Of a stretch of 64,000 nt of DNA, positions 1-64,000 are shown piece by piece (position 1 is the first letter of the stretch; every line of letters begins with the position of its first letter). Position numbers and translations under genes: made by a program. The DNA is taken from NCBI GenBank assembly GCA_016188575.1, contig JACPHN010000039.1, positions 12,308 to 76,307 of the forward strand, in the 5' to 3' direction. The notes beneath the pieces were generated by a model that was not told where the DNA came from, did not search any database, and worked only from the letters and a program-made list of their open reading frames with translations. Origin of the DNA: Candidatus Schekmanbacteria bacterium. GTDB lineage: Bacteria > CSSED10-310 > JACPHN01.

Positions 1-54
1 CAGACAGCGCTGTATCACAAAACGGTCATCGATGGACGCGCTGACGACGTTCAT
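1..54 (-). CDS. Start of an unidentified gene, possibly the next gsp gene (cut by window edge)
   Basis: Nineteen bases beyond the gspM stop, an ATG opens a frame on the same strand (MNVVSASIDDRFVIQRCL) that runs off the left edge without a stop. The short gap and shared strand fit the next member of the type II secretion operon, which is often gspN, but eighteen residues do not identify a family. No convincing Shine-Dalgarno sequence precedes the ATG, so the start is tentative. Confidence 0.3.
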   Translation of the reverse strand, partial: MNVVSASIDDRFVIQRCL

Positions 55-73
55 GGTTTTTCGCAGCGTGGCC

Positions 74-577
74 CTAGCGCGACAGCATGAGCTGGGCGTC
101 GATGGCGAGCGGCTGGTCAGCCCGCCGGCGGATCCGCGCGCTGGTCACGCCAATTCGTTTCTCCTCTTGCAACGTGTGGAGCATGAGCACGAGCTCGCGG
201 TACCCCAGGCGCTCGACGGCGAGCTCGACCTTTTCCGCGGTATTCCGATCCCCTTCGCGGCCGATCGGCCGCAAGGTCACGACACGGTCGGCGCCGGGGA
301 CGGTGCGGGTGACCTGTTCGACCTGCGCGAGCAGCGAGGTGCTCTCCCCCGAGGCCGCGCCGTTGCTTCGCAAGACGCCAAGTTGGCTGCTAAGCTGCCG
401 GGCCTCAGCAAGCTCGACGGCCTTGCGGTAAACCCGCTCCCGGGCGCGTTGATAGCGCGTCCAGACGCCGCCGCCGCCCATCAGTATCAGGATGACCAGA
501 CCCAGGGCCAGCGCGACCCGACTCCGGCGCGGCGTCGCCGCCCACGCGTCACGGAGCGCTTCCAGACGCTTCTTCAT
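74..577 (-). CDS. gspM: Type II secretion system protein GspM
   Basis: This is the inner-membrane assembly-platform protein that partners GspL in the type II secretion system. The 167-residue product has a short basic cytoplasmic N-terminus, one membrane span at about residues 20-37 (ALALGLVILILMGGGGVW), then a periplasmic region with a coiled-coil-like start and a small C-terminal fold. Size and topology match the GspM family, which is poorly conserved in sequence, so operon position is the strongest evidence. The start overlaps the end of gspL by four bases (ATGA), implying translational coupling. Confidence 0.85.
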   Translation of the reverse strand: MKKRLEALRDAWAATPRRSRVALALGLVILILMGGGGVWTRYQRARERVYRKAVELAEARQLSSQLGVLRSNGAASGESTSLLAQVEQVTRTVPGADRVVTLRPIGREGDRNTAEKVELAVERLGYRELVLMLHTLQEEKRIGVTSARIRRRADQPLAIDAQLMLSR

Positions 578-2046
578 GGTCCCTGACCTCCCCCGTCCTT
601 GAGTCGCACGCGAAAGACGACCGAGCCGTCACGCGGATTGGTATCAGCATTTTCGAGCTGGGGAGCGCCGAGCTCGGGATGGCGTTTGGCTTCGTCGAGG
701 AGGCCGTCGACATCGGCGTAAGACGGGCTCCAGCCGGACAGGACGATTCCGCCGGCCTGGATCTCGAGCTCGTCGAGTCGTACCTTGGGGCTCTTCGCAA
801 ACGCCCTGGTCACGGCGCTGACCACGCTCAGCACGTCCTTGCGGGCCGCGGTGCTCGCCGTCGCGCTACCCCCGGTGATCTCGTCGCGCATCGCGCGCAG
901 TCGACGGAGCTCGCCGCCGGCGGCTCCGGCCCCCAGGAATGGCCGCGCGAGCGCCGTGATTTCGCGTTGCAAGCGATCGTACTGCCCTTGTTCCGCGGCA
1001 AACCGGCCGGCGACACTGATCGTCGCGGCCAGGAATAGCGCTGCGACGATTCCGAGGCCGCGGAGGCTCGCTTGCCGCCTGATGGCTGGCGCGGCGCTGG
1101 CTGCAAACCAGCCGTCGGGGACGAGACAGGCGCCAAGCACCGCAGCACACCCGGGCGCCTCGGCGGGAGGTATCGCCGGGCCCTTGCGCATCTCGAAGGA
1201 GCGCACCGGCATGTCGAGGCGGCGGTGAAGCCACGCCGCAAGTCCAGTCCCGGCGGCGCCGCTGCCGGTAAGCACCAGCTCCCAGAGGCCGCGCCGGCTC
1301 ACCCCGCCGGCAGCCGCATCCATGGACAGGCGCAACTGCTCCTCGAACGCGCTCAAGGCGGCAACGCCGCCCTCCGGTGAGCGCTCGAGGAGCGCCTCGG
1401 CAAGAGGGCACGGCAGCGGCAAGGCGCGGGCCAGCAGTGGCGTGTCCTGTTCGCACAGCATCCAGGCGACGTGCGCAGCGCCGACGTCGATGACACCCCA
1501 GCGCGCTGATGCTGGCGGATCCCATGTCGCCACGGCCTGCCGCGCCGCGAGCACGTCTGGAATGTGAGCGGTGCGGCCCGTGTTCTTGTCGGCCAGGGCC
1601 TGCGGAGGCGTGACGACCGCCGCCGCGGGCGCCGCCCAGGCAATCACGTCGCGTAGCGCGCCGCTGCCCACTTTTCGGCCGCGAACCGCGGCGAAGCAAG
1701 CCGGCTCCAGGTCAGGTGCGAGCTGACCCGTCAGCTCATTCTCGACGAGACGCGCCAGAATCTCGGGCTTGGAGGCCGGTAGGGTGACGTGGCGAACGCC
1801 GCAGCGGGCGGCGGACACGAGCATTGCGATGCCGGCGATTTCGTCTCGCCGGCCGATGACCCCTGCAACCGCGGCCGGTAAGGCGGATAGCGCCTCCGCC
1901 GGCGACGGCGCCGCGGTCGCGAATGGAATGGTGCCGCGTCGCACCCCTTCCAGGTACCTCCGGCCGCGGCGGGCTACCGCCCAGCGAATCTCGGCGGGTC
2001 CAACGTCAACCGCTACGGTCACCTTGCTCAACGAGCCTGCCTCCAT
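574..2046 (-). CDS. gspL: Type II secretion system protein GspL
   Basis: GspL is a bitopic inner-membrane protein whose cytoplasmic actin-like domain recruits the secretion ATPase GspE. The first 320 residues show the actin/PilM-like pattern, with a first phosphate-type motif at about residues 9-17 (VTVAVDVGP) and a second near 184-190 (GVIDVGA). A membrane span follows at about 329-348, then a periplasmic C-terminal domain. At 490 residues it is slightly longer than typical GspL. The ATG overlaps the gspK end by 19 bases; a TTG at 2031 overlapping the gspK stop is an alternative start. The partner ATPase is not in this operon. Confidence 0.9.
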   Translation of the reverse strand: MEAGSLSKVTVAVDVGPAEIRWAVARRGRRYLEGVRRGTIPFATAAPSPAEALSALPAAVAGVIGRRDEIAGIAMLVSAARCGVRHVTLPASKPEILARLVENELTGQLAPDLEPACFAAVRGRKVGSGALRDVIAWAAPAAAVVTPPQALADKNTGRTAHIPDVLAARQAVATWDPPASARWGVIDVGAAHVAWMLCEQDTPLLARALPLPCPLAEALLERSPEGGVAALSAFEEQLRLSMDAAAGGVSRRGLWELVLTGSGAAGTGLAAWLHRRLDMPVRSFEMRKGPAIPPAEAPGCAAVLGACLVPDGWFAASAAPAIRRQASLRGLGIVAALFLAATISVAGRFAAEQGQYDRLQREITALARPFLGAGAAGGELRRLRAMRDEITGGSATASTAARKDVLSVVSAVTRAFAKSPKVRLDELEIQAGGIVLSGWSPSYADVDGLLDEAKRHPELGAPQLENADTNPRDGSVVFRVRLKDGGGQGP

Positions 2047-2981
2047 CTCGCCGCCACCAGGCGCACGGTTCCGGACCGCGTGAACCAGGCTTCGAGCCCG
2101 GCCGCGACCTCCTCGGTGCGTGCAACCACTGACAGGTGAAACGCCGTGGACTGTACGGTCAGGAGGTTTGCGATGGAGCCGCGCAGCTCGGGCGTCGTCG
2201 ACACCCGGTCAAAGACCGCGCTCACCGCTGCGAACGGCTGCTTGTCGCGCTCCTGGAGTAGCGCCTCGACCCACGCTTCCGGCATCGCCTCGCTCAGGCA
2301 CAGCAGCACCTCGCGCGGCGCCGTGTTCACGTTGATGCGCTCGTTGCCGCGAAGCGTAAGCCATTTTTCCGCCATGGCGCCTAGACCCGGGGCGCTTTCC
2401 GCGGCGCTGCCTTCGCCGCCGGGAGCCTCCAGGCCATACCGGGGACGCAACAGCGGGAGCTCGCCGAGAAACTCCAGAGCCGCTCCGGATGCGCCTCCTC
2501 CCGAGGTCCCGTAGCGCCATCGTTCCAGGAGCGCAGCGTTGAGAGCGCGGACCTCGGTCGGCCTGGCACCGGCGAGCGTCAACAGGCGGTCGAGTCTGCC
2601 CACGGCGACCGGCTCGAGCTCGCCGGCGCCACCGAATACCGACCCCAGCGGAAATGATCGTTCCGCGTCGCGAATCTCCGCGACGACGTCCAGGCCGCCG
2701 CCGAGGTCGGCGGCGATGCCTTTGGCCCAGCTTTCAGAAAGTGCGTCGAGCTTCGCGTCGTCCTCTTGCAAGACCGCGCGCGCCACCTCGATCGCGGAAC
2801 GCGCCGCGGAACGTACTGCGACGCGATCTGCCTGCCGCGCCGCCACGCCGGCGGCGGTGCGGACCGTCTGGTGAAAGGCGAGAACGGCCGAAGTCAATAC
2901 CGCCGTCACGATTACCACGATCAACAGCACATAGCCGCGGTCACCGCGGCGAGCAAGGGGCAAACGAGGCAGGGCAGTCAT
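2028..2981 (-). CDS. gspK: Type II secretion system minor pseudopilin GspK
   Basis: GspK is the large minor pseudopilin that caps the pseudopilus tip. The prepilin-type signal is at residues 13-38: a basic leader, Gly then YVLLIVVIVTAVLTSAV. Position +5 after the cleavage glycine is not glutamate, the known exception for GspK among pseudopilins. A helix-hairpin-type motif near the C-terminal third (NVNTAPREVLLCL) is diagnostic of the family's SAM-like domains. The 317-residue length is normal. The ATG overlaps the gspJ stop as ATGA, and the gene sits in standard gsp order. Confidence 0.93.
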   Translation of the reverse strand: MTALPRLPLARRGDRGYVLLIVVIVTAVLTSAVLAFHQTVRTAAGVAARQADRVAVRSAARSAIEVARAVLQEDDAKLDALSESWAKGIAADLGGGLDVVAEIRDAERSFPLGSVFGGAGELEPVAVGRLDRLLTLAGARPTEVRALNAALLERWRYGTSGGGASGAALEFLGELPLLRPRYGLEAPGGEGSAAESAPGLGAMAEKWLTLRGNERINVNTAPREVLLCLSEAMPEAWVEALLQERDKQPFAAVSAVFDRVSTTPELRGSIANLLTVQSTAFHLSVVARTEEVAAGLEAWFTRSGTVRLVAARWRQAR

Positions 2982-3661
2982 CGGCGGGCTCCCCGCGGAT
3001 TGGGCGCCAGCACCCGAAAGGTGCGCTCCGCCTCATCGGCGTGACCATCACCGCGAGCAACTCGGATGGACACCCGGATCGCTTCAGGCAGCGCCCCCGC
3101 CAAATCGGCATCCCAGCTCGGCAGCCAGCCAGTGCCATCGAAGTAGGCGATCGCTACTTGTTCTACCCCCGCCAGGAGCTCGTGGGACGGTACGTTCCAG
3201 GGCTCGTCAGGCTCCGCGGGGTTCGCTTCGCCGTCCCGGGCGATGGCGACTTCTTCTCGCAAGCTTCCGGTCTGGGAGTCCAGGTAGAGCACGAACGCCA
3301 CGAGCGGTGGCTCTCCGGGCCGACCACTCCAGCTCGTGCCCGCCAACAACGGCTCGCTGCCGCCGGTGGCGCCCGAGCCGACCAGCGCGCGGCTGCGATA
3401 CGAAGACAGGAAGAGCCCCTCGAGGCGGTCCTCGAGGTGGTTCATCACGGTGAGGACGTCCTGGTTGCGCGCGAGGCGAGGCGTCAGGTTGGCGGTCACG
3501 GCAGTCACGGACCAGAACAGGGCAAAAGCCGCGGTCAAGACGAGCGAACCGATGAAGATCGCGAGGAGCAGCTCGACGAGGGTGAAACCTGCGGAGCGGG
3601 CGGGCGCGGTAGGGTGCGGCGCTACCGGGGGCAGCGCGGCGATGCCGGCGACTGGGGTCAA
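2978..3661 (-). CDS. gspJ: Type II secretion system minor pseudopilin GspJ
   Basis: GspJ is a tip minor pseudopilin that complexes with GspI and GspK. The class III signal is clear: a 25-residue leader ends in Gly followed by FTLVELLLAIFIGS, with glutamate at +5 as needed for prepilin peptidase processing and assembly. The rest of the 227-residue protein is the soluble domain. The ATG at 3661 overlaps the gspI stop by four bases (ATGA). Identity as GspJ rather than another pseudopilin rests on size and gene order I-J-K. Confidence 0.9.
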   Translation of the reverse strand: MTPVAGIAALPPVAPHPTAPARSAGFTLVELLLAIFIGSLVLTAAFALFWSVTAVTANLTPRLARNQDVLTVMNHLEDRLEGLFLSSYRSRALVGSGATGGSEPLLAGTSWSGRPGEPPLVAFVLYLDSQTGSLREEVAIARDGEANPAEPDEPWNVPSHELLAGVEQVAIAYFDGTGWLPSWDADLAGALPEAIRVSIRVARGDGHADEAERTFRVLAPNPRGARR

Positions 3662-4128
3662 CTCGGGGGTCCTTCCTCGCGCATCGTCCAGCGGCGCACG
3701 ACGAGCTGGTCAGCGAAGGGCGCGGCCCAGTCGGTTCGGCTGAGTTTCTCGGGGTCGTCAGCCCAGCGCACCGTGGCTTCGACCTGATAGGTGCCGGCGT
3801 ATGGCCCGGGGTTGTGGGTCATGTTCCAGATGACCCGACCGTCACTCGTCGCGCCGTTCGCCTTCCACTCCCGGTCACCGATGTCCCAACCATGCAGCAC
3901 GGTTTCGGCAACGGCCGCCGCGCGACTGCGGGCCGCGGCGCGCTCCCACAGCAACATGTCGGCGCCGAGCAGGCGCACCGCGCCGGCGACGACCAGCGAG
4001 AGAATAACGACGGCCAGCATCGCCTCGATCAGCGTGCTGCCCTGTTCCGATCGCCGGACCGGCCGCGACAGTCCGCGTTTGCCGCGCGAAATCCCGGGCG
4101 CTCCGTGAACGCCGAGCGCCGGGTTCAT
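3658..4128 (-). CDS. gspI: Type II secretion system minor pseudopilin GspI
   Basis: This 156-residue minor pseudopilin has the processing signal Gly then STLIEAMLAVVILSL with Glu at +5, and a short C-terminal domain containing tryptophan-rich strands, as in GspI. The start is set at the ATG at 4128 because it overlaps the gspH stop (ATGA, 4125-4128), the same coupling used by the next two genes. A longer reading frame upstream lies antiparallel to nothing functional and overlaps gspH in another frame, so it was not used. Confidence 0.9.
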   Translation of the reverse strand: MNPALGVHGAPGISRGKRGLSRPVRRSEQGSTLIEAMLAVVILSLVVAGAVRLLGADMLLWERAAARSRAAAVAETVLHGWDIGDREWKANGATSDGRVIWNMTHNPGPYAGTYQVEATVRWADDPEKLSRTDWAAPFADQLVVRRWTMREEGPPS

Positions 4129-4700
4129 CCTCGCCCTCCGTCTGCAGTAGCGGGGTCGCGGATGACCCGCGCCGCCGGCCAGGTCAGCAACCATCGGCTG
4201 CGCGAGCTCCCGGTCTGCCGCTCCAGCGTCATGCCATCGGCCAGGCCATGGGGGCCCAGCACCGGACCCGCGGCGGCGCCGCTCCCATCCGCGCCGGAAG
4301 GACGGCCGTCGCGGCCCAAGATTCGCCAACCGGCCGGCAGGCGCACCGGATCCGGAGACCCGGCCGCCGCCGCGGCGTTGGCGTCGGCCGCCATGAAGCG
4401 GAGGATCTCTCCTCCGGGCTCGACCACCACGCGCAGCATCGCGTCATTGTCGGCGCACCAGGCGGCGGCCGAGGAAAACCAGCGTTCGACTTCCTGCGCC
4501 TCGGCAACGGGTCCTCCGAGTGACCGCCTGCCGAACGCGGGCAGCGCCAGGCCCATCATGATCGCGGTCAGCGCGATCACGACCGCCACCTCAAGCAACG
4601 TGAAGCCGCGCCGGCCCACGGCTTCGGCAGCGTCGCCGCCGCAGCACCTGGCCGACCGTGGATCAGAGCATTTCCCCGAATCCGCCGACGAGCTCCTCAT
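4125..4700 (-). CDS. gspH: Type II secretion system pseudopilin GspH
   Basis: GspH is a minor pseudopilin. The hydrophobic signal is FTLLEVAVVIALTAIMMGLA after a Gly, with Glu at +5. The C-terminal domain follows, giving roughly 190 residues. The ATG at 4700 is preferred; an upstream GTG at 4721 would add seven residues. The leader is unusually long for a prepilin (about 31 residues with two adjacent cysteines), so a later non-ATG start cannot be excluded. The gene lies a few tens of bases after gspG and is coupled to gspI. Confidence 0.87.
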   Translation of the reverse strand: MRSSSADSGKCSDPRSARCCGGDAAEAVGRRGFTLLEVAVVIALTAIMMGLALPAFGRRSLGGPVAEAQEVERWFSSAAAWCADNDAMLRVVVEPGGEILRFMAADANAAAAAGSPDPVRLPAGWRILGRDGRPSGADGSGAAAGPVLGPHGLADGMTLERQTGSSRSRWLLTWPAARVIRDPATADGGRG

Positions 4701-4739
4701 CGGACATGGCCCTCGCTCCACACGCCGCGTTCGCTCGCG

Positions 4740-5204
4740 TCACTGGGCGTCCCACACGCTGATGTCCTGGTCAATACCATCCCCGCCGTCCTGCCCGTCG
4801 GCACCGAGTGACACCAGGTCGAACGGGCGGCCGTCAGGCGCGGGTGACACGTAGATAAAAGGAGCCCCCCACGGATCCACCGGGATTTGCCCGCCCTCCA
4901 GGTATCCTCCCTCGCGCCACGCCGCCGGACGCGGCTCTAGCTCCGGAGGCTGGACGAGCGCCCTGAGCCCTTGCGCGGTTGTCGGGTAACGGCTGTTGTC
5001 CAGCCGGTAGAGCTTCACGGTGGAAGCGAGGCTCGCGAGCTGCATCCGCACCTTGGCGAGCCGCGCATCGTCCGCGCGATCCACGATACGAGGCACCACC
5101 AGGCCGGCCAGAATGCCGAGAATCACGACCACCACCATGATCTCAATGAGCGTAAAGCCGCGCTCGCACGCGGCGGCACGGGCAGAACATCGGGCTTTCA
5201 GCAT
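4740..5204 (-). CDS. gspG: Type II secretion system major pseudopilin GspG
   Basis: GspG is the major pseudopilus subunit and the first gene of this operon. The 154-residue product has a 15-residue leader, Gly, then FTLIEIMVVVVILGILAGLV with Glu at +5. The family signatures follow: the PTTAQGLRALV helix, the VDPWGAPF strand, and a C-terminal Asp-rich loop (GADGQDGGDGIDQD) typical of the calcium site. A GAGAGGA ribosome-binding sequence precedes the ATG. Unusually, no gspC, D, E or F lies upstream; the next gene is divergent. A candidate sigma70 promoter is annotated just upstream. Confidence 0.96.
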   Translation of the reverse strand: MLKARCSARAAACERGFTLIEIMVVVVILGILAGLVVPRIVDRADDARLAKVRMQLASLASTVKLYRLDNSRYPTTAQGLRALVQPPELEPRPAAWREGGYLEGGQIPVDPWGAPFIYVSPAPDGRPFDLVSLGADGQDGGDGIDQDISVWDAQ

Positions 5205-5235
5205 GCGCGTCCTCTCGAATCCTCAATCCGTACAG

Positions 5236-5264
5236 AACCTATATCGCGGGCGACCCGCTGTCAA
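5236..5264 (-). promoter_or_regulatory. Candidate sigma70-type promoter of the gspG operon
   Basis: On the minus strand, TTGACA (5264-5259) is followed by TATAGG after 15 bases or TAGGTT after 17 bases, ending about 30 bases before the gspG ATG. The -35 is a perfect consensus; the -10 is weak and its exact register uncertain. Confidence 0.45.
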
Positions 5265-5274
5265 TCGCGCCGGC

Positions 5275-5372
5275 GAACCTGAATCCACCGCCGGCTCGAC
5301 TGCAAGCTGCGCGGAAGGCGCATCACGAAGACGCCCTGCCTCACCTTCCCCCGCACGCGGGGGGAGGGATGG
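5275..5372 (-). repeat. Dispersed intergenic repeat, copy A (hairpin plus conserved core)
   Basis: In minus-strand orientation this holds a G/C-rich hairpin (CCTTCCCCCGC against GGGGGGAGG at 5344-5368), then a core beginning TCTTCGTGATGCGC (to about 5318), continuing with GCAGCTTGCAG and a GGATTC tail. The same core recurs at about 46616, 57790 and 59261. All copies are intergenic, suggesting a REP-like element family. Confidence 0.7.
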
Positions 5373-5451
5373 AGAGGGCGCGGGTTGCGTGGCGGGAGAG
5401 GCGCGCCATTTCGTTCTTCCACGGCTACAATTCGCCAGGTGAGGTGCAATC

Positions 5452-7317
5452 ATGTGCGGCATAGCAGGCTTCTACGTGTTCGCTGGAGGCCCCCCCGGCG
5501 ATGACCGCGCCTGCCTGGACCAGGCTCTGCAGCTCCAGGCAAACCGGGGGCCAGATGGCACAGGAAGCTACGTCACGGGCGATGGGCATGCCGGGGTAGG
5601 ACATCGCTGGTTGAAGATCGTCGATCTGGACCCGCGGGCCAAGGGACCTCTGGCGAATGAAGACGGGACGATCCAGCTCGTTTTCAATGGCGAGATCTAC
5701 AACGCCAGGGGGCTCCGCACCGAGCTCGGCCGGCTCGCCCACCGCTTTCGCACCCGCTCGGACGCGGAGGTGGTCGTTCACGGATATGAGGAGTGGGGCC
5801 TCGAGGTGCTTCCGCGCCTGACGGGCGACTGGGCATTCGGGCTGCTGGATACCGGCAAGGATCGCATCGTTTGCGCGCGCGACCGGTTCGGAGTGCGGCC
5901 ACTGCACTACCTGCTGCAGCCGGGGCGTCTGGCCTTCGCCTCCGCGATCCGCGCCCTGCGCCCTTGGCGATCGTGTCTGGCGCCGAACTGGCCCAAGGTG
6001 GCCGATTTTTTCCTGCGCGGCTACCGCTACCTCGATGACGGCACGGAGACCTTCTTCGCAGACGTGTGGCAGGTTCCTCCCGCATCCCTGCTCATCGCCG
6101 ACAGTCAGGGCCTCGCGGTGCGCAGGTGGTGGCGGCTTGACCCGGCCGCGCCGCCACCGCCTGAGGCGGAGCTCGAAGAGCGACTTCGCGAGCTCTTGCG
6201 CGATGCCGTCCGAATCCGCCTGCCGGAGCACTGGCGGCCGGCGTTTTGCGTGAGCGGCGGCTTCGACTCCTCGAGCCTTCTGTGCCTGGCGGCGGAAGCG
6301 GGCTGTCGCTGCCCGGATGTGCTGAGCCTGCAGACCGCGGACCCGCTGTTGGACGAGAGCGAGCTCGCGCGCCGCGTCGCCCGCCACGCCGGCGCCCGGT
6401 TGCACCTGGTACGCCCGACGGGCGAGGACCTTGCGGTATCCTTGCCCGAGCTCGCGCGCCGGCACGACGAGCCCATCCCTGCGGCCGCATGGTTCGCGCA
6501 CGACTGCCTCGTGCGCGCCGCGGCGCAGGGTGATCACCGGGTCGTGTTGTTCGGCCACGGCCTGGACGAGCTCGGAGGCGGTTACCACGACCACTATGCG
6601 TTTCATCTCGCCGACCTCCGGTCCAGCGGGAATGCCGCGCAGTATGGCGCGGAGCGCCGCGCCTACGCGCGCCTCTTCGCCGCCAGCGATGAAGATCTCG
6701 ACGAGCTCCTGAAGCGCACATGCGACGCGCAAGGTCGCTTCTGCGCGCCGCTTTACTTGCAGGCGCAGGAGCAGTTCCACGACCAGCTCGCCCCGGAGCT
6801 CGTGGCCGCTGCGGCGACGCGCACCCGGCGCTTCCAGCCCGAGGCGCCCTTCGACTCGCAGCTCAAGAATAGCCTGTATCGCGACCTCACGATCGAGACG
6901 ATCCCGGCAATGATGCGGGTCGAGGACGAAGCGTGCATGTCGGTTTCACTCGAAAACCGCGTGCCCTTCCTCGATCACCGCGTGGTAGAGCTGCTGATGG
7001 CCCTGCCTCCACACCTGCTCATCAACGGCGGGCGCACCAAGCACGCGCTGCGCCTGGCGATGCAGGGAATCCTGCCGGAAGAAATACGTTCGCGGACTGC
7101 GAAGCGGGGGCTGAACGTGCCGCTTCACAACTGGCTCCTGGGGCCGTGCCGGGGGCTCGTGGCGGCGATCGCCAACGCGCGACTGTGGCGGGAGACCGGC
7201 GTCCTCCGCGGTCGCGAGCTGCCGCCGCTGCCCCCGGCGCTAAGCTTTTTGGAGGCGGCCTTTTACTGGCGCGCGCTCGCGTTCTATTATTGGTATGTCG
7301 CGCACGTTCGTACGTGA
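5452..7317 (+). CDS. asnB: Glutamine-hydrolysing asparagine synthase family protein
   Basis: Enzymes of this family use a class II glutaminase domain to deliver ammonia to an ATP-activated carboxylate. Cys2 (MCGIAGF) is the glutaminase nucleophile, followed by RGPDGTGSY and FNGEIYN. The synthetase domain has the PP-loop SGGFDSS at about residues 268-274. The usual GEGADELFGGY segment is GHGLDELGGGY here (about 367). The C-terminal RVPFLDHR motif is present. At 621 residues it is normal length. Standing next to polysaccharide genes, it could amidate a glycan or another carboxylate rather than make free asparagine; the substrate cannot be assigned from sequence. It is divergent from gspG. Confidence 0.88.
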   Translation: MCGIAGFYVFAGGPPGDDRACLDQALQLQANRGPDGTGSYVTGDGHAGVGHRWLKIVDLDPRAKGPLANEDGTIQLVFNGEIYNARGLRTELGRLAHRFRTRSDAEVVVHGYEEWGLEVLPRLTGDWAFGLLDTGKDRIVCARDRFGVRPLHYLLQPGRLAFASAIRALRPWRSCLAPNWPKVADFFLRGYRYLDDGTETFFADVWQVPPASLLIADSQGLAVRRWWRLDPAAPPPPEAELEERLRELLRDAVRIRLPEHWRPAFCVSGGFDSSSLLCLAAEAGCRCPDVLSLQTADPLLDESELARRVARHAGARLHLVRPTGEDLAVSLPELARRHDEPIPAAAWFAHDCLVRAAAQGDHRVVLFGHGLDELGGGYHDHYAFHLADLRSSGNAAQYGAERRAYARLFAASDEDLDELLKRTCDAQGRFCAPLYLQAQEQFHDQLAPELVAAAATRTRRFQPEAPFDSQLKNSLYRDLTIETIPAMMRVEDEACMSVSLENRVPFLDHRVVELLMALPPHLLINGGRTKHALRLAMQGILPEEIRSRTAKRGLNVPLHNWLLGPCRGLVAAIANARLWRETGVLRGRELPPLPPALSFLEAAFYWRALAFYYWYVAHVRT

Positions 7318-7374
7318 CAGTGTGGACCTGCGAACCGCGGGGCGGGTTCCCGCCCATGCAGATGGAGGATGCTG

Positions 7375-7794
7375 GTGAGAAAGAAAGTTGCGATTCTGGC
7401 CTTGGGAATGGCGCTGTGGGCAGGTGTAGCCGGGGCTGCGGAGGATGAGAAGGAGCGCCTGGCGGTGGCGGCGGCGTTGAGCTGGCTGGCACTGGTGGAC
7501 GACGGCGGCTATGTGGAGAGTTGGAACGGGGCGTGCGAGTATTTCCGGAAGGCGGTGACGGCCGAACAGTGGAAACAGTCGCTGGGCGCGGTCCGCAGTC
7601 CGCTCGGATCGGTGGTTTCGCGTGAGGTGGCGAGCACGAGCTACCAGACTTCGCTACCTGGTGCGCCGGACGGCGAGTACGTGGTCGTGCAGCTCAACAG
7701 CGTCTTCGAGCACAAGAAGGCCGCGGTAGAGACGGTAACGCCGATGCTGGAAGCGGACGGCAAGTGGCGGGTATCGGGCTACTACATCAAGTGA
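7375..7794 (+). CDS. Exported DUF4019-type protein
   Basis: A small exported protein of the DUF4019 type, function unknown. Residues 1-21 form a signal peptide (basic start, VAILALGMALWAGVAGAA). The mature part has the family pattern: a tryptophan-led helix (SWNGACEYF), the RSPLGSVVSRE strand, the PGAPDGEYVV segment, and the closing WRVSGYYIK. The GTG at 7375 is chosen because GGAGG at 7364-7368 is correctly spaced six bases before it, whereas the upstream ATG at 7369 directly abuts that site. A short GGGCGGG/CCCGCCC hairpin separates it from asnB. Confidence 0.8.
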   Translation: MRKKVAILALGMALWAGVAGAAEDEKERLAVAAALSWLALVDDGGYVESWNGACEYFRKAVTAEQWKQSLGAVRSPLGSVVSREVASTSYQTSLPGAPDGEYVVVQLNSVFEHKKAAVETVTPMLEADGKWRVSGYYIK

Positions 7795-8031
7795 GGGTGG
7801 CCGCGGCCTTGTGCGATGGCGCCTGCGAGAATATGCTCGGCGTCGGCCGAATGTGCTTTGCACGATGGCGAGCGCCATGCGCGTGAGCACTTGTAGAGGA
7901 GCATCGCCCGACCTTTGGCCGACGCCCTATGCCCGCCGCTGGAATTTTGCGGTAGTTGGTACCTGGTCCGGGGTGCGGAGTGGCAGTGGGAGCGGGAGAA
8001 GGCGGACGCCGCTGGCCGCCGGGAATGAGTG

Positions 8032-9201
8032 ATGAAGTCGATCTATTTCTTTGTCAAGAGGCTGTACGAGCTGTATGTAGCGCTTGTGAGGCGATATTAT
8101 AAATTTGAGCACATTGTCGTTCTCGTGCCAGAGAACGATGATGTAGACAGGGAAAGTATTGATAGTGAGTTATCATTCTACGTAGGTGCGAATCAACCGT
8201 GGAGAGCACGCACGAGAATACCACTTCCGACAAGGATTTTGTATCTAATGCGCGGAGATCCTGTAGTTACGATAGGAATATCGTACAAGCAGTGGCATCG
8301 GCTGTGGTTGAATGAGTTCAATGTAGACGCAAATAAATGTCACGTAGCAGCATGGTCGTGGCATCAACTGTCTACATTTGTAAATCGGGAGTTTGTATCG
8401 CGCGAAATAGATGACAAGAAGTCATTTGAAAAACTGATGACCGCCATGAAGTGCAAGACCGCTGTAAAAAAGGCGTATGTATTTGGCACTGGGCCGAGCT
8501 TGATAAAATGCTTTCAGTGGCAGTATTCCGATGGCATCAGGATCGCATGCAACACGATGGTAAAGAGCGATCGCATCTGGAATCACATAAAGCCGAATAT
8601 ACTAGTCGCGGGAGATGCAATACACCATTTTTCCAATACAGATTACGCGAACAATTTCAGAAGAGACCTACGGAAAAGATTGAGTGATAACCCGGACCTT
8701 CTGTTCTTATATCCATCTGATTTCCATTTTTTCGTAAGCCGCCATTTGTCCGAGTATCGCAATCAGCTTATCCCCATGGGAAGCAATGGAAATACGGATC
8801 CATTCAAAAACTTTAACGGAAGGCTGACACGAGCGTCCAATGAAAACGTCTTGACCATGCTTCAGCTTCCGCTGGCGGCAAACTTTGCACGCGAAATATA
8901 CTTCCTCGGGTACGACGGGCGCGCGAGCGGCGATACCGGTTTCTGGAGAAGTGATAATGAATACAATTATGTCGAAGAGCTGGAACGGCTCCGAGCGGCT
9001 TATCCCGCCTTCTTCTCCTACTACCTGGAATCGAGCAGCGACAAGAACAGTTACGTAAAGAAGGTTCATGGACAAGCTCTCGATAATAACATGGAGCGCG
9101 CCGAAAGGAATGGCTATGTCTTGTATTCGCTCGCCAGCAGTCACACCAATACTTTTCAGAAACGATATGAGCGATACCTGACCGCCAAGTGTCACGTGTG
9201 A
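8032..9201 (+). CDS. AT-rich protein with a GTGPS motif, possible MptE- or sialyltransferase-like surface-glycan enzyme
   Basis: This 389-residue protein is much more AT-rich than its neighbours, with many AAA, ATA and TTT codons, a sign of recent acquisition. It starts with a basic amphipathic helix and carries an internal AYVFGTGPSL motif followed by RIACNTM and NILVAGDAIHHF. That pattern resembles nucleotide-sugar or diphosphate-binding proteins of the MptE (DUF115) and GT42 sialyltransferase groups. A second block, EIYFLGYDGR, fits the same fold. Lying just before a polymerase and a glycosyltransferase, it probably acts on a surface polysaccharide. The precise family is uncertain. GTG at 8029 is an alternative start. 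Confidence 0.6.
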   Translation: MKSIYFFVKRLYELYVALVRRYYKFEHIVVLVPENDDVDRESIDSELSFYVGANQPWRARTRIPLPTRILYLMRGDPVVTIGISYKQWHRLWLNEFNVDANKCHVAAWSWHQLSTFVNREFVSREIDDKKSFEKLMTAMKCKTAVKKAYVFGTGPSLIKCFQWQYSDGIRIACNTMVKSDRIWNHIKPNILVAGDAIHHFSNTDYANNFRRDLRKRLSDNPDLLFLYPSDFHFFVSRHLSEYRNQLIPMGSNGNTDPFKNFNGRLTRASNENVLTMLQLPLAANFAREIYFLGYDGRASGDTGFWRSDNEYNYVEELERLRAAYPAFFSYYLESSSDKNSYVKKVHGQALDNNMERAERNGYVLYSLASSHTNTFQKRYERYLTAKCHV

Positions 9202-9237
9202 TTCTTTGATCTTCTCCAGGCTCCTTTCTCACCGCCC

Positions 9238-10725
9238 ATGATCGCACTCCCGTCGGCTACTCCCCGCCTGGCACCGATCGTGCGCTCGCTCGCGGTCCTC
9301 GCTTACTACTGCGTCCCGTACGCTATTTGCCTGTGGTTGTTCGCGCGCGATCCCGAGACGCACGTGACCATCGTCGCGTTGCCGCTGCTTTTGCTCGCGT
9401 TTCTTTTCGCCAAGCGCATCTTCATGGGCCGATTCGGCTACGCGGACGCGGTTGCGGTGCTCCACTTCTCGGCGTGGCAAAACCTCGTGCTCGGCTACTT
9501 TGCACCGGACTTGTCCGAGCTCCACTTTCGGGCGCTTCTGGTCTACAACTTTCTGATCGCCGGCGGAATCTGCGCCGTGTTCTTTCTCTGGAACCTGGGA
9601 AAAGGTCACTGGCGAGGTCTCTTGCCGACGTATCGCGCCTTCGCCGCGGTACTCGCGCTGGCCGCCATCTCCGTCGGGCTCTTCGGATTCAACGGAGCTT
9701 CGTCTATTGCTTCCTTGCGCAATATCATTGGCCCCATGCTTTTCACGACCGTAGGTTTTGCGGTAGCATCCAGGTTACATACGGATAAGAGGATAGCATA
9801 TCTTACAGTTGTAATAGCTTCCATGGTTATCTCTGTGGGCGTGTACGAACGATTCTATCAACCTGATTTCTGGTATTGGTTTAATATAGAAGAGCTATGG
9901 AATAAAAAAGGAATTGCAAATCTCAATCGGGTCGGTATTCCCAGCAACTGGTATGCAGCAGAACGCATTGGCGACTTCTACCTAAGGAGAATGGTATCCA
10001 GCTTCGCGGATCCCGTAAATCTTGGGGCATTCTTCTATCTTGCCTTTGTATCTGGCTATCTCATAAAGAGCCGACTCGGAATGATCATAGGAGTGGCTGG
10101 CATATTGCTGGGGATAAGCAAGGGTGGCTTTCTAGGTCTGTTGGTCTTTTCCGTTGTATACGCGTATTTCCGCGCGCCGAAAATCGTTTTTCTTCTTACC
10201 GTGCTCATGTCCTCTATTATTGGCGGCGTGTTCATATATATATCATTTACCCACTTCACATCAAGCGTCTACACGCACATGTCCGGATCACTCCAAGGTT
10301 TCCTGGCGCTGACAGAGACGCCCATGGGTCTGGGGCTCGGGAGGACGGGAACTCTTGCCAATCAACTCGGAGATCTCGGCCACCAGCGCATCCGCGAAAG
10401 CGGTACCGGCTTGATCATCGGTCAGCTCGGGGCGCCGGGTTTTGCCGTGTTCTGCTACTTCATATACTCGCTGGCTCGTCGCCTCCTCTCGATCCCCGAT
10501 AAGCGCGTGCGCATCGCCTCCTTGTCGCTCTTGCTCGGCATCACGTTCAACATCGTCTTCAATGAGGTGGCGCTGAGCCCAAACTCCAGCGCGCTGTATT
10601 TCGTGCAAGTAGGCGTCATGATCTCGCTGTACGCCCGGCCGGCAATGCGCCTCGCGCTTGCGGCTCGCATCCGGCAGGCGCTGTTTCCAGCTCGCCGGGT
10701 CTGGCTTCCCGTCCGCCCGGCGTGA
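9238..10725 (+). CDS. O-antigen ligase/polymerase-like membrane protein
   Basis: A polytopic membrane protein of 495 residues with about eleven hydrophobic segments. It has a periplasmic-type segment between spans in the middle (WYWFNIEELWNKKG) and, near the C-terminus, the loop RIRESGTGLIIGQLGAPGF. The E-x-G-x-G then GQLG pattern is characteristic of Wzy/WaaL proteins, which polymerise or ligate lipid-linked O-units in the periplasm. The gene is compositionally mosaic: its ends are GC-rich, while about 9760-10300 is AT-rich like the preceding gene. The adjacent glycosyltransferase supports a role in surface polysaccharide. Confidence 0.75.
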   Translation: MIALPSATPRLAPIVRSLAVLAYYCVPYAICLWLFARDPETHVTIVALPLLLLAFLFAKRIFMGRFGYADAVAVLHFSAWQNLVLGYFAPDLSELHFRALLVYNFLIAGGICAVFFLWNLGKGHWRGLLPTYRAFAAVLALAAISVGLFGFNGASSIASLRNIIGPMLFTTVGFAVASRLHTDKRIAYLTVVIASMVISVGVYERFYQPDFWYWFNIEELWNKKGIANLNRVGIPSNWYAAERIGDFYLRRMVSSFADPVNLGAFFYLAFVSGYLIKSRLGMIIGVAGILLGISKGGFLGLLVFSVVYAYFRAPKIVFLLTVLMSSIIGGVFIYISFTHFTSSVYTHMSGSLQGFLALTETPMGLGLGRTGTLANQLGDLGHQRIRESGTGLIIGQLGAPGFAVFCYFIYSLARRLLSIPDKRVRIASLSLLLGITFNIVFNEVALSPNSSALYFVQVGVMISLYARPAMRLALAARIRQALFPARRVWLPVRPA

Positions 10726-10737
10726 GGGAAGCTGCGG

Positions 10738-11880
10738 ATGAGCGACATCACCACGACACCGCAGGTAGCGATCCTGGGAACGCGAGGAATTCCGGCGGCC
10801 CACGGCGGCTTCGAGACCTTCGCTGAGCGGCTGGCGCTGCACTGCGTCGCCCGCGGGTGGTCGGTGTGCGTTTATTGCCAGATTGAGGATGGCCGGGGCG
10901 TCCGTGAGGACATCTGGAACGGCGTGCGACGCGTCCAAATTCCCGTCTCGATCCCCGGAGCGATCGGCACCGTGGTGTTTGACTGGAAGGCTACCCGGCA
11001 CGCCGCACGGACCGCGACGTTGGCTCTGACGCTCGGCTACAACACCGCCGCCTTCACAGCGCTGTACCGGTTGCGGCGCATTCCCAATGTGATCAACATG
11101 GACGGGCTGGAGTGGAAGCGGGACAAGTGGGCCTGGCCTCAGAAGATCTGGTTGTGGTTCAACGAGCGCCTCGGCTGTTGGTTCGGCAACCACCTCATCG
11201 CCGACAATCCGCACATTGCAGATCATCTGGCCACGCGGGTCAGCCGGACCAAGATCACGATGATCCCGTACGGGGCTGACGCGGTCGACGGGGGCGACAC
11301 CGCAGTGCTCTCGCGCTTTGGCGTGGAGCCGCATGGCTACGCCCTGGTGGTGGCGCGGCCCGAGCCCGAAAATTCCATTCTTGAAGTCGTCAGAGCGTTT
11401 GTCCGTCGGCCACGGCGGGAGCGGCTGGTCGTGCTTGGCGACGTACGGCCGGAAGCGGGCGAATACCAGCGCGCGGTGCGGGAGGCCGCGACGCAGGCCA
11501 TCTGCTTTCCCGGCGCCATCTACGACCGGAGCATCGTGGAAACGTTGCGCTACTATGCGGGCGTCTATGTGCACGGACATCGCGTCGGCGGGACGAATCC
11601 GTCGCTGGTCGAAGCGTTGGCCGCGTCCTCGCCGGTGTTGGCCCACGACAACCCCTTCAACCGGTGGGTTGCGGGAGCCGCGGCGCGCTATTTCAGCGAC
11701 GAGCCGAGTTGCGCTCGCGCGCTCGATGACGTGCTTGGCGACGGTGCTCTCCGCGCGTGGATGCGGGTCGAAAGCCGCCGCCGGTACGAGGAGGCGTTTC
11801 GCTGGGAGCGCATTCTCGCTCAGTACGAGGAGCTCCTGCACCAATGGCACGAGCGGGCGTCGCGGCCAGGCTCCCGGTGA
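10738..11880 (+). CDS. GT4-type glycosyltransferase with N-terminal DUF1972
   Basis: A 380-residue retaining glycosyltransferase probably acting on the cytoplasmic face during polysaccharide assembly. The N-terminus has the DUF1972 signature TRGIPAAHGGFETFAERLA. The C-terminal half contains ALVVARPEPEN, and the GT4 donor-binding block GGTNPSLVEALAASSPVLA with its glutamate (about residues 285-303). DUF1972 proteins are often rhamnosyl- or related transferases in capsule clusters, but the sugar cannot be told here. It follows the polymerase by twelve bases and is convergent with the kinase on the other strand, ending one base before that gene's end. Confidence 0.88.
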   Translation: MSDITTTPQVAILGTRGIPAAHGGFETFAERLALHCVARGWSVCVYCQIEDGRGVREDIWNGVRRVQIPVSIPGAIGTVVFDWKATRHAARTATLALTLGYNTAAFTALYRLRRIPNVINMDGLEWKRDKWAWPQKIWLWFNERLGCWFGNHLIADNPHIADHLATRVSRTKITMIPYGADAVDGGDTAVLSRFGVEPHGYALVVARPEPENSILEVVRAFVRRPRRERLVVLGDVRPEAGEYQRAVREAATQAICFPGAIYDRSIVETLRYYAGVYVHGHRVGGTNPSLVEALAASSPVLAHDNPFNRWVAGAAARYFSDEPSCARALDDVLGDGALRAWMRVESRRRYEEAFRWERILAQYEELLHQWHERASRPGSR

Positions 11881-14067
11881 TCAGGGCGCGCCTGGCGGGG
11901 CGGCCTCACCGGCCGGCGCCGGCTGGTCGGCTGGGGGCCCGCTGACGCGCTCGCGCGTGCCCACGACCACCGCGGCGACCAGCGCCAGCAGGAACAGCAC
12001 CACCAACACGATACCGACGGGCGAGCGCTGGCGCTTCGGCGGCGCGAGGAGAGCGCTGAGATCTTCATCTTCGGCGGCTTCCGCAGGCCGCTGAGCGAGC
12101 GGCGCCGCGGGAGCGGTCTCAGGAATCGGCGCCGCCGCGGCCGGTGGGACCGGCGCGCCCGCGGCAGAGATGACGGCGGCGTGAGCGCTCGTCACCTCCG
12201 CCTGGTCATTGTGTGCTGTTGCCGAGGCAGTTTGGGGGACAGCCGGTTCGCGCGCGGCCTCGCGCCAGCCAGTCGCCTCCAGCCTCGCCAGCTCGCGATT
12301 GGCCGCGTCGTTGGTCGGATCGATGGCCAGCGCTTCGCGAAGCAGCATGACGGCGCGCGCGGGGTCGCTTTTCTTCTCGAACGCCTGAGCTTCCTCGACC
12401 AGCGAGCTCACGCGCTGGTAGCGTTCGCCGCGCTGGCCGACCATCTTTAGCAGGTTGCGCGCTTCTTCGGATTCGGGATTGAGCTCGAGCGCCGCCGCCG
12501 CCGCTTCTGCGGCCGCGATAAAGTCGCCGCTCAGCAGCACGGCCTTGCCTTCGGCGACGAGTGCCTCACACCTCAGGGCGTCATCCTGTACGGGCGCCGG
12601 AGCCAGCGCCGCGCCGAGGTCGCCGGAGTCCTCTTCGTTGATCTGCGCGTCATCCTCGGCCAGCCAGCTCTCGTCGAGCACGAGCAAGCCATCGTCGTCG
12701 CCGGTCTCCTCGGCTGCCGCCTCGGCTCGTGCCTCCGCTCGCGCCTCCGCTCGTGCCTCGCTCTTCTTGGCCGGTGCTGCACCGCGCGGCGGCAGTCCAC
12801 CGGGACTCCGCGCCGGAGCCGGCGCCGGCGCCTCCTTGGCCACTTCCTTGCGCTGCTGCCGCCGCGCTGTGGAAGCTTCTTGCCGCAGTGTCGAAGCGAG
12901 TCGATTCGTCGGTCGCCTCGTAAGCACGGAGTCGAGCATCTCCAGCGCCTCCGTCGCGCGCCCCTTGCGAATCTCGGCCGCCGCCTGGTCGAGAATGATG
13001 GCCGTGCTGCTGCGCTTGCGCGCGCGGCTGCGGCCCTCCGCGGCCTCCGCCGCAGGTAGCGCCAGCGCCGTCGCCGAGCTTGCAGTAACGAGCTCCTTTA
13101 CGACGTTACTGCCCGGTGACGTTTCGAGCCGCCCCCGACCGGCGCGGCGATCCCCACCCGCCTCCTTGTCCTCGCCCTCGGCCGGCCCAAGCGCACCGAT
13201 GGCCTTGAGCGCGTCAATCATCTCTTGCGCCGACTGGAAGCGTTTGGCGGGCTCCTTTTCGATCGCCCTGAGAATGATGCTCCGCAGCGCTTCGGGAGCT
13301 TCTGTCAGACTCGCCACAACGGGCGGCGCCTCATGCACGTGCTGATAGATGATCGCCATCGCGTCGTCGCCATCGAACGGCACCGTCCCCGTGACCATCT
13401 CGTAGAGAATGATGCCGAGCGAATACAGGTCGCTGCGCTCGTCTACCTCGCGCCCACGGCCCTGCTCCGGGCTCATGTAGTGGGCCGTGCCCACGAACGT
13501 GCCCTGGGCGGTAAGCTTGCCACCACCAGCGGCCTTCGCAATGCCGAAGTCCGTGACCACGGCCTTACCCGCGGTCGTGAGAATGATATTCTCCGGCTTG
13601 AGATCGCGGTGGATCACCCCGGCGCGATGCGCGAAGTCCACCGCACGAAGCACGTCCACGGCGACCGGAATCACCTCTGCAACCGCCAGGCGCTGCCGGC
13701 GCTCGAGCACCTGCGTCATCGTCTGGCCATCGAGAAACTCCATCGTAAAGTAGATGGTCCTCTCCAGGCGGCCGATGTCGAAGATGGTGACAATGTTGGG
13801 GTGGTTGAGGCGGGCCGAGGTTTTCGCTTCCCGCTGGAAGCGTTCAAGGAACTTCTCGTCCTTGGCCATCTCTGGACGCAGCACCTTGACGGCTACCGGG
13901 CGATCGAGGTCCAGATCGGCGTACTTGAGAACGTAGGCGAAGCCGCCCTTGCCGATGACCGTAGTAAAGCGGTACCGATCGCCAAGCACCTTGCTCAGGT
14001 CGGTAAGCAAGTCGCCATCACCGTTCGCCAGAAAATCTTCCGGCACCTTAACTGCGTCGTCCGCCAT
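11881..14067 (-). CDS. PknB-type Ser/Thr protein kinase with TPR-like region and C-terminal membrane anchor
   Basis: An active-looking Hanks-type kinase. The glycine loop is at about 39-45 (GKGGFAYV), the ATP lysine at 61 (VAVKVL), the catalytic loop is HRDLKPEN, and the metal site is DFG with a GTFVGTAHYMSPEQ activation segment. After residue 300 come low-complexity Ala/Glu/Arg repeats (EARAEARAEA), then a helical region resembling tetratricopeptide repeats (EALEMLDSVL, LNPESEEARNLLK), and one membrane span near residues 680-705 with a short Pro/Ala tail outside. The ATG at 14067 is chosen because upstream residues look non-coding. The anchor at the C-terminus and absence of PASTA domains are typical of deltaproteobacterial kinases. 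Confidence 0.92.
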   Translation of the reverse strand: MADDAVKVPEDFLANGDGDLLTDLSKVLGDRYRFTTVIGKGGFAYVLKYADLDLDRPVAVKVLRPEMAKDEKFLERFQREAKTSARLNHPNIVTIFDIGRLERTIYFTMEFLDGQTMTQVLERRQRLAVAEVIPVAVDVLRAVDFAHRAGVIHRDLKPENIILTTAGKAVVTDFGIAKAAGGGKLTAQGTFVGTAHYMSPEQGRGREVDERSDLYSLGIILYEMVTGTVPFDGDDAMAIIYQHVHEAPPVVASLTEAPEALRSIILRAIEKEPAKRFQSAQEMIDALKAIGALGPAEGEDKEAGGDRRAGRGRLETSPGSNVVKELVTASSATALALPAAEAAEGRSRARKRSSTAIILDQAAAEIRKGRATEALEMLDSVLTRRPTNRLASTLRQEASTARRQQRKEVAKEAPAPAPARSPGGLPPRGAAPAKKSEARAEARAEARAEAAAEETGDDDGLLVLDESWLAEDDAQINEEDSGDLGAALAPAPVQDDALRCEALVAEGKAVLLSGDFIAAAEAAAAALELNPESEEARNLLKMVGQRGERYQRVSSLVEEAQAFEKKSDPARAVMLLREALAIDPTNDAANRELARLEATGWREAAREPAVPQTASATAHNDQAEVTSAHAAVISAAGAPVPPAAAAPIPETAPAAPLAQRPAEAAEDEDLSALLAPPKRQRSPVGIVLVVLFLLALVAAVVVGTRERVSGPPADQPAPAGEAAPPGAP

Positions 14068-14312
14068 GTCTGGTTTCCATGTCGTGCGTGGCCGCCTGCC
14101 CGAAAGGGTTGCCGCGGCGCGGCTCACCCGTGTCGCGTGTCGGGTTGCAACTATACCATCTGCGAGGCGCTTCTGCCAAGGAGCAAGATCGGGCCTTTGC
14201 GCGCGCGTCTGGACCCCTACGCCGGTTCGACTCCACGCTGCGCGGCGAGCGCATTCGGCCGAATGTCCGGTTTCGTCCAGTACACTTCTTCACGCCGCAG
14301 GTTCGGCGCGGA

Positions 14313-14334
14313 GGGGCGCGATTCATCGCGCCCC
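14313..14334. repeat. REP-like palindrome, 10-bp stem
   Basis: A perfect inverted repeat, GGGGCGCGAT-TC-ATCGCGCCCC, followed by CAATG. Nearly the same unit (GCGGCGCGAT-TC-ATCGCGCCGC then AATG) recurs at 42077-42098 in another spacer. A related core, GCGCGAT-AA-ATCGCGC, lies inside the larger palindrome 50 bases downstream. Confidence 0.75.
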
Positions 14335-14383
14335 AATGCCGGGCCGGGAATCATCGGGCCGAGAATGATCCGCCCGGATAACC

Positions 14384-14429
14384 GGCCGCGACGACCGGGC
14401 GCGATAAATCGCGCCCGGTCGTCGCGGCC
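14384..14429. repeat. 46-base perfect palindrome (22-bp arms, 2-base loop)
   Basis: Arms GGCCGCGACGACCGGGCGCG... mirror exactly around a central AA. With no T-run on either side it is not a classical terminator. It may be a REP-type element, a cruciform, or a protein-binding site in the divergent promoter region. It shares its GCGCGAT core with the palindrome at 14313. Confidence 0.8.
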
Positions 14430-14546
14430 TCAGGTGTAAGGCACATGCGACCGACGCCCTGATTCCGGACCGACACCCGTCCCGTTGGCGGCGCCCGCGA
14501 TTCGCGGTAAGATCAGGCACAAATCTCTCGCCCCAGGAGCTCATCG

Positions 14547-15056
14547 GTGACGACGGTCAGAACGGCGCGGCTGAGTGATCTCGAAGCGATTACAGCCATC
14601 TACAACCACGAAGTCCTGCACGGTTCCGCGACCTTCGACACCGAGCCGAAACATCTGGAGGAGCAACTGTTGTGGTTTGGGAAGCACGATGAACGCCACC
14701 CGCTGCTCGTGGCCACTCCCGACAGCAACGGCGAGGTGCTGGGATGGGCGTCGCTGAGCGCCTGGTCGGACCGCTGCGCCTATGCGGGCACCGTAGAAAA
14801 CTCCATCTATGTCGCGCCGCAGTCCCGCGGCACGGGAGTAGGCAAGCTGCTTCTCGGTGACCTGTTGCGGGTGGCTGCCGAAGCCGGCACCCACACAGTG
14901 CTGGCGCGCATCGCCGACGGTAATCCGGCCAGTGTTCATCTTCACGAGCGCGCGGGGTTTCGGCACGTCGGCAGAATGTTCGAGGTCGGCTACAAGTTCG
15001 GGCGCTGGATCGATGTGTTGGTTATGCAGAAGATGCTCTTGGGTCGAGGCTCGTGA
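14547..15056 (+). CDS. GNAT N-acetyltransferase, phosphinothricin-acetyltransferase-like
   Basis: A 169-residue GNAT-fold acetyltransferase that transfers acetyl from acetyl-CoA to a small amine. The N-terminal pattern TVRTARLSDLEAITAIYNH matches the Pat/Bar/YncA subgroup. The acetyl-CoA site is VAPQSRGTGVGKLLL (about residues 91-105), and the C-terminal signature is NPASVHLHERAGFRHVG then VGYKFGRWIDV. These enzymes acetylate phosphinothricin, methionine sulfoximine or related compounds; the natural substrate here is unknown. CAGGAGCTCATCG precedes the start, supplying a ribosome-binding site. Confidence 0.9.
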   Translation: MTTVRTARLSDLEAITAIYNHEVLHGSATFDTEPKHLEEQLLWFGKHDERHPLLVATPDSNGEVLGWASLSAWSDRCAYAGTVENSIYVAPQSRGTGVGKLLLGDLLRVAAEAGTHTVLARIADGNPASVHLHERAGFRHVGRMFEVGYKFGRWIDVLVMQKMLLGRGS

Positions 15057-15147
15057 CCACGGCGCAGCGGAGGTGTCGGCTGGCGCCGCGATCCGCGCCG
15101 GAGGCCGGAGTGAGCTCCCAGGTAGCGATCACGTTGGGGCATCAGGA

Positions 15148-16359
15148 ATGACAGCTAGATCTCGCGGCAGGATCACCTGGCGCGGCGGCGCCATCGTGGC
15201 ATTCGCGGCGCTGCTCGCAAGTCCTGGCGGTGGCGGCGCGCAGACCGAATCCGGCGACGACCCCACCGGCGCTGTGCGCGGCGATGTCGATCTCGAGGCA
15301 ACGATGGATTCCGCCAGGGCGCTGAATATGGTGCGCGAAGCCTACCACGAGGCCGACTGGACAGTGGTCGATCGCATTGGCAAGGTGTTCTTTGCGGCGA
15401 CGGAAGCCGCGGAGCCATCCGTGGCGGGGGTGGAGGTGGCGTATTACCTCGGTGAGGCGCAGACCGAGACGGCGGCGGCGCTCGGCTGGTATGGCAAGGC
15501 GATCGCGGAGGCACAGCGACTCCGCCGCGGGCGCGAGCAGCCGCCAAGATCCGAGGCCAGTCGCATTGGCGAGGGGGAGTCTCTCGCTCCTGGGGCGCGG
15601 TTGTTTGTCCAGAAGGCGCTGTTGGCGAGCGCGGAGCTGCAATACTTGATGGGTACCGAGGCTGAGGCGCTGGAATCCCTCAATCAGCTCGGCGCCTGGC
15701 GCCCGGTCCCGGACGATGTCGGGGCGCGAGCCGATCTGGTGCGCGGCTGGGCGTATCTGGCTGTCAAGCGGTATCGAGACGCCGAGCAGACGTTCGGCTT
15801 GCTTCACGACTCCGCACGGGGCACAGCCGCTGACTTGCAGGCGCTGTTCGCCCGTGGTGACACTCGGGTCGCGCGCGGCGACCTGGCTGGCGCCCTAGAG
15901 GACTATCGGCAGGTCGCTCGGGTAAATCCCGACTTTCTGCCGCGGGCCGCCCTCAGCTCGCGGATCGACGCCACCACGGACAAGAAGCGCGCTCAGGAAG
16001 ATACGGCTTCTCCCGCCACGGCGCCGCAAAACCCGTTGTTCGTGGTGCAGGTCGGTGCCTTCGCCGATCCCCGCCTTGCTCACGATCTGGTAACTCGCCT
16101 GGAACGTGAGGGGTACGCGCCCACGATTTTGACCGAGCGCGCTCCTGGAACCGCCAGCAGTCGCGAGCTGATTCACAAGGTTCGCCTCGGGCCGATCACC
16201 GGCCGCCGCAAGGCCGATGCGCTGGTGAGCGACCTGTGGATGCGGCTTGGCCTCGGCTCATTTGTCGTCCCCATCGCGCCGCTGGACTCACCTGCCGGCG
16301 AGCCGCCGGCGGAGGGCGGCGACGTGCTGCACGCGCCGATCGTCGAGGAGTCGCTGTGA
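15148..16359 (+). CDS. Exported TPR-like protein with C-terminal SPOR domain
   Basis: A 403-residue exported protein. A basic N-terminus and hydrophobic stretch (GGAIVAFAALLASPGGGGAQ) form the signal peptide. The middle is helical with TPR-like features (YYLGEAQTETAAALGWYGKA, ALEDYRQVARVNPDFL). The C-terminal 80 residues form a SPOR domain (LFVVQVGAFADPRLAHDLV ... HKVRLGPI), a module that binds denuded peptidoglycan strands. A cell-wall or division role is therefore likely. The ATG at 15148 is used because upstream in-frame sequence overlaps the acetyltransferase. The stop overlaps the mutS GTG start (GTGA), so the two are co-translated. Confidence 0.82.
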   Translation: MTARSRGRITWRGGAIVAFAALLASPGGGGAQTESGDDPTGAVRGDVDLEATMDSARALNMVREAYHEADWTVVDRIGKVFFAATEAAEPSVAGVEVAYYLGEAQTETAAALGWYGKAIAEAQRLRRGREQPPRSEASRIGEGESLAPGARLFVQKALLASAELQYLMGTEAEALESLNQLGAWRPVPDDVGARADLVRGWAYLAVKRYRDAEQTFGLLHDSARGTAADLQALFARGDTRVARGDLAGALEDYRQVARVNPDFLPRAALSSRIDATTDKKRAQEDTASPATAPQNPLFVVQVGAFADPRLAHDLVTRLEREGYAPTILTERAPGTASSRELIHKVRLGPITGRRKADALVSDLWMRLGLGSFVVPIAPLDSPAGEPPAEGGDVLHAPIVEESL

Positions 16360-19106
16360 ACGTGCCTGCAGCCGACGAGACTCCCATGATGCGGCAGTAC
16401 CGCGAGGCCAAGGAGCAAAGCCCCGACGCGCTGCTGCTGTTTCGGATGGGGGACTTTTACGAGCTCTTCGGGGAGGATGCGATCACCGCTGCCCGCGAGC
16501 TCGGCATCACGCTGACGACTCGCGACAAGGGCAAGGAGAACCCCATGCCGATGGCGGGGGTGCCGTACCATGCCATCAGCTCGTATCTGCAACGGCTCAT
16601 CGCCCGCGGATTCAAGGTCGCCGTGTGTGAGCAGGTCGAGGAGCCCGGGGAAAACAAGGGCATTCTGCGGCGAGAGATCGTGCAGGTTGTGACCCCCGGC
16701 ACCGTCATGGATACGGAGATGCTCAATGAAAAGGAAAAAAACTTCCTCGGGGCACTGGTGGTGGAGCCCTCGGGAGGGCGCACCGGGCCAGGCGGGGCGA
16801 GCACCGGAGCGTGCGTGGGGGTGGCGCTCCTTGAGGTGTCGACCGGGGAAATGATCGTGTGGGAGTCAGCCTTCAGCCAGGGCCGGCAACGACCTCGGGA
16901 GTGTGCCGCGGAGATTCTGGTCGCAGCGGAGATTCTCGATCGCTATCAACCTGCCGAGGTGCTGTATCCCGACGGCGAGAGCGAGGACGAGCTTGAGATG
17001 TCGTTACGCGCCCTGCCGGCGCGGCGCACGCGGTACACCGGAGTTTACTTCGGCGCCAAGGAGGCGGCGGCGGCGCTGCGGCGGGCGTTTGGCGTGGTAT
17101 CGCTGGAGGGGTTCGGCCTGGACGATCGGCGGCCGGGCCCGGCGGTTCGCGCCGCCGGCGCGCTGCTCGCCTACGTCGAGGAGACACAGCAGCAGCCGCT
17201 CAGCTACGTGGGCCCGCTGCGCCTGCTCGGCCCCAGCGAAGGAATGGTCGTGGATGGCACAACCCGGCGCAACCTCGAGCTCGTGCGCACGATTCACGGT
17301 CAGGATGGCGAAGGAACGGTGCTTCATGTTCTGGATCGGACGCGGACCCCGATGGGAGGGCGCCTGCTGCGGGAATGGCTGCTCGCTCCGCTCGCGCAGG
17401 TCGCGCCGATTCGCGCGCGTCACGATGCCGTAGCGGCGCTGCTCGCGGACGATCTCGCCGGCTCCCGGGTGGCGGAGCTGCTCGGCGGCGTCGGCGATCT
17501 GGAGCGGGTCATCGGCCGCGTCTGCCTCGGCCGCGCGACGCCACGCGAGATCAGTCTCCTCGGCTCGTCATTGTCTCGGTTGCCGGCGCTCCTCCAGGTT
17601 CTCGGCGGCCGCGGTGAAGCGCTGGACCACGTCGTCAGCCGTGTCGACCCGATCCCCGAGCTCTGCGCGCTGATCGCCACCTCACTCGCCTCGGAGGCGC
17701 CGATCACAGCGCGCGACGGCAACGTCTTCGCATCGGGATTCAGCGCCGAGCTCGACGAGCTGCGCTCCCTGGCGCACGACGGCAAGAGCTGGATTCTCTC
17801 GTACGAGGCGCGGGAGCGCGAGGCCACCGGGATTTCCTCGCTCAAGGTGCGTTACAACAAGGTCTTCGGGTACTACCTGGAAGTGACCCGCTCACACTTG
17901 GAGAAGGTCCCCGATGACCGCTATCAGCGCCGCCAGACGCTGGTCAATGCCGAGCGGTTCATCACCCCGGAGCTCAAGGCATTCGAGGAAAAGGTGCTCG
18001 GCGCCGAAGAAAGACAAAAGGCGCTGGAGATCGAGCTTTTCGCGCGGTTTCGCGAGCGGGTCGCGGGCTATGCCGGACGGGTGCGTGAGACGGCGCGGGC
18101 GCTCGCCGAGCTGGACGTCCTCGCCTCATTCGCCGCCGTCGCCCGGGACCGCAACTACGTTCGCCCGCTGATCGACGAGACCGGGATCCTGGAGATCGAG
18201 GCCGGCCGCCATCCCGTGGTCGAGGCGCTCGCGGAGAACGAGCCGTTTGTGCCGAACGACACCTACCTCGACCTCGAAGATCATCAGCTCATCCTGCTCA
18301 CGGGTCCGAACATGAGCGGCAAGTCAACCGTTCTGCGGCAGGTTGCGCTGATTGCGCTTCTCGCGCAGATCGGCGCCTTCGTCCCGGCGCGCCGCGCCCG
18401 CATCGGCGTTGTCGATCGCATCTTCACACGCGTCGGCGCGAGCGACAACCTGGCGCGTGGCCAGAGCACGTTCCTGGTGGAAATGCACGAGACCGCCAAC
18501 ATCTGCAACAACGCGACTCGTCACAGCCTCGTGGTGCTCGATGAGATCGGCCGCGGCACAAGCACGTTCGACGGTCTCTCCATTGCCTGGGCGGTGGCCG
18601 AATACCTGCACGAGGCCCCGCACCTCGGCTGCAAGACCCTGTTTGCCACCCACTATCACGAGCTCACGGAGCTGGAATCGATCCTCAGGCGGGTCAAGAA
18701 CTACCACGTGGCGGTGCGCGAGGAGTCCGGCAGGGTGGTCTTCATGCGCCGTGTCGAGCGCGGCGGAATCGACCAGAGCTTTGGTGTGCACGTGGCAGAG
18801 CTGGCCGGCCTGCCGCGGTCCATCATTCGCCGCGCGCACGAAATCCTGGGCAACCTGGAGGCATCCGAGCTTGACGCGTTGGGGCGACCGCGGCGCGGTC
18901 GCGGACGGCAAGCCCGCGAGGTCGTGAGGCGGCGCGAACGCGCCCAGCAGCTCACACTGTTTGTCCCGCGCGAGCACCCTGTCGTGGGAGAGCTCGCGCA
19001 GGTCGTGCCCGAGGAGCTGACCCCGCTGCAGGCGCTGAACAAGCTGGACGAGCTCCGCAGGCTGCTGGATGTGGTCCCGGTTTCGGGCCGAGGTCGGCCG
19101 GCGTGA
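16356..19106 (+). CDS. mutS: DNA mismatch repair protein MutS
   Basis: MutS recognises base mismatches and small loops and recruits MutL using ATP. The N-terminal mismatch-binding motif is intact (GDFYELFGEDA, with the F-x-E wedge). Lever and clamp regions follow. The ATPase has Walker A TGPNMSGKST near residue 650, the ST[FL]VEM switch, Walker B VVLDEIGRGTSTFDG, and the ATHYHEL histidine motif. Length is 916 residues, slightly longer than usual because of an extra acidic/basic C-terminal stretch rich in Arg. The GTG at 16356 is preferred: GAGGAG lies five bases upstream and it overlaps the previous stop. ATG at 16386 is a close alternative. Confidence 0.97.
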   Translation: MNVPAADETPMMRQYREAKEQSPDALLLFRMGDFYELFGEDAITAARELGITLTTRDKGKENPMPMAGVPYHAISSYLQRLIARGFKVAVCEQVEEPGENKGILRREIVQVVTPGTVMDTEMLNEKEKNFLGALVVEPSGGRTGPGGASTGACVGVALLEVSTGEMIVWESAFSQGRQRPRECAAEILVAAEILDRYQPAEVLYPDGESEDELEMSLRALPARRTRYTGVYFGAKEAAAALRRAFGVVSLEGFGLDDRRPGPAVRAAGALLAYVEETQQQPLSYVGPLRLLGPSEGMVVDGTTRRNLELVRTIHGQDGEGTVLHVLDRTRTPMGGRLLREWLLAPLAQVAPIRARHDAVAALLADDLAGSRVAELLGGVGDLERVIGRVCLGRATPREISLLGSSLSRLPALLQVLGGRGEALDHVVSRVDPIPELCALIATSLASEAPITARDGNVFASGFSAELDELRSLAHDGKSWILSYEAREREATGISSLKVRYNKVFGYYLEVTRSHLEKVPDDRYQRRQTLVNAERFITPELKAFEEKVLGAEERQKALEIELFARFRERVAGYAGRVRETARALAELDVLASFAAVARDRNYVRPLIDETGILEIEAGRHPVVEALAENEPFVPNDTYLDLEDHQLILLTGPNMSGKSTVLRQVALIALLAQIGAFVPARRARIGVVDRIFTRVGASDNLARGQSTFLVEMHETANICNNATRHSLVVLDEIGRGTSTFDGLSIAWAVAEYLHEAPHLGCKTLFATHYHELTELESILRRVKNYHVAVREESGRVVFMRRVERGGIDQSFGVHVAELAGLPRSIIRRAHEILGNLEASELDALGRPRRGRGRQAREVVRRRERAQQLTLFVPREHPVVGELAQVVPEELTPLQALNKLDELRRLLDVVPVSGRGRPA

Positions 19107-19825
19107 TCGGGGACCTCGATAGCACCCGTGACCTGAGCGTGTGCCGAATCTGCGCGCAACCCAGTCCGCTCTGGTTTACCACCAACCGCCCGTTTCACCG
19201 CTGCTCGTCCTGTTTCCTCCTGCAAACCCACGCGCTGGGCGCGGAGAGCGACCACGAGGAGTTTTATCAGCGCCACTATGGCGGGGGAGGAGAGTGCGGT
19301 CCCCGCGAGGAGCAGCGCGACCAGGACCGAATTTGGTGTGGAGCCCTCCTGCAGGCTGGCCAAAGGCTCGGCAAGTCCGCGCGCGATCTCGCCGTGCTCG
19401 ATTACGGTTGCGGCGGTGGCGGGGCTGTGAGCGCGTTGCGGGTGGCGGGCGCCGACGCCTGGGGGGTCGATCCCTACCTGGCGGAGAGGGACGCGAGTGA
19501 GCACGTCTTGCGGGGCCGTGCCACGCTCCTCTTTCCCCATGCATCCTTCGACGTCGTTGGCGCGCGCGAGGTCCTCGAGCACTTGCCGTCACCCTGGAAC
19601 GATTTGTATGCCATCGACCACGTACTTCGGAAACCCGGCGGCCTGCTCTTTTCAGTGCACCTGTTCGAGTCGAGCTTGGGTAGCGATCAGGTAGCCGGCG
19701 ATTGGTATTGCGCCGATCCGACGCACGTGACTTTTTATAGCCCGGAGGCCATAGCGGCCATCGTGCGCCGGCTGCAATGGCGGCTCCTGGTGCTTTCGAG
19801 GAACGTCTTTTTGGCGCTCAAGTAA
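19103..19825 (+). CDS. Class I SAM-dependent methyltransferase with N-terminal zinc-finger-like motif
   Basis: A 240-residue methyltransferase, start-coupled to mutS by GTGA. The N-terminus has CRICAQ then CSSC, a four-cysteine cluster common in methyltransferases that modify sugars or aglycones. The SAM site is VLDYGCGGGGAVSALR with the acidic VDPY after strand 2, and FDVVGAREVLEHLPSP marks motif post-I. Such Cys4-type enzymes often act on nucleotide sugars or polyketide intermediates. The link to mutS may be incidental transcription; the substrate is unknown. Confidence 0.85.
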   Translation: MIGDLDSTRDLSVCRICAQPSPLWFTTNRPFHRCSSCFLLQTHALGAESDHEEFYQRHYGGGGECGPREEQRDQDRIWCGALLQAGQRLGKSARDLAVLDYGCGGGGAVSALRVAGADAWGVDPYLAERDASEHVLRGRATLLFPHASFDVVGAREVLEHLPSPWNDLYAIDHVLRKPGGLLFSVHLFESSLGSDQVAGDWYCADPTHVTFYSPEAIAAIVRRLQWRLLVLSRNVFLALK

Positions 19826-19951
19826 AGCACGGCGGCCGGCGGCGAGACGCGCTGGCCGCGCGCCCCATCTTGCCTCTGTGCTGCGAACGAGGTATCGTCT
19901 GAGATAGAATATCGGGGCTTGGGGTTGACCCATTCGTGGCGGAGGACTGCA

Positions 19952-20374
19952 GTGAAAGTATCGGAATTCATGATCACCGACGTGCTGAAAGTAGATGCGC
20001 ACGACCCATTGGAGCTCGCCGCGGCGCTCATGAGGGAGCACCGTGTCGGCATGCTGGTGGTGGAAAGAGATGGAAAAGTATGCGGTTTTCTGACCGCACG
20101 CGACATCGTCTACGAGGGCGTGGCCGCGTTGGCGGAAGGAAAGTCCGTGGCTATCGGTGATATCACCAGAAACGACCTCGTGACCGTGCATCAGGACAGC
20201 GACCTCTTCGACGTGGTGCGGGTCATGGGCAATAACCGGCGGTGGTACATCGGGGTTACGGACAACGCCGGTGAATGTGTCGGCATCGTCAGCGTTGACG
20301 ATGTGATGGTGATCATGATCTCGGAGTTCAGCCACGTGGCCGACGTGGTGACGCGGTACTCCAAGCTCTTGTGA
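19952..20374 (+). CDS. Two-CBS-domain protein
   Basis: A 140-residue stand-alone CBS pair. Each half shows the CBS pattern (KVSEFMITDVLKVDAHDPL, then RVGMLVVERDGKVCGFLTARDIV; second half DLVTVHQDSDL and VGIVSVDDV). Such proteins bind adenosine nucleotides in the cleft between the two halves and often regulate partner enzymes or act as energy sensors. The GTG at 19952 is chosen because GGAGGA sits correctly spaced upstream. The gene is likely transcribed with the downstream kinase gene. Confidence 0.9.
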   Translation: MKVSEFMITDVLKVDAHDPLELAAALMREHRVGMLVVERDGKVCGFLTARDIVYEGVAALAEGKSVAIGDITRNDLVTVHQDSDLFDVVRVMGNNRRWYIGVTDNAGECVGIVSVDDVMVIMISEFSHVADVVTRYSKLL

Positions 20375-20420
20375 CGCCTTCGGGGTGCCGGCGCGACCGC
20401 GCCGTGGCCACCGATTTCCG

Positions 20421-21473
20421 ATGTTTACCGTGATGGAATCGCCACGCCCGGATTGGGCCTTGCACCAGTACGACCTCGGCCGGGTGGAATCCGTCGAGCA
20501 CGTCCCCCGGGGCCTCATTCACCGCACGTACGACGTGCGCAGCGAGCGCGGCCGGTTCATTCTGCAGCGCTTGCACCCGGTGCTGGCGAATGGGGAAATG
20601 CTGGCCGACATGGCCGCAGTTACCGCGCACCTTGCGGCGCGGGGGTTGTTGACACCGTGCATCGTGCGCACCCGGGTGGGGGAGCTCGCGGCGGTCGACG
20701 GCGCCGCCTGGTGGCGACTGACGCTGCACATCGGCGGTGAGACTTTTGACGAGGTCGGCGACTCCGACATGGCGTACGCGGCGGGCCGCGAGCTTGGCCG
20801 CTTCCACGCGGCGGTGGGTGATCTGGAACACGTTTTCCGCTCACGTCACAGCCTGCATCAGACCCGCCGGGTGGTCGAGCTGTTGCAAGACGTCCTGGGC
20901 CGCGACCTCACTGCTGCGCCTCGCGGCGCCGAGGTGGCCGAGCGCGGTGCCGCGGTGATTCGCTCGCTCGCCGGGCGCTACCTCGACGGACTGCCCCAGT
21001 GCGTCGTGCACGGTGATCCTAAGATCTCGAATGTGGTGTTCGTTCCGCGATCGGGACAGGAGGCGCGGCGGACGCTCGGGTTGATCGACCTGGATACGGT
21101 GAGCCGGCATACACGGCTCGTCGATCTGGGCGATGCCGCGCGTTCCTGGTGCCGCAGCGGCGGTGAGGACGAGCGGTCGGGCTTTCTGCTGCCGCATTTC
21201 CAGGCGTTGCTCGCGGGCTATTCCGAGACGGCACCGCCACTCGCCGCCGCCGAGCGCGAAGCGCTTGCTCGCGCACCGGCGGTGATCACCCTCGAGCTCG
21301 CCGCAAGGTTCCTGCGCGATTGTATCGAGGACGCTTACTTCGGCTGGGATGCCCGGCGCTACGCCTGCCGGCGCGACCACAATTGGGCCCGGGCGATGGG
21401 CTGCATCGCGCTTGCCGAAAGCATCGGAGAGCAATCCGGCGAGATCGCGAGGGCCGTGGCCGCCGTTCGCTGA
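20421..21473 (+). CDS. APH-fold small-molecule kinase
   Basis: A 350-residue phosphotransferase of the aminoglycoside phosphotransferase (APH) fold. The catalytic loop is CVVHGDPKISNVVF and the metal site is LGLIDLDT. A preceding helix pair and GLIHRTYDVRSERGRFILQRL (the nucleotide-binding strand, with Gln-Arg instead of the usual lysine) resemble N-acetylhexosamine 1-kinases and similar sugar kinases. Substrate is uncertain: sugar, choline or homoserine are all possible. ATG at 20421 is used, but GTG at 20385 and ATG at 20433 remain possible since no clear ribosome-binding site decides between them. Confidence 0.82.
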   Translation: MFTVMESPRPDWALHQYDLGRVESVEHVPRGLIHRTYDVRSERGRFILQRLHPVLANGEMLADMAAVTAHLAARGLLTPCIVRTRVGELAAVDGAAWWRLTLHIGGETFDEVGDSDMAYAAGRELGRFHAAVGDLEHVFRSRHSLHQTRRVVELLQDVLGRDLTAAPRGAEVAERGAAVIRSLAGRYLDGLPQCVVHGDPKISNVVFVPRSGQEARRTLGLIDLDTVSRHTRLVDLGDAARSWCRSGGEDERSGFLLPHFQALLAGYSETAPPLAAAEREALARAPAVITLELAARFLRDCIEDAYFGWDARRYACRRDHNWARAMGCIALAESIGEQSGEIARAVAAVR

Positions 21474-21568
21474 CGGGTGAAACGAGCAGACGAGCGGCCG
21501 GCGGGTTGACAATTCGCCGCGGCGGCCTTAGCCCAATAAGAGAGCATTCTCGGATCAGGAGCGTCACC

Positions 21569-22363
21569 ATGAGTTTGACACGCCGACTCGCCGTTGCCGC
21601 AGTTGCGGCTCTTTCGTGTTTGTCCGGCACTGCTTTAGCCGAGCTGCACCGACACCCGATACTACCTTCCCCTCCCCCGTTCACGACCAACACGCCACCG
21701 GCCGCGGCCGTGCCCGCCGACGCGGTCACCGCCGGAGGCGACGCCCGGCTCGATCTGCGCACCATGGCGCGGATCCCGGCGGGGTGGGTGGACGTTTCGA
21801 AACCGCCATTCGCCGACGTTACCGCCGGCCGGCATCGAGCCCTGCGCAAGATTTGGGTGCGCTCCTTCGTCGTGGATCGCAAACCCGTATCGGTGCGCGC
21901 ATACCGCCATTGCGTCGATTCCGGGCACTGCTCGGAACCCGCCACTGCCGGCGGCTGCTCTTGGGCGACGGCGGATGCCGGTGGCGCGGATCCCGTAAAC
22001 TGCGTGAACTGGCACCAGGCCAACGCTTATTGCCGCTATCGCGACGCGCGGCTCATCGACGAGCTGCAGTGGGAGCGCGCCGGCGATCTGGTCGCCCGCG
22101 AATCCTGCCCGCACGGCCTGTGTAATGAAAACGCCGCGATGTGGGAGTGGGTCCAACGCCCGCGAGCCGTATGCCAGGGCGCGTCGTCCCGGAGGTCGCA
22201 AGATCTGGTAGAACATGAACCCGAGGCGCTCCGCCGGGCAGTGCTGCCCGCTGATGGCGGCGCCATCGTGAGCTGGCCGGACAGCCAGCGACGCTGGCAT
22301 GAGCCGGCCAACCACCAGCCCGCGTTTGCGACGTTTCGCTGCGCCCGGGCGCTTACTCCATAG
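21569..22363 (+). CDS. Exported FGE-sulfatase-like domain protein, probably non-catalytic
   Basis: A 264-residue protein with a signal peptide (LAVAAVAALSCLSGTALA) and a formylglycine-generating-enzyme-like (SUMF1) fold. Family motifs are PVSVRAYRHCVDSGHC, then PVNCVNWHQANAYCRYRDAR, a degenerate RLIDELQWERAG (usually RLPTEAEWE), and FRCARA at the end. The C-terminal half is short and lacks the paired active cysteine block and the GSW motif, so it is probably a non-catalytic binding version, perhaps for glycans or proteins outside the cytoplasm. The ATG at 21569 is preceded by AGGAGCG. Confidence 0.75.
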   Translation: MSLTRRLAVAAVAALSCLSGTALAELHRHPILPSPPPFTTNTPPAAAVPADAVTAGGDARLDLRTMARIPAGWVDVSKPPFADVTAGRHRALRKIWVRSFVVDRKPVSVRAYRHCVDSGHCSEPATAGGCSWATADAGGADPVNCVNWHQANAYCRYRDARLIDELQWERAGDLVARESCPHGLCNENAAMWEWVQRPRAVCQGASSRRSQDLVEHEPEALRRAVLPADGGAIVSWPDSQRRWHEPANHQPAFATFRCARALTP

Positions 22364-22475
22364 GCCGGAGGCATCGGCAGCGGCTCTCCGCGGGCCGCGC
22401 GTGGCGGGTCGATCGGAGACCGCACTTCCCGCCTGGCGCGGGTTTGTGGACTCCGATCGACTGTTGCGGCGCTCG

Positions 22476-25079
22476 CTACAGGTAGCGGATCGTAATCGTC
22501 TCTCCCTCCGCCCGGACCGACAGAATTCGGGTCGGGGTGGCGCGCCCGAGCGCCGCACCCGCGGCGTCCAACGCGCCGGTGATGCCGGCAGCAATGTCCT
22601 CGGCGTGCTCCCAGAGCGTCCCTGAAAGGTAGTCGCCCAGGTAGTCGTCAGCGAATCGCCCGAAGGCCCGCTCCGCCCAGGCCCAGCCGGCGGTGTTGAA
22701 GGCGCCGTGGAAGGTAAAATCGAAGGTCGGGGTCAGCTCGACGCCGGAGAGCACGAGCTCACCGTTGCGCACCCCCAGCGTGAGGGCGGCCTCCATCTCG
22801 AGCTTCGTGACGTCGATGTCGGGAGCGCTGGCGTCATTGTAGCAGTGCCACGTGTACTCCCAGTCGCGCAGCTCCCGCCCCCCGGCGGTCTCGAACTGCA
22901 GCGCCAGTTTCAGCTTGCCGTCGGCGATCGAAACGAGGTCCGGACCTGATCCCTCGCCAATGGCCGCATTGATCTCGTTGAGATAGAAATAGTAGTCGAT
23001 CCCCGGCAGGTCCTCCGGGTGATATTCGATTACGGGAATATCGAAGCTCGTCCGTTCCGGCGCCTCGCTTCCAAAGCCGAGCTCGATGTAGGATTCCTGG
23101 CGCAGGAAGTGGTCGCCGACGGCCGCCTCTCTGTAGTCGCAGACGCTGTCGACCCCCTCATGTCCGTTGTAGTTGTCCAGGTGGACCTGGCCGCGAATCG
23201 CCGAGGCCAAGGCGGTAACCAGCACATCGCTGATGACCCACTCGTTCGGCGTCCAGGCGTGGGAGAAGTGCTGCCATGCGGTTGCCAGCGTCCCGGCCAC
23301 GGGGTAGGCCACCGACAGTCGCACCGCAATGTCAATTCCGTCGCGCTCGAAGGCACGGCCCCGGTCCGGCAACGTGATACTCCCAAGGGTGATGGTGGTG
23401 CCGCGAGCGATGGCGTAGGTGCGCGTAAGGGTGCCGGAGGCCAGGCGACTCGATCGCGGTCCGGCAGTGCGGACGTCGTATTCGATAGTGATCGCGCTAC
23501 GCCTCAGGTCGGCGTCGCCCTCGTTTTGCGCTCGGAACGCGATCGCCAGGGAGCTCTGGCTCACTATTGGAGCGAGAGATATGAGCCGCGGCGCGCGCAC
23601 GTCCACGGCGACCTCCGCAGCATCTTCCAGCGGTGGCGAGGTCAGGGATGAGATCGACAGCTCAAAGCGCTCGGTCTCCTGGCTCGGGAGCACCGTTCGC
23701 GACCCGCCGACTGCCGTGCAGCCGTTCTCCTGAACGCGCGTCCAGCCGCGGATGGAGATGCTGCCGGCATCCGAGAGGTGGCCGATACTGTTGACGCGGG
23801 CCCGGCAGGACAGGGTCTCCCAGGTGAGGCGCGTCGAGGACCCGAGGTCGACTGCGGCGGGCGAGGCACTGAAGGAGGTAATGGCGAGCAGGTGCTCGGC
23901 CCGTCCACCGTGTGCTGCAGCGTTGCGGAAAAGCGGCCACGCCGCCAACGCCGGCCCCCCCTCGCCGCCGCGCAGGGCGAGCAACTGCCCATCGCGGCCG
24001 CCGACATACACCATTCCATCGGCGGCGATGGTCGGGGAGGAATACCCGTGAGTGTTGAGGTCTTGCGACCAGGCGATTGTCCCGTTCGGTCGCACCGCGA
24101 CCAGGGCACCCTCGTCGGAAGCGACGTAAATCGTCCCATCCCTGCCTACGGCCGGCGCCGAGCGCAGATACGCGCCGACGTCGACCCTCCAGAGCTCGCT
24201 TCCCGTGCTCGCCACGGCGTGGAGGTGGCCGTCGTAGGCACCCACATACACGACTCCGGCAGACCCGATGACGGGGGAACGGACATCAGCGCCGAGCGGC
24301 AGACGCCAGTGCAGGGTGCCATCGCGGTTGACCGCATACAGGCTGCCATCCCGGGAGCCGAAAAAGATCACTCCGTTCCCCCCGATAGCCGGAGATGAGC
24401 GCACGGCGTCGCCGGTCTCAAAGGTCCAGGCGAGCCCGCCCGAGGGGGTCAGCGCGTAGAGCGTGCCGTCCTCCGAGCCCACGTAGATCGTCCCGTCCAC
24501 GGCCACCGCGGGCGAGCTGGAGATTGCTCCCATGGTGGCCACGACCCAGCGCAGGTCCCCATCCGGCGTCAGCGCGTAGACGACGCCGTCCGCGCCGCCC
24601 ACGTAGAGAGTGCCGTCGGCGGCGATGGCGGGCGAGCTGCTGACGGGGCCGCCGGCCGTAGCGTAGGACCAGCGCTCGTTGCCGGTCGCATCCACGGCGA
24701 CGACGCGGCCGTCCTGAGCGCCAAAATAGATGGTGCCGTCCGCGCCGATGGCGGGCGAAGACGATACCTGTGCCCAGAGCGGGAACGACCACCGCAGCTC
24801 TCCGTCCGGAGCCACGGCAAGCAGGCGCCCGTCACCCGAACCGACATGGATCGTGCCATCATCGGCGATCGCCGGCGAACCACTGACCCAACCGCCGCCG
24901 GCGTCGTACACCCAGCGCCGGTGATCGCCGATCGCGACGACGCCATCGTCACCTCCGCCGGGTTCCGGAGCCGCCGCCAGCGCCCCGGCGCTGAGGGCGA
25001 GGCTGGCCAGGACTGCGATCTCGAATGATTTGTTTGGTGACCTGCGAGTGAACAATCCAGTTGCCAGATGTCGTTTCAT
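22476..25079 (-). CDS. Secreted PQQ-type beta-propeller protein with C-terminal adhesin-like region
   Basis: An 867-residue exported protein. After a signal peptide (SFEIAVLASLALSAGALAA), residues about 50-400 hold eight tandem units of SSPAIxADGTIYVGSxDG with LYAL/LAV, characteristic of PQQ-like propellers (eight blades). No quinone or metal ligands are evident, so it is a structural or binding propeller. The C-terminal half is beta-rich without recognised enzyme motifs: Ig-like strands, then a Tyr/Trp-rich region. GGGGAGAC precedes the ATG at 25079. A sigma54-type promoter lies upstream (25198-25213). Convergent with the FGE-like gene. Confidence 0.82.
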   Translation of the reverse strand: MKRHLATGLFTRRSPNKSFEIAVLASLALSAGALAAAPEPGGGDDGVVAIGDHRRWVYDAGGGWVSGSPAIADDGTIHVGSGDGRLLAVAPDGELRWSFPLWAQVSSSPAIGADGTIYFGAQDGRVVAVDATGNERWSYATAGGPVSSSPAIAADGTLYVGGADGVVYALTPDGDLRWVVATMGAISSSPAVAVDGTIYVGSEDGTLYALTPSGGLAWTFETGDAVRSSPAIGGNGVIFFGSRDGSLYAVNRDGTLHWRLPLGADVRSPVIGSAGVVYVGAYDGHLHAVASTGSELWRVDVGAYLRSAPAVGRDGTIYVASDEGALVAVRPNGTIAWSQDLNTHGYSSPTIAADGMVYVGGRDGQLLALRGGEGGPALAAWPLFRNAAAHGGRAEHLLAITSFSASPAAVDLGSSTRLTWETLSCRARVNSIGHLSDAGSISIRGWTRVQENGCTAVGGSRTVLPSQETERFELSISSLTSPPLEDAAEVAVDVRAPRLISLAPIVSQSSLAIAFRAQNEGDADLRRSAITIEYDVRTAGPRSSRLASGTLTRTYAIARGTTITLGSITLPDRGRAFERDGIDIAVRLSVAYPVAGTLATAWQHFSHAWTPNEWVISDVLVTALASAIRGQVHLDNYNGHEGVDSVCDYREAAVGDHFLRQESYIELGFGSEAPERTSFDIPVIEYHPEDLPGIDYYFYLNEINAAIGEGSGPDLVSIADGKLKLALQFETAGGRELRDWEYTWHCYNDASAPDIDVTKLEMEAALTLGVRNGELVLSGVELTPTFDFTFHGAFNTAGWAWAERAFGRFADDYLGDYLSGTLWEHAEDIAAGITGALDAAGAALGRATPTRILSVRAEGETITIRYL

Positions 25080-25197
25080 GATGGTGTCTCCCCTGATTCT
25101 CTTGGCGGCGCGGCACCACGGTGCGCGCCCGGATGGGGGTCTCGATGCGGACCCGATGGCATCGCCGGTGCTAGCGCGACGCTTCCGGATTCGAGGT

Positions 25198-25213
25198 TGC
25201 AACGAACGTACCG
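25198..25213 (-). promoter_or_regulatory. Candidate sigma54 promoter upstream of the PQQ-propeller gene
   Basis: Minus strand reads CGGTACGTTCGTTGCA against the consensus TGGCACGNNNNTTGCA, with the invariant GG (-24) and GC (-12) correctly spaced and two departures elsewhere. The predicted transcript would begin near 25186, about 107 bases before the ATG. Confidence 0.5.
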
Positions 25214-25323
25214 GCTCGGCAGCAAGGGCGGGCGTGCCTCAAGCACCAGGTTACGCGGGGCACCATGATGCGCTGGTCGACCAGGCGGGCGTGAAAGATT
25301 CACGCTATCAGGCGTGTCTCACG

Positions 25324-25755
25324 TCAAGCGTTCAAGGGATTTTCCCACTTGACACCGCGAAACCTGGCAATGTCACCATCCGTGCTACAGATCGTGAGGC
25401 CATGCTCGATGGCTAGTACCGCAAGATGTGCATCCGCCACGAGAGCGCCAGCCACTCCGCCATGAGAAAGCAACTGACTCAGGATAGTCGCGTGACGCTC
25501 GGTTGGCGCGGGGACCCAAACCAGCGGTAATGCCAACCACTGCTCCACTTGCTGCCAAGCCACCTGCATTTGCAATGGACGCGAAAAAATCCGCGGATTG
25601 GTGCTGATCCGCAAGAAAGCGAGCAACGACGGCCAGGGCAGTCCGACACGTGCCAGCCCGTTGAGCTGTGCGTCAAGCCACGAGTGGGCGCGCGCATGCT
25701 GCGGGTAGTCGGCAATCTTCGCGTAAAGCAGAAGGTTTGCGTCTACCAGGATCAC
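25324..25755 (-). CDS. vapC: PIN-domain toxin, VapC family
   Basis: A 143-residue PIN-domain ribonuclease toxin. Acidic active-site residues are visible: Asp5 (ILVDANLLLYA), Asp108 (VADAHLAVLA) and Asp126/Asp128 (STDGDIARF). The WPSLLAFLRISTNPRIF helix is typical of the actinobacterial-type VapC subgroup, which lacks a separate conserved glutamate in that helix. The gene overlaps vapB by four bases (ATGA), forming a standard antitoxin-toxin operon. Free VapC cleaves tRNA or rRNA; the target here is not predictable. Confidence 0.9.
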   Translation of the reverse strand: MILVDANLLLYAKIADYPQHARAHSWLDAQLNGLARVGLPWPSLLAFLRISTNPRIFSRPLQMQVAWQQVEQWLALPLVWVPAPTERHATILSQLLSHGGVAGALVADAHLAVLAIEHGLTICSTDGDIARFRGVKWENPLNA

Positions 25756-26003
25756 GGGTGGTCTTCACCCTCGGCAAGGGCCAGAATCTCAGCGATGTTG
25801 TCCAGATTCGGCAGGCGCAGTTGCCCAAGTCGCACCGGTACGGTAGCGTACTGCGTCTGCTGCAGGGGCTTCCGTTCCGCCAGGGTTGCCAAACCGGCAC
25901 GAAGCGCCACATTGACTACCGAACGCAACGGCTCTTTCCGTTCGGCGATGAGTTTCTGCAGCCCTATGGCGACGTCATCGTCGAGAGTGAGAGTGGTTCT
26001 CAT
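25752..26003 (-). CDS. vapB: Ribbon-helix-helix antitoxin, VapB family
   Basis: An 83-residue antitoxin. The N-terminal ribbon-helix-helix DNA-binding motif is MRTTLTLDDDVAIGLQKLIAERKEPLRSVVN, shared with VapB proteins paired with this VapC group. The C-terminal tail (PNLDNIAEILALAEGEDHP) should wrap over and inhibit VapC. Upstream, a TTGACA box and an ATAGCTAT palindrome mark a likely autoregulated promoter. Confidence 0.88.
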   Translation of the reverse strand: MRTTLTLDDDVAIGLQKLIAERKEPLRSVVNVALRAGLATLAERKPLQQTQYATVPVRLGQLRLPNLDNIAEILALAEGEDHP

Positions 26004-26013
26004 AGATCATGGC

Positions 26014-26038
26014 ATAGCTATACGATGCGGTGATGTCA
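26014..26038 (-). promoter_or_regulatory. Probable vapBC promoter and operator
   Basis: On the minus strand TTGACA (26038-26033) precedes the perfect palindrome ATAGCTAT (26021-26014) with TATGCC at -10 spacing, a few bases before the vapB ATG. The arrangement fits repression by the VapBC complex. The short distance to the ATG means the mRNA leader would be very short or absent. Confidence 0.4.
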
Positions 26039-26265
26039 AGCCTCGCCGCCACGAGCTCCACACCGGCCTGGTGCTTGCGTCTCCTCGCGCAAGATCGCTC
26101 AGCCATGCGCTCGCAGTGCTCATCAATAAGGTGATGATCGAGATCCCGCCGGCGCATCTCGGCCTGAAGGCCGTGGTTTCAAACGAGCCTCCTCGAAGGG
26201 GACTGGCAAGTGCTCGGCGATTGACAATCTTGTATGATCATGCGTCCGATGCTATCCTGTCTGGC

Positions 26266-26530
26266 ATGAGACTGGTGGATTGGGCCGAGCAACAGGGGAT
26301 TACGTACCAGGCTGCATGGCGTTTGTCTAAGGCCGGCTGCCTATCAGTGCCGTCAACCCAACTGAAAACGCGGACGATCTTGGTTCATCCGCCTGAGTCG
26401 AGACAGCACGACGGCACTATTGCCTTGTTTGCCCGAGTATCCAGTGCTGGCCAACAGACGGACTTGGAGCGCCAGCTTGGACGTTTGACCGAGCACGCGA
26501 GTCATCGTGGTTTCACCCTGGTGCGCATCG
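26266..26530 (+). pseudogene. IS607-type serine recombinase TnpA, 3'-truncated
   Basis: The frame starts MRLVDWAEQQGITYQAAWRL, the MerR-like helix-turn-helix of IS607 TnpA, and continues with IALFARVSSAGQQTDLERQL, the serine-recombinase catalytic motif (Ser in ARVSS). It is intact up to HASHRGFTLVRIEQE, after which homology stops and the frame runs out of family sequence. Most of the catalytic domain is missing, so it cannot be functional. Confidence 0.8.
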
Positions 26531-26755
26531 AGCAAGAGATGTTCTGTCTGTGGCCATATCTTGGAAGAATTGCCACTGTCGCAGCGTGAATGGAGATGTC
26601 CAACATGTGGCGCACAGCACGAGCGTGACCTTAATGTGGCAAGGAACTTGGAGAATCTAACGACTATGGCGAGCTCCACCCGAAGTAACGCCTGTGGAGA
26701 AGGGAGATCCCGGCAGGCTGGTTTACGGGCAGCCGGTAGCCATTCGCGGAAGTAG
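26525..26755 (+). pseudogene. TnpB C-terminal fragment (zinc ribbon and last RuvC motif)
   Basis: In a different frame from tnpA, this fragment shows CSVCGH and CPTCGAQHERDLNVARNL. Those are the two CxxC halves of the TnpB zinc ribbon and the RuvC-III aspartate with its D-x-N-x-A-x-N-L context. Everything upstream in TnpB, including the RuvC-I and RuvC-II residues, is gone. TnpB is the RNA-guided nuclease ancestor of Cas12; only this tail and the following right end remain. Confidence 0.8.
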
Positions 26756-26973
26756 GAACCAGACGGCAGGAAATCAAATCGAGCCCCAAAGCCAGCGGAG
26801 ATGGAAACGTAAGGTCTGGAGGACGGTAAGGCATGATCGACCGCTTTGAAGCCCGCGCCGCACGAGGGCAGGTGCAAGATGTCCGCGGCCGTGCGGTGCC
26901 CGCCGCGCCCTCGTACGAGAGTCTGCCGAGCGCAAGGGCGCGCAGTACGCGCGGCGGTCCGGCGGTTCGGGAG

Positions 26974-28305
26974 ATGAGCGTGCGGGTCGAGGTCATCACG
27001 CCGATCCTCGGCGGCGGCACCCAGATCCGCGCGATCGACGCGGTCGATGTCATTCGTGCGGCCACCGCGCGTGGGCATCTTCGCTTCTGGTGGCGCGCCA
27101 TCTACTCCGTTCAGTGCCAGGGCGCAGAGGACTTGTACGCGCGCGAGAGCGCGCTTTGGGGGCGGGCCGCGACGGACGAGGGCGGACGGTCCGCTATCGA
27201 AGTCCGCATCGACGTCGAACAGGCGAGCCCGATCGACGAGAGCGACATCCGCCTCTACGACTCGAGAGATGGCAAGGCGACGCCGGGCGCTTACGCGCTC
27301 TGGCCAGCGCGCGCGGAAACGAGGACGAGGACGCCCCCGGCCCCTCGCCGCGAGCAGGGCACACGGTTCCTGTTGACGCTTCTCGTTCCCGCAAATCGCG
27401 AGGGCGAGATACGGAATGCGGTTCGTGCATGGCTCCTCTTCGGTGGCTACGGCAGCCGTACGCGACGCGGTCTCGGGAGCTTCAGGGTTCTGGACGACCC
27501 CAGCTCGTGGCTGCCGTCAATGGCGACGCGCGAGGCGATCAAAACCCTCTTCGGTCTCGACGTCTTTGCTTCGCCCGGAAAGACGGTCACCGATTCGCCA
27601 TGGCTCGGAGGTGCGGCGCTTCAGGTCGGCAAGGTCGAGCGCGACGCGATGAAGGCGTGGATGACCGCACTCGAATGGCTCAAGGAGTTCCGGCAGGGAA
27701 CCAGCGGCCAGTCCGGTGAAAGCGCGCGCGAGCCTGGAACCAGGAAGCTGCAGCCCCAGCGGCCGTCGATCTCCAACTGGCCGGAGGCTGACAAGGTGCG
27801 GCATCTGTCGACTGCGAAGAAGGGCCTTCGTTGGGCTCACCAGCCGCGTCACAACGGCTCGCCAGCCTGGCCGCGCGCGGGCTTCGGTCTACCCATCATC
27901 GGGCAGTTCCAACAGCAGAGTCGGCAGAAGAACCAGGCGGGTAAGAACCTCTACTGGGACCAGCTCGCAACTACCGACCCGAGCTACGGGACGGAGCCGG
28001 GCAGCTTCGAGCTGTGCTGGCGCTCCGGTAACTCTGAGCATGATCGCCTCGCGAGCCCGCTGATCGTGAAGGAGCTGCCGCTCGCCGACGGGACGTTCGT
28101 CCCATGTGCGATGTGGCTCAACCGAGCCTATCCCGACGGCAACGTCGTCCTACGCGGAGTGAACAACTCGGCCGCGCCCTTCGACCGCCTTGTCGCCGCC
28201 GGCGACACGCCTCGCTTCTCGGCGCTTGCGAACAAGCTGAGCCTACGGCAGGCGTTCCTCGACTGGCTGCACGCCAAGTACCGCACGACGGTGGTAGCGC
28301 CATGA
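26974..28305 (+). CDS. cmr1: Type III-B CRISPR RAMP protein Cmr1
   Basis: Cmr1 is the RAMP subunit at the crRNA 3' end of the Cmr effector complex. The start MSVRVEVITPILGGGTQ and RATAARGHLRFWWRA-like block (residues about 24-38) match the family's first RAMP motif, and GYGSRTRRGLGSF is the second glycine-rich loop. The protein has two RAMP folds and 443 residues. ATG at 26974 is used because the 47 in-frame residues before it look like insertion-sequence flank. However, an ATG at 26833 has a stronger GGAGGA site, so the longer form cannot be dismissed. It is the first gene of a seven-gene overlapping operon. Confidence 0.88.
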   Translation: MSVRVEVITPILGGGTQIRAIDAVDVIRAATARGHLRFWWRAIYSVQCQGAEDLYARESALWGRAATDEGGRSAIEVRIDVEQASPIDESDIRLYDSRDGKATPGAYALWPARAETRTRTPPAPRREQGTRFLLTLLVPANREGEIRNAVRAWLLFGGYGSRTRRGLGSFRVLDDPSSWLPSMATREAIKTLFGLDVFASPGKTVTDSPWLGGAALQVGKVERDAMKAWMTALEWLKEFRQGTSGQSGESAREPGTRKLQPQRPSISNWPEADKVRHLSTAKKGLRWAHQPRHNGSPAWPRAGFGLPIIGQFQQQSRQKNQAGKNLYWDQLATTDPSYGTEPGSFELCWRSGNSEHDRLASPLIVKELPLADGTFVPCAMWLNRAYPDGNVVLRGVNNSAAPFDRLVAAGDTPRFSALANKLSLRQAFLDWLHAKYRTTVVAP

Positions 28306-30086
28306 CCGCTCACCTGCTCCTCGTCACGCTCGGCCCCGTACAGGACTTCATCGCGCAGGCGCGGCGTACGCGTGACCTCTGGTACGGAAGCCACGTTCTC
28401 TCGGAGCTTGGGCGCGCGGCGGCGCGCGCTCTCGTCGAAGGCAACGCGGAGCTTGTTTTTCCGGCGCTGAAGAAGGGCGATGGAGAGCTCGAGCCGTGTC
28501 TCGGTGCGCTGCGACCCGACGAAAAGCTTCCCCTGACCGTCGCCAACAAGCTCCTCGCCGAGGTTCCCTCCGGGATCGATCCCGAGAAGCTCGCGAGAGC
28601 GGTGCGCGAGGCGGTCCTGCAGTACTGGCGCGAAGATGTCGCAGCACCCGTCAAAGCCAAGTGCGCCGGCCTCCTCCCCGATGCCATCGATGCCGTCTGG
28701 ACCGAGCAGATCGACACCGTCGTCGAGTTCGCGGCGAGCTGGTTGCCGCTCGGCGAGTACGCTGAAACGCGCCGCCAGATCGACAGCGCCATCGCCAGTC
28801 GGAAGATGCTACGCGACTTCGGTCCGTGGACGCACGGACGCGGCTCCGTACCCAAGTCGAGCCTCGATGGAGCAAGGGAGACCATCCTCGTGCCGCCGCG
28901 AGCGCGGCAGACGACGCTCGTGCGCAAATACCGGATCGCGGATGGCGAGCAACTCGACGCCGTCGGCCTCGTGAAGCGCGCCGGTGGTGAGCCCGCTCAG
29001 TTCGTGCCCGTCGTAAACGTCGCGCTCGCGTCCTGGGTGGAGCTCGTAAATCGCGTGGCCGCGCTGGAGCTCGAGAAGCTCCGGGATGCGTGCGGGGCGG
29101 CGGGCGTCTCGCGCGTCGTGCGCGCGGACCTCCCGTGCGCAGCGACGTTTCCCTTTGACGCCAGCGTGCTTATTCCGAGCCGCTGGCGGTCGGTGTTCGA
29201 GGAGCAGGGGCTCGAAGGTGACGCGGAGTCATGGGGCCGAGTGCACGTGCAGCCGATCCTCGACAAGGTCTCGGACTCGTATCCGTACGTCGCGTGCCTC
29301 GTCGCCGACGGCGACCACATGGGCCGTGCGATCGATCGCTTCGGCTCGGCTGCCGACCACCGTATTTTCTCCGAGGCTCTCGCGCAGTTTGCCAGCGAGG
29401 CGAGAACGGTGGTCGAGCAACGCCATCGCGGCATCCTTGTCTACGCGGGGGGCGATGACGTGCTCGCGTTCTTGCCGCTCCCCGAGGCGCTCGCGGGCGC
29501 GGAAGATCTTCGCTTGCGCTTCAGCGGCGTGATGGCATCCGCGTGTTCGTCATCGATCGAAATGCAGCGGCCGACGCTGTCAGTCGGCCTCGGAGTCGGT
29601 CACCTCATGGAAAGTATGGGCGATCTGCTGGCGCTCGGACGGGCGGCCGAACGAGAGGCCAAGCGCGACCGCAACGCGCTCGCGGTGCTGGTGGACAAAA
29701 GGTCAGGAGGCCGCAGTTCCTGGCGCGGGCAGTGGAGCGAGGATCCGGTCCGTGGTCTGCACGACAGCGCTGCCTTGCTGCAGGACCGTCTCCCGGCTCG
29801 CAAGGTCTATGAAATCGCGAGCACCCTGGCGCGTCTGCCGGAACCTGGGGACGCGAGCGGCGACGGCTGGGCACGGCTCCTCGCACTCGAGGTCAGGCGC
29901 TCGCTGGCTCGCACCGAAAGTGGGGGCCTGGACCTCCAGAGCGCCGGCCTCGCGCTCGACGACGGAGCCGGCTACCCGGCGCTGCACGCCCGTGTCCGCG
30001 CATGGGTCGCGCGGCTGCTGATTGCCCGTACGTTCGCACAGGCGATCCCGCGCGAGCGGCAGCGCGAAAAGGAGGAGGCCGCATGA
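28302..30086 (+). CDS. cmr2: Type III-B CRISPR effector subunit Cmr2 (Cas10), HD-less
   Basis: Cas10 is the signature subunit; on target-RNA binding it makes cyclic oligoadenylates. The 594-residue protein opens directly with the family motif LLLVTLGPVQDFIAQARRTR (usually preceded by an N-terminal HD nuclease domain, absent here), so it probably lacks ssDNase activity. The second palm domain carries the cyclase motif YAGGDDVLAFLP (GGDD at about 382-385), which is intact. ATG at 28302 overlaps the cmr1 stop (ATGA). The cyclase is paired with a CARF-HEPN effector at the end of the operon. Confidence 0.92.
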   Translation: MTAHLLLVTLGPVQDFIAQARRTRDLWYGSHVLSELGRAAARALVEGNAELVFPALKKGDGELEPCLGALRPDEKLPLTVANKLLAEVPSGIDPEKLARAVREAVLQYWREDVAAPVKAKCAGLLPDAIDAVWTEQIDTVVEFAASWLPLGEYAETRRQIDSAIASRKMLRDFGPWTHGRGSVPKSSLDGARETILVPPRARQTTLVRKYRIADGEQLDAVGLVKRAGGEPAQFVPVVNVALASWVELVNRVAALELEKLRDACGAAGVSRVVRADLPCAATFPFDASVLIPSRWRSVFEEQGLEGDAESWGRVHVQPILDKVSDSYPYVACLVADGDHMGRAIDRFGSAADHRIFSEALAQFASEARTVVEQRHRGILVYAGGDDVLAFLPLPEALAGAEDLRLRFSGVMASACSSSIEMQRPTLSVGLGVGHLMESMGDLLALGRAAEREAKRDRNALAVLVDKRSGGRSSWRGQWSEDPVRGLHDSAALLQDRLPARKVYEIASTLARLPEPGDASGDGWARLLALEVRRSLARTESGGLDLQSAGLALDDGAGYPALHARVRAWVARLLIARTFAQAIPRERQREKEEAA

Positions 30087-31249
30087 CGAGGACTGCGCGT
30101 GTTGCCCTCGTTCCACGTGACGGCATCTTCTGCAAGGACGGAAGGGGCTGGCATACGAGCGCCTCCGGCCGCGGGCACGGTCTTGACTGGCCATGGCCGT
30201 CCACTATCCTCGGCGCGCTCCGATCGGCCTGGGGTCGAGCGGAGGAGGCAAGGATTGGTGCCATCTTCGGCCCCGACGACTGGCGGACGCGCACGGCGAC
30301 AATCCGGCTCGGGAGAACGCTGGCGCTCCGGCGGCGACACGGTGCCGCGTGGGGCACCGAGCACGCAACGTGGCCGGTTCCCCTGGACGCCCTCTGGCTC
30401 GAGCGCCGAACCGAGGTACATCGGCTCGACCCGGTCGAGCCCGTCGCACCGACGCTCGGGCGCGACGACGACAAGGCCCGCGAGGACCTGATGCGGCCCT
30501 TCCTCGATGGCGCCGGGAAGCCGCTCCCGCCGCCACGCTGGTGGAGCAACGAGGACTTCTCGGCCTGGCTCGCGGGGCACTCCGTCCCGGTGCGAGACGG
30601 CGACGACGTACTCGCCATGGCGCGCCGCCTTCAGGTGCACGTCGGCATTCTTCCCGAAGAGCTCACGGCCGACGAGGGCGTCCTCTTTTCGCACGACGTG
30701 ATCGAGACGCTCGATTCGGACGCCGAATGGGCGATCGGAGCCGAGGCCGTCCTTCCGGACGGCGAGCTGTCCGCGGTCACGACGCTCGGATCAGATGGGC
30801 GCCTGGTGCGTGTGGAGCCGCTGCCCGACGCGCTTTTCGAGCCGCCTGCGCTGGTGCTCGAAGCCTTCCGGGCCACGAGCATCGGCCTGCGGATCGCCGC
30901 TGTCACGCCGATCTGCTTCGAACGAGGCTGGTTGCCCGTCGGCTTGGAGCGGCAAGCTGGCATGTACCGGGGCCGCGTACCCGGCATCGACCACGAAGTG
31001 ATCCTGCGCGCAGCCTTCGTCCCGCGACCGAGTCACGTTTCGGGCTGGGATATGGCGGCGGGTGCACCGAAGCCGACCTCGCGCCTCGTAGCGCCGGGTG
31101 CCGTCTACTTCTTCGAGCGAACGGATGCGAAGCCTTTCGGTGAAGTCGACGCCCGGTCGCTCTGGCTCGCGGCGCTTGGCGAGCGCACGGATGAGGGCTT
31201 CGGGCGGGTCGTTCCGGGAGTCTGGAGTCCGAAGAGGAGCACCCGATGA
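30083..31249 (+). CDS. cmr3: Type III-B CRISPR RAMP protein Cmr3
   Basis: Cmr3 pairs with Cmr2 at the base of the complex and holds the crRNA 5' handle. The 388-residue protein starts with VALVPRDGIFCKDGRGW and the conserved WPSTILGALRSA helix. A second RAMP half follows, ending in TDEGFGRVVPGVW, a glycine-rich loop typical of Cmr3. GGAGGAGG precedes the ATG at 30083, which overlaps the cmr2 stop (ATGA). Confidence 0.88.
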   Translation: MTRTARVALVPRDGIFCKDGRGWHTSASGRGHGLDWPWPSTILGALRSAWGRAEEARIGAIFGPDDWRTRTATIRLGRTLALRRRHGAAWGTEHATWPVPLDALWLERRTEVHRLDPVEPVAPTLGRDDDKAREDLMRPFLDGAGKPLPPPRWWSNEDFSAWLAGHSVPVRDGDDVLAMARRLQVHVGILPEELTADEGVLFSHDVIETLDSDAEWAIGAEAVLPDGELSAVTTLGSDGRLVRVEPLPDALFEPPALVLEAFRATSIGLRIAAVTPICFERGWLPVGLERQAGMYRGRVPGIDHEVILRAAFVPRPSHVSGWDMAAGAPKPTSRLVAPGAVYFFERTDAKPFGEVDARSLWLAALGERTDEGFGRVVPGVWSPKRSTR

Positions 31250-32112
31250 ACACGAGACCATTTATCCTGCACGCGCTATCGCCGCTCCACGCTGGTACCG
31301 GACACGCGGCGGACGTCATCGATCTGCCTACGGCGCGCATGAAGGCGACCGGCATTCCTTTCGTGCCGGGCTCGTCCGTCAAGGGCGTGCTGCGGGACGC
31401 TCGGCGTAGCGGCGATCGTGACAAGACCGAGGCGGTCTTCGGTCCCTCAGATGATCCGGCCGCGCATGCGGGCGCGCTCGTCGTCGGTGACGCGCGCCTG
31501 TTGGCGCTGCCGGTCCGGAGCTTCCGCGGCACGTTCGCGTGGACGACCTCGCCGCTGCTCCTCGCGCTCGCGAAGCGCGATCTCGACGACGTCGGGAAGG
31601 ACCTCTCCATCCCCAGCATCAGCCGCGGTGCGCAGCTCGCCCCAGGAAGTTGCTGCGGCCACAACGGTCGGCTCTACCTCGAGGATCTGGATCTGCCCGC
31701 GACCGAATCCAAGGAGGCGGCCGCCTGGGCACGGTTCCTCGCTCCGCTCGCATCGCCCGGGGACGACATCTTCACGAAGCGCTTCGCCATGGTCGACGAC
31801 GACACCATGACATTCCTCTGGGAGACAGCGACGCAGCTGGACGCACGGGTCCGCCTGGACGAGAAGACGCGCACCGTCGCCCCCGGCGCCTTGTGGCTGG
31901 AGGAGAGCCTCCCACCAGAAACACTGCTCATCGGTCTGCTTGCGGCGGATCGCAGCCGCCGGCGCGGCACCGCCATGACGCCTGACGATGTCTTGGGCTT
32001 CGCGCTTGCCGGCGAGGAGGTCTTCCAGCTCGGAGGCAAGGCGACGACCGGGCGCGGCCGGTGCCGGATGATCCCCGTTGCGCGAAAGGATGCCGGCCAT
32101 GGCAACACCTGA
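31246..32112 (+). CDS. cmr4: Type III-B CRISPR backbone nuclease subunit Cmr4
   Basis: Cmr4 forms the helical backbone and cuts the bound target RNA at six-base intervals. The N-terminus is a strong match (LHALSPLHAGTGHAADVIDL). Asp26 in VIDLP corresponds to the catalytic aspartate known in this family and is retained. PGSSVKGVLRDA is the RAMP glycine loop, and QLGGKATTGRGRC the C-terminal loop. The 288-residue length is normal. The start overlaps cmr3 (ATGA), and the end overlaps cmr5 by 14 bases. Confidence 0.95.
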   Translation: MNTRPFILHALSPLHAGTGHAADVIDLPTARMKATGIPFVPGSSVKGVLRDARRSGDRDKTEAVFGPSDDPAAHAGALVVGDARLLALPVRSFRGTFAWTTSPLLLALAKRDLDDVGKDLSIPSISRGAQLAPGSCCGHNGRLYLEDLDLPATESKEAAAWARFLAPLASPGDDIFTKRFAMVDDDTMTFLWETATQLDARVRLDEKTRTVAPGALWLEESLPPETLLIGLLAADRSRRRGTAMTPDDVLGFALAGEEVFQLGGKATTGRGRCRMIPVARKDAGHGNT

Positions 32113-32479
32113 CGCGCTCCAGAAGCCCCTCCGGCGTGACCAGCGGTGCGCTCTTCATGCCTACGAGGCGGTCGGCAGAGTGCCGAGAAACCAGCAGAAG
32201 GACTACGAGATCACGGTCAACGACCTTGGCACCAACATCCTGCGCAGCGGCCTGTGCGCCGCGATAGCGGGGCTGCAGCGCCTCGGCAATCGCGGGGAGC
32301 TTCTCCTCGGCCACCTCGCCGCCGCCAGCGTCTCGGGTCTGGATGGCGCAACCGCGGACGACCTCGCCCGGCGCGTGCGCGAGCTCGATGCTGACACGTA
32401 CATGATCTCTACGCGCGAGATGCTGCAGGTCGCGGTGTGGCTCAAGCGCGCCGTGCAGGCGACCTTCGGAGGTGCTTGA
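32099..32479 (+). CDS. cmr5: Type III-B CRISPR small subunit Cmr5
   Basis: Cmr5 is the small, all-helical subunit that lines the backbone of the complex. This 126-residue protein is helical (LRRDQRCALHAYEAV, LGTNILRSGLCAAIAGLQ, and the closing REMLQVAVWLKRAVQATF). The last motif, an alternating aromatic/basic helix, is the recognisable family end. Identification leans on operon position between cmr4 and cmr6. ATG at 32099 is taken, overlapping cmr4; slightly earlier ATGs are in frame. Confidence 0.85.
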   Translation: MATPDALQKPLRRDQRCALHAYEAVGRVPRNQQKDYEITVNDLGTNILRSGLCAAIAGLQRLGNRGELLLGHLAAASVSGLDGATADDLARRVRELDADTYMISTREMLQVAVWLKRAVQATFGGA

Positions 32480-32481
32480 GC

Positions 32482-33636
32482 ATGCGCCAGGTGCTGCAGT
32501 CGGTTGGCACTCCGGATCACGTCGGACTTGCCTATGACGCGTGGGCGCCCGTCGGAGAGGACGGCAAGGTGCCAGACTGCGATCGCGCGAGCTGGCTCTC
32601 CGCGCTCGCCGCGATCGCCATTCCGCCCGAGTACTCGCGATCGTTCGAGCGCTGGAAGGCGAGCTTCTCGGCGCCGGGTGATCGTCTATTCGAACTGGTG
32701 CTGGCCAGCCGGCTACTCGTTGGGCACGGCAACTCGAGCGCGATCGACCTCGGGATCACCGTGCACCACACCTGGGGCGTGCCGGTGATTCCGGGATCGG
32801 CGCTGAAAGGCCTCGTCGCACACTTCGTCGATACGGTGTACGGCCCTGATGACGCGGCGCTCCCGCCATGGGAGCAACCCGATACTGAGCTCGCTCGGGC
32901 GGACTACCAGGGAGTGACGTGGCGTGACCGACGCGTCGAGCGCGGCCCCGGCGCGGTCTATCGCGCGCTCTTCGGTGCGCCAGAGGCCGGGGCGGACGAG
33001 GCAATGCGAGCGCAGGGGTTCGACGCGGGCGCCTCGTCCGGCCTGGTGATGTTTCACGATGCCCTCTACGTGCCGAATAGCGGCACGGACGACAGCCCAT
33101 TCGTAGCCGACGTTCTCACGGTGCACCAGAAGGCGTACTACGACGGTTCGGGCGGAAGCTGGCCCAACGACTACGACAGCCCGAATCCGGTCGCCTTTCT
33201 CACCGTGCGTCCCGGCGCGCGGGTGCTCTTCGCGCTGTCCGGCCCCGCGGACTGGACGGAGCTCACCGAGCGGCTTCTGATTGACGCACTCAAGAAATGG
33301 GGGGTCGGTGGCAAGACGAGCGCCGGCTACGGCCGCTTCGTGACCGCCGAGAAGGGCACGGCTTCCCGCGGCGAGAGCTCCGATCCGTCGCGGGGCACCC
33401 CGAATGCCGCACGGCCCCGCCACCAGCGCGGCGAGCGCATCACGGTGAGGCGTGTCGACGATCCCACGGGCAAAGGTAAGGTGAAGTTCCGCGCTGCGGA
33501 CGGCTTCCTCGGTCACTTCGCTGAGGAGGCGCCACCGCAGGTGCCGATCGGCGAAGCTACCGAGATATGGGTCGCCAACGTGAGCGCCCAGGGCTACACG
33601 CTCACGTTGCGTCAACCCAAGGAGAGGAGGCGATGA
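32482..33636 (+). CDS. cmr6: Type III-B CRISPR RAMP protein Cmr6
   Basis: Cmr6 is the terminal RAMP that, with Cmr1, caps the crRNA 3' end. The family core is RLLVGHGNSSAIDLGITVHH, then PVIPGSALKGLVAHF, and a late GVGGKTSAGYGRF loop. An unusual C-terminal extension of about 90 residues follows, containing Arg/Lys-rich linkers and a small beta-rich segment, making the protein 384 residues, longer than most Cmr6. The ATG at 32482 is two bases past the cmr5 stop. Confidence 0.9.
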   Translation: MRQVLQSVGTPDHVGLAYDAWAPVGEDGKVPDCDRASWLSALAAIAIPPEYSRSFERWKASFSAPGDRLFELVLASRLLVGHGNSSAIDLGITVHHTWGVPVIPGSALKGLVAHFVDTVYGPDDAALPPWEQPDTELARADYQGVTWRDRRVERGPGAVYRALFGAPEAGADEAMRAQGFDAGASSGLVMFHDALYVPNSGTDDSPFVADVLTVHQKAYYDGSGGSWPNDYDSPNPVAFLTVRPGARVLFALSGPADWTELTERLLIDALKKWGVGGKTSAGYGRFVTAEKGTASRGESSDPSRGTPNAARPRHQRGERITVRRVDDPTGKGKVKFRAADGFLGHFAEEAPPQVPIGEATEIWVANVSAQGYTLTLRQPKERRR

Positions 33637-35153
33637 CCGGGCCCGCGCTCGCGTCGCTGTCGCCTGAGCTGCTTGATGTACAGCGTCGCTGGTTCGATCT
33701 GCCTCGTAGGGAGCAGGACGACCTGTACGCTCGGGAGTTTGCTGCGCCCTTTGCCCGAGACTTCTCCAAATTGCCTCTTCATGGTGCGCCGCGCGACATG
33801 CCGCGGCCCCGCGCTCTTGTGAGCGTCCTCGGGTTGTCGTGGCAGCCCGTGGCCCTGATGGCTGCATGGTGCAGGCCCGAGCGGATGCTGATCCTCTGCA
33901 CCGACGAGTCGTTGAAGGTCACGCCGGCCGGCGACGGCGTCATCTCCTTCATTGCCCGTGTCGCGGGCGTCAAGAGCGAGGTGATCGAGCACGTTCGCGT
34001 TGGTGACCCTGGGGAAGCAGACATTTACCGCGCAGTCCGTGATTTTCTGCGCCGCGCTAAAGTTCCCCCGCGAGAGATCTTCGTCGACCCGACCGGCGGG
34101 AAGAAGTCGATGTCGGCCTCCGCCGCGCTGGCCGGGTTCCTCGCCGGCACGCCGCTCGTCTACGTCGACTACGGCCAGTATCATGGCCCCAACCGCATTC
34201 CGATCGCGGGGACCGAGTACCCGCGGCTCCTCGCAAACCCCCTCGAGGTGATGGGTGACCTCGAGCTGCGTGACGTATTCGGGGCGTTCAACCGGAGCGA
34301 CTTCAACGAGGCGGAGCGGCTCGCAGGAAGACTGGCTGCTCGCGTCTACGAGCCGCGCGAGGCCGAATGCCTCGAACGCCTTGCCCGAGGCTACGCGGCG
34401 TGGGATCGGTTTGACTTCCGTGCCGCTCATCTAGCGCTCCAGGAGGCTCGCGACGTGCTGGACCGCTTCGCCGACCAAGGCGGATGGGTCTGGGCATCCA
34501 CCGTGCGGGACGCGCTCGCACGCAACCTCCCTGCGCTCCATGACCTCGAACAGGTTCCGCGGCGGCCGGATCGGATAGAGGCAGGCGTCCCTTTGCTCGC
34601 CTGGTATCTCGCCGCGGCTGGTCGGTTCCTCGCCGTCGGAAAGCCGAGCCTCGCGGTGCTCCTCACGTATGCCGCCGTCGAGCGTTACGTGGACCTCTGT
34701 CTCTGGATCGATTTCAAGCTCGACGACGAGAAGCCCGATTACTCGCTAGTTGACTGCAAGCTCGATCGGGAGAAGCACCACGAAGCGGGTCGTCGACTCT
34801 TTGGCAAGGAGTACAGGCCGCGCGAGCTCGATGGCCCGATCATGTTCACGAACGGCGCACAGCTCCTTGCCGCCCTGGCGCCGGGACGACTCGCGATGGA
34901 TGACCTCGGGCTGTTGATGGGGCTCTCAAGCGCGAGGAACAGTTGCGAGTACGAGCACGGGTTCCTCCCGAAGATCCCCAAGTGCGAGGACGTCGAGCGG
35001 TATCTGCAGAGGGCGAAGCTGCTTATCGGGCGAGTGTGCAGTAGCGCGGAAGATCTCGATCACAGGCTACTCGATCACCGCTTCCCAACTCTTGACCTCG
35101 AGGAGGCGAGCATACCAACGTTTCCAACCCACGGAGAGAGAGCGGAGCACTGA
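33633..35153 (+). CDS. CRISPR ancillary ribonuclease, TIGR02710-type CARF-HEPN protein
   Basis: A cOA-activated RNase of the Csm6/Csx1 kind. The first 250 residues are CARF-like, with the TIGR02710 signature VDPTGGKKSMSASAALAGFL (about 148-167) and the following PIAGTEYPRLLANP. The C-terminal half is helical with a HEPN catalytic motif R435-x6-H442 (ARNSCEYEHGF). Length is 506 residues. Its position directly after cmr6 (ATGA overlap, GGAGAGGAGG site) and the intact Cas10 cyclase motif imply that cyclic oligoadenylate from Cmr2 activates it to degrade RNA during infection. Confidence 0.87.
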   Translation: MTGPALASLSPELLDVQRRWFDLPRREQDDLYAREFAAPFARDFSKLPLHGAPRDMPRPRALVSVLGLSWQPVALMAAWCRPERMLILCTDESLKVTPAGDGVISFIARVAGVKSEVIEHVRVGDPGEADIYRAVRDFLRRAKVPPREIFVDPTGGKKSMSASAALAGFLAGTPLVYVDYGQYHGPNRIPIAGTEYPRLLANPLEVMGDLELRDVFGAFNRSDFNEAERLAGRLAARVYEPREAECLERLARGYAAWDRFDFRAAHLALQEARDVLDRFADQGGWVWASTVRDALARNLPALHDLEQVPRRPDRIEAGVPLLAWYLAAAGRFLAVGKPSLAVLLTYAAVERYVDLCLWIDFKLDDEKPDYSLVDCKLDREKHHEAGRRLFGKEYRPRELDGPIMFTNGAQLLAALAPGRLAMDDLGLLMGLSSARNSCEYEHGFLPKIPKCEDVERYLQRAKLLIGRVCSSAEDLDHRLLDHRFPTLDLEEASIPTFPTHGERAEH

Positions 35154-35249
35154 CCATGGCCCTCATCACCCGCGGACGCGCCGGCAAGGCCATGGACCTG
35201 AGCACGACTTGCTGGCCGATGCGAAGCCGACGAAGCCCCGAGGTGACCC

Positions 35250-35549
35250 ATGAAAACCCGTTTGCCACTGGATGACGAGACGCTCGCAGCCTTCTGCCGC
35301 AAGCACGGCATCCGAAAGCTGTCGCTCTTCGGATCGGTGTTGAAGGGCGCTGCCCGCCCCGACAGCGATATCGATCTACTGGTCGAGTTCGAGCCCGGCT
35401 GTGCTCCGGGCCTCATCAGGCTGGCCTGGATGGAAAACGCGCTTTCCGACATGATGGGTCGGAAGGTCGATCTGCGGACACCTGGCGACCTGGGCCGGCA
35501 TTTCCGCGACGAGGTGATGAAAACGGCTGAGGTACAATATGCTCGGTGA
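35250..35549 (+). CDS. mntA: MntA-type nucleotidyltransferase antitoxin
   Basis: A 99-residue minimal nucleotidyltransferase. The motif GSVLKGAARPDSDIDLLVEF shows the Gly28-Ser29 pair and Asp40-x-Asp42 catalytic residues. In HepT/MntA modules MntA transfers AMP to a tyrosine on the HEPN toxin, silencing it. GAGGTGACCC precedes the ATG. The last 11 bases overlap hepT. Confidence 0.9.
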   Translation: MKTRLPLDDETLAAFCRKHGIRKLSLFGSVLKGAARPDSDIDLLVEFEPGCAPGLIRLAWMENALSDMMGRKVDLRTPGDLGRHFRDEVMKTAEVQYAR

Positions 35550-35880
35550 TGATCACGTTCGACTGCCAGACATGATCGACGAAGCAGAGACCGCCGTAGC
35601 CTTCGTAGCCGGGCGCAGCCAGGATGATCTCGACCGGGACCGGATGCTGTTTCACGCGCTGGTACGGGCTATCGAGGTCATGGGCGAGGCTGCGAGCAGG
35701 CTCTCTGTCGAGGCGCGTGCTGTAGCACCGCAGGTCCCCTGGAGGGACATCGTTTCGATGCGCAACCGACTGATTCACGGTTACGCGGCGATCGACCCGG
35801 ACGCCCTGTGGAAGACAGCGACAGAGGACATTCCGGCGCTTCTTCCGCTTCTTCGAGCACTCGCCACAAGCAACGATTGA
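35539..35880 (+). CDS. hepT: HepT-type HEPN ribonuclease toxin
   Basis: A 113-residue helical HEPN protein. The catalytic motif R75-x4-H80-x-Y82 (RNRLIHGY) is intact, and Tyr82 is the residue that MntA AMPylates in characterised pairs. Together they form a toxin-antitoxin or abortive-infection module placed immediately after the cmr operon. Confidence 0.9.
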   Translation: MLGDDHVRLPDMIDEAETAVAFVAGRSQDDLDRDRMLFHALVRAIEVMGEAASRLSVEARAVAPQVPWRDIVSMRNRLIHGYAAIDPDALWKTATEDIPALLPLLRALATSND

Positions 35881-36086
35881 GGGTTTGACATCGCCCTCAC
35901 CATCCACGAACGCATCGTCAGTGCCACGGACCTCCCATCCGGCGAGAACAATCGGCAGCGGCTCGAGCGCATCGCAAACGGCACTCGTAATTCGGCGGCG
36001 GAGAGACTCGACGAGCGATGAAGCGTGAAGGAAAAGCGTTTCTCTCGCCCCTTCCACCTCCATCGCTCATCCCTCATCCTTGCCTT

Positions 36087-37595
36087 CTACTCGTCCCGGG
36101 GAGCTTCCTCCGCCTTTACCGCAACATAGCGGGACCCGCCGTTCGGACGCCGGATAAAGAACAGCACGGCATCCCCCGGCTGAACTTCCGCGACCGCCGC
36201 GCGGTACTCTTCCATATCCGCTACCTTCTTCTGATTCACCTCGAGGATGACGTCACCGCGGCGAAGCGGCGGCTTGGCTCTGGCAGCGGGCGACCGCGGG
36301 TCGACATCGGTGATCAGAACACCAGTGGCTTCCTCCAGACCGAGCCTCTTGGCGAGGTCCGCCGTGAGGGTCTGCGCTTCAATCCCGACGTAGCCGCGCG
36401 AATCCCCGCTGGTGCCACTGCCGACCGGCTGCTCATCTTCTTCCGGAAGCACACCCAGGACGAGATTGAACTGCTTCTTCTGTCCCTCCCGGACGACATC
36501 GACCTTGACCTTGGCGCCGGGGGGGAGTGCCGCCACCATTGAGGGCAGAGCATCGTGGCTTGAAACCGCCTTGCCGTCGAAACCGACGATCACGTCCTTG
36601 GCCTGCAGCCCGGACTTCGCCGCCGGTGAATCGTCGGTGACACGCACGACGAGCGCTCCCTCGGCCGATGGCAGACCAAGCGCCGAGGCGATGTCCGCAC
36701 CGACCTCCTGGATCTCAACCCCGAGCCAGCCGCGCACGACCTTGCCCGTCTTCTTGAGCTGCGAGATGATGTTGCCCGCCATATTGATCGGGATCGCGAA
36801 ACCGATGCCCGCCGACTGGCCCGTTCGCGAATAGATGGCGGTATTGATACCCACAACCTTACCCGTAATGTCGACCAGCGGTCCACCTGAATTCCCCGGA
36901 TTGATGGAGGCGTCGGTCTGAATGAAATCCTCGTACGGCCCGATCCCCAGCCCCGTCCGGCCCATGGCGCTGACCACGCCCACCGTGACGGTGTGGCCCA
37001 GGGCGAAAGGATTGCCGACCGCCATGACCCAGTCACCGACCTCGAGGCGAGCGGAATCTCCGATCTCGACCGTTCCGGTCAGCGCGTGCAGGTCGCCTTT
37101 CACCTTGAGCAGCGCGATGTCCGTCTTGGAATCCTTGCCAATCAGCTCCGCGTCAAACTCCTTGTTCGACAGCGTGATGACCTTGATTTCCTCGGCTTTC
37201 TCGATGACGTGGTAGTTCGTCACCACGTGCCCGTCGTCGTCGATGACGAAACCGCTGCCGAGTGACTGCTGCCTGAGCTCCGGAGCGTTTTCGCCGAAGC
37301 GCCGATCAGAGAAGGGATCGAGGAAAAAGTGAAACGGACTCTGCAGCTCCGCCTCGCGGAGGACTCTGGTGGACGAGATGTTGACGACGTGGGGTTTGAC
37401 TTTGCTGGCGATGGTGCGAAAGGTCGATGTGGTCAAGACCACACCGTTTTCAGGCTCGGCGGATTTCTCTTGAGCATTGGCGGGCGGCGAGGATACCAGG
37501 CTCGGCAATTCGTGCCGGGCGGCAGGCAGCACCATCAAGCCGGTGGCCAGAAACAGGATAACAAACAACCAACGCGCGATTTCTCTTGGTTTCAT
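36087..37595 (-). CDS. degP: DegP/HtrA-family periplasmic serine protease
   Basis: A 502-residue Do-type protease-chaperone for misfolded envelope proteins. An N-terminal hydrophobic segment (WLFVILFLATGLMVL) exports or anchors it. The catalytic triad is visible: His in TNYHVIE, Asp in KTDIALLKV, Ser in GNSGGPLV. Two PDZ domains follow (GWLGVEIQEVGAD..., then GYVGIEAQTLTAD...). Lies 23 bases after murF on the same strand, with GAGGAAA before its ATG, suggesting it ends a moa-mur-deg transcription unit. Confidence 0.95.
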   Translation of the reverse strand: MKPREIARWLFVILFLATGLMVLPAARHELPSLVSSPPANAQEKSAEPENGVVLTTSTFRTIASKVKPHVVNISSTRVLREAELQSPFHFFLDPFSDRRFGENAPELRQQSLGSGFVIDDDGHVVTNYHVIEKAEEIKVITLSNKEFDAELIGKDSKTDIALLKVKGDLHALTGTVEIGDSARLEVGDWVMAVGNPFALGHTVTVGVVSAMGRTGLGIGPYEDFIQTDASINPGNSGGPLVDITGKVVGINTAIYSRTGQSAGIGFAIPINMAGNIISQLKKTGKVVRGWLGVEIQEVGADIASALGLPSAEGALVVRVTDDSPAAKSGLQAKDVIVGFDGKAVSSHDALPSMVAALPPGAKVKVDVVREGQKKQFNLVLGVLPEEDEQPVGSGTSGDSRGYVGIEAQTLTADLAKRLGLEEATGVLITDVDPRSPAARAKPPLRRGDVILEVNQKKVADMEEYRAAVAEVQPGDAVLFFIRRPNGGSRYVAVKAEEAPRDE

Positions 37596-37618
37596 CGGTA
37601 GCGGTTTCCTCGCTCGGG

Positions 37619-39133
37619 TTACGAATGAAATTCTTGGCAGGCTGTCCTCTTCCCCTGAGAAACCGCGGAGGCGCTGTCAGGTTCCGCGAGCAACCGCACG
37701 ATCTCCGAAAACGCCCGTTCCATGGCGGCACCACGCGATCCTTTGATGAGCACGTGGTCTCCGGGCTGCAGGGCGGCGACGACGGCCGCGGCCAGGAGCG
37801 CGTGGGTCGCTTGCCAGCAAAGCATGCCGGGGCGAGCGGCGGAGGCACCGGCGCCGTCGTGGATGTATTTGGCCAGTGCGCCGGTAGTGAAAATCCCGGA
37901 AAAGCCGCGCTCCGCGAGCAATCCGCCGATGTTCCGGTGGGCCTGTTCGCTGCCCGGGCCGAGCTCGAGCATGTCGCCGAGAACCGCGATTGCCCGGCCT
38001 CCGGCTGCCATGTCCAAAAGGGTGCTCGCGCCCGCCGCCACGGAGGCGGGTGAGGCATTGTAGGCATCCAGCAACACAGAGACCGTCCCGCCGCCCGGCA
38101 GGCCGATCGACCTCACTTCGAGGCGCATGGGGAGCCCCCTGAAAGTCGTCAGGCGTTCGCTCATGACGTGCGGGTCTTCTCCGAGGACGAGGCCGACTGC
38201 GAGCGCTGCGGCCACATTCAGCGCGCTGTGCCGCCCCGGCAACGGGGCGATGAGCTCGAGCGCGATGGGAGGCGCGTCGCGGATGGTGCCACGGAGCGAA
38301 ACCCGGTAGTGCCCTCCCGGTCCGCCGGCGGCGGCGGTCAGCCGCAGATGGTCGCCCGCGGCCGCGCTCATGGCGCGCGTACCGTAGCGCACGACCCGGA
38401 CGCTTCGTTGCCGCAGGCGCTCCGCGATGCGCTCGCACCGGGCATCGTCGGCACACAGAACGGCGGCACCGCGGGCCTCCAGCCGCGAGAAGATCTCCCC
38501 TTTTTCGTCCGCGATTTCGTCGAGACTTGCGAAGAACTCGGCGTGCACCATCGCGACGTTGGTCATGACGGCAACGGAGGGGCGCGCCAGGGCCGCCAGG
38601 CGATCCATCTCTCCGGGCCTGCTGATTCCCATTTCCAGGACCGCGGCGCGCGGGCTTGGGCTGCAGCCGAGCAGCGCGAGTGGCAGGCCGATCTGGCCAT
38701 TGAGGTTTCCGGGCGTGGCGTGGACCCGTGGGCGGCCTCCTAACACGCACGCAATGAGCTCCTTGACGGTCGACTTCCCGACGCTACCGGTGATGCCCAC
38801 GAGCGGCGCATTGAGCTGTCCGCGGTAGGCGGTGGCCCAGGCCTGCAAGCCGGTGAGCGGTTGGTCGTGCAGAATGACGGCTGCGTCCTCGGGGTCATCG
38901 ATGCGCGTGCACAGCACCGCGGCACCGCGGCGGAGCGCCTCGCCGACGAAGGCGTTGCCGTCGACCCGCTCGCCGGGGAGAGCGACAAACAGGTCGCCCG
39001 GTTCCAGCACCCGGGAATCGACGCTCAGACCGCTGACGACTCGATCCTGAATGTCGGCCCGCGTCGCGGCGCGTCCGCACGCCAGTGCGGCGATCTCGCG
39101 CAGAGTCCAGGATCTGCCAAGCTCAACTCTCAT
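37619..39133 (-). CDS. murF: UDP-N-acetylmuramoyl-tripeptide--D-alanyl-D-alanine ligase MurF
   Basis: MurF adds D-Ala-D-Ala to the UDP-MurNAc-tripeptide in peptidoglycan synthesis. The Mur-ligase P-loop is LVGITGSVGKSTVKELI (about residues 111-127), followed by TPGNLNGQIGLPLALL and the EMGISRPGEM motif typical of MurF, then the C-terminal substrate domain (LLDAYNASPASVAAG). Length is 504 residues, slightly long. It overlaps murE by 11 bases, consistent with a shared transcript. Confidence 0.95.
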   Translation of the reverse strand: MRVELGRSWTLREIAALACGRAATRADIQDRVVSGLSVDSRVLEPGDLFVALPGERVDGNAFVGEALRRGAAVLCTRIDDPEDAAVILHDQPLTGLQAWATAYRGQLNAPLVGITGSVGKSTVKELIACVLGGRPRVHATPGNLNGQIGLPLALLGCSPSPRAAVLEMGISRPGEMDRLAALARPSVAVMTNVAMVHAEFFASLDEIADEKGEIFSRLEARGAAVLCADDARCERIAERLRQRSVRVVRYGTRAMSAAAGDHLRLTAAAGGPGGHYRVSLRGTIRDAPPIALELIAPLPGRHSALNVAAALAVGLVLGEDPHVMSERLTTFRGLPMRLEVRSIGLPGGGTVSVLLDAYNASPASVAAGASTLLDMAAGGRAIAVLGDMLELGPGSEQAHRNIGGLLAERGFSGIFTTGALAKYIHDGAGASAARPGMLCWQATHALLAAAVVAALQPGDHVLIKGSRGAAMERAFSEIVRLLAEPDSASAVSQGKRTACQEFHS

Positions 39134-40727
39134 TGGCGACTCCCCACCCGGCGGCCCCCAGAGCCTTTCGCGCGGTGTCCCGATCGCTGAACGGGAGGAC
39201 TCGGTTGCCGATGATCTGTGTCGCTTCGTGGCCCTTGCCGGCCAGAATCACGGCGTCGCCGGGGGCGGCCCAGGCGATGGCCGTCCTGATCGCTTCCTCG
39301 CGATCCGGGCAGACCCGCAAGCGCGAGCGGTCACGGTTTTCGACACCCCGCAGCATGGCGGCGAGGATGTCGCCGGGGTCCTCACTGCGCGGGTTGTCGG
39401 TCGTCAAGATCGCAAGGTCCGCCATCTCCAGCGCGAGGCGCGCCATCAGCGGCCGTTTCGAAGGGTCACGATCGCCGCCGCAGCCAATTAGTACCGCGAG
39501 GCGGCGGGGTGCGGCGGCACGGGCCGCGCTCAGCAGGCTTTCGAGCCCGGCAGGATTGTGTGCGAAATCGACGATCACCGTGAATGGCTGCCCGAGATCG
39601 ACGCGCTCGAAGCGGCCGGGGACGCCGGGAAAGTCTGCCAGCGCCACGGCCGCAGCTTGCAGCTCCCCGCCCAGCGCGGAGACCACCGAAAGCGCGACGA
39701 GACTGTTTTCGACATTGAAGAGGCCAGGCATCGGCACCCGAACGGCAAATTCCTGGACGCCGCCACCCACCGCGTGCGCGCGCGCAGTATAGCACATGTC
39801 GAAACCCTGCGGGCGCGGCTCCAGTGCCAGCAACGCGGTTTCGGAGGCGGGCGGCGGCGAGCACGGGGCAACGGCAAACGTGCACACCGTGACGTCGCTC
39901 GGCAACACAACGCCGCCGACGCCTGGAAGGTCGCGCCAGTTCGCCGGGAGAATGGCGGTGCCCCCGGCTCGCACTCCGGCGGTCAAGAGCAGGCTCTTGG
40001 CGCTGCCATACGCGGCGATGCCGCCGTGGTAGTCGAGGTGCTCATTACCGCGCAGGTTGGTCAGGGCCGCGCACGTGAACCGCAGGCCGGCGAGACGGCG
40101 CTGCGCCAGACCGTGCGATGAGACCTCTACGGCTGCCGCCCGAGCGCCCGCGTCCCGAAGCTCGGCGAGCGCCGCTTGCAGATCGGCGGCATCCGGGGTC
40201 GTAAGCACCGGGCTCCCGAGCGGCACTTCGCGTTGCCGGCGGCCCGGGTGCCACACCCCGATCGTGCCGACGATCCCGGTGGGGATACCGAGGCGCTCGA
40301 GTATCCAGGCGGTCATGAACGATGTTGTCGTCTTGCCATTGGTGCCGGTTATTCCCGCCATCGCCAGCGCCGCTGCCGGCTCGCCGTGGGCGAGGCCCTG
40401 GGCCACCGCCCAGGCCGCGCGCAGGTCGCTGACCCGCAGCCAGGCGGGCGCGGACAGCGCGCCCGCGAGCAGCTCCGCAGCGCCGCTTCCTGCTACGATC
40501 GCGCTCGCGCCTCGCGCGATCGCCGCGCCGATATCCGCGGCCCCGTCCCGGTGGGCTCCGGGCCAGGCCAGGAACAGGTCCCCGGGCCCCAGCTCGCCCG
40601 CGTCTCTGCTCACCCGCAACACCACGACGTCGCGCGCACCCGCTCCTCCGCCCAGCTCGCAGGCCACCCCGGCCGCGGCAAGCGCCTCCTGCAGCGCGGC
40701 GACGGTAAAAGGCAGCGCCCCGGTCAC
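39123..40727 (-). CDS. murE: UDP-N-acetylmuramoyl-tripeptide synthetase MurE, meso-DAP type
   Basis: MurE adds the third stem residue. The P-loop is ITGTNGKTTTSFMTAWILE, then TTPDAADLQAAL and the VEVSSHGLAQ motif. The amino-acid site has DNPR (TTDNPRSEDP), the signature for meso-diaminopimelate rather than lysine, and the GKGHE block follows. The GTG at 40727 is used because it overlaps the moaD-moaE stop (GTGA). The N-terminal UDP-sugar domain is present though divergent. Length is 534 residues. Confidence 0.93.
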   Translation of the reverse strand: MTGALPFTVAALQEALAAAGVACELGGGAGARDVVVLRVSRDAGELGPGDLFLAWPGAHRDGAADIGAAIARGASAIVAGSGAAELLAGALSAPAWLRVSDLRAAWAVAQGLAHGEPAAALAMAGITGTNGKTTTSFMTAWILERLGIPTGIVGTIGVWHPGRRQREVPLGSPVLTTPDAADLQAALAELRDAGARAAAVEVSSHGLAQRRLAGLRFTCAALTNLRGNEHLDYHGGIAAYGSAKSLLLTAGVRAGGTAILPANWRDLPGVGGVVLPSDVTVCTFAVAPCSPPPASETALLALEPRPQGFDMCYTARAHAVGGGVQEFAVRVPMPGLFNVENSLVALSVVSALGGELQAAAVALADFPGVPGRFERVDLGQPFTVIVDFAHNPAGLESLLSAARAAAPRRLAVLIGCGGDRDPSKRPLMARLALEMADLAILTTDNPRSEDPGDILAAMLRGVENRDRSRLRVCPDREEAIRTAIAWAAPGDAVILAGKGHEATQIIGNRVLPFSDRDTARKALGAAGWGVANES

Positions 40728-41437
40728 GTCGTCCCGCTCTCTTCCGCGCCCACCCACGAAGCCGTACCATCGGCATAGATCTCGCGCTTGAAGATCGGCA
40801 CGAGCTCCTTGATGCGCTCGATCGCCTCGCGACACGCCGCGAAGGCCGCCGCGCGATGGGGCGCCGAAACGACGATCGCCAGCGCTTCTTCCCCGATCGC
40901 CAGCGGCCCCAAACGGTGCATGATCGCAATGCCCTCGAGATCGTGGCGCTGCCGGAGGTCCCGCCCGAGGCGGTCAAGCTCCGCCGCCGCCATTGGCTCA
41001 TACGCCTCATAGGCCAGTCGCTGGACGACCTTGCCGCGGTGGCGGTTCCGTACCACCCCGATAAACTCCACGACAGCTCCCGCAGCGGGGCTCGCCACCG
41101 CGCGCCGCAGCGCTTCGAGCTGAATGGGCTCCCGGGTCAGGCCGACGTGGAAGCGCGCCGGCACCTCCGTTTCCGCATCTGTTTCGCCGGCGCCACCCGC
41201 GAGGGGCGGAAAGATCGCGACTTCCGCGCCTTCGCGCAAGGCGCCGTCGCCGCCGACGTGCTCGCGATCCACGGCGAATCGCGTCATCGACCATCGCGTC
41301 GAAAGCACGGGCCAGGTGCGCACGAGCACCTCCCAAAGGTCACTGACGACGGGTCGATCGCCGGGAATCTCGAGCGTTTCGCTGGAACGACCGAGGAGGT
41401 CCCGATAGAACCCAAAGAAAAGAACGGTGACTCGCAT
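40724..41437 (-). CDS. Fused molybdopterin synthase MoaD-MoaE
   Basis: A natural fusion of the sulfur carrier MoaD (about residues 1-85) and the catalytic subunit MoaE (90-237). MoaD starts RVTVLFFGFYRDLLGRSSE and reaches its Gly-Gly thiocarboxylate end internally (FPPLAGG). MoaE shows GAVVEFIGVVRNRHRGK, the LAYEAYEPMA strand and VPIFKREIYADG. Molybdopterin synthase converts cyclic pyranopterin phosphate to molybdopterin. Because the Gly-Gly must be free to carry sulfur, processing between domains is expected, as for mycobacterial MoaX. The ATG at 41437 is chosen over longer frames, and it heads the mur operon. Confidence 0.92.
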   Translation of the reverse strand: MRVTVLFFGFYRDLLGRSSETLEIPGDRPVVSDLWEVLVRTWPVLSTRWSMTRFAVDREHVGGDGALREGAEVAIFPPLAGGAGETDAETEVPARFHVGLTREPIQLEALRRAVASPAAGAVVEFIGVVRNRHRGKVVQRLAYEAYEPMAAAELDRLGRDLRQRHDLEGIAIMHRLGPLAIGEEALAIVVSAPHRAAAFAACREAIERIKELVPIFKREIYADGTASWVGAEESGTT

Positions 41438-41866
41438 GTCTGTGCTCGTTAGCACCTCCGATACCCCGGGCGCAAGGCCGTGACGCCACACCTGTGCGAG
41501 TGGGGCGCGATGGTATCTGTTTGCCCCCTTCCCCGCTTGCGGCCAAGCGCCTATCCCGGTAGGCCCGTAGCTCGCCAGGTACTCAACGCCAGCGCGACAT
41601 GCCACGAGCATCCCGTGCGAAGAACGAAGAGGATGGCGTTCATCGCTCGGCGGGGATCGGTGGGCGGATGGTGACAGCCGAGCGGGTGGGGTTTTCGTGG
41701 AGGCAGAAGGGGTAGGATTCTCTGAGCTCAGGTGAACAGTTACCCCTGCGGCCGGCGGGCGCGCCGCAGGTGACGGAGGCGGAGCGGCGCGACTGCCTGG
41801 ATGCGGTGGTTAGTGGGTGGCAGCGGGGGTCTGGTGACTCGAGGTCGGACCGGCCATACTTGCCGT

Positions 41867-42014
41867 AGATAAAACATCTAAGGCGATTCTGGCCGCCAAT
41901 TCGCCTCAATTCGCCCCGTTTTCGGCCACTTTTCGCGCAGATGGCCGTATCTATGGCAACTATGGCCGGTTTTTCAAGAATTCCCCGGCCAGATTCGCGT
42001 TAGATGTTTTATCT
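41867..42014. mobile_element. MITE-like element, 148 bases with 28-bp terminal inverted repeats
   Basis: The left end begins AGATAAAACATCTAAGGCGA and is matched, in inverted form, at the right end (41987-42014) at 26 of 28 positions. A second, nested inverted repeat pairs 41852-41871 with 41948-41967 (18 of 20). An 8-base direct repeat, AATTCGCC, sits inside. There is no open frame. The structure suggests a miniature inverted-repeat element or the remnant ends of an insertion sequence. No target-site duplication is obvious. Confidence 0.65.
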
Positions 42015-42076
42015 CATCGGAAAGTGGCCGGTCTGTCGTCTGATCCTCGCGCGGCTACGCTCTTCGCGTTACCGTA

Positions 42077-42098
42077 GCGGCGCGATTCATCGCGCCGC
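42077..42098. repeat. REP-like palindrome, second copy
   Basis: GCGGCGCGAT-TC-ATCGCGCCGC, a perfect 10-bp stem with a 2-base loop followed by AATG, almost the same as the palindrome at 14313-14334. Confidence 0.75.
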
Positions 42099-42240
42099 AA
42101 TGCCCGTGCAGGCGCGACAATGTGCAGCACGCGTTGCAGGGCAGGGTTTCAGACCGGCTGACGAATGGATGAGGCATCGTTGCGCAACGAGTGCGCGAGG
42201 CGCGGGGGGAGGGAGGGTGAACACATACCAATTTCCAATC

Positions 42241-42507
42241 TCAATGCGCCAGCTCGCGGAGCGCGTTGCGGTATCGCGCCATAATACCCTCCGCCACGCT
42301 TACTTGCTCGGCAAAGTCCTCTCCATAGGGTGTCAGCCGAAACCCGTCCGGTGACTTCGTCAGGCAGACGATGTCGCCGTTTCTCAGTTGGAGCTGATCA
42401 AGCACGCTTTTGGGAAGAACAATGCCTTCAGAGTTTCCGATGCGGATGATCTTCAAGATGAAAGGCCGGAAAAATTTCTTCCGAGGCGGTACACTGATCG
42501 GCGGCAC
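42241..42507 (-). CDS. AbrB/MazE-like antitoxin, apparently without a toxin
   Basis: An 88-residue swapped-hairpin AbrB-type DNA-binding protein: KIIRIGNSEGIVLPKSVLDQ, then GDIVCLTKSPDGFRLTPYG and the RYRNALRELAH tail typical of antitoxins paired with Doc (Fic) toxins. No Doc, MazF or other toxin gene is adjacent on either side. The start is uncertain: GTG at 42507 or a later TTG near 42456. Confidence 0.75.
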   Translation of the reverse strand: MPPISVPPRKKFFRPFILKIIRIGNSEGIVLPKSVLDQLQLRNGDIVCLTKSPDGFRLTPYGEDFAEQVSVAEGIMARYRNALRELAH

Positions 42508-42604
42508 GAGACGAGGGACAGCCGAAGACGTCTTCAGGTGTGCTTCCGCCGGGCCGGAGCTCCACTGAGGGCGAGAAAGTCGAATCGGGACGCAAACAGG
42601 GGCG

Positions 42605-43387
42605 ATGGATCGTACCGGAAAACGCCGTGGCCCCTACTGGGCGCTGATCGAGAGCTGGGCGGTGTGGGTGGTCGCCTTTCCGCTCGCGCTGGCGGCGGCG
42701 CCGCGATCGCCGGCGCTGCTGCTGGCAATTGCCCTCGGTGGCCTGGCGATCTGCGCATACAGTCTCCAGCGGCAGATGATCGCCGCCTGGGTCGTGCGTG
42801 TCCCGTTAGCGCTCAACACCGGGATCGCTGTGCTCTTCGCCGTGCTGCTGCGCGGGCTCGACGTGGCATGGTTTCATCTGCCGCTCAACGTGGCGTTACT
42901 CGGCGTGGCCGCGTGGCTGGGCCTGGAGGTCGGCGGGCGGATCGCGCAGCGGGAGCATCTCGTGCCGCTGCTGATCGTCGTCTCGGCGGTGGACACCTGG
43001 AGCGTCTACCGCGGGGTCTCGGCGGGGCTCGTGTCGTCCGGGAAGATCGCCTACTTTCTGCCGAGCTTGCCGCTGGCACCCGAAGCCTGGTTACCCATCA
43101 TCGGTGTTGGCGATCTTTGCGTGGTGGCGATCATACTCGCCGCGGGTCGATCCTTGGGGTTGCCGTCGTGGCGGGGCGCCGCAGCGCTCTGGATCGGTCT
43201 GGGACTGGCGCGCGCGGTGGCGCACGCGGTAGCCGCTCCTCTTCCCGCCCTGCCGGTGAGCGCGCCGATCTATTATTTGGCACTGCGGAGAGAGCTGCCG
43301 CTATCTCGCCGGGATCTGGCGATTGCGCTCGCGTTTCTGGCGGTATTGGGAGCGGTCCTCGTGGTGATGCGCGCTATTGCACGTTGA
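42605..43387 (+). CDS. Multi-span membrane protein with presenilin/SPP-like GxGD and PAL motifs
   Basis: A 260-residue, strongly hydrophobic protein with about eight predicted spans and no cytoplasmic domain. It carries three motifs in the order and context of aspartyl intramembrane proteases (presenilin and signal peptide peptidase, family A22): Asp130 in VVSAVDTWSVYRG (like the YD motif), GVGD at 167-170 (GxGD) at the start of a hydrophobic span, and PAL at 214-216 (PLPALP). The two Asp residues are 40 apart, shorter than in eukaryotes but plausible for a minimal form. If correct it would cleave membrane peptides. No similarity search was possible. The stop overlaps the regulator gene end by 14 bases. 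Confidence 0.6.
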   Translation: MDRTGKRRGPYWALIESWAVWVVAFPLALAAAPRSPALLLAIALGGLAICAYSLQRQMIAAWVVRVPLALNTGIAVLFAVLLRGLDVAWFHLPLNVALLGVAAWLGLEVGGRIAQREHLVPLLIVVSAVDTWSVYRGVSAGLVSSGKIAYFLPSLPLAPEAWLPIIGVGDLCVVAIILAAGRSLGLPSWRGAAALWIGLGLARAVAHAVAAPLPALPVSAPIYYLALRRELPLSRRDLAIALAFLAVLGAVLVVMRAIAR

Positions 43388-44780
43388 GGCCGAGGTCGAT
43401 CCCGAGCTCGCGGATCTTGTTGTAGAGGGTCTTGACGCTGACGTCGAGGAGCTCCGCGGCCGCGGCGCGCGCGCCGTCCGTAACGCGCAGCGCGGCCACT
43501 ACGGCGTCTCGCTCGGCGTCGCGAACCGCGTCCTTCAGCGGGCGGATCGCCGCGCCGCAAGTGGTCGGGGTAGGCGCATTTCCTGGCGCGCACGTCTCAC
43601 CGGCCGTCGCGCCCTCGCCCGTGCGCTCGGCGGCAGGCGGCAGCACGGCGCGAGGATCGGCCAGGATCACGGCGCGCTCGATGGCGTGCATCAGCTCGCG
43701 GACATTCCCCGGCCAGGTGTACGCGCGCATTGCTGCCAATGTCTCCGCGGCGAACGGGCCGAGCTCGCGGCCATACTTGCTCTCGAACTGGCGGATAAAG
43801 TGGTGAGAGAGCGGCTCCAGATCGTTCAGGCGCGCGCGCAGGGGCGGCAGCCGGAGCGTGACAACGGCGAGACGGTAGTACAAGTCCGGGCGAAACCGGC
43901 CGGTTTGCACGGCGCTCTGAAGGTCGACGTTGGTAGCGGCGATGACTCGCGCGTTTACGTGTCGCGACGCGACGCCGCCGACCCGCGTCACCTCTCCTGA
44001 CTCGAGCGTGCGCAGCAGCTTGGCCTGGGCATTGGGCGCCAGCTCTCCGATCTCGTCGAGGAAGACCGTGCCGCCGTCGCCCGCCTCGAACCGGCCGAGC
44101 TTCGCCGCGTGCGCGCCCGTAAAGGCCCCGCGCTCGTGGCCGAAGAGCTCACTCTCGATCAAGGCCTCGGGCAGGGCCGCGCAGTTTACCGCGATCCATG
44201 GTCCGTGGCGCCGCCCCCCGCTCCAATGCAGCGCCCGCGCCACGAGCTCCTTCCCGGTGCCGGTCTCGCCAATGACGAGCACCGGGACGTCGGTGTCGGC
44301 GAGGCGCTGCATCTGACTGAAAAGGTCGCGCATCGGCGGGCTCTCGCCGAGCAGCGGCGGCGCTCCGGGGCCAAGGTCGAAGCCCGGCCGGCTGTCTCTC
44401 GCCAGGCGCAGCAGGCCACTGGCTTCCAGGCCGCGCTGCACCGCGTGCAGAAGATCCTGGTTGCGGAAAGGCTTGACGAGAAAATCGAACGCCCCGTCCT
44501 TGAGTGCGGCCACGGCGGTGTCTACCGTGCCGTAGGCGCTGATCATGATGACGGGAATCCGGTCAGCGCGCCGGCGGAGCGCGCGCAGCGCCTCCGCACC
44601 GCTGATTCCGGGCAGCTTCAAGTCCATCACCACGCCGTCGAAGGTGGCGGACTCGAGCAGTCGCAACGCGTCCTCGCCGCTGGCGCAGGCGCACGCGGCA
44701 TGGCCGGCGCGCCCCAGCACGTCGGCCAGCATTTCCCGCATGTTGGGTTCGTCGTCCACGACCAGGATGCGCGCGCTCAT
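43374..44780 (-). CDS. NtrC-type sigma54-dependent response regulator
   Basis: A 468-residue enhancer-binding regulator. The receiver domain has the phospho-acceptor Asp53 (VMDLKLPG) with acidic pocket VVDDEPN. The AAA+ domain shows Walker A GETGTGKE, the sigma54-contact loop ERGAFTGA, and the GGTVFLDEIGEL Walker B. The C-terminus is a Fis-type helix-turn-helix (RAAAAELLDVSVKTLYNKI). It activates sigma54 promoters when phosphorylated by the adjacent kinase. ATG at 44780 overlaps the kinase stop (ATGA). Possible targets in this window are the sigma54 promoters listed. Confidence 0.95.
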   Translation of the reverse strand: MSARILVVDDEPNMREMLADVLGRAGHAACACASGEDALRLLESATFDGVVMDLKLPGISGAEALRALRRRADRIPVIMISAYGTVDTAVAALKDGAFDFLVKPFRNQDLLHAVQRGLEASGLLRLARDSRPGFDLGPGAPPLLGESPPMRDLFSQMQRLADTDVPVLVIGETGTGKELVARALHWSGGRRHGPWIAVNCAALPEALIESELFGHERGAFTGAHAAKLGRFEAGDGGTVFLDEIGELAPNAQAKLLRTLESGEVTRVGGVASRHVNARVIAATNVDLQSAVQTGRFRPDLYYRLAVVTLRLPPLRARLNDLEPLSHHFIRQFESKYGRELGPFAAETLAAMRAYTWPGNVRELMHAIERAVILADPRAVLPPAAERTGEGATAGETCAPGNAPTPTTCGAAIRPLKDAVRDAERDAVVAALRVTDGARAAAAELLDVSVKTLYNKIRELGIDLGLNVQ

Positions 44781-46447
44781 GCCTTCCCTCCGGCGACCAG
44801 AATGACGTGAAATGCGGTCCCTTCTCCGGGTCGGCTTTCCACCTCGAGCCGCCCATTGTCGCTTTCCACCGCCTGACGGGCCAACGCCAGACCGAGCCCC
44901 GTCCCGCCGTCCTTGGTGGTGACATACTCCGCGAAAAGGTGCGCGGAGACGTCCACGGCGATGCCGGGCCCGAGATCCCAAACGGTGATGCGCACCGCCG
45001 GTCGGCCCTCGTCAGCGCAGGTGGCGGTGCGGATGCCCGCCGCGCCGCCCGGGCCGGACGCCTCCAGAGCATTCTTCAGCAGATTGTAGAGCGCGCCGCG
45101 GAGCCGTTCCTCGTCGGCCCAGACCGGGGGGAGGCCGGCGGTCAGCTCGGTCTCGACCGCGCCAGCGCGTCCTTGCGGAGCGCCGCGTGCCAGCGCCGCG
45201 ACGCTCTCGGCGAGCGCGTTGACGTCGAGCAGCCGTGGCCGCGGCGCCGGCTCCCGAGCCCGCAGCAGCAACCGCGAGACTTTCTCATCGATGCGCGTCA
45301 CTTCCTCTTCGATGATCCGCAGGCACTTGCTCACCATCGCTCGCGCCCGCGCGTCCAGCTCGACCTTGTCCAGCTCTTCACGCAGAATCTCGGCGTAGCC
45401 GCGAATGGGCCCGAGCGGATTCTTGATTTCGTGCGCGACCGCCGCCGCGAGATTGCCGAGCAGCGCCAGATGCTCGGCCTGCTCCAGCCGCGACCGCGTG
45501 CGCTCGAGCTCCAGTCGCAACTGCTCGGCGCGAGCGCGCAAGGCGACACGCTCGTTGGACAGCACCCGTGCCGCGAACCGCTCGAGATGCGGGCGCACCG
45601 CGAGAAACCCGAAGCTGGCGAATAGCGCAACGATGGTGGCGAGCGCCACGGCGGGGAGCCCCAGTTGGAGATCGAGCACGTGATCGAGCGACCACGCGGT
45701 CAACGCGGTCACGATCGCGACGCCGCCGGCGGCGGCGCCGAAAAGCAGGGCGCGGTCGAGCAGGCCGCGGAGTGATACGCGCCGCCAGCGCACCAGCGCG
45801 AGCAGGTTGAGCTCGGCACAGAGCACGAGCATGAGCATTTCCGACGGCACCCTGCCGCCCCTCGACCCGCCCGCGAACAGCATCAGCCCCAGCGCGGCCA
45901 GCGGTAGCAGGACGTTGATCGCGAGCACCGCGGACAGCTCGGCGACCTCCGGTCCGCCGCCGAGCGCCTTGCGGCTTGTGACCAGAAGCCAGACGCCGGC
46001 GCCCAGCATCCCGAGCAGATAGAGCGTAAGGAGGGCGGCAGCCGCCACGCCGGGCGGCTCGCTGCGCCAGTAGTGGCTGGCGGCACCTTGTGCCAGTCCA
46101 AGCCGCGGCAATGCGTAGGCCATGATCAGGAAGGGCGCGAGGAGCAGCAGATCGGCGGCGAAGCCATGGCGCCGCCGCAGCGGACCGCGCCGGTACGCCG
46201 CCGCCTGGGTGAGAAAGGCGGCCGGCACGAGCAGCGCTCCGGCCATGGCGACGAGGATCGCCGCGGACGTTCCGCGCCCGAGATGGAAGAGGACGCCGCC
46301 GGAGCACCACAGCGCGGCCGCCAGGGCGTGCAGCGCGAAAGCGTGGCAAAACCGCGTTGTGGGCGCGCGCACCACGACGTGCAGCGCCAGACTGGCGTTG
46401 ATCGCGAGCGCCACGATGCCGAGCGCGATGCGGAGCATGCGGGTCAC
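44777..46447 (-). CDS. Membrane sensor histidine kinase
   Basis: A 556-residue kinase with seven or more hydrophobic spans in its first 300 residues, lacking a large periplasmic sensor loop, so it may sense a membrane or lipid signal. A coiled coil then leads to the dimerisation/phosphorylation site VAHEIKNPLGPIRGYAE, followed by the ATPase motifs NLLKNALEA (N box), VWDLGPGIA (G1) and GGTGLGLALARQ (G2). It is the cognate partner of the downstream regulator. The N-terminal membrane region is of the 7TMR-like type. It is divergent from the exported-protein gene at 46950. Confidence 0.93.
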   Translation of the reverse strand: MTRMLRIALGIVALAINASLALHVVVRAPTTRFCHAFALHALAAALWCSGGVLFHLGRGTSAAILVAMAGALLVPAAFLTQAAAYRRGPLRRRHGFAADLLLLAPFLIMAYALPRLGLAQGAASHYWRSEPPGVAAAALLTLYLLGMLGAGVWLLVTSRKALGGGPEVAELSAVLAINVLLPLAALGLMLFAGGSRGGRVPSEMLMLVLCAELNLLALVRWRRVSLRGLLDRALLFGAAAGGVAIVTALTAWSLDHVLDLQLGLPAVALATIVALFASFGFLAVRPHLERFAARVLSNERVALRARAEQLRLELERTRSRLEQAEHLALLGNLAAAVAHEIKNPLGPIRGYAEILREELDKVELDARARAMVSKCLRIIEEEVTRIDEKVSRLLLRAREPAPRPRLLDVNALAESVAALARGAPQGRAGAVETELTAGLPPVWADEERLRGALYNLLKNALEASGPGGAAGIRTATCADEGRPAVRITVWDLGPGIAVDVSAHLFAEYVTTKDGGTGLGLALARQAVESDNGRLEVESRPGEGTAFHVILVAGGKA

Positions 46448-46576
46448 CTCACTGCGAGCCGCGCGTATTCGTGGATCATCTTACCGGGTTCGCGGGCGAA
46501 ACCCCAGGCGGTGACTTCGACCCGACAGCGCCCCCTCCGTCCCTCGCCCCGCCGGCGAGGGAAGGTGACGCCGGGT

Positions 46577-46667
46577 CCCTCCCCCCGCTTGCCGGGGGAG
46601 GTAAGGTTGGGGGGTATTCGTGATGCGCCTTCCGCGCAGCTTGCAGGCGAAGAAGCGGGGGATTCAG
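46577..46667 (+). repeat. Dispersed intergenic repeat, copy B
   Basis: A CCTCCCCCC/GGGGGAGG hairpin is followed by the core TTCGTGATGCGCCTTCCGCG, GCTTGCAG and a GGGGATTC tail. It matches copy A almost exactly in its core, and copies at 57790 and 59261. Confidence 0.7.
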
Positions 46668-46882
46668 GGTCGGTGGGTGAGCGGGCAGGCTCGGCACGGG
46701 AAGGTGGCGCACCGGTGTGGTGGCGCAAACTGCCACTACAACTCAACACGTAACCGCCCCGGCGTCCCGCGGCGCTCTCCATTCCTCGCCCTACGCAAAC
46801 CGGCACGCTTCCCGCCGCCGCCCAAAGCACTTCCAGCAGACGTGACGAGCCTCGTCTGCTTGCGGCGGCGCGTGTCGGATCC

Positions 46883-46898
46883 TGGCATGGCCCCTGCA
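46883..46898 (+). promoter_or_regulatory. Candidate sigma54 promoter upstream of the exported protein at 46950
   Basis: TGGCATGGCCCCTGCA matches TGGCACGNNNNTTGCA at the invariant GG and GC with correct spacing and only two differences. Transcription would start near 46910, forty bases before the ATG. It faces away from the adjacent sigma54 regulator genes. Confidence 0.6.
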
Positions 46899-46949
46899 AC
46901 ACCACCGGGCAGCGGAATCACTCCGCGACAACAGAAAAGGTGAGCTGGC

Positions 46950-47963
46950 ATGTTCGCAAAGACGTTCGTTCGTATCAAGATGATCGCAAGTGTTATGGGT
47001 TGCTGCCTGGCGTTGACCGCCCCCGCGGTCGCCGAGGTGCTCCACACCACTGACGGAACCGCTCCCATCATCTTCACCGCGATGACGCACACCGATGGCA
47101 CGACCTATACCGCCAACAGCAGGAGCTTCCTGAGCGCGGTCGAACAGGCGCGTTGGGCGATGAGCCTCTACGACGAATACGGCCTCAAGATGAACCTCGA
47201 GGCCTCCAAGGACTTTGCCACGGCAAATACCACGTGGAGCGTGAACATCCTCGCGGAGACCGTCGCCAACCGGCACGGTGTCGGCACCCACGCCAACGGC
47301 ATCGGCGGTTCCCAGGCCCGCGAATCCACCCTCAGCTACGCCCGCAAGATCACCGAAAACAAGCGCGCCGTGGATGCTCTGGTAGGCACCGCCAACAACG
47401 TGTCCATCTCCGGAATATGCGGGCGCAGCGACTGGGTTGCGGCGGCCGCCCGAGCCCGCTTCAAGACAATCGACGCGATCACCGGCATGTGCTACCTTTC
47501 CATGCCCGAGGAGGCCCGTCCGGACGGGTGGACGGACGACGCCATTCTCTCCACCTACTACCACGATGCCGCGCCTGTGGATTTTGCGGAGCGAATTTCC
47601 CCCTTCCGGCTCAAGGATAGCCAGGATTTCACCCCCGACGCCGACGGCGTGATCACGATCAGCAACGGCGAGCTCGGCGAGCTGGCCAGCCTGGCAGAAG
47701 GTCGCGTCTCGTGCGGCACGAGCTGCGAGCTCGGCGAGGACGATTTCCAGGTGGTGTACGACGCGATCGACCTGATCGTCGCGACGCGCGATCCCGGCCA
47801 GGTAGCGAGAATCAACATCCACATCCCCATGCGACACTTCGATGCCGCCAACGAGTCGCTGTTGCGTTCCTTCATGGCTGCCCTGAAGGCGTACGCCGAC
47901 GATGGCGCCATCGCGTTCGGCACCCAGAAGGACGTGGTGGACACCTACGAGCAGTGGAGATAA
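46950..47963 (+). CDS. Exported protein of unknown function, weakly deacetylase-like
   Basis: A 337-residue exported protein with a signal peptide (MIASVMGCCLALTAPAVA). The body has alternating helix and strand, an Asp/His-containing HANG segment (VGTHANGIGG), a LYDEYGLKMNLEAS strand and IRINIHIP-like strands. These features faintly recall a NodB-type polysaccharide deacetylase, but the family motifs are not complete and I would not assign that activity. AAAGGTGAG precedes the ATG. It follows a sigma54-type promoter. Confidence 0.55.
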   Translation: MFAKTFVRIKMIASVMGCCLALTAPAVAEVLHTTDGTAPIIFTAMTHTDGTTYTANSRSFLSAVEQARWAMSLYDEYGLKMNLEASKDFATANTTWSVNILAETVANRHGVGTHANGIGGSQARESTLSYARKITENKRAVDALVGTANNVSISGICGRSDWVAAAARARFKTIDAITGMCYLSMPEEARPDGWTDDAILSTYYHDAAPVDFAERISPFRLKDSQDFTPDADGVITISNGELGELASLAEGRVSCGTSCELGEDDFQVVYDAIDLIVATRDPGQVARINIHIPMRHFDAANESLLRSFMAALKAYADDGAIAFGTQKDVVDTYEQWR

Positions 47964-48037
47964 TAGAGCACACTGTTAGTCGCCTCAGCGGGTCGGCGAC
48001 CGCGCCCACAAAACCCTCGGCAAGGACTTGACATAGC

Positions 48038-49237
48038 ATGACCGACCAGGTGCGCGCTCGCCGACTCGATCCTTTCGGCACCACGATTTTCAGCGAGATG
48101 ACCGCGCTGGCGATCCAACATGGGGCGGTGAACCTCGCACAGGGGTTTCCCGACTTCGAGGGCCCGCCGAGCATGGTCGAGGCGGTGATTCGGGCTCTGC
48201 GCGCCGGCGAGAACCAGTACGTCCGCTCGCAGGGGCATCTCCGCCTCGTTCGCGCTCTCGCCACCCGGCAACGCGAGCGCTACGGTCTCGACTACGATGC
48301 GGAACGGGAAATCGCGGTGTTCAGCGGCGCGACCGAGGGGCTCATGTCCGCCGTCCTCGGTCTGGTCAACCCCGGCGACGAGGTGATTCTTCTCGAACCG
48401 TACTACGACAGCTATCCCGTGTGCGTGGCGATGGCCGGCGGCGTGACGCGCTACCTGCCGTTGCGGTTTCCGGCTTTCGAGGTGAATTTCGACGAGCTGG
48501 CCTCGCTCTTCAACGAGCGCACCCGGCTCCTGTTGCTCAACTCGCCGCACAACCCCACCGGCAAGGTGCTCTCGGCGGCGGAGCTCGAGGGCATCGCCGC
48601 ACTGTGCCGGCACCACGATGTGCTCGTCGTCACCGACGAGGTGTACGAGCACCTCACCTACGGTGACGCCGTTCACGTGCCCATGGCGACGCTGCCGGGG
48701 ATGCGCGAGCGGACCTTGACGATTTCGAGTGCAGGAAAGACCTTTTCCTTCACGGGATGGAAGGTGGGGTGGGCGTTCGGGCCGGCCCCGCTGGTCGCCG
48801 CCGCGCAAGCAGCGCACCAATACGTCACGTTCTGTACGCCTGGAGCGCTGCAGATCGGCGTGGCAGAGGCGCTGGAGAGCTGCGGCGCGGACTTTTACGC
48901 GGCCTTGCGCAGCGACTACCAGAGTCGCCGCCACTTTCTCGTGGAGCGACTCGCGGCGCTCGGTTTTCGGGTCGCGCCTCCCCAGGGCACGTACTTTGTC
49001 CTCGCGGACTTCACCCCCGTTTGGTCGGGCGGCGACGACCTCGCCTTTGCGCGCTACCTGACGCGCGCTTGCGGCGTCGCGGCGATCCCCCCGAGCGTCT
49101 TCTATCGGGCCGCGCCCGAGGAGGGCCGGCGTCTGGTGCGATTCGCGTTTTGCAAGCGCCGGGCCACGCTTGAAGCGGCGGCCGAGCGGTTGCGAAAACT
49201 GGCGGCCGGAAACGACCGGCCAGTTGACGAGCTGTAA
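48038..49237 (+). CDS. Class I PLP-dependent aminotransferase
   Basis: A 399-residue fold-type I aminotransferase of the kynurenine/methionine aminotransferase group. Features: VNLAQGFPDFEGPP at the N-terminus, NSPHNPTGKVL, TDEVYEHLTYGD, and the PLP lysine in SSAGKTFSFTGWKVGW, ending with a C-terminal Arg (RLVRFAFCKR) that binds the carboxylate. It probably transaminates aromatic or sulfur amino acids. Its own promoter is not obvious; it ends inside the promoter/operator region of the next gene. Confidence 0.93.
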   Translation: MTDQVRARRLDPFGTTIFSEMTALAIQHGAVNLAQGFPDFEGPPSMVEAVIRALRAGENQYVRSQGHLRLVRALATRQRERYGLDYDAEREIAVFSGATEGLMSAVLGLVNPGDEVILLEPYYDSYPVCVAMAGGVTRYLPLRFPAFEVNFDELASLFNERTRLLLLNSPHNPTGKVLSAAELEGIAALCRHHDVLVVTDEVYEHLTYGDAVHVPMATLPGMRERTLTISSAGKTFSFTGWKVGWAFGPAPLVAAAQAAHQYVTFCTPGALQIGVAEALESCGADFYAALRSDYQSRRHFLVERLAALGFRVAPPQGTYFVLADFTPVWSGGDDLAFARYLTRACGVAAIPPSVFYRAAPEEGRRLVRFAFCKRRATLEAAAERLRKLAAGNDRPVDEL

Positions 49238-49265
49238 CGAGCGTTATAAATTAAGAACGAACGTT
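49223..49265 (+). promoter_or_regulatory. Promoter with two TetR-type operator half-palindromes
   Basis: TTGACG (49223-49228) precedes TATAAA (spacing 15). Two AACG-N2-CGTT palindromes, AACGAGCGTT (49236-49245) and AACGAACGTT (49256-49265), lie 20 bp centre to centre, one on the spacer and one just after the -10. This looks like a repressor-controlled promoter; the TetR gene two genes down is the likely repressor. Confidence 0.6.
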
Positions 49266-49293
49266 CGAATCGCTCGCGCTCTTGGAGGAAACC

Positions 49294-50991
49294 ATGTCGG
49301 AACTGGACACGCTCGTCATCGGGTCGGGGGCCGGCGGACTCGCCGCGGCGCTGCCTCTTGCTCAGGCCGGACAAAAAGTGCTCGTGCTCGAGCAGCATGA
49401 GATTCCCGGCGGCTGGTGCCATACCTTTCAGCTCGGCGGCTATCGCTTCAGCCCCGGCGTGCACTACGTCGGCGAGCTCGGACCCGAAGGCCGCATGCGC
49501 GCGCTTTACGAGGGCCTCGGCGTCGCCGGCGACATGCTGTTCTTCGAGCTCAACCCCGACGGCATCGACCACGTTCACATCGGTGCGGAGCGCTTCGACA
49601 TCCCAAAAGGCAAGGAGGCCTTTGCGGCGCGGTTGAAGCGGCGCTTTCCCGAGGAGTCGCGCGGCATCGATGGATATCTGGACGTCGTGGCCCGGCTCGA
49701 CGGGGAATTCGGCGAGCTGCTGAGGATCCGCGGCTGGAAAGACGCGCTGACGCTGCCGCTGCGCACGCCCACGATCCTGCGGTACGGGGTGTCGACGCTC
49801 GCGTCGCTGCTCGACCGCTTCGTCTCGAACCCGACGCTGCGGGCAATCTTGGCGATTCAGTGCGGAGACTATGGCCTGCCGCCGGCAACGGCGCCGGCGC
49901 TCTTGCACGCCGGTGTGGCTGCGCACTACTTTCGGGGCGGCTTCTATCCGAAGGGTGGCGGGGTAACCCTGCCGCGGGCCTTCATTCGCGCTCTGAAACG
50001 CGCCGGTGGAGAGATCCGCCTGGGTGCTCGGGTGGAGCGCATCCTGCTGGAGCGCGCAGGGCGAGGCAAACGGGCCGTAGGCGTGCGCCTCGCCGACGGC
50101 ACCGAGATCCGCGCGCGGCGAATCGTCTCGAACGCGGATCCAGGGATCACCTACGAGCGGCTGGTGGGGCTCGAGAACCTGAGCGGCCTGATGCGCCTGC
50201 GGCTGCGCCGCACGCGGTACTCGGTCTCGGCGCTCAGTCTCTTTCTCGCGGCCGACTACGACGTGCGCGCGGCCGGGCTCGATTCCGGCAACTACTGGTA
50301 CAACAGCACGGCGGACCTCGAGGCCGCCTATCGCTTCGCGCTCGATAGCGGGACGTTTGCCGAAGGGGACGACTTTCCGGGCGCGTTTCTCACGGTAACG
50401 ACGCTCAAGGATCCGACCAAGCTTCATGGCGCGCGACACACCATGGAGGCCTTCACGTTCGTGCCGTACGATCCGTTCAAGGCCTGGGCGCACAGTCGCT
50501 TCGGGAATCGCCCCGAAAGCTACAAGGTGCTCAAGGAGGAGCTGACGGTGCGGATGCTACGGACCCTGGAGCATCTGCTTCCCGGCATCTCTCGAACTGT
50601 AGCCTTCTCGGAGCTCGGCACGCCGTTGACGAACGAGCACTACATCATGGCGACCAAGGGGAGTATCTACGGCACGGAGAAGAATCGCTGGCAAATCGGG
50701 CCGCTGTCGTACGGTCAGCAGGCGCCGATCGCGGGGCTGACGCTGTGCGGCGCCAGCACGACCGGACATGGGGTCATGGGGGCGACGATCTCCGGGTTGC
50801 TGGCGGCGCGCGCGATTCTGGGTTGTCGGCTCGGTGAGCTGCTCAAGGATCATGGGCAGTCGCTGCAGGTGTATCCCGCGGACAATCCCGAGGCGTGGCC
50901 CGAGGCGTTGCGGTTCCGGGTGCGCGCCAGAACCGCGGCGCCGGAGGGTGCTGCGGCCGCGGAGGAGCCGTTGGAGGCCGTGGATGCCTGA
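49294..50991 (+). CDS. FAD-dependent carotenoid/retinol-type oxidoreductase (CrtI/RetSat family)
   Basis: A 565-residue FAD-dependent oxidoreductase. The FAD-binding site is the Rossmann motif LVIGSGAGGLAAALPLAQAG with the acidic LVLEQHEIPGGW after it. Further family features are RFSPGVHYVG, a KGGGVTLPRAFIRALKRAGG block, IVSNADPG, and the C-terminal LCGASTTGHGVMGA loop. The closest types are all-trans-retinol 13,14-reductase and bacterial carotenoid isomerase/desaturases; the substrate, a long polyene or lipid, is not certain. GGAGGAAACC precedes the ATG at 49294. It is coupled to the downstream repressor. Confidence 0.88.
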   Translation: MSELDTLVIGSGAGGLAAALPLAQAGQKVLVLEQHEIPGGWCHTFQLGGYRFSPGVHYVGELGPEGRMRALYEGLGVAGDMLFFELNPDGIDHVHIGAERFDIPKGKEAFAARLKRRFPEESRGIDGYLDVVARLDGEFGELLRIRGWKDALTLPLRTPTILRYGVSTLASLLDRFVSNPTLRAILAIQCGDYGLPPATAPALLHAGVAAHYFRGGFYPKGGGVTLPRAFIRALKRAGGEIRLGARVERILLERAGRGKRAVGVRLADGTEIRARRIVSNADPGITYERLVGLENLSGLMRLRLRRTRYSVSALSLFLAADYDVRAAGLDSGNYWYNSTADLEAAYRFALDSGTFAEGDDFPGAFLTVTTLKDPTKLHGARHTMEAFTFVPYDPFKAWAHSRFGNRPESYKVLKEELTVRMLRTLEHLLPGISRTVAFSELGTPLTNEHYIMATKGSIYGTEKNRWQIGPLSYGQQAPIAGLTLCGASTTGHGVMGATISGLLAARAILGCRLGELLKDHGQSLQVYPADNPEAWPEALRFRVRARTAAPEGAAAAEEPLEAVDA

Positions 50992-51601
50992 ACCGGAAAC
51001 GGTTCGCGACTTCCGCCGGGCGCAGATCATTGGCGCGGCCCGGCGGATTGTGGCCCGGGACGGACTGCACGCGTTGACGGTCAGCGCGCTCGAGGGCGAG
51101 CTCGCCTTCACGCGCGGAGTGATCACGTACCATTTCCGGAACAAGGAAGAGATCGTTCAGGCTGTGCTCGCGTCAGCGCTGGCGGACGTCGAGCACGCCA
51201 CGGTGTCGCGGGTGCGTTCGTCGATGGGCGCCGCGGAGAAGATCGAGGCGCTGTTGCGCTCCACGGTGCGCGGTCTTCTGGATAACGTCGAGGCGAGCAT
51301 GGTGCTGCTCAGCTTCTGGGGGAGGATCCCCGCGGACCCGGAAATCGCCGAGCTCAATGCGCGGCTCTATGAGCGGTATCGCGCCTACACGCGCGACGTG
51401 CTTGCCGAGGGCGTGGCCACGGGGGATTTTGTCCCGGCCGCGGCGAGCGATGCGGTGGCCGCGCTGGTCGTGGGGATCGTCATCGGCACGGTCGCTCAGG
51501 TTTGCTTCGAGGCAGGTTGCATCGATCCGGACGCGGTGGTGGCGGAAGCGGCCGGTGCGATTCTCGGCCACGTCCGGCACCGCGCGGCTTCCTGCGCGTA
51601 A
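50984..51601 (+). CDS. TetR-family transcriptional repressor
   Basis: A 205-residue TetR-type regulator. The N-terminal helix-turn-helix is AQIIGAARRIVARDGLHALT with HFRNKEEIVQAVLA, and the C-terminal ligand domain follows. The ATG at 50984 is preceded by GGAGG and overlaps the oxidoreductase end by eight bases. The gene most probably represses its own operon at the AACG-N2-CGTT sites upstream of 49294. Confidence 0.9.
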   Translation: MPEPETVRDFRRAQIIGAARRIVARDGLHALTVSALEGELAFTRGVITYHFRNKEEIVQAVLASALADVEHATVSRVRSSMGAAEKIEALLRSTVRGLLDNVEASMVLLSFWGRIPADPEIAELNARLYERYRAYTRDVLAEGVATGDFVPAAASDAVAALVVGIVIGTVAQVCFEAGCIDPDAVVAEAAGAILGHVRHRAASCA

Positions 51602-51711
51602 TGCACACACTCGGGTGTTGGCCCCGCGCAGCGCAGCGCCGTCGGGCACCGGCGGGTGCGTAGGGCGCTGATCGCGACGCCATTTCGGCGCGGACAGGCG
51701 CGGCCCTTGCG

Positions 51712-51727
51712 CGGCACGCCGCTTGCA
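51712..51727 (+). promoter_or_regulatory. Candidate sigma54 promoter upstream of the exported protein at 51785
   Basis: CGGCACGCCGCTTGCA matches TGGCACGNNNNTTGCA at all conserved bases except the first. A start near 51739 would give a 45-base leader before the ATG at 51785. Confidence 0.65.
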
Positions 51728-51784
51728 AGACACCAGCCGCTCACCGTCAGACTTTTCTGCACACCGCACCGAAAGGAGCATCGC

Positions 51785-52846
51785 ATGCGCACGAGAAAAT
51801 TCGCCCGCAGACTCGGAATCGTCATGGCCCTCTACTGTCCCCTGTCGCTCCTGGCCCCCATCCTTGCCACCGCTGAACAGCTTACCCAGGTGCGCCGCTG
51901 GCCTGCGGTGCGCCCCGCGACCGACGGGCAGCGGGTGCGGCTCGGCGCCTCCGACGCAGACGAGCTGCGGGTCATCTACGCCCGCGACCTGGGAGCGGGA
52001 CAGCGCCGCGTAGAGGTGGAAAACGAGATCGGCGAGGTGCTGTACAGCGGAGACATCGAGGCGCCGATCGCGCGCTTTCACCCCGCGCAGCTCGTCAACG
52101 GCGAAGCGCTGGTGCGCGACAGCAGCCGCGTCACACTGGCCGGGGAGACCGTGGGCAACGGGGAGTGGGAGACCTATGCGGGGCTCGCCGCGGGCGGTCA
52201 TCAAGTCGTGATCGCCTGGAAGCCGTGCCTGGTGCGGCCGTGCAAGGCGACAGTCTTCTACCGGCCAGCGGATAGCTTTTGGCGGTCCCGGTCGTGGGAC
52301 CGCGAGCTTTTTGGGGTGCAGCTTGCGCCGGCGGCGTCCGGAACGGTGGCGGTGGCGACGCGCGAGAATCCTGTCAACCGCGGCTGGACGCTACGGCAGG
52401 TGAGCGCGGCGGATCTCCTGGAGCGCGGCACGCTGACCGAAGTGGCGGCGGCGCAGACGTGGTCGCCGGGCTCGTCGCTGAGCCTGGAAGACCCGCGGCT
52501 CATGGCGGGCGCCGGAGCCAGTCCGGAGCTGATCGGGGGTGCGTTCGACCTGGCGGCGAACGCTACCAGCGGTGCGGCGTATACGGCCGCGGTGGGAGGC
52601 GCCCTGCGAAAGCTCGCCACGGGGGCGCCGACGCGCGGCAACGCCGAGATCTGGGGGGTGCGCCGGGGCAGCGCGCGGTATTTCGCGCTGGAGCTGAGCG
52701 GCGACCGGTCCGCGCTGATGAAGTCGCAGGGCGGCACGGCCGCGGCGGTGGCCGAGGTGGCGGGTAAGGCTCCGGTGGTGGCGCTCGCCGAGGGCCGGGT
52801 GTGGATGGCCACGACCGTGGGGCTGTGGCGCCTGGTCGAAAACTGA
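51785..52846 (+). CDS. Exported protein of unknown function
   Basis: A 353-residue exported protein with a signal peptide (LGIVMALYCPLSLLAPILATA). The mature part is Ala/Gly/Arg-rich and beta-prone with no recognised domain; a cysteine pair lies in the KPCLVRPCK loop. AAAGGAGC precedes the ATG. It lies downstream of a strong sigma54-type promoter and upstream of the tRNA terminator. I do not recognise the family. Confidence 0.6.
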   Translation: MRTRKFARRLGIVMALYCPLSLLAPILATAEQLTQVRRWPAVRPATDGQRVRLGASDADELRVIYARDLGAGQRRVEVENEIGEVLYSGDIEAPIARFHPAQLVNGEALVRDSSRVTLAGETVGNGEWETYAGLAAGGHQVVIAWKPCLVRPCKATVFYRPADSFWRSRSWDRELFGVQLAPAASGTVAVATRENPVNRGWTLRQVSAADLLERGTLTEVAAAQTWSPGSSLSLEDPRLMAGAGASPELIGGAFDLAANATSGAAYTAAVGGALRKLATGAPTRGNAEIWGVRRGSARYFALELSGDRSALMKSQGGTAAAVAEVAGKAPVVALAEGRVWMATTVGLWRLVEN

Positions 52847-52860
52847 GGCGGAGCCCGGGC

Positions 52861-52898
52861 CAAAAACACAATGACCCGCCACCGCGGTGGCGGGTCAT
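52861..52898 (-). terminator. Transcription terminator downstream of tRNA-Glu
   Basis: A perfect 28-base palindrome (52871-52898, ATGACCCGCC... mirrored) is followed on the minus strand by TGTGTTTTTG (52870-52861). It can end the tRNA transcript and, in the opposite sense, the preceding plus-strand gene. Confidence 0.75.
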
Positions 52899-52914
52899 CG
52901 AGAGGCGAAAACCA

Positions 52915-52987
52915 CGGTCCCTACGGGAGTCGAACCCGTGCTACCAACGTGAGAGGCTGGCGTCCTGGGCCACTAGACGAAGGGACC
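52915..52987 (-). tRNA. tRNA-Glu (anticodon CTC)
   Basis: A 73-base tRNA. The acceptor stem is GGTCCCT/AGGGACC, the anticodon stem CCAGC/GTTGG with loop CTCTCAC (anticodon 52951-52953), and the T arm has the usual GTTCGACTC. Discriminator base is G; CCA is not encoded. It reads GAG codons. Confidence 0.95.
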
Positions 52988-53067
52988 AGCGATGTCCTGC
53001 TATTATGGCGCCAGGCGCGGCTTTCGTCAAGATCCACCCGCCGTCGCCCGGTCCCTGGACTCGGTGC

Positions 53068-56000
53068 TCACTCAATGCACACCGCGTGAACCTGCCTGAG
53101 ATCGCATAGCCCTTGGGCCATCTTCTCCAGCCCGTCCTGCAAGAGCGTCGTCATTCCCTCGGCCCGCGCCTGCCGGCGCAACTCGGTGATGGGCTTGCGC
53201 TCGTAGATCAGGCGCTTGATCGCGTCCGAGCCGACCAGCAGCTCGTGAATGGCCACCCGCCCCCGGTAACCCGTGCCGCCGCACTGCTCGCAGCCCTTGC
53301 CCCGGTAGAGAATCGGGGTAGCAGCAAAGAAGCTCATTTTTTGCTCCTTGCCGAGTCGCGCCACAGCCGAACGCTCGCCGCCCTCCGCATCATGCGGCAA
53401 GATGGCCGCAAGCGCGGCGTCGACCGCCGCCTGGTCGATGGCGCCGGACGCGGGTAGCGGCGCCGGCATGACCAGCGCCGGCTCCGGCACGGGCGTCGCG
53501 GCCTCCCACGCGGGCTGGGCCGAAAGCGTCAGCCGCGGCGACCGCCCGCCGGGATGCGACCTCTGTCGTGCCGAGGATGGCGTCGAGCGCCTCCTGACTG
53601 AGCTGGTCGCCGCCGAACAAGTCGTCGACGGCCGCCTGATCCATCGGGCCGCCCGGAGCTGGCGGACGGAATTCCTCCGCTGGACCGGGTTTACCGAACA
53701 GCGCATCGATCGCGGACTGGTCGAGCAGCCCCGACACGGCCTCGGGGGCTGGCGGCGCGGGCGCGGGATCACCGAACAGCGCGTCAATTGCGGCCTGCTC
53801 AAGCATCCTCTGGTCAGCACGGGAATTGGTGTGGTTTTCGGTGGCCCCGCCCTCGAGCTCGCGACGCACAGAGCTCACCGCCTGCTCGTCCGCGAAAACG
53901 CTGCCGAACAACGCGTCGACCGCCGCCTGATCGAGTATGCCACCGCCGCCGGAACGTCCTGCGGCGCGCGATGGGCTCGTAGCCGTGTCAGGGGCGCGCT
54001 CCCGCAGCGCGGGGACATTACCGGTCTGCTCGCCCACCAGCAAGGCGTCCAGCGAGCCCTGGCCGAGCGCACCGTTCCGCCCGCTCACCGTCTCCTCGGC
54101 GACGTGCCCGAGCGCCGCCTCGATCGCCGCCTGATCCAACCCGCCGCCGGCGACCACGCCATCGCTCGGCGCGCGGCCACCGGCGCCATCTCCTCCCCCG
54201 GCCCCATCGCCGCCGCCCGGATCGCCGCCCCCGGCCGCCGCTCCCGGCCAGCAACCCATCCCGTACTCCGCGACGATCTCCGCGATTTCCTCCGGGCTCG
54301 CCTCGTACGACTCCCGACAGTTGTCGCAAATCCGCCGGACCAACCGCTGCGCCATGATCCCGAGCAGCGAATCGGCGAAGTTGAACGGATCGACGCCGAG
54401 CTCCAAAATCCGCGTGATGGTCTCCGGAGCGCTGTTGGTATGCAGCGTGGACATCACCAGGTGCCCCGTTAGCGACGCTTCCACCGCCGTGCCGGCCGTC
54501 TCCAGGTCGCGCATCTCGCCGATCATGATGACGTCCGGATCGGCGCGCAAAAACGCCCGCATCGCACGCTCAAAGGTAAAGCCGATCTTCGGTTGGACCT
54601 GGACCTGCCGTAGGCCGTCCTGCGTGATCTCGACGGGGTCCTCGGCCGTCCAGATCTTTCGGTCGATGGTATTGATGTGGCCGAGCGCCGAGTGCAGCGT
54701 CGTGGTCTTGCCGCTTCCGGTCGGGCCGACCACGAGGAAGATGCCGTAAGGCCGCGTCACGATTTCTTGGAACGCGGCCAGATTGCGGGGGCTCAATCCG
54801 AGCTCCTCGATCGGCAGCGGCTTTGACCCCGCCAGAATCCGCATCACGATATCTTCGTTCCCACCGGCCGTGGGCAGCGTCGCGACCCGGAGCTCGACGT
54901 AATCCCCGTGGTAAGGATAGCGAATCTTTCCGTCTTGCGGCAGGCGCTTCTCGGAGATGTCGAGGCTGGCCATGATCTTGAACCGCTGCACGAGCGAGTT
55001 GCGGACCGCTCCGGGGAGCTCCAGGTAGTTCTCGCACTGCCCGTCGACGCGAAAGCGCACCAGGCAGGGAAGCCGGCTGCCCATCGGTTCGATGTGGATG
55101 TCGGATGCCCGTCGACCGATCGCGGTGCGGATGATCTGATTGGCGAGCCGGACAACGCTGGAGTCGCTTTCGTCGAGCTCGACCTCCTCGCTCTCGCTGG
55201 ACGTGAGCTTGGTCTTGTCCTTTGACTTCTCCTCCGAGACCTTGAGCTCCTCGTTGAGCTCGCGGATGAGGCGAGCGACGTCCGGCATGGCGGCGCCGGC
55301 GCCACCGAGGCCGAGCTCGGCCTCGGCAATGCTCGTGCTGCGAGCAAACTCCGACACGCGGCTGGACATCAGGTACTTTTCGAGCTGCGAAGGCAGCACC
55401 AGCGAGTCTCTTATCCGCTTCTTCAGCAGCAGCGCGGCGGTGTCGAGGTAGGCGGTGTCGAGGGGATCGGCGCAGGCGACCAACAGGCAATCGGAGCGGG
55501 TCTCGTAGGGGAGAAAGCGGAGTTTTTTCGCGAGCTCGAGCGGCACTTCGCGCAGCGCCGCCGGCTGCAGCACGACGTCATCGAGGTTGATGAACGGCAT
55601 GTGGAACGTCATGGCGAGCGACGACGTATACGCTTCTTCGGTCATGATCTTCATGTCGACGATGACCTGGCCAAGCGTCTTCCCCGACGTATGGCGGTGC
55701 ACCTCGCGCGCCTTGGTCAGCTCCTCGGCCGAGCACCAACCTTCCTCGACGAGCATTTGCGTGACCACGAACGTTCGGCGGGCATGCAAGGAGCGTTCGT
55801 AGGCGTCGGCCGTGTCTTGCAGCGGCCCGACTGTGACGACGATCGATTGATCGATGACGCCTTCGGACGGCGAAGGGTTCGCGGCGATCTCGACTCCATG
55901 CCGATAGACGAAGCAGCTCTCGTAGATGGCGTTGCGGCTGGTGCAACGAACGGGTACGCCTTCCGCCAGCGCCGAGGCGCTCCTGTCGATCTCCACGGCG

Positions 56001-56305
56001 AAGCTGTCACCGCCGGGGAACCGCACCGACACCTTCACGTTGTCGCCGCCGCGAACGGCGAAACCGGGTGGGGCGCCGCCACCGTGGTGGAAGCCCACGA
56101 GCGCCACGGAATCGACCGGAATGAGGTGCTCGCCCTGACCCTTCTGACGGGGCGCGTTGGTAAGGCGCATCGGCAGATAGTCGAGATGGGGAGAGAACTT
56201 GTGGAGAGTACCCGCCAGCCGTCGTCCGTCCAGCATGTGGAGGGTTACGGAGTAGTCGCCCTTGGGGCGCTGCGGCGGCGGTGTTCTTGTGTTCCCTTTG
56301 GCCAT
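53068..56305 (-). CDS. PilB/GspE-type secretion or pilus ATPase with internal repeat array and a frameshift
   Basis: A hexameric motor ATPase of type IV pili or type II secretion. An unrecognised beta-rich N-terminal domain (residues 1-150) comes first, then the MshEN domain (SGKTLGQVIVDMKIMTEE, SDCLLVACADPLDTAYLD), then the core: ASDIHIEP, Walker A GPTGSGKTTTLHSALG, Asp box IWTAEDPVEIT and Walker B-type DPDVIMIGEMRD. The zinc knuckle begins with CDNC and ends with CEQC (RGKGCEQCGGTGYRGR), which normally lie about 30 residues apart. Here some 300 residues with eight repeats intervene. A one-base frame change between about 53447 and 53570 separates the frames carrying repeat 7 and repeat 8 plus the C-terminus. 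ATG 56305 is used. Confidence 0.85.
53394..54144 (-). repeat. Eight DQAAIDALFG-like repeats inside the ATPase gene
   Basis: On the minus strand, eight units of consensus hLDQAAIDALFG are spread through Gly/Pro/Ala-rich linkers: LDQAAIEAALG, LGQGSLDALL, ILDQAAVDALFG, MLEQAAIDALFG, LLDQSAIDALFG, MDQAAVDDLFG, LSQEALDAILG and IDQAAVDAAL. Their form echoes the FliM N-terminus LSQAEIDALL. Confidence 0.8.
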
Positions 56306-56681
56306 GGCTCGTTCAGGATACTCTTCGGCGTGATTTCGGCGGCGGATTACGCTCCACCGCGCACCGCCACGCCGGCTCTTCGTATTGTAGCGCGAGAGTG
56401 CCGCGGCCTCCAAAGAAGCCGCGCGGAACCGGCAGCGGTCGTGCCGCGGCGACGGGGATGCTCACGCGTCGAGCGGCTCGTCGCCGCGGCACAACACGAA
56501 GCGCGCCCCCATTCGGCGCTCGCCTCTGAAGGCCGCGCCAACGCTGGCGTGACGCGATGCCCGCCGCATGAAGTCGCGCGTGCGATCGTATATGAAGCGC
56601 TGCAGGCCGGCCCCGTTGGGTTTCACGAGCGGCCAACCGGGGGGGCAGGGCGCGGCGGGCGGGCCTGCCGCCCGGACCAGC
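56306..56681. other. Spacer between ATPase and hydrolase genes
   Basis: No well-supported gene. A minus-strand frame ending at 56462 could encode a short basic peptide (VKPNGAGLQRFIYDRTRDF and onward), but without a clear ribosome-binding site or known family I do not annotate it. The ATPase promoter should lie here. Confidence 0.4.
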
Positions 56682-57644
56682 TCAGTGCCGCGCCGCCAAC
56701 CACGCCATGATTGGCGCGAACACCGCCTGTGCGGCCTGGTTGGCGATAAAAAGATCCGCGTGCGCAAACCACTCGGCATCGTCTCCAATGCGCAATACGG
56801 ACACGTCGGCTCCGCCCCAGTAGTCGCGCGCCGAAAGGGTTGCGGCCTCGGGAACGATCCCGTCTCGGTTCGCGACCACGATCAACAGCGGTCGGTCCGA
56901 GCGCCCCATGGCGTGGGTGATATTGATGCCGCGGAGCGTCATGTCCTTGTCCCGAATCCATTTCGCGATGTCACTATTGACCGACGGGTGAGGGTTCTCG
57001 ACGGTCCGCGTCAGGTCGGCGGCCGCGGTGAGGTCCACGTGAGAGGTGTTCATGTAGATGGAGAGGAGCGCGGGGAAGCGCGCCAGTAGCGGGAACGCGG
57101 CGCGGGCGAGAGACCTGGTGCCATAGAAAGGAATCATCCCGGCGACCCTGGGTGACTTGAAAGCGAAGCGCAACGCCGGATGGACGTCGACCCACCGCAA
57201 GGGCGCGCCGATGGTGACGAGCGATCCGACGCGATGCTCCGGCCGCAACGCCATGTACGCATACGCGATGGACCCGCCCAGACTCGCGCCGATGACGTCC
57301 ACGCGCCGCGCCGAGGTCCGCGTCCGCGAGACGATGGCTTCCACGATGGCGTGCAGGTCCTGCTCGGCGTAGCGGCGGAGCGACGGCGGCGGGGGGCTGA
57401 AGCGAGCTTTTCGCGACAGACCTTGCCCTCTGAGGTTCGCCGACCACACCTCGACACCCGCCTCGGCGAAGCAGCGCTCCATCGAGGTCCCATGCGGGTG
57501 AAACCCGAATATGAACGAGTTCATGCCATATCCGGGCACGATCAGCAGCGGCCGCCGGTTCGGATCCAGGCGGTGCGGGTCGCGCACGCGCTTGAGATGG
57601 AGCCGCCAGCCGTCGGCCGGAACAAACTGCTCGTCGATAACCAA
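56682..57644 (-). CDS. Alpha/beta-hydrolase, PHA/lipase-like
   Basis: A 320-residue alpha/beta-hydrolase. The oxyanion strand is LLIVPGYGMNSFIF; the nucleophile is Ser121 in GASLGG; an acid in NRDGIV and a His in FAHADLF complete the triad. The overall layout, long lid region and GYGMN resemble polyhydroxyalkanoate-synthase-like or esterase families. No signal peptide. The substrate is unclear. Confidence 0.85.
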   Translation of the reverse strand: MVIDEQFVPADGWRLHLKRVRDPHRLDPNRRPLLIVPGYGMNSFIFGFHPHGTSMERCFAEAGVEVWSANLRGQGLSRKARFSPPPPSLRRYAEQDLHAIVEAIVSRTRTSARRVDVIGASLGGSIAYAYMALRPEHRVGSLVTIGAPLRWVDVHPALRFAFKSPRVAGMIPFYGTRSLARAAFPLLARFPALLSIYMNTSHVDLTAAADLTRTVENPHPSVNSDIAKWIRDKDMTLRGINITHAMGRSDRPLLIVVANRDGIVPEAATLSARDYWGGADVSVLRIGDDAEWFAHADLFIANQAAQAVFAPIMAWLAARH

Positions 57645-57755
57645 GGCCGCCTATCTCCTCGTCGAGGAATGTCGTCACGCTTCTCTAGCACCCTGACCTC
57701 GATCCGCGCAACGCGCCGGCGAAGCCTGAAACCACCGGCTGCTCAGCTCCTCCGG

Positions 57756-57821
57756 CCCTCCCCCGCGTGCTTGGAGGTGAGGTGGGGGGTCTTCGCGATG
57801 CGCATTCCGCTTGCCTTCCAG
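57756..57821 (+). repeat. Dispersed intergenic repeat, copy C (divergent)
   Basis: CCCTCCCCCGCGTGCTTGGAGG leads to the core TCTTCGCGATGCGCATTCCG, then a divergent end. The flank at 57725 repeats, on the same strand, the CCTGAA-ACCACC flank found beside copy A, suggesting rearranged elements. Confidence 0.55.
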
Positions 57822-58168
57822 TCGCATCGTCCGTTCGATGATCCCCACACCTCTGAAAGGGTGGGAGCGGACGGCCGGAAAACCGGAATCGACAAGATTC
57901 CGGAAGGCGCTTCTTTGCAAGCTGGGCGCTCGGAGCTTCCTTGCCTGGGTGCGCGGAGCTCTGGTCCGCATTGTCATCCGGCCCGCGGTCCCACGTGTCG
58001 CACGGCCTTCAACTTCCGGCAAGTGTAAAAACCCCATTCTGCCGGCGCCGGAAAACCCTGCGAGCGTGCCCTGATGCCATGAAACGGCGCGGAGGCCGCG
58101 ACCGCGGTGGTCGGAGCGCGAACGCCTTGCCGATGGGCTCCGTGGCGCACTGCGGGCCGGTCGTCGAC

Positions 58169-58184
58169 TGGCACGAAGGTTGCT
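58169..58184 (+). promoter_or_regulatory. Consensus sigma54 promoter
   Basis: TGGCACGAAGGTTGCT is a perfect match to the sigma54 consensus TGGCACGNNNNTTGCW. Transcription would begin near 58196, about 210 bases before the ATG at 58407. Confidence 0.8.
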
Positions 58185-58406
58185 GCCGGCATGCTGGTGG
58201 CCGACCAACAGAGGCGTCGGCCGAGGCAACACGAACGTGACCGACCGGATGTTACACTGTGCCGAAAACGACACGCCGGAAGGGTCGCTGGAGAGAGCAA
58301 CACCATGAAGATGTCCACGCCGGTTGATTTCAATGTTGCTGGAGTGAATTTTGCAACAACCTTCAAGCGCTTGTCCCGGATAGGCTGTCTTTGCAAAGGA
58401 TTTCCC

Positions 58407-59195
58407 ATGCGCACGACGACCACGTATGCACGCCAGCCCATTATCACGTCTGTTATCGTAGCCACGGCCATGGCGGCGCTTACCGCCGGCGCCGAGGCGG
58501 CCTCGTTCTCCGGCGCCGTGCTCGTCGAATCGAATGGCAAGTACGTCAACTGCGCGAGCTGCAGCTACATCGCTTTCGACACCACCGGCGCCATCGTGGC
58601 CAACGGCTTCACCAACGCCTCCGGCAACTACACCGTCAGCGGCATCATCGCCAACAAGCCCTACATCGTCGTTGGTGGCCGAGTCGCCGAGGCGTCCTGC
58701 CACGCGGGCGCCTGGGATACCAAGTGGAATGCCGTCGTCCGCAAAGCCAACTACTCCTCGGTCGGCCCCGTCTACGCCAAGCATTGGGAAGGGATATCGA
58801 TTTATCGCTGGGCGTACCTTACTCCACAGCTTGTCTATCCGACCGGCCAGGAAGAAGGTCTTGATTACGATCCGGTAAGCGAAGCGCTTTTCGCCTGCGA
58901 GAATTGCCTCGAGGTGAAGCACGATCTGGGACGGGCCGGCTTCATCGTGGGCTTCAATCTCAGTAGCAGCATCGCGCTGAAGGCCGCGGCTCCGCACGGG
59001 GGCTGGCACATCTGGGGCGACAATACAAAAGCGCCGCTGGACCACTTCTTCGTCGCCTGGGAATCGGAGGGGCGAGTCAGTCTGGCCTGGACCTTCCGCA
59101 CCTGCGACACCTGGGAGGCCGACCATTACAAAGAAGGCAGCGAAGAGAACGGCCCCCCGCTGGAATCGTTCTCGATCATCCCCAAGGCACGCTGA
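58407..59195 (+). CDS. Exported protein of unknown function
   Basis: A 262-residue exported protein. The signal peptide is IITSVIVATAMAALTAGAEA. The mature part is Trp/Gly-rich with two cysteine pairs (NCASCSY and CENCL) and beta-prone strands, no recognised family. ATG at 58407 is chosen because AAAGGA lies eight bases upstream; ATG 58305 is an alternative. It is driven by a perfect sigma54 promoter and is one of several such exported genes in the window. Confidence 0.65.
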   Translation: MRTTTTYARQPIITSVIVATAMAALTAGAEAASFSGAVLVESNGKYVNCASCSYIAFDTTGAIVANGFTNASGNYTVSGIIANKPYIVVGGRVAEASCHAGAWDTKWNAVVRKANYSSVGPVYAKHWEGISIYRWAYLTPQLVYPTGQEEGLDYDPVSEALFACENCLEVKHDLGRAGFIVGFNLSSSIALKAAAPHGGWHIWGDNTKAPLDHFFVAWESEGRVSLAWTFRTCDTWEADHYKEGSEENGPPLESFSIIPKAR

Positions 59196-59238
59196 GAAAC
59201 CGCCTGGGGCGCGGGAAATCATCCAGCGGCCTGCCTAT

Positions 59239-59317
59239 CCTCCCCCCGCGTGACGGTGGGTCTTCGTGATGCGCATTCCACGCGGCTTGCAGCCGAACAG
59301 GCGGCGGATTCGGGATG
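59239..59317 (+). repeat. Dispersed intergenic repeat, copy D
   Basis: CCTCCCCCCGCG, then the core TCTTCGTGATGCGCATTCCA, CGGCTTGCAG and a GGCGGATTC tail. It sits in the spacer between two convergent genes. Confidence 0.7.
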
Positions 59318-59341
59318 CCAGCCTTTTTCCGGCACCTTTGC

Positions 59342-60748
59342 TCACACCCGGCCGCCAATCGCGTTCGCGCGTGCTTGAGAGCAGCGGCCGACGGCGAGCG
59401 CACCAACGATCAGCCCGATCAGAACCAGGCCGGCCGCGCCGAAAGCCGGTACGGGCACGTAGTCCAGTGCAGCGCGGAGATCCACTTGCCCGTATCCCGT
59501 GGAGCGATCGTAGCCGGGTTCCCCAAGGTCCCGGGCGGTGTCGGTGAGGCGCACCTTGAGCTGCACCGTTTCGACCTCGCCGGTGTGCTCCGCGAGCAAG
59601 GCGGCCATTCCTGTGACGACCGCAGCCGCAACGGCGGTCCCATTTGCCGGGTGCCACTGGGTGGTCGACTGCCCGTCGAGCGCCATGAGGTCGGGCTTCT
59701 CTCGAAATACGGTGTCTGGGAAGAAAATCTCAACGGGGCCGTGGTTGCTGTAATAGTGAGGCGAATAAAGCGCTCGGCCAACCGGCGCCGAGGAATCGAG
59801 CGCGCCCACGGTGAGCACCCCAGGGGCCGCCGCTGCCCCGATGACCGAACCCGTTGCGACACGCTGCTCCTCCTCGAGCATTGGCCCCTTGACGTCGTGG
59901 TCCGCGCAGATGGCGTGCACGTCGATCGTGCGGTCCTGGCCGCTCAGCTTCTCGATCTCGAACTGCGGGCGGCGCACGTAGTCGTACGACGCAAGCGCGA
60001 GGCCGTTCGCCGCGTAGGCACCGTGAAACGCTCCAACACTCACGAGCGTTCCCTCCTCATTGTACGCAAGGAGACGGTATTGTGACGTGATCTGAGCGGC
60101 CGGTTCGCTCCAGTAAAGGGTAACCTGGAGCGGGCAGTTTACCGGCAGCTCCATCGTGGCCCGCGTCTTACCGCCGCCGAAATCGTGCAAGTCGCCCGCG
60201 CCGGCGACGTACGCGCCCCGGTAATGCGAGGCGCCATGATCCCCGGCCTCCACGATCACGAGGATGCCGTCGGCGGCGGCTTCCTGAGCCGCCTGGGCAC
60301 TCACCCAGTCTTCAAAGATTGAATCCGCCTCGACGTTCTCAAGCAGAAGAATGACAAGCGGCTCCCCCGCTCCGGTCACGGCCCGAATGCGGTCGATGGC
60401 GTCGGGGACGTCCAGCACGGTGCGGGCGTAGGAAAACAACAGCGCCGCGTTCGGCGCCAGATCGTGGATGATCTCGGCGAACGCGATCGTCTCGTCGCTG
60501 CCCCCCTCGGTGTCAAGCACCTGCAGATCGCTCGGAAGATCCCCGGAGGCGACGGCGTTGCCCCACGTCAGGATGCCGAGGCCGATGATCCCGACCTTTA
60601 CCCCACTGCCGCTCAGGCCGGTCTCGGCGCGAATCTGCGCTACTTCGTGCAGGACATCGGCTTCCGCGGTGACCGACCCCGTGGCACGCACCGCGGCTGG
60701 CGGCAGTACCCATAGCACCATACTCAGCGCGGCATACCACTGTCTCAC
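59342..60748 (-). CDS. Subtilase-fold exported protein, probably catalytically inactive
   Basis: A 468-residue subtilisin-like (S8/S53) protein with a signal peptide and a C-terminal anchor. The fold landmarks are visible (GSGVKVGIIGLGILTWG; AEIIHDLAPNAALLF; NGTAVAAAVVTGMAALL), but the catalytic Asp position is Gly (IIGLGI for ISDGV-type) and the Ser position is Ala (NGTAVAAAV for GTSMAAP). The oxyanion Asn is also changed (EAGDHG). The C-terminus, VPVPAFGAAGLVLIGLIVGALA then Arg, looks like a CTERM-type sorting tail. GTG at 60748 overlaps the kinase stop (GTGA), so the two are co-translated. Confidence 0.78.
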   Translation of the reverse strand: MRQWYAALSMVLWVLPPAAVRATGSVTAEADVLHEVAQIRAETGLSGSGVKVGIIGLGILTWGNAVASGDLPSDLQVLDTEGGSDETIAFAEIIHDLAPNAALLFSYARTVLDVPDAIDRIRAVTGAGEPLVILLLENVEADSIFEDWVSAQAAQEAAADGILVIVEAGDHGASHYRGAYVAGAGDLHDFGGGKTRATMELPVNCPLQVTLYWSEPAAQITSQYRLLAYNEEGTLVSVGAFHGAYAANGLALASYDYVRRPQFEIEKLSGQDRTIDVHAICADHDVKGPMLEEEQRVATGSVIGAAAAPGVLTVGALDSSAPVGRALYSPHYYSNHGPVEIFFPDTVFREKPDLMALDGQSTTQWHPANGTAVAAAVVTGMAALLAEHTGEVETVQLKVRLTDTARDLGEPGYDRSTGYGQVDLRAALDYVPVPAFGAAGLVLIGLIVGALAVGRCSQARANAIGGRV

Positions 60749-63700
60749 GTCACTTTCTCCCACTTCGCGTACAAAGAATCCCGATACGCCTCCGGCAGCC
60801 CCGCCGCCGTCTCCCGCAGCAACGCCGCGAACCCTTCAGCCTCGGCCTCCAGCCCTCGTTCCACCCACAAGAAGTGCCGGATTTCCAGCTCGATGCCCCG
60901 CAAGCCGGTCCGCGCGGTCTGCTGCAGGGCAAGATCGATCGCCCCGGCGCTCAGCCCCAGGCGGCCGCACAGCAGGTTTTTCGCCGGTTGCCAGAGCAAG
61001 GGGGCGGCGTCCAATTTTTCCAGGAGCGCCGCCGCCCTGTCCCGGTCGCAGCTCGCGGCGAGTCGCTGAAACTTCTCCGCAAACACGCGCGCCGCTGCCA
61101 GCGCGGAGTTGAAAAACGCCTCGTCTCCCCAGCCCACGCTCAACCTCAGCGCCTCTTCCGCGTGCCGTTCCGCGACCTCCAGAGCGCCGTCCTGAAGTGC
61201 GCCCAGCATCATCGCGATCATCGCGCAGCGCTGCAACACGACGTGCGGCGAGCCGAGCATCGGCTCGACCAGGTCACGGCTCGGCATCCCCAGATCCCTG
61301 AGCAGGTCCGCCTTGGTCAGCAGAAACCAATCATGCTGAGCCGAGCCGCGCTCGGCGCTCAGCAGCTCTTCCGCTCGTTGCCCGTACGCCACGGCCTTGC
61401 CGTAGGCGCCGCACAATCTGTGGACCTCCATCGCTGTCGTCAGCGGCAACGACACCGGAAGCACCGCGATGAGCTCCTCGACGTAGCGACACGCGGTGCG
61501 CGCATCGCCGGAAACCATGGCGGCCCCGGCAGCCGCGGCCGCCGCCGGGTGCCAGAGGTGGATATCGCCGTTCCGGCGCGCGAGGTCGACCGCCGCCGAA
61601 TAGGCCAGGACCGCATCGGCCTGCCTGTTCTCGAGGTAGGACAGGGTGTCCGCATCCAGGAGCCCGACGGCAATGCGCACCGAAGGATTGGTATACAGGC
61701 GGGATGCCCGCACGGCGTCGCACAACCTCCTCGTTTCCTCGTAGAGCGAAATCTTGTGCGGGTGCGAGTACACCAGCTCGATGAGCTTTCGCGCGGAGAA
61801 GAGCGACACGCTTCGGTCGAAGTCCACACCCAGCGCGTACTCGATCAGGCCCGCGAGCGCATCCTTCCTGTGCGTCCACCGCTCATCGGCGAATATCGCC
61901 ATGGTTTTCAACAGCAACATCCGGTTCTCGTCGGCCGCGGTGACGGCCGCGGCCGCCTCGGCCACGAGCCGCGCGGATTCTGTCGAAGCGGCTCCGGACA
62001 GGCACGCCAGCACCAGGCGAGCCTCGCACACGAGCCCCGCATCGCCAGCGTCTTCCGCCAACTTCAGCGCGGCGCGGCCGTCGTCCAGGCAGGAGCCATC
62101 ATCCCGATTCGCGATGATGAGACTCCTGGCCCGGGCAAGTAAGCCTTTGGCGCGGCAGTGCGCATCCTCCCATAGCTCCTCCTCTTCCGCCGTCGAGACC
62201 GCATCCCGCACGTCCCTGCACGTGTATTCCACAAAATCGGACGTGGCCACGATCCTGCCAATGATGCAACCGAGCGCCCGCCGACGGTCCGCGAAAGGGT
62301 AGCGCAGGCAGAAGCGGAAGCCCCGCACCACATCGCAGCGAGCGATTTCCATCGCCAGCGGCAGCAGGTCCGGCGGGCGCTCCCCGCCGGTGCGAAGGAC
62401 CGCGCCGATGACCTGGTTCTTGAGCCGGAACCCGTCCGGTTCCAGCCGCACGTGCTCACCGGCGCCCGTCACCGCTCCCGCGAGCTCCTTCTCCTTCAGC
62501 CCGGACACCGCGAGCACCCCGGCCTCGTCGAGCAGATCCTCCGCGGCGGCCACCATCCAGAGCAGCCGCGAAGCAGGCGCGTCAAGACCTGACAGCGTGC
62601 CGCGCGCCTCCGCGCACCGATCACGGAGGCTGAGGGCAGACAAGTCGAGCGCCTCGAGGTCGATCTCCCAGTCCAGCAGCGGATTCTTCCGTATTGCCCC
62701 ATGCGCCGCCAGCGCGTCGAGCAGAGCGACCAGCAGCCCCGGCGACCCACCGCACGCGCGATGGAGCACCGCGGCCGCCCGTTGCGAGCCCAGAATTCTC
62801 TGGAAAGTTTCCCGCAGAAGCACCTCGACGTCATCCTTCGCCAGCGGCGTCAGCTCATACGCCCGCGCCGCGTACGACGGCAGCATGGGTTTCCCGCGCG
62901 CGCAAACCACCAGACGTGCCTCGGCGCACCAGTCGCGCCAGGTTTCAAGGACGAGGACCTCCTTCCTGGACAGTCGCTCGGCGTCGTCGACCAATACGAG
63001 CAGGCGTTGACCGGCCGGCATCGCCTTATCCCAGCGCTGGAAAGCCGCTGCCGGCTCATCCGTGTTTCGCACATACAGGATGCTTCCGCGCCACTCCGGC
63101 CGAGCACGCGCGTACAGCTCCTCGAGAAACCGTGTCTTGCCGGATTCGGCCTGACCCTTCACGACGGTCACCTCGAAGATGCCGCGTTCCGCGGGGCGAG
63201 AGAGGTCGGCCAGAATGTTTTCGAGCGGGCCGTGGAAAGCCGCGAGCGCCGGACGGCGAAGCCTCCGGCGCAGAGTGTCGAGGTCGGGGTAGCCCGCGCC
63301 CGGCCGCAGCGCCGCGCACACGACCGCCGCCGATTCGGGCCGGGCGGCCGGATCGCGGTCGATGAGCCGGCGGACAATCAGCCGCAGCTCGTACGGCACG
63401 GTCAGCGGCAGGGCAGGGGGATCGCACTGCAGCCGCACGGTGAGCTCGTCCAGCGGGTCCTGGCGCGCATGGGGTCGTTCGCCGACGCACGCCTCGTAGG
63501 CGAGGATCCCGAGGCTGTACAGATCGGTTCGCACCGAAACCTGAGAGGCGAAGCCGGCGCCCAGCTCCGGCCGCGATGTTGCGAGGAGCTCGGGCGCCAT
63601 GTACGCCCAGGTGCCGCCATGCCGCTCGCTCCCCAGAACGGTGGCCAGTCCGAAGTCAGCGAGCACGGGCGTGCCGTCCTCGCGGACCAGCACGTTCGAC

Positions 63701-63789
63701 GGCTTGAGATCGAGGTGCAGGTAACCGTATCCGTGCAGGTAGTCGAGACCGCAGCCGATCTGCCAGATGAGGTCCAGGCGCTCGCGCAT
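60745..63789 (-). CDS. Ser/Thr kinase missing its N-lobe, fused to a STAND-like ATPase and helical repeats
   Basis: The protein (1014 residues) begins inside a kinase domain: catalytic HLDLKPSN, then VLADFGLATVLG, a HGGTWAYMAPELL activation segment, and the C-lobe. The glycine loop, ATP lysine and alpha-C glutamate are absent, and stop codons close the frame four codons before the ATG (TAG). A STAND-type ATPase follows (VVKGQAESGKTRFLEELYAR Walker A; RLLVLVDDAERL Walker B), then about 600 residues of TPR-like helices. Such kinase-STAND proteins are signalling hubs. Here the first half of the kinase was lost next to an IS4-family fragment. Confidence 0.82.
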   Translation of the reverse strand: MRERLDLIWQIGCGLDYLHGYGYLHLDLKPSNVLVREDGTPVLADFGLATVLGSERHGGTWAYMAPELLATSRPELGAGFASQVSVRTDLYSLGILAYEACVGERPHARQDPLDELTVRLQCDPPALPLTVPYELRLIVRRLIDRDPAARPESAAVVCAALRPGAGYPDLDTLRRRLRRPALAAFHGPLENILADLSRPAERGIFEVTVVKGQAESGKTRFLEELYARARPEWRGSILYVRNTDEPAAAFQRWDKAMPAGQRLLVLVDDAERLSRKEVLVLETWRDWCAEARLVVCARGKPMLPSYAARAYELTPLAKDDVEVLLRETFQRILGSQRAAAVLHRACGGSPGLLVALLDALAAHGAIRKNPLLDWEIDLEALDLSALSLRDRCAEARGTLSGLDAPASRLLWMVAAAEDLLDEAGVLAVSGLKEKELAGAVTGAGEHVRLEPDGFRLKNQVIGAVLRTGGERPPDLLPLAMEIARCDVVRGFRFCLRYPFADRRRALGCIIGRIVATSDFVEYTCRDVRDAVSTAEEEELWEDAHCRAKGLLARARSLIIANRDDGSCLDDGRAALKLAEDAGDAGLVCEARLVLACLSGAASTESARLVAEAAAAVTAADENRMLLLKTMAIFADERWTHRKDALAGLIEYALGVDFDRSVSLFSARKLIELVYSHPHKISLYEETRRLCDAVRASRLYTNPSVRIAVGLLDADTLSYLENRQADAVLAYSAAVDLARRNGDIHLWHPAAAAAAGAAMVSGDARTACRYVEELIAVLPVSLPLTTAMEVHRLCGAYGKAVAYGQRAEELLSAERGSAQHDWFLLTKADLLRDLGMPSRDLVEPMLGSPHVVLQRCAMIAMMLGALQDGALEVAERHAEEALRLSVGWGDEAFFNSALAAARVFAEKFQRLAASCDRDRAAALLEKLDAAPLLWQPAKNLLCGRLGLSAGAIDLALQQTARTGLRGIELEIRHFLWVERGLEAEAEGFAALLRETAAGLPEAYRDSLYAKWEKVT

Positions 63790-63867
63790 GGACGGATTTC
63801 TAGTAGGAAACTCAGGTTACGAGGTCCTCCGTTTCATCCGGCGCGGGTCGGCGATGCCGGTGGAAAA

Positions 63868-64000
63868 CTAAAAAGCGGCTGTCGGATCCAAGACCGCCAG
63901 CTCGAGACGGCCGAGGCGCTTCGCCGGGCGATGGGTATCGACCTGGTGGTGGCGTGGCGCATCTACTACTTGACCAAGCTCGGCCGCGAGACCCCAAACG
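63868..64000 (+). pseudogene. IS4-family transposase, fragment cut by window edge
   Basis: In one plus-strand frame the sequence reads LKSGCRIQDRQLETAEALRR then MGIDLVVAWRIYYLTKLG, a typical late segment of IS4-family DDE transposases. Homology begins abruptly near 63868 without an upstream domain, so the left part has been lost. It continues past the window edge. Confidence 0.75.

Follow-up and report, generated by a model that had tools for sequence, protein, structure and literature searches.

An array of FliM-like peptides in the zinc knuckle of a PilB/GspE-type ATPase, a candidate docking site for CheY-type receivers

The N-terminal peptide of the flagellar switch protein FliM (LSQ-x-EIDALL) binds activated, phosphorylated CheY at its α4–β5–α5 face. 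Chemosensory control of pilus and secretion motors, in turn, is known mostly through adaptors. FliM and CheZ bind the same face of CheY (PMC3774744), and exchanging the Ile-Asp pair of Caulobacter FliM for Trp-Ala abolishes the binding of CheY-family proteins (PMC5677366). Among the motors, Xanthomonas PilB is bound by the stand-alone receiver EmvR, which lowers its ATPase activity (PMC11973254), and Synechocystis PilB1 is bound by PATAN regulators (PMC12288463). The metal-binding domain of these ATPases is defined as CXXCX21–40CXXC; the metal-binding loop of EpsE sits on the outside of the hexamer and its residues are exchangeable, and zinc coordination is required for ATPase activity (PMC5061722). 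Here we describe an ATPase of this kind, encoded in a 64,000-nucleotide (nt) stretch of DNA (hereafter referred to as the window), in which a close look-alike of the CheY-binding peptide, known as a single N-terminal copy on a C-ring protein, FliM, is present in eight copies within an internal loop of an ATPase.

A PilB/GspE-type ATPase with an expanded zinc knuckle

The ATPase gene occupies positions 53068–56413 of the minus strand, where two overlapping frames together encode one protein. The main frame (53390–56413, minus strand; 1,007 codons, likely start ATG at 56305) encodes an N-terminal domain, an MshEN-like domain, the ATPase core, the CDNC half of the zinc knuckle and units 1–7 of the array, and the shifted frame (53068–53820, minus strand) encodes the rest of the array (unit 8) and of the knuckle (the CEQC half) together with the C-terminal segment of the ATPase (PF00437 positions 281–368, E = 1.8e-12). 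The MshEN domain, which belongs to a c-di-GMP-binding family, lies at 55370–55606 (minus strand; Pfam PF05157, E = 1.3e-12) and the T2SSE core at 54296–55171 (minus strand; PF00437, E = 1.3e-106). The core contains the Walker A motif GPTGSGKT and the Walker B region DPDVIMIGEMRD, and both motifs are invariant or nearly so in a 34-sequence alignment.

In Foldseek searches, the best matches were PilF (5oiu, E = 7e-40), PilB (5it5 and 5zfr) and EpsE/GspE (1p9r and 4pht), with TM-scores by target of up to 0.92. The T2SSE core, the Walker motifs and the fold place the ATPase in the PilB/GspE subfamily, with whose members (Thermus PilF/PilB, Geobacter PilB and EpsE) it shares the MshEN domain, the core, the Walker motifs and the four knuckle cysteines. 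It differs from them in falling below both equivalog cut-offs, with the main frame alone, which lacks the C-terminal segment carried by the other frame, scoring 430.1 bits for PilB (TIGR02538, curated cut-off 675.65) and 412.4 bits for GspE (TIGR02533, cut-off 630.25), and pilus genes are not adjacent to it. Near the start of the window (77–5222, minus strand) lies a type II secretion pseudopilin cluster, with GspG and GspK identified by Pfam and neighbours resembling gspH, gspJ, gspL and gspM; this gspG–M cluster lacks an adjoining E and F, and the ATPase gene, considered as a possible candidate for its missing gspE, is 48 kb away. A tRNA-Glu (CTC) gene (52914–52988, minus strand) lies directly 3′ of the ATPase gene, and the window also contains type III-B (Cmr) CRISPR genes (26830–35150, plus strand), with Cas10/Cmr2 and a RAMP protein identified by Pfam and neighbours resembling further Cmr genes.

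All four knuckle cysteines are present and invariant in the 34 sequences. The first dicysteine, CDNC, is encoded at 54317–54328 and the second, CEQC, at 53281–53292 in the shifted frame (both minus strand), and they are separated by 1,036 nt from Cys to Cys. The metal-binding loop is thus C-X341-C, compared with 21–40 residues in the described PilB/GspE ATPases, and the change of frame falls within it. An AlphaFold2 model of the read-through protein, computed with 33 homologues in the alignment, is confident for the core and the C-terminal domain; the insert (53326–54247, minus strand; residues 687–993 of the read-through protein), which is missing from homologues, has pLDDT values mostly below 50. 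It comprises about 300 disordered residues, in which eight units are joined by low-complexity, Gly/Ala/Pro-rich linkers. The coordinates thereby confirm the original prediction that eight repeat units separate the CDNC and CEQC halves of the knuckle.

Eight units resembling the FliM N-terminus

The units follow the pattern [LMI][DSEG]Qxx[IVL][DE]xx[LF], and all are encoded on the minus strand. Scored with a forward matrix built from 23 FliM N-termini, six of the eight reach 5.8–16.8 bits. Unit 7 (LSQEALDAIL, 53573–53602) is the nearest to FliM, at 16.8 bits, followed by unit 3 (LDQAAVDALF, 53906–53935; 12.3 bits), unit 4 (LEQAAIDALF, 53774–53803; 9.0 bits), unit 8 in the shifted frame (IDQAAVDAAL, 53410–53439; 7.9 bits), unit 2 (LGQGSLDALL, 54038–54067; 7.5 bits) and unit 5 (LDQSAIDALF, 53696–53725; 5.8 bits); unit 1 (LDQAAIEAAL, 54110–54139) and unit 6 (MDQAAVDDLF, 53615–53644) score about zero. 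Five windows of the insert reach at least 5 bits, compared with a mean of 0.03 in 2,000 shuffles, and unit 8 adds to these from the other frame. With a reverse matrix derived from the units, FliM peptides average 15.6 bits, a score reached by a fraction of 1.2e-5 of background windows, and column-shuffled controls of this matrix never exceed 9.9 bits. A profile built solely from array units of three proteins and searched against 386 genomes mostly retrieves the flagellar switch proteins FliM, FliN and FliY: among 27 fetched foreign loci, 23 carry FliMN_C and 18 FliM. The FliM likeness first noticed in the letters of the window holds in both matrices and in the profile, and the alignment with FliM N-termini that had been proposed as a check matches six of eight units.

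The FliM peptide, with its FliY/FliN equivalent, and the array units have in common the core L-[SD]-Q-x-x-[IV]-D-A-L-[LF], with the Ile-Asp pair, in a short helix (a predicted one in the units) with a Ser/Asp N-cap and disordered flanks. The pair is kept as [IVL]-D in 7/8 units. In contrast, nearly all FliM peptides have a Glu before Ile-Asp, completing ‘EIDALL’, and none of the eight units has one before its Ile, Val or Leu; Ala takes its place in most and Ser in unit 2, and Phe often replaces the second Leu. The C-terminal peptide of CheZ is also similar, as the fetched CheZ loci carry VKQDEVDSLLAG and NQDNVDSLLSQ; unlike the array, it is a single copy at the C terminus, and a search of the window's own genome found no CheZ. 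A PDB sequence search with the concatenated units and a tblastn search of the insert against plasmids each returned zero matches, and searches of the literature on peptide strings and on motif-based links between FliM and PilB turned up nothing about arrays.

In the AlphaFold2 model, 7/8 units coincide with short helices, predicted with the low confidence usual in disordered loops and mostly beginning at or just after the Asp/Ser-Gln; the helix of unit 2 is absent. Silent differences between the units are twice as frequent as replacements (pS 0.51, pN 0.26), and no DNA tandem repeat was detected over them. Because the silent sites have diverged more and the DNA is not detectably repeated, the likeness of the units is kept at the protein level, with the linkers free to vary.

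A change of frame between units 7 and 8

The original prediction was right about the units and their position, and it missed that the array is spread over two reading frames. Units 1–7 share the main frame, from which unit 8 and the CEQC half are displaced by one base, and the codon-position GC signature swaps frame at about 53600–53540, between units 7 and 8. The frame moves by one base in the linker at 53440–53572 (minus strand), through either a real mutation or an assembly error. Solely for folding and aligning the protein, we crossed this point with a single four-letter step (GCTT). Programmed +1 frameshifting was considered and rejected: a stop codon and an obvious slippery site are both absent at the shift, and the change is therefore taken to be an error or a mutation.

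The frame change may be a sign of gene decay. If the gene were a pseudogene, or the locus misassembled, the ATPase would be truncated after unit 7, the CEQC half and the C-terminal domain would be lost, and there would be no working motor bearing the array. The one-base change itself fits such a reading, as does the draft state of the source assembly (275 contigs). However, the coding GC signatures, motifs and cysteines are intact on both sides of the shift, as would be expected if the shift were a sequencing error or had arisen by mutation very recently, and both the core and the C-terminal piece are modelled confidently when read through. We consider this the least probable of the readings weighed here.

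The insertion is found in no homologue

We compared the knuckle in about 110 homologues, comprising seven further ATPases of the window's own genome and about 100 sequences from other genomes. None of them, paralogues included, has an insertion or a motif there, and the equivalent stretch is 42–78 amino acids long and motif-free. Longer regular-expression matches at two loci (L019 and L062) proved to be artefacts of upstream CxxC motifs rather than insertions. Since the insertion is absent from every homologue examined, the conserved arrays in orthologues that had been named as support for the original prediction did not materialize. The window's phylum is thinly sampled, its seven other genomes all coming from different families than the window's; as far as the sampled genomes go, the insertion is private to this lineage. 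Within its own genome, further arrays were sought and the only hits were the ATPase gene and a chance frame of 105 amino acids. One of the paralogues in this genome (C111, L246:5411–9779) is a GAF-type PilB-like ATPase encoded divergently from an adjoining 631-residue T2SSE-family ATPase, whose N terminus resembles a cyclic-nucleotide-binding domain and which is followed by a likely Ser/Thr kinase.

An insertion confined to one lineage, with low-complexity Gly/Ala/Pro-rich linkers, could also be an expansion that a permissive loop tolerates, one that binds nothing and resembles FliM only incidentally; the exchangeable loop residues of EpsE (PMC5061722) would agree with this. Neutral growth of this kind is nevertheless improbable in our judgement, as the protein motif is kept while silent sites diverge, the motif almost never arises in shuffled inserts, and near-identical arrays occur in unrelated proteins of other phyla.

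Similar arrays on membrane-anchored proteins of other phyla

Arrays of this kind occur in three further kinds of host, all with multiple [LM][SD]Qxx[IL]DALL units in disordered cytoplasmic tails; these hosts are unrelated to the window ATPase, and are membrane-anchored proteins rather than motor ATPases. In another phylum (that of genome G146; loci L189–L217 and L174), a TM-TPR family with a single transmembrane segment, which is apparently undescribed, carries a cytoplasmic array of LSQDDLDALL-type units, of which up to 17 were found, in about 20 of the 68 genomes of the phylum. A FimV/HubP-like protein encoded between asd and truA (L175:2811–6404, genome G289) has repeated SDPDDIDALLDN and LDQSALDDLL units, and a zinc-ribbon transmembrane protein (L219:367–2646, genome G211) has about ten GQDDIDAILASAQPAPAEP or SQDDIDALF units. 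The units of the FimV/HubP-like protein suggest that the acidic repeats of HubP may be FliM-like peptides. Among FimV/HubP proteins such repeats differ widely in copy number and in sequence, and the TPR domain is regarded as the main binding site for their clients (PMC12918733). Profile matches in five other genomes (G427, G181, G007, G152 and G182) were dropped as chance.

In the TM-TPR phylum, the profile matched in 23 of 68 genomes. After leaving out one false match, two unconfirmed matches and genomes less than 70% complete, FliM is present in 19/19 genomes with the array and in 26/46 without it (Fisher p = 2.5e-4, with shared ancestry ignored), an association that concerns the TM-TPR host and not the window ATPase. 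This restriction of the family to FliM-bearing genomes ties the array proteins of that phylum to flagellate, CheY-using bacteria.

The presence of related arrays on further membrane-bound and polar proteins is compatible with a docking scaffold and does not identify its partner. The main rival to receiver docking is the recruitment of a different partner, such as a FliN/FliY-like protein, a polar landmark or a TPR adaptor, or self-association of the units to cluster motors, in which case the resemblance to FliM would reflect a shared short, N-capped amphipathic helix. The recurrence of arrays on cytoplasmic tails that have no known receiver link speaks for such a partner, as do the variability of the FimV/HubP repeats and the preference of its clients for the TPR domain (PMC12918733). 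On the other hand, the nearest profile matches, FliM, FliN and FliY, are of the CheY-binding class, the Ile-Asp pair required for receiver binding is, besides the Gln, the best kept feature of the units, and within one phylum the array family goes together with FliM. We regard a non-receiver partner as the less probable of the two.

Candidate docking of CheY-type receivers

From the sequence comparisons, the predicted helices, the cited precedents and the FliM association, the reading that we consider most likely, at about even odds, is that the array provides multivalent docking for CheY-type receivers on the outside of a pilus or secretion motor. In this stand-alone ATPase, a disordered tether would take the place of the metal-binding loop on the hexamer exterior and bear eight FliM-N-like helices, each of which (an Asp/Ser N-cap followed by Qxx[IV]DAL[FL]G) would occupy the α4–β5–α5 groove of a receiver in the manner of the FliM N-terminal helix. 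A hexamer would offer up to 48 sites, and sites that are individually weak may sum to strong receiver recruitment graded by phosphorylation. Because the loop interrupts the zinc knuckle that keeps the ATPase active, receiver occupancy could change ATPase activity or the placement of the motor. An ATPase displaying eight peptides of the flagellar CheY-binding type would constitute a direct, graded link from chemotaxis signalling to the motor. We count against receiver docking the missing Glu, the frequent Phe, the failure of any orthologue or paralogue to keep the array, and the lack of an adjacent che gene: the neighbourhood of the ATPase gene yielded neither CheY nor any other che gene, and of the receivers seen in the window the closest is that of an NtrC-type regulator (43377–45011).

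That such arrays recur on several proteins unrelated to one another suggests that short linear motifs may form a code for receivers. More tentatively than for the window ATPase, we propose that FliM-N-like arrays might form a general, undescribed platform for multivalent binding of CheY-type receivers, carried in various phyla on disordered tails of membrane proteins, polar landmarks and motors, with one such array spliced into the zinc knuckle of this ATPase and letting chemotaxis-type signalling act directly on a motor.

The window's own genome encodes at least 150 receiver domains. Its FliM starts with ATQEILSQAEIDSLL and carries a peptide of the same type, LSQAEIDSLL. Next to fliM, a gene for a FliY-like CheC–FliN fusion (L176:8559–9686) encodes a FliM-like MSQAMIDDIF, located in the inter-domain linker rather than at the N terminus.
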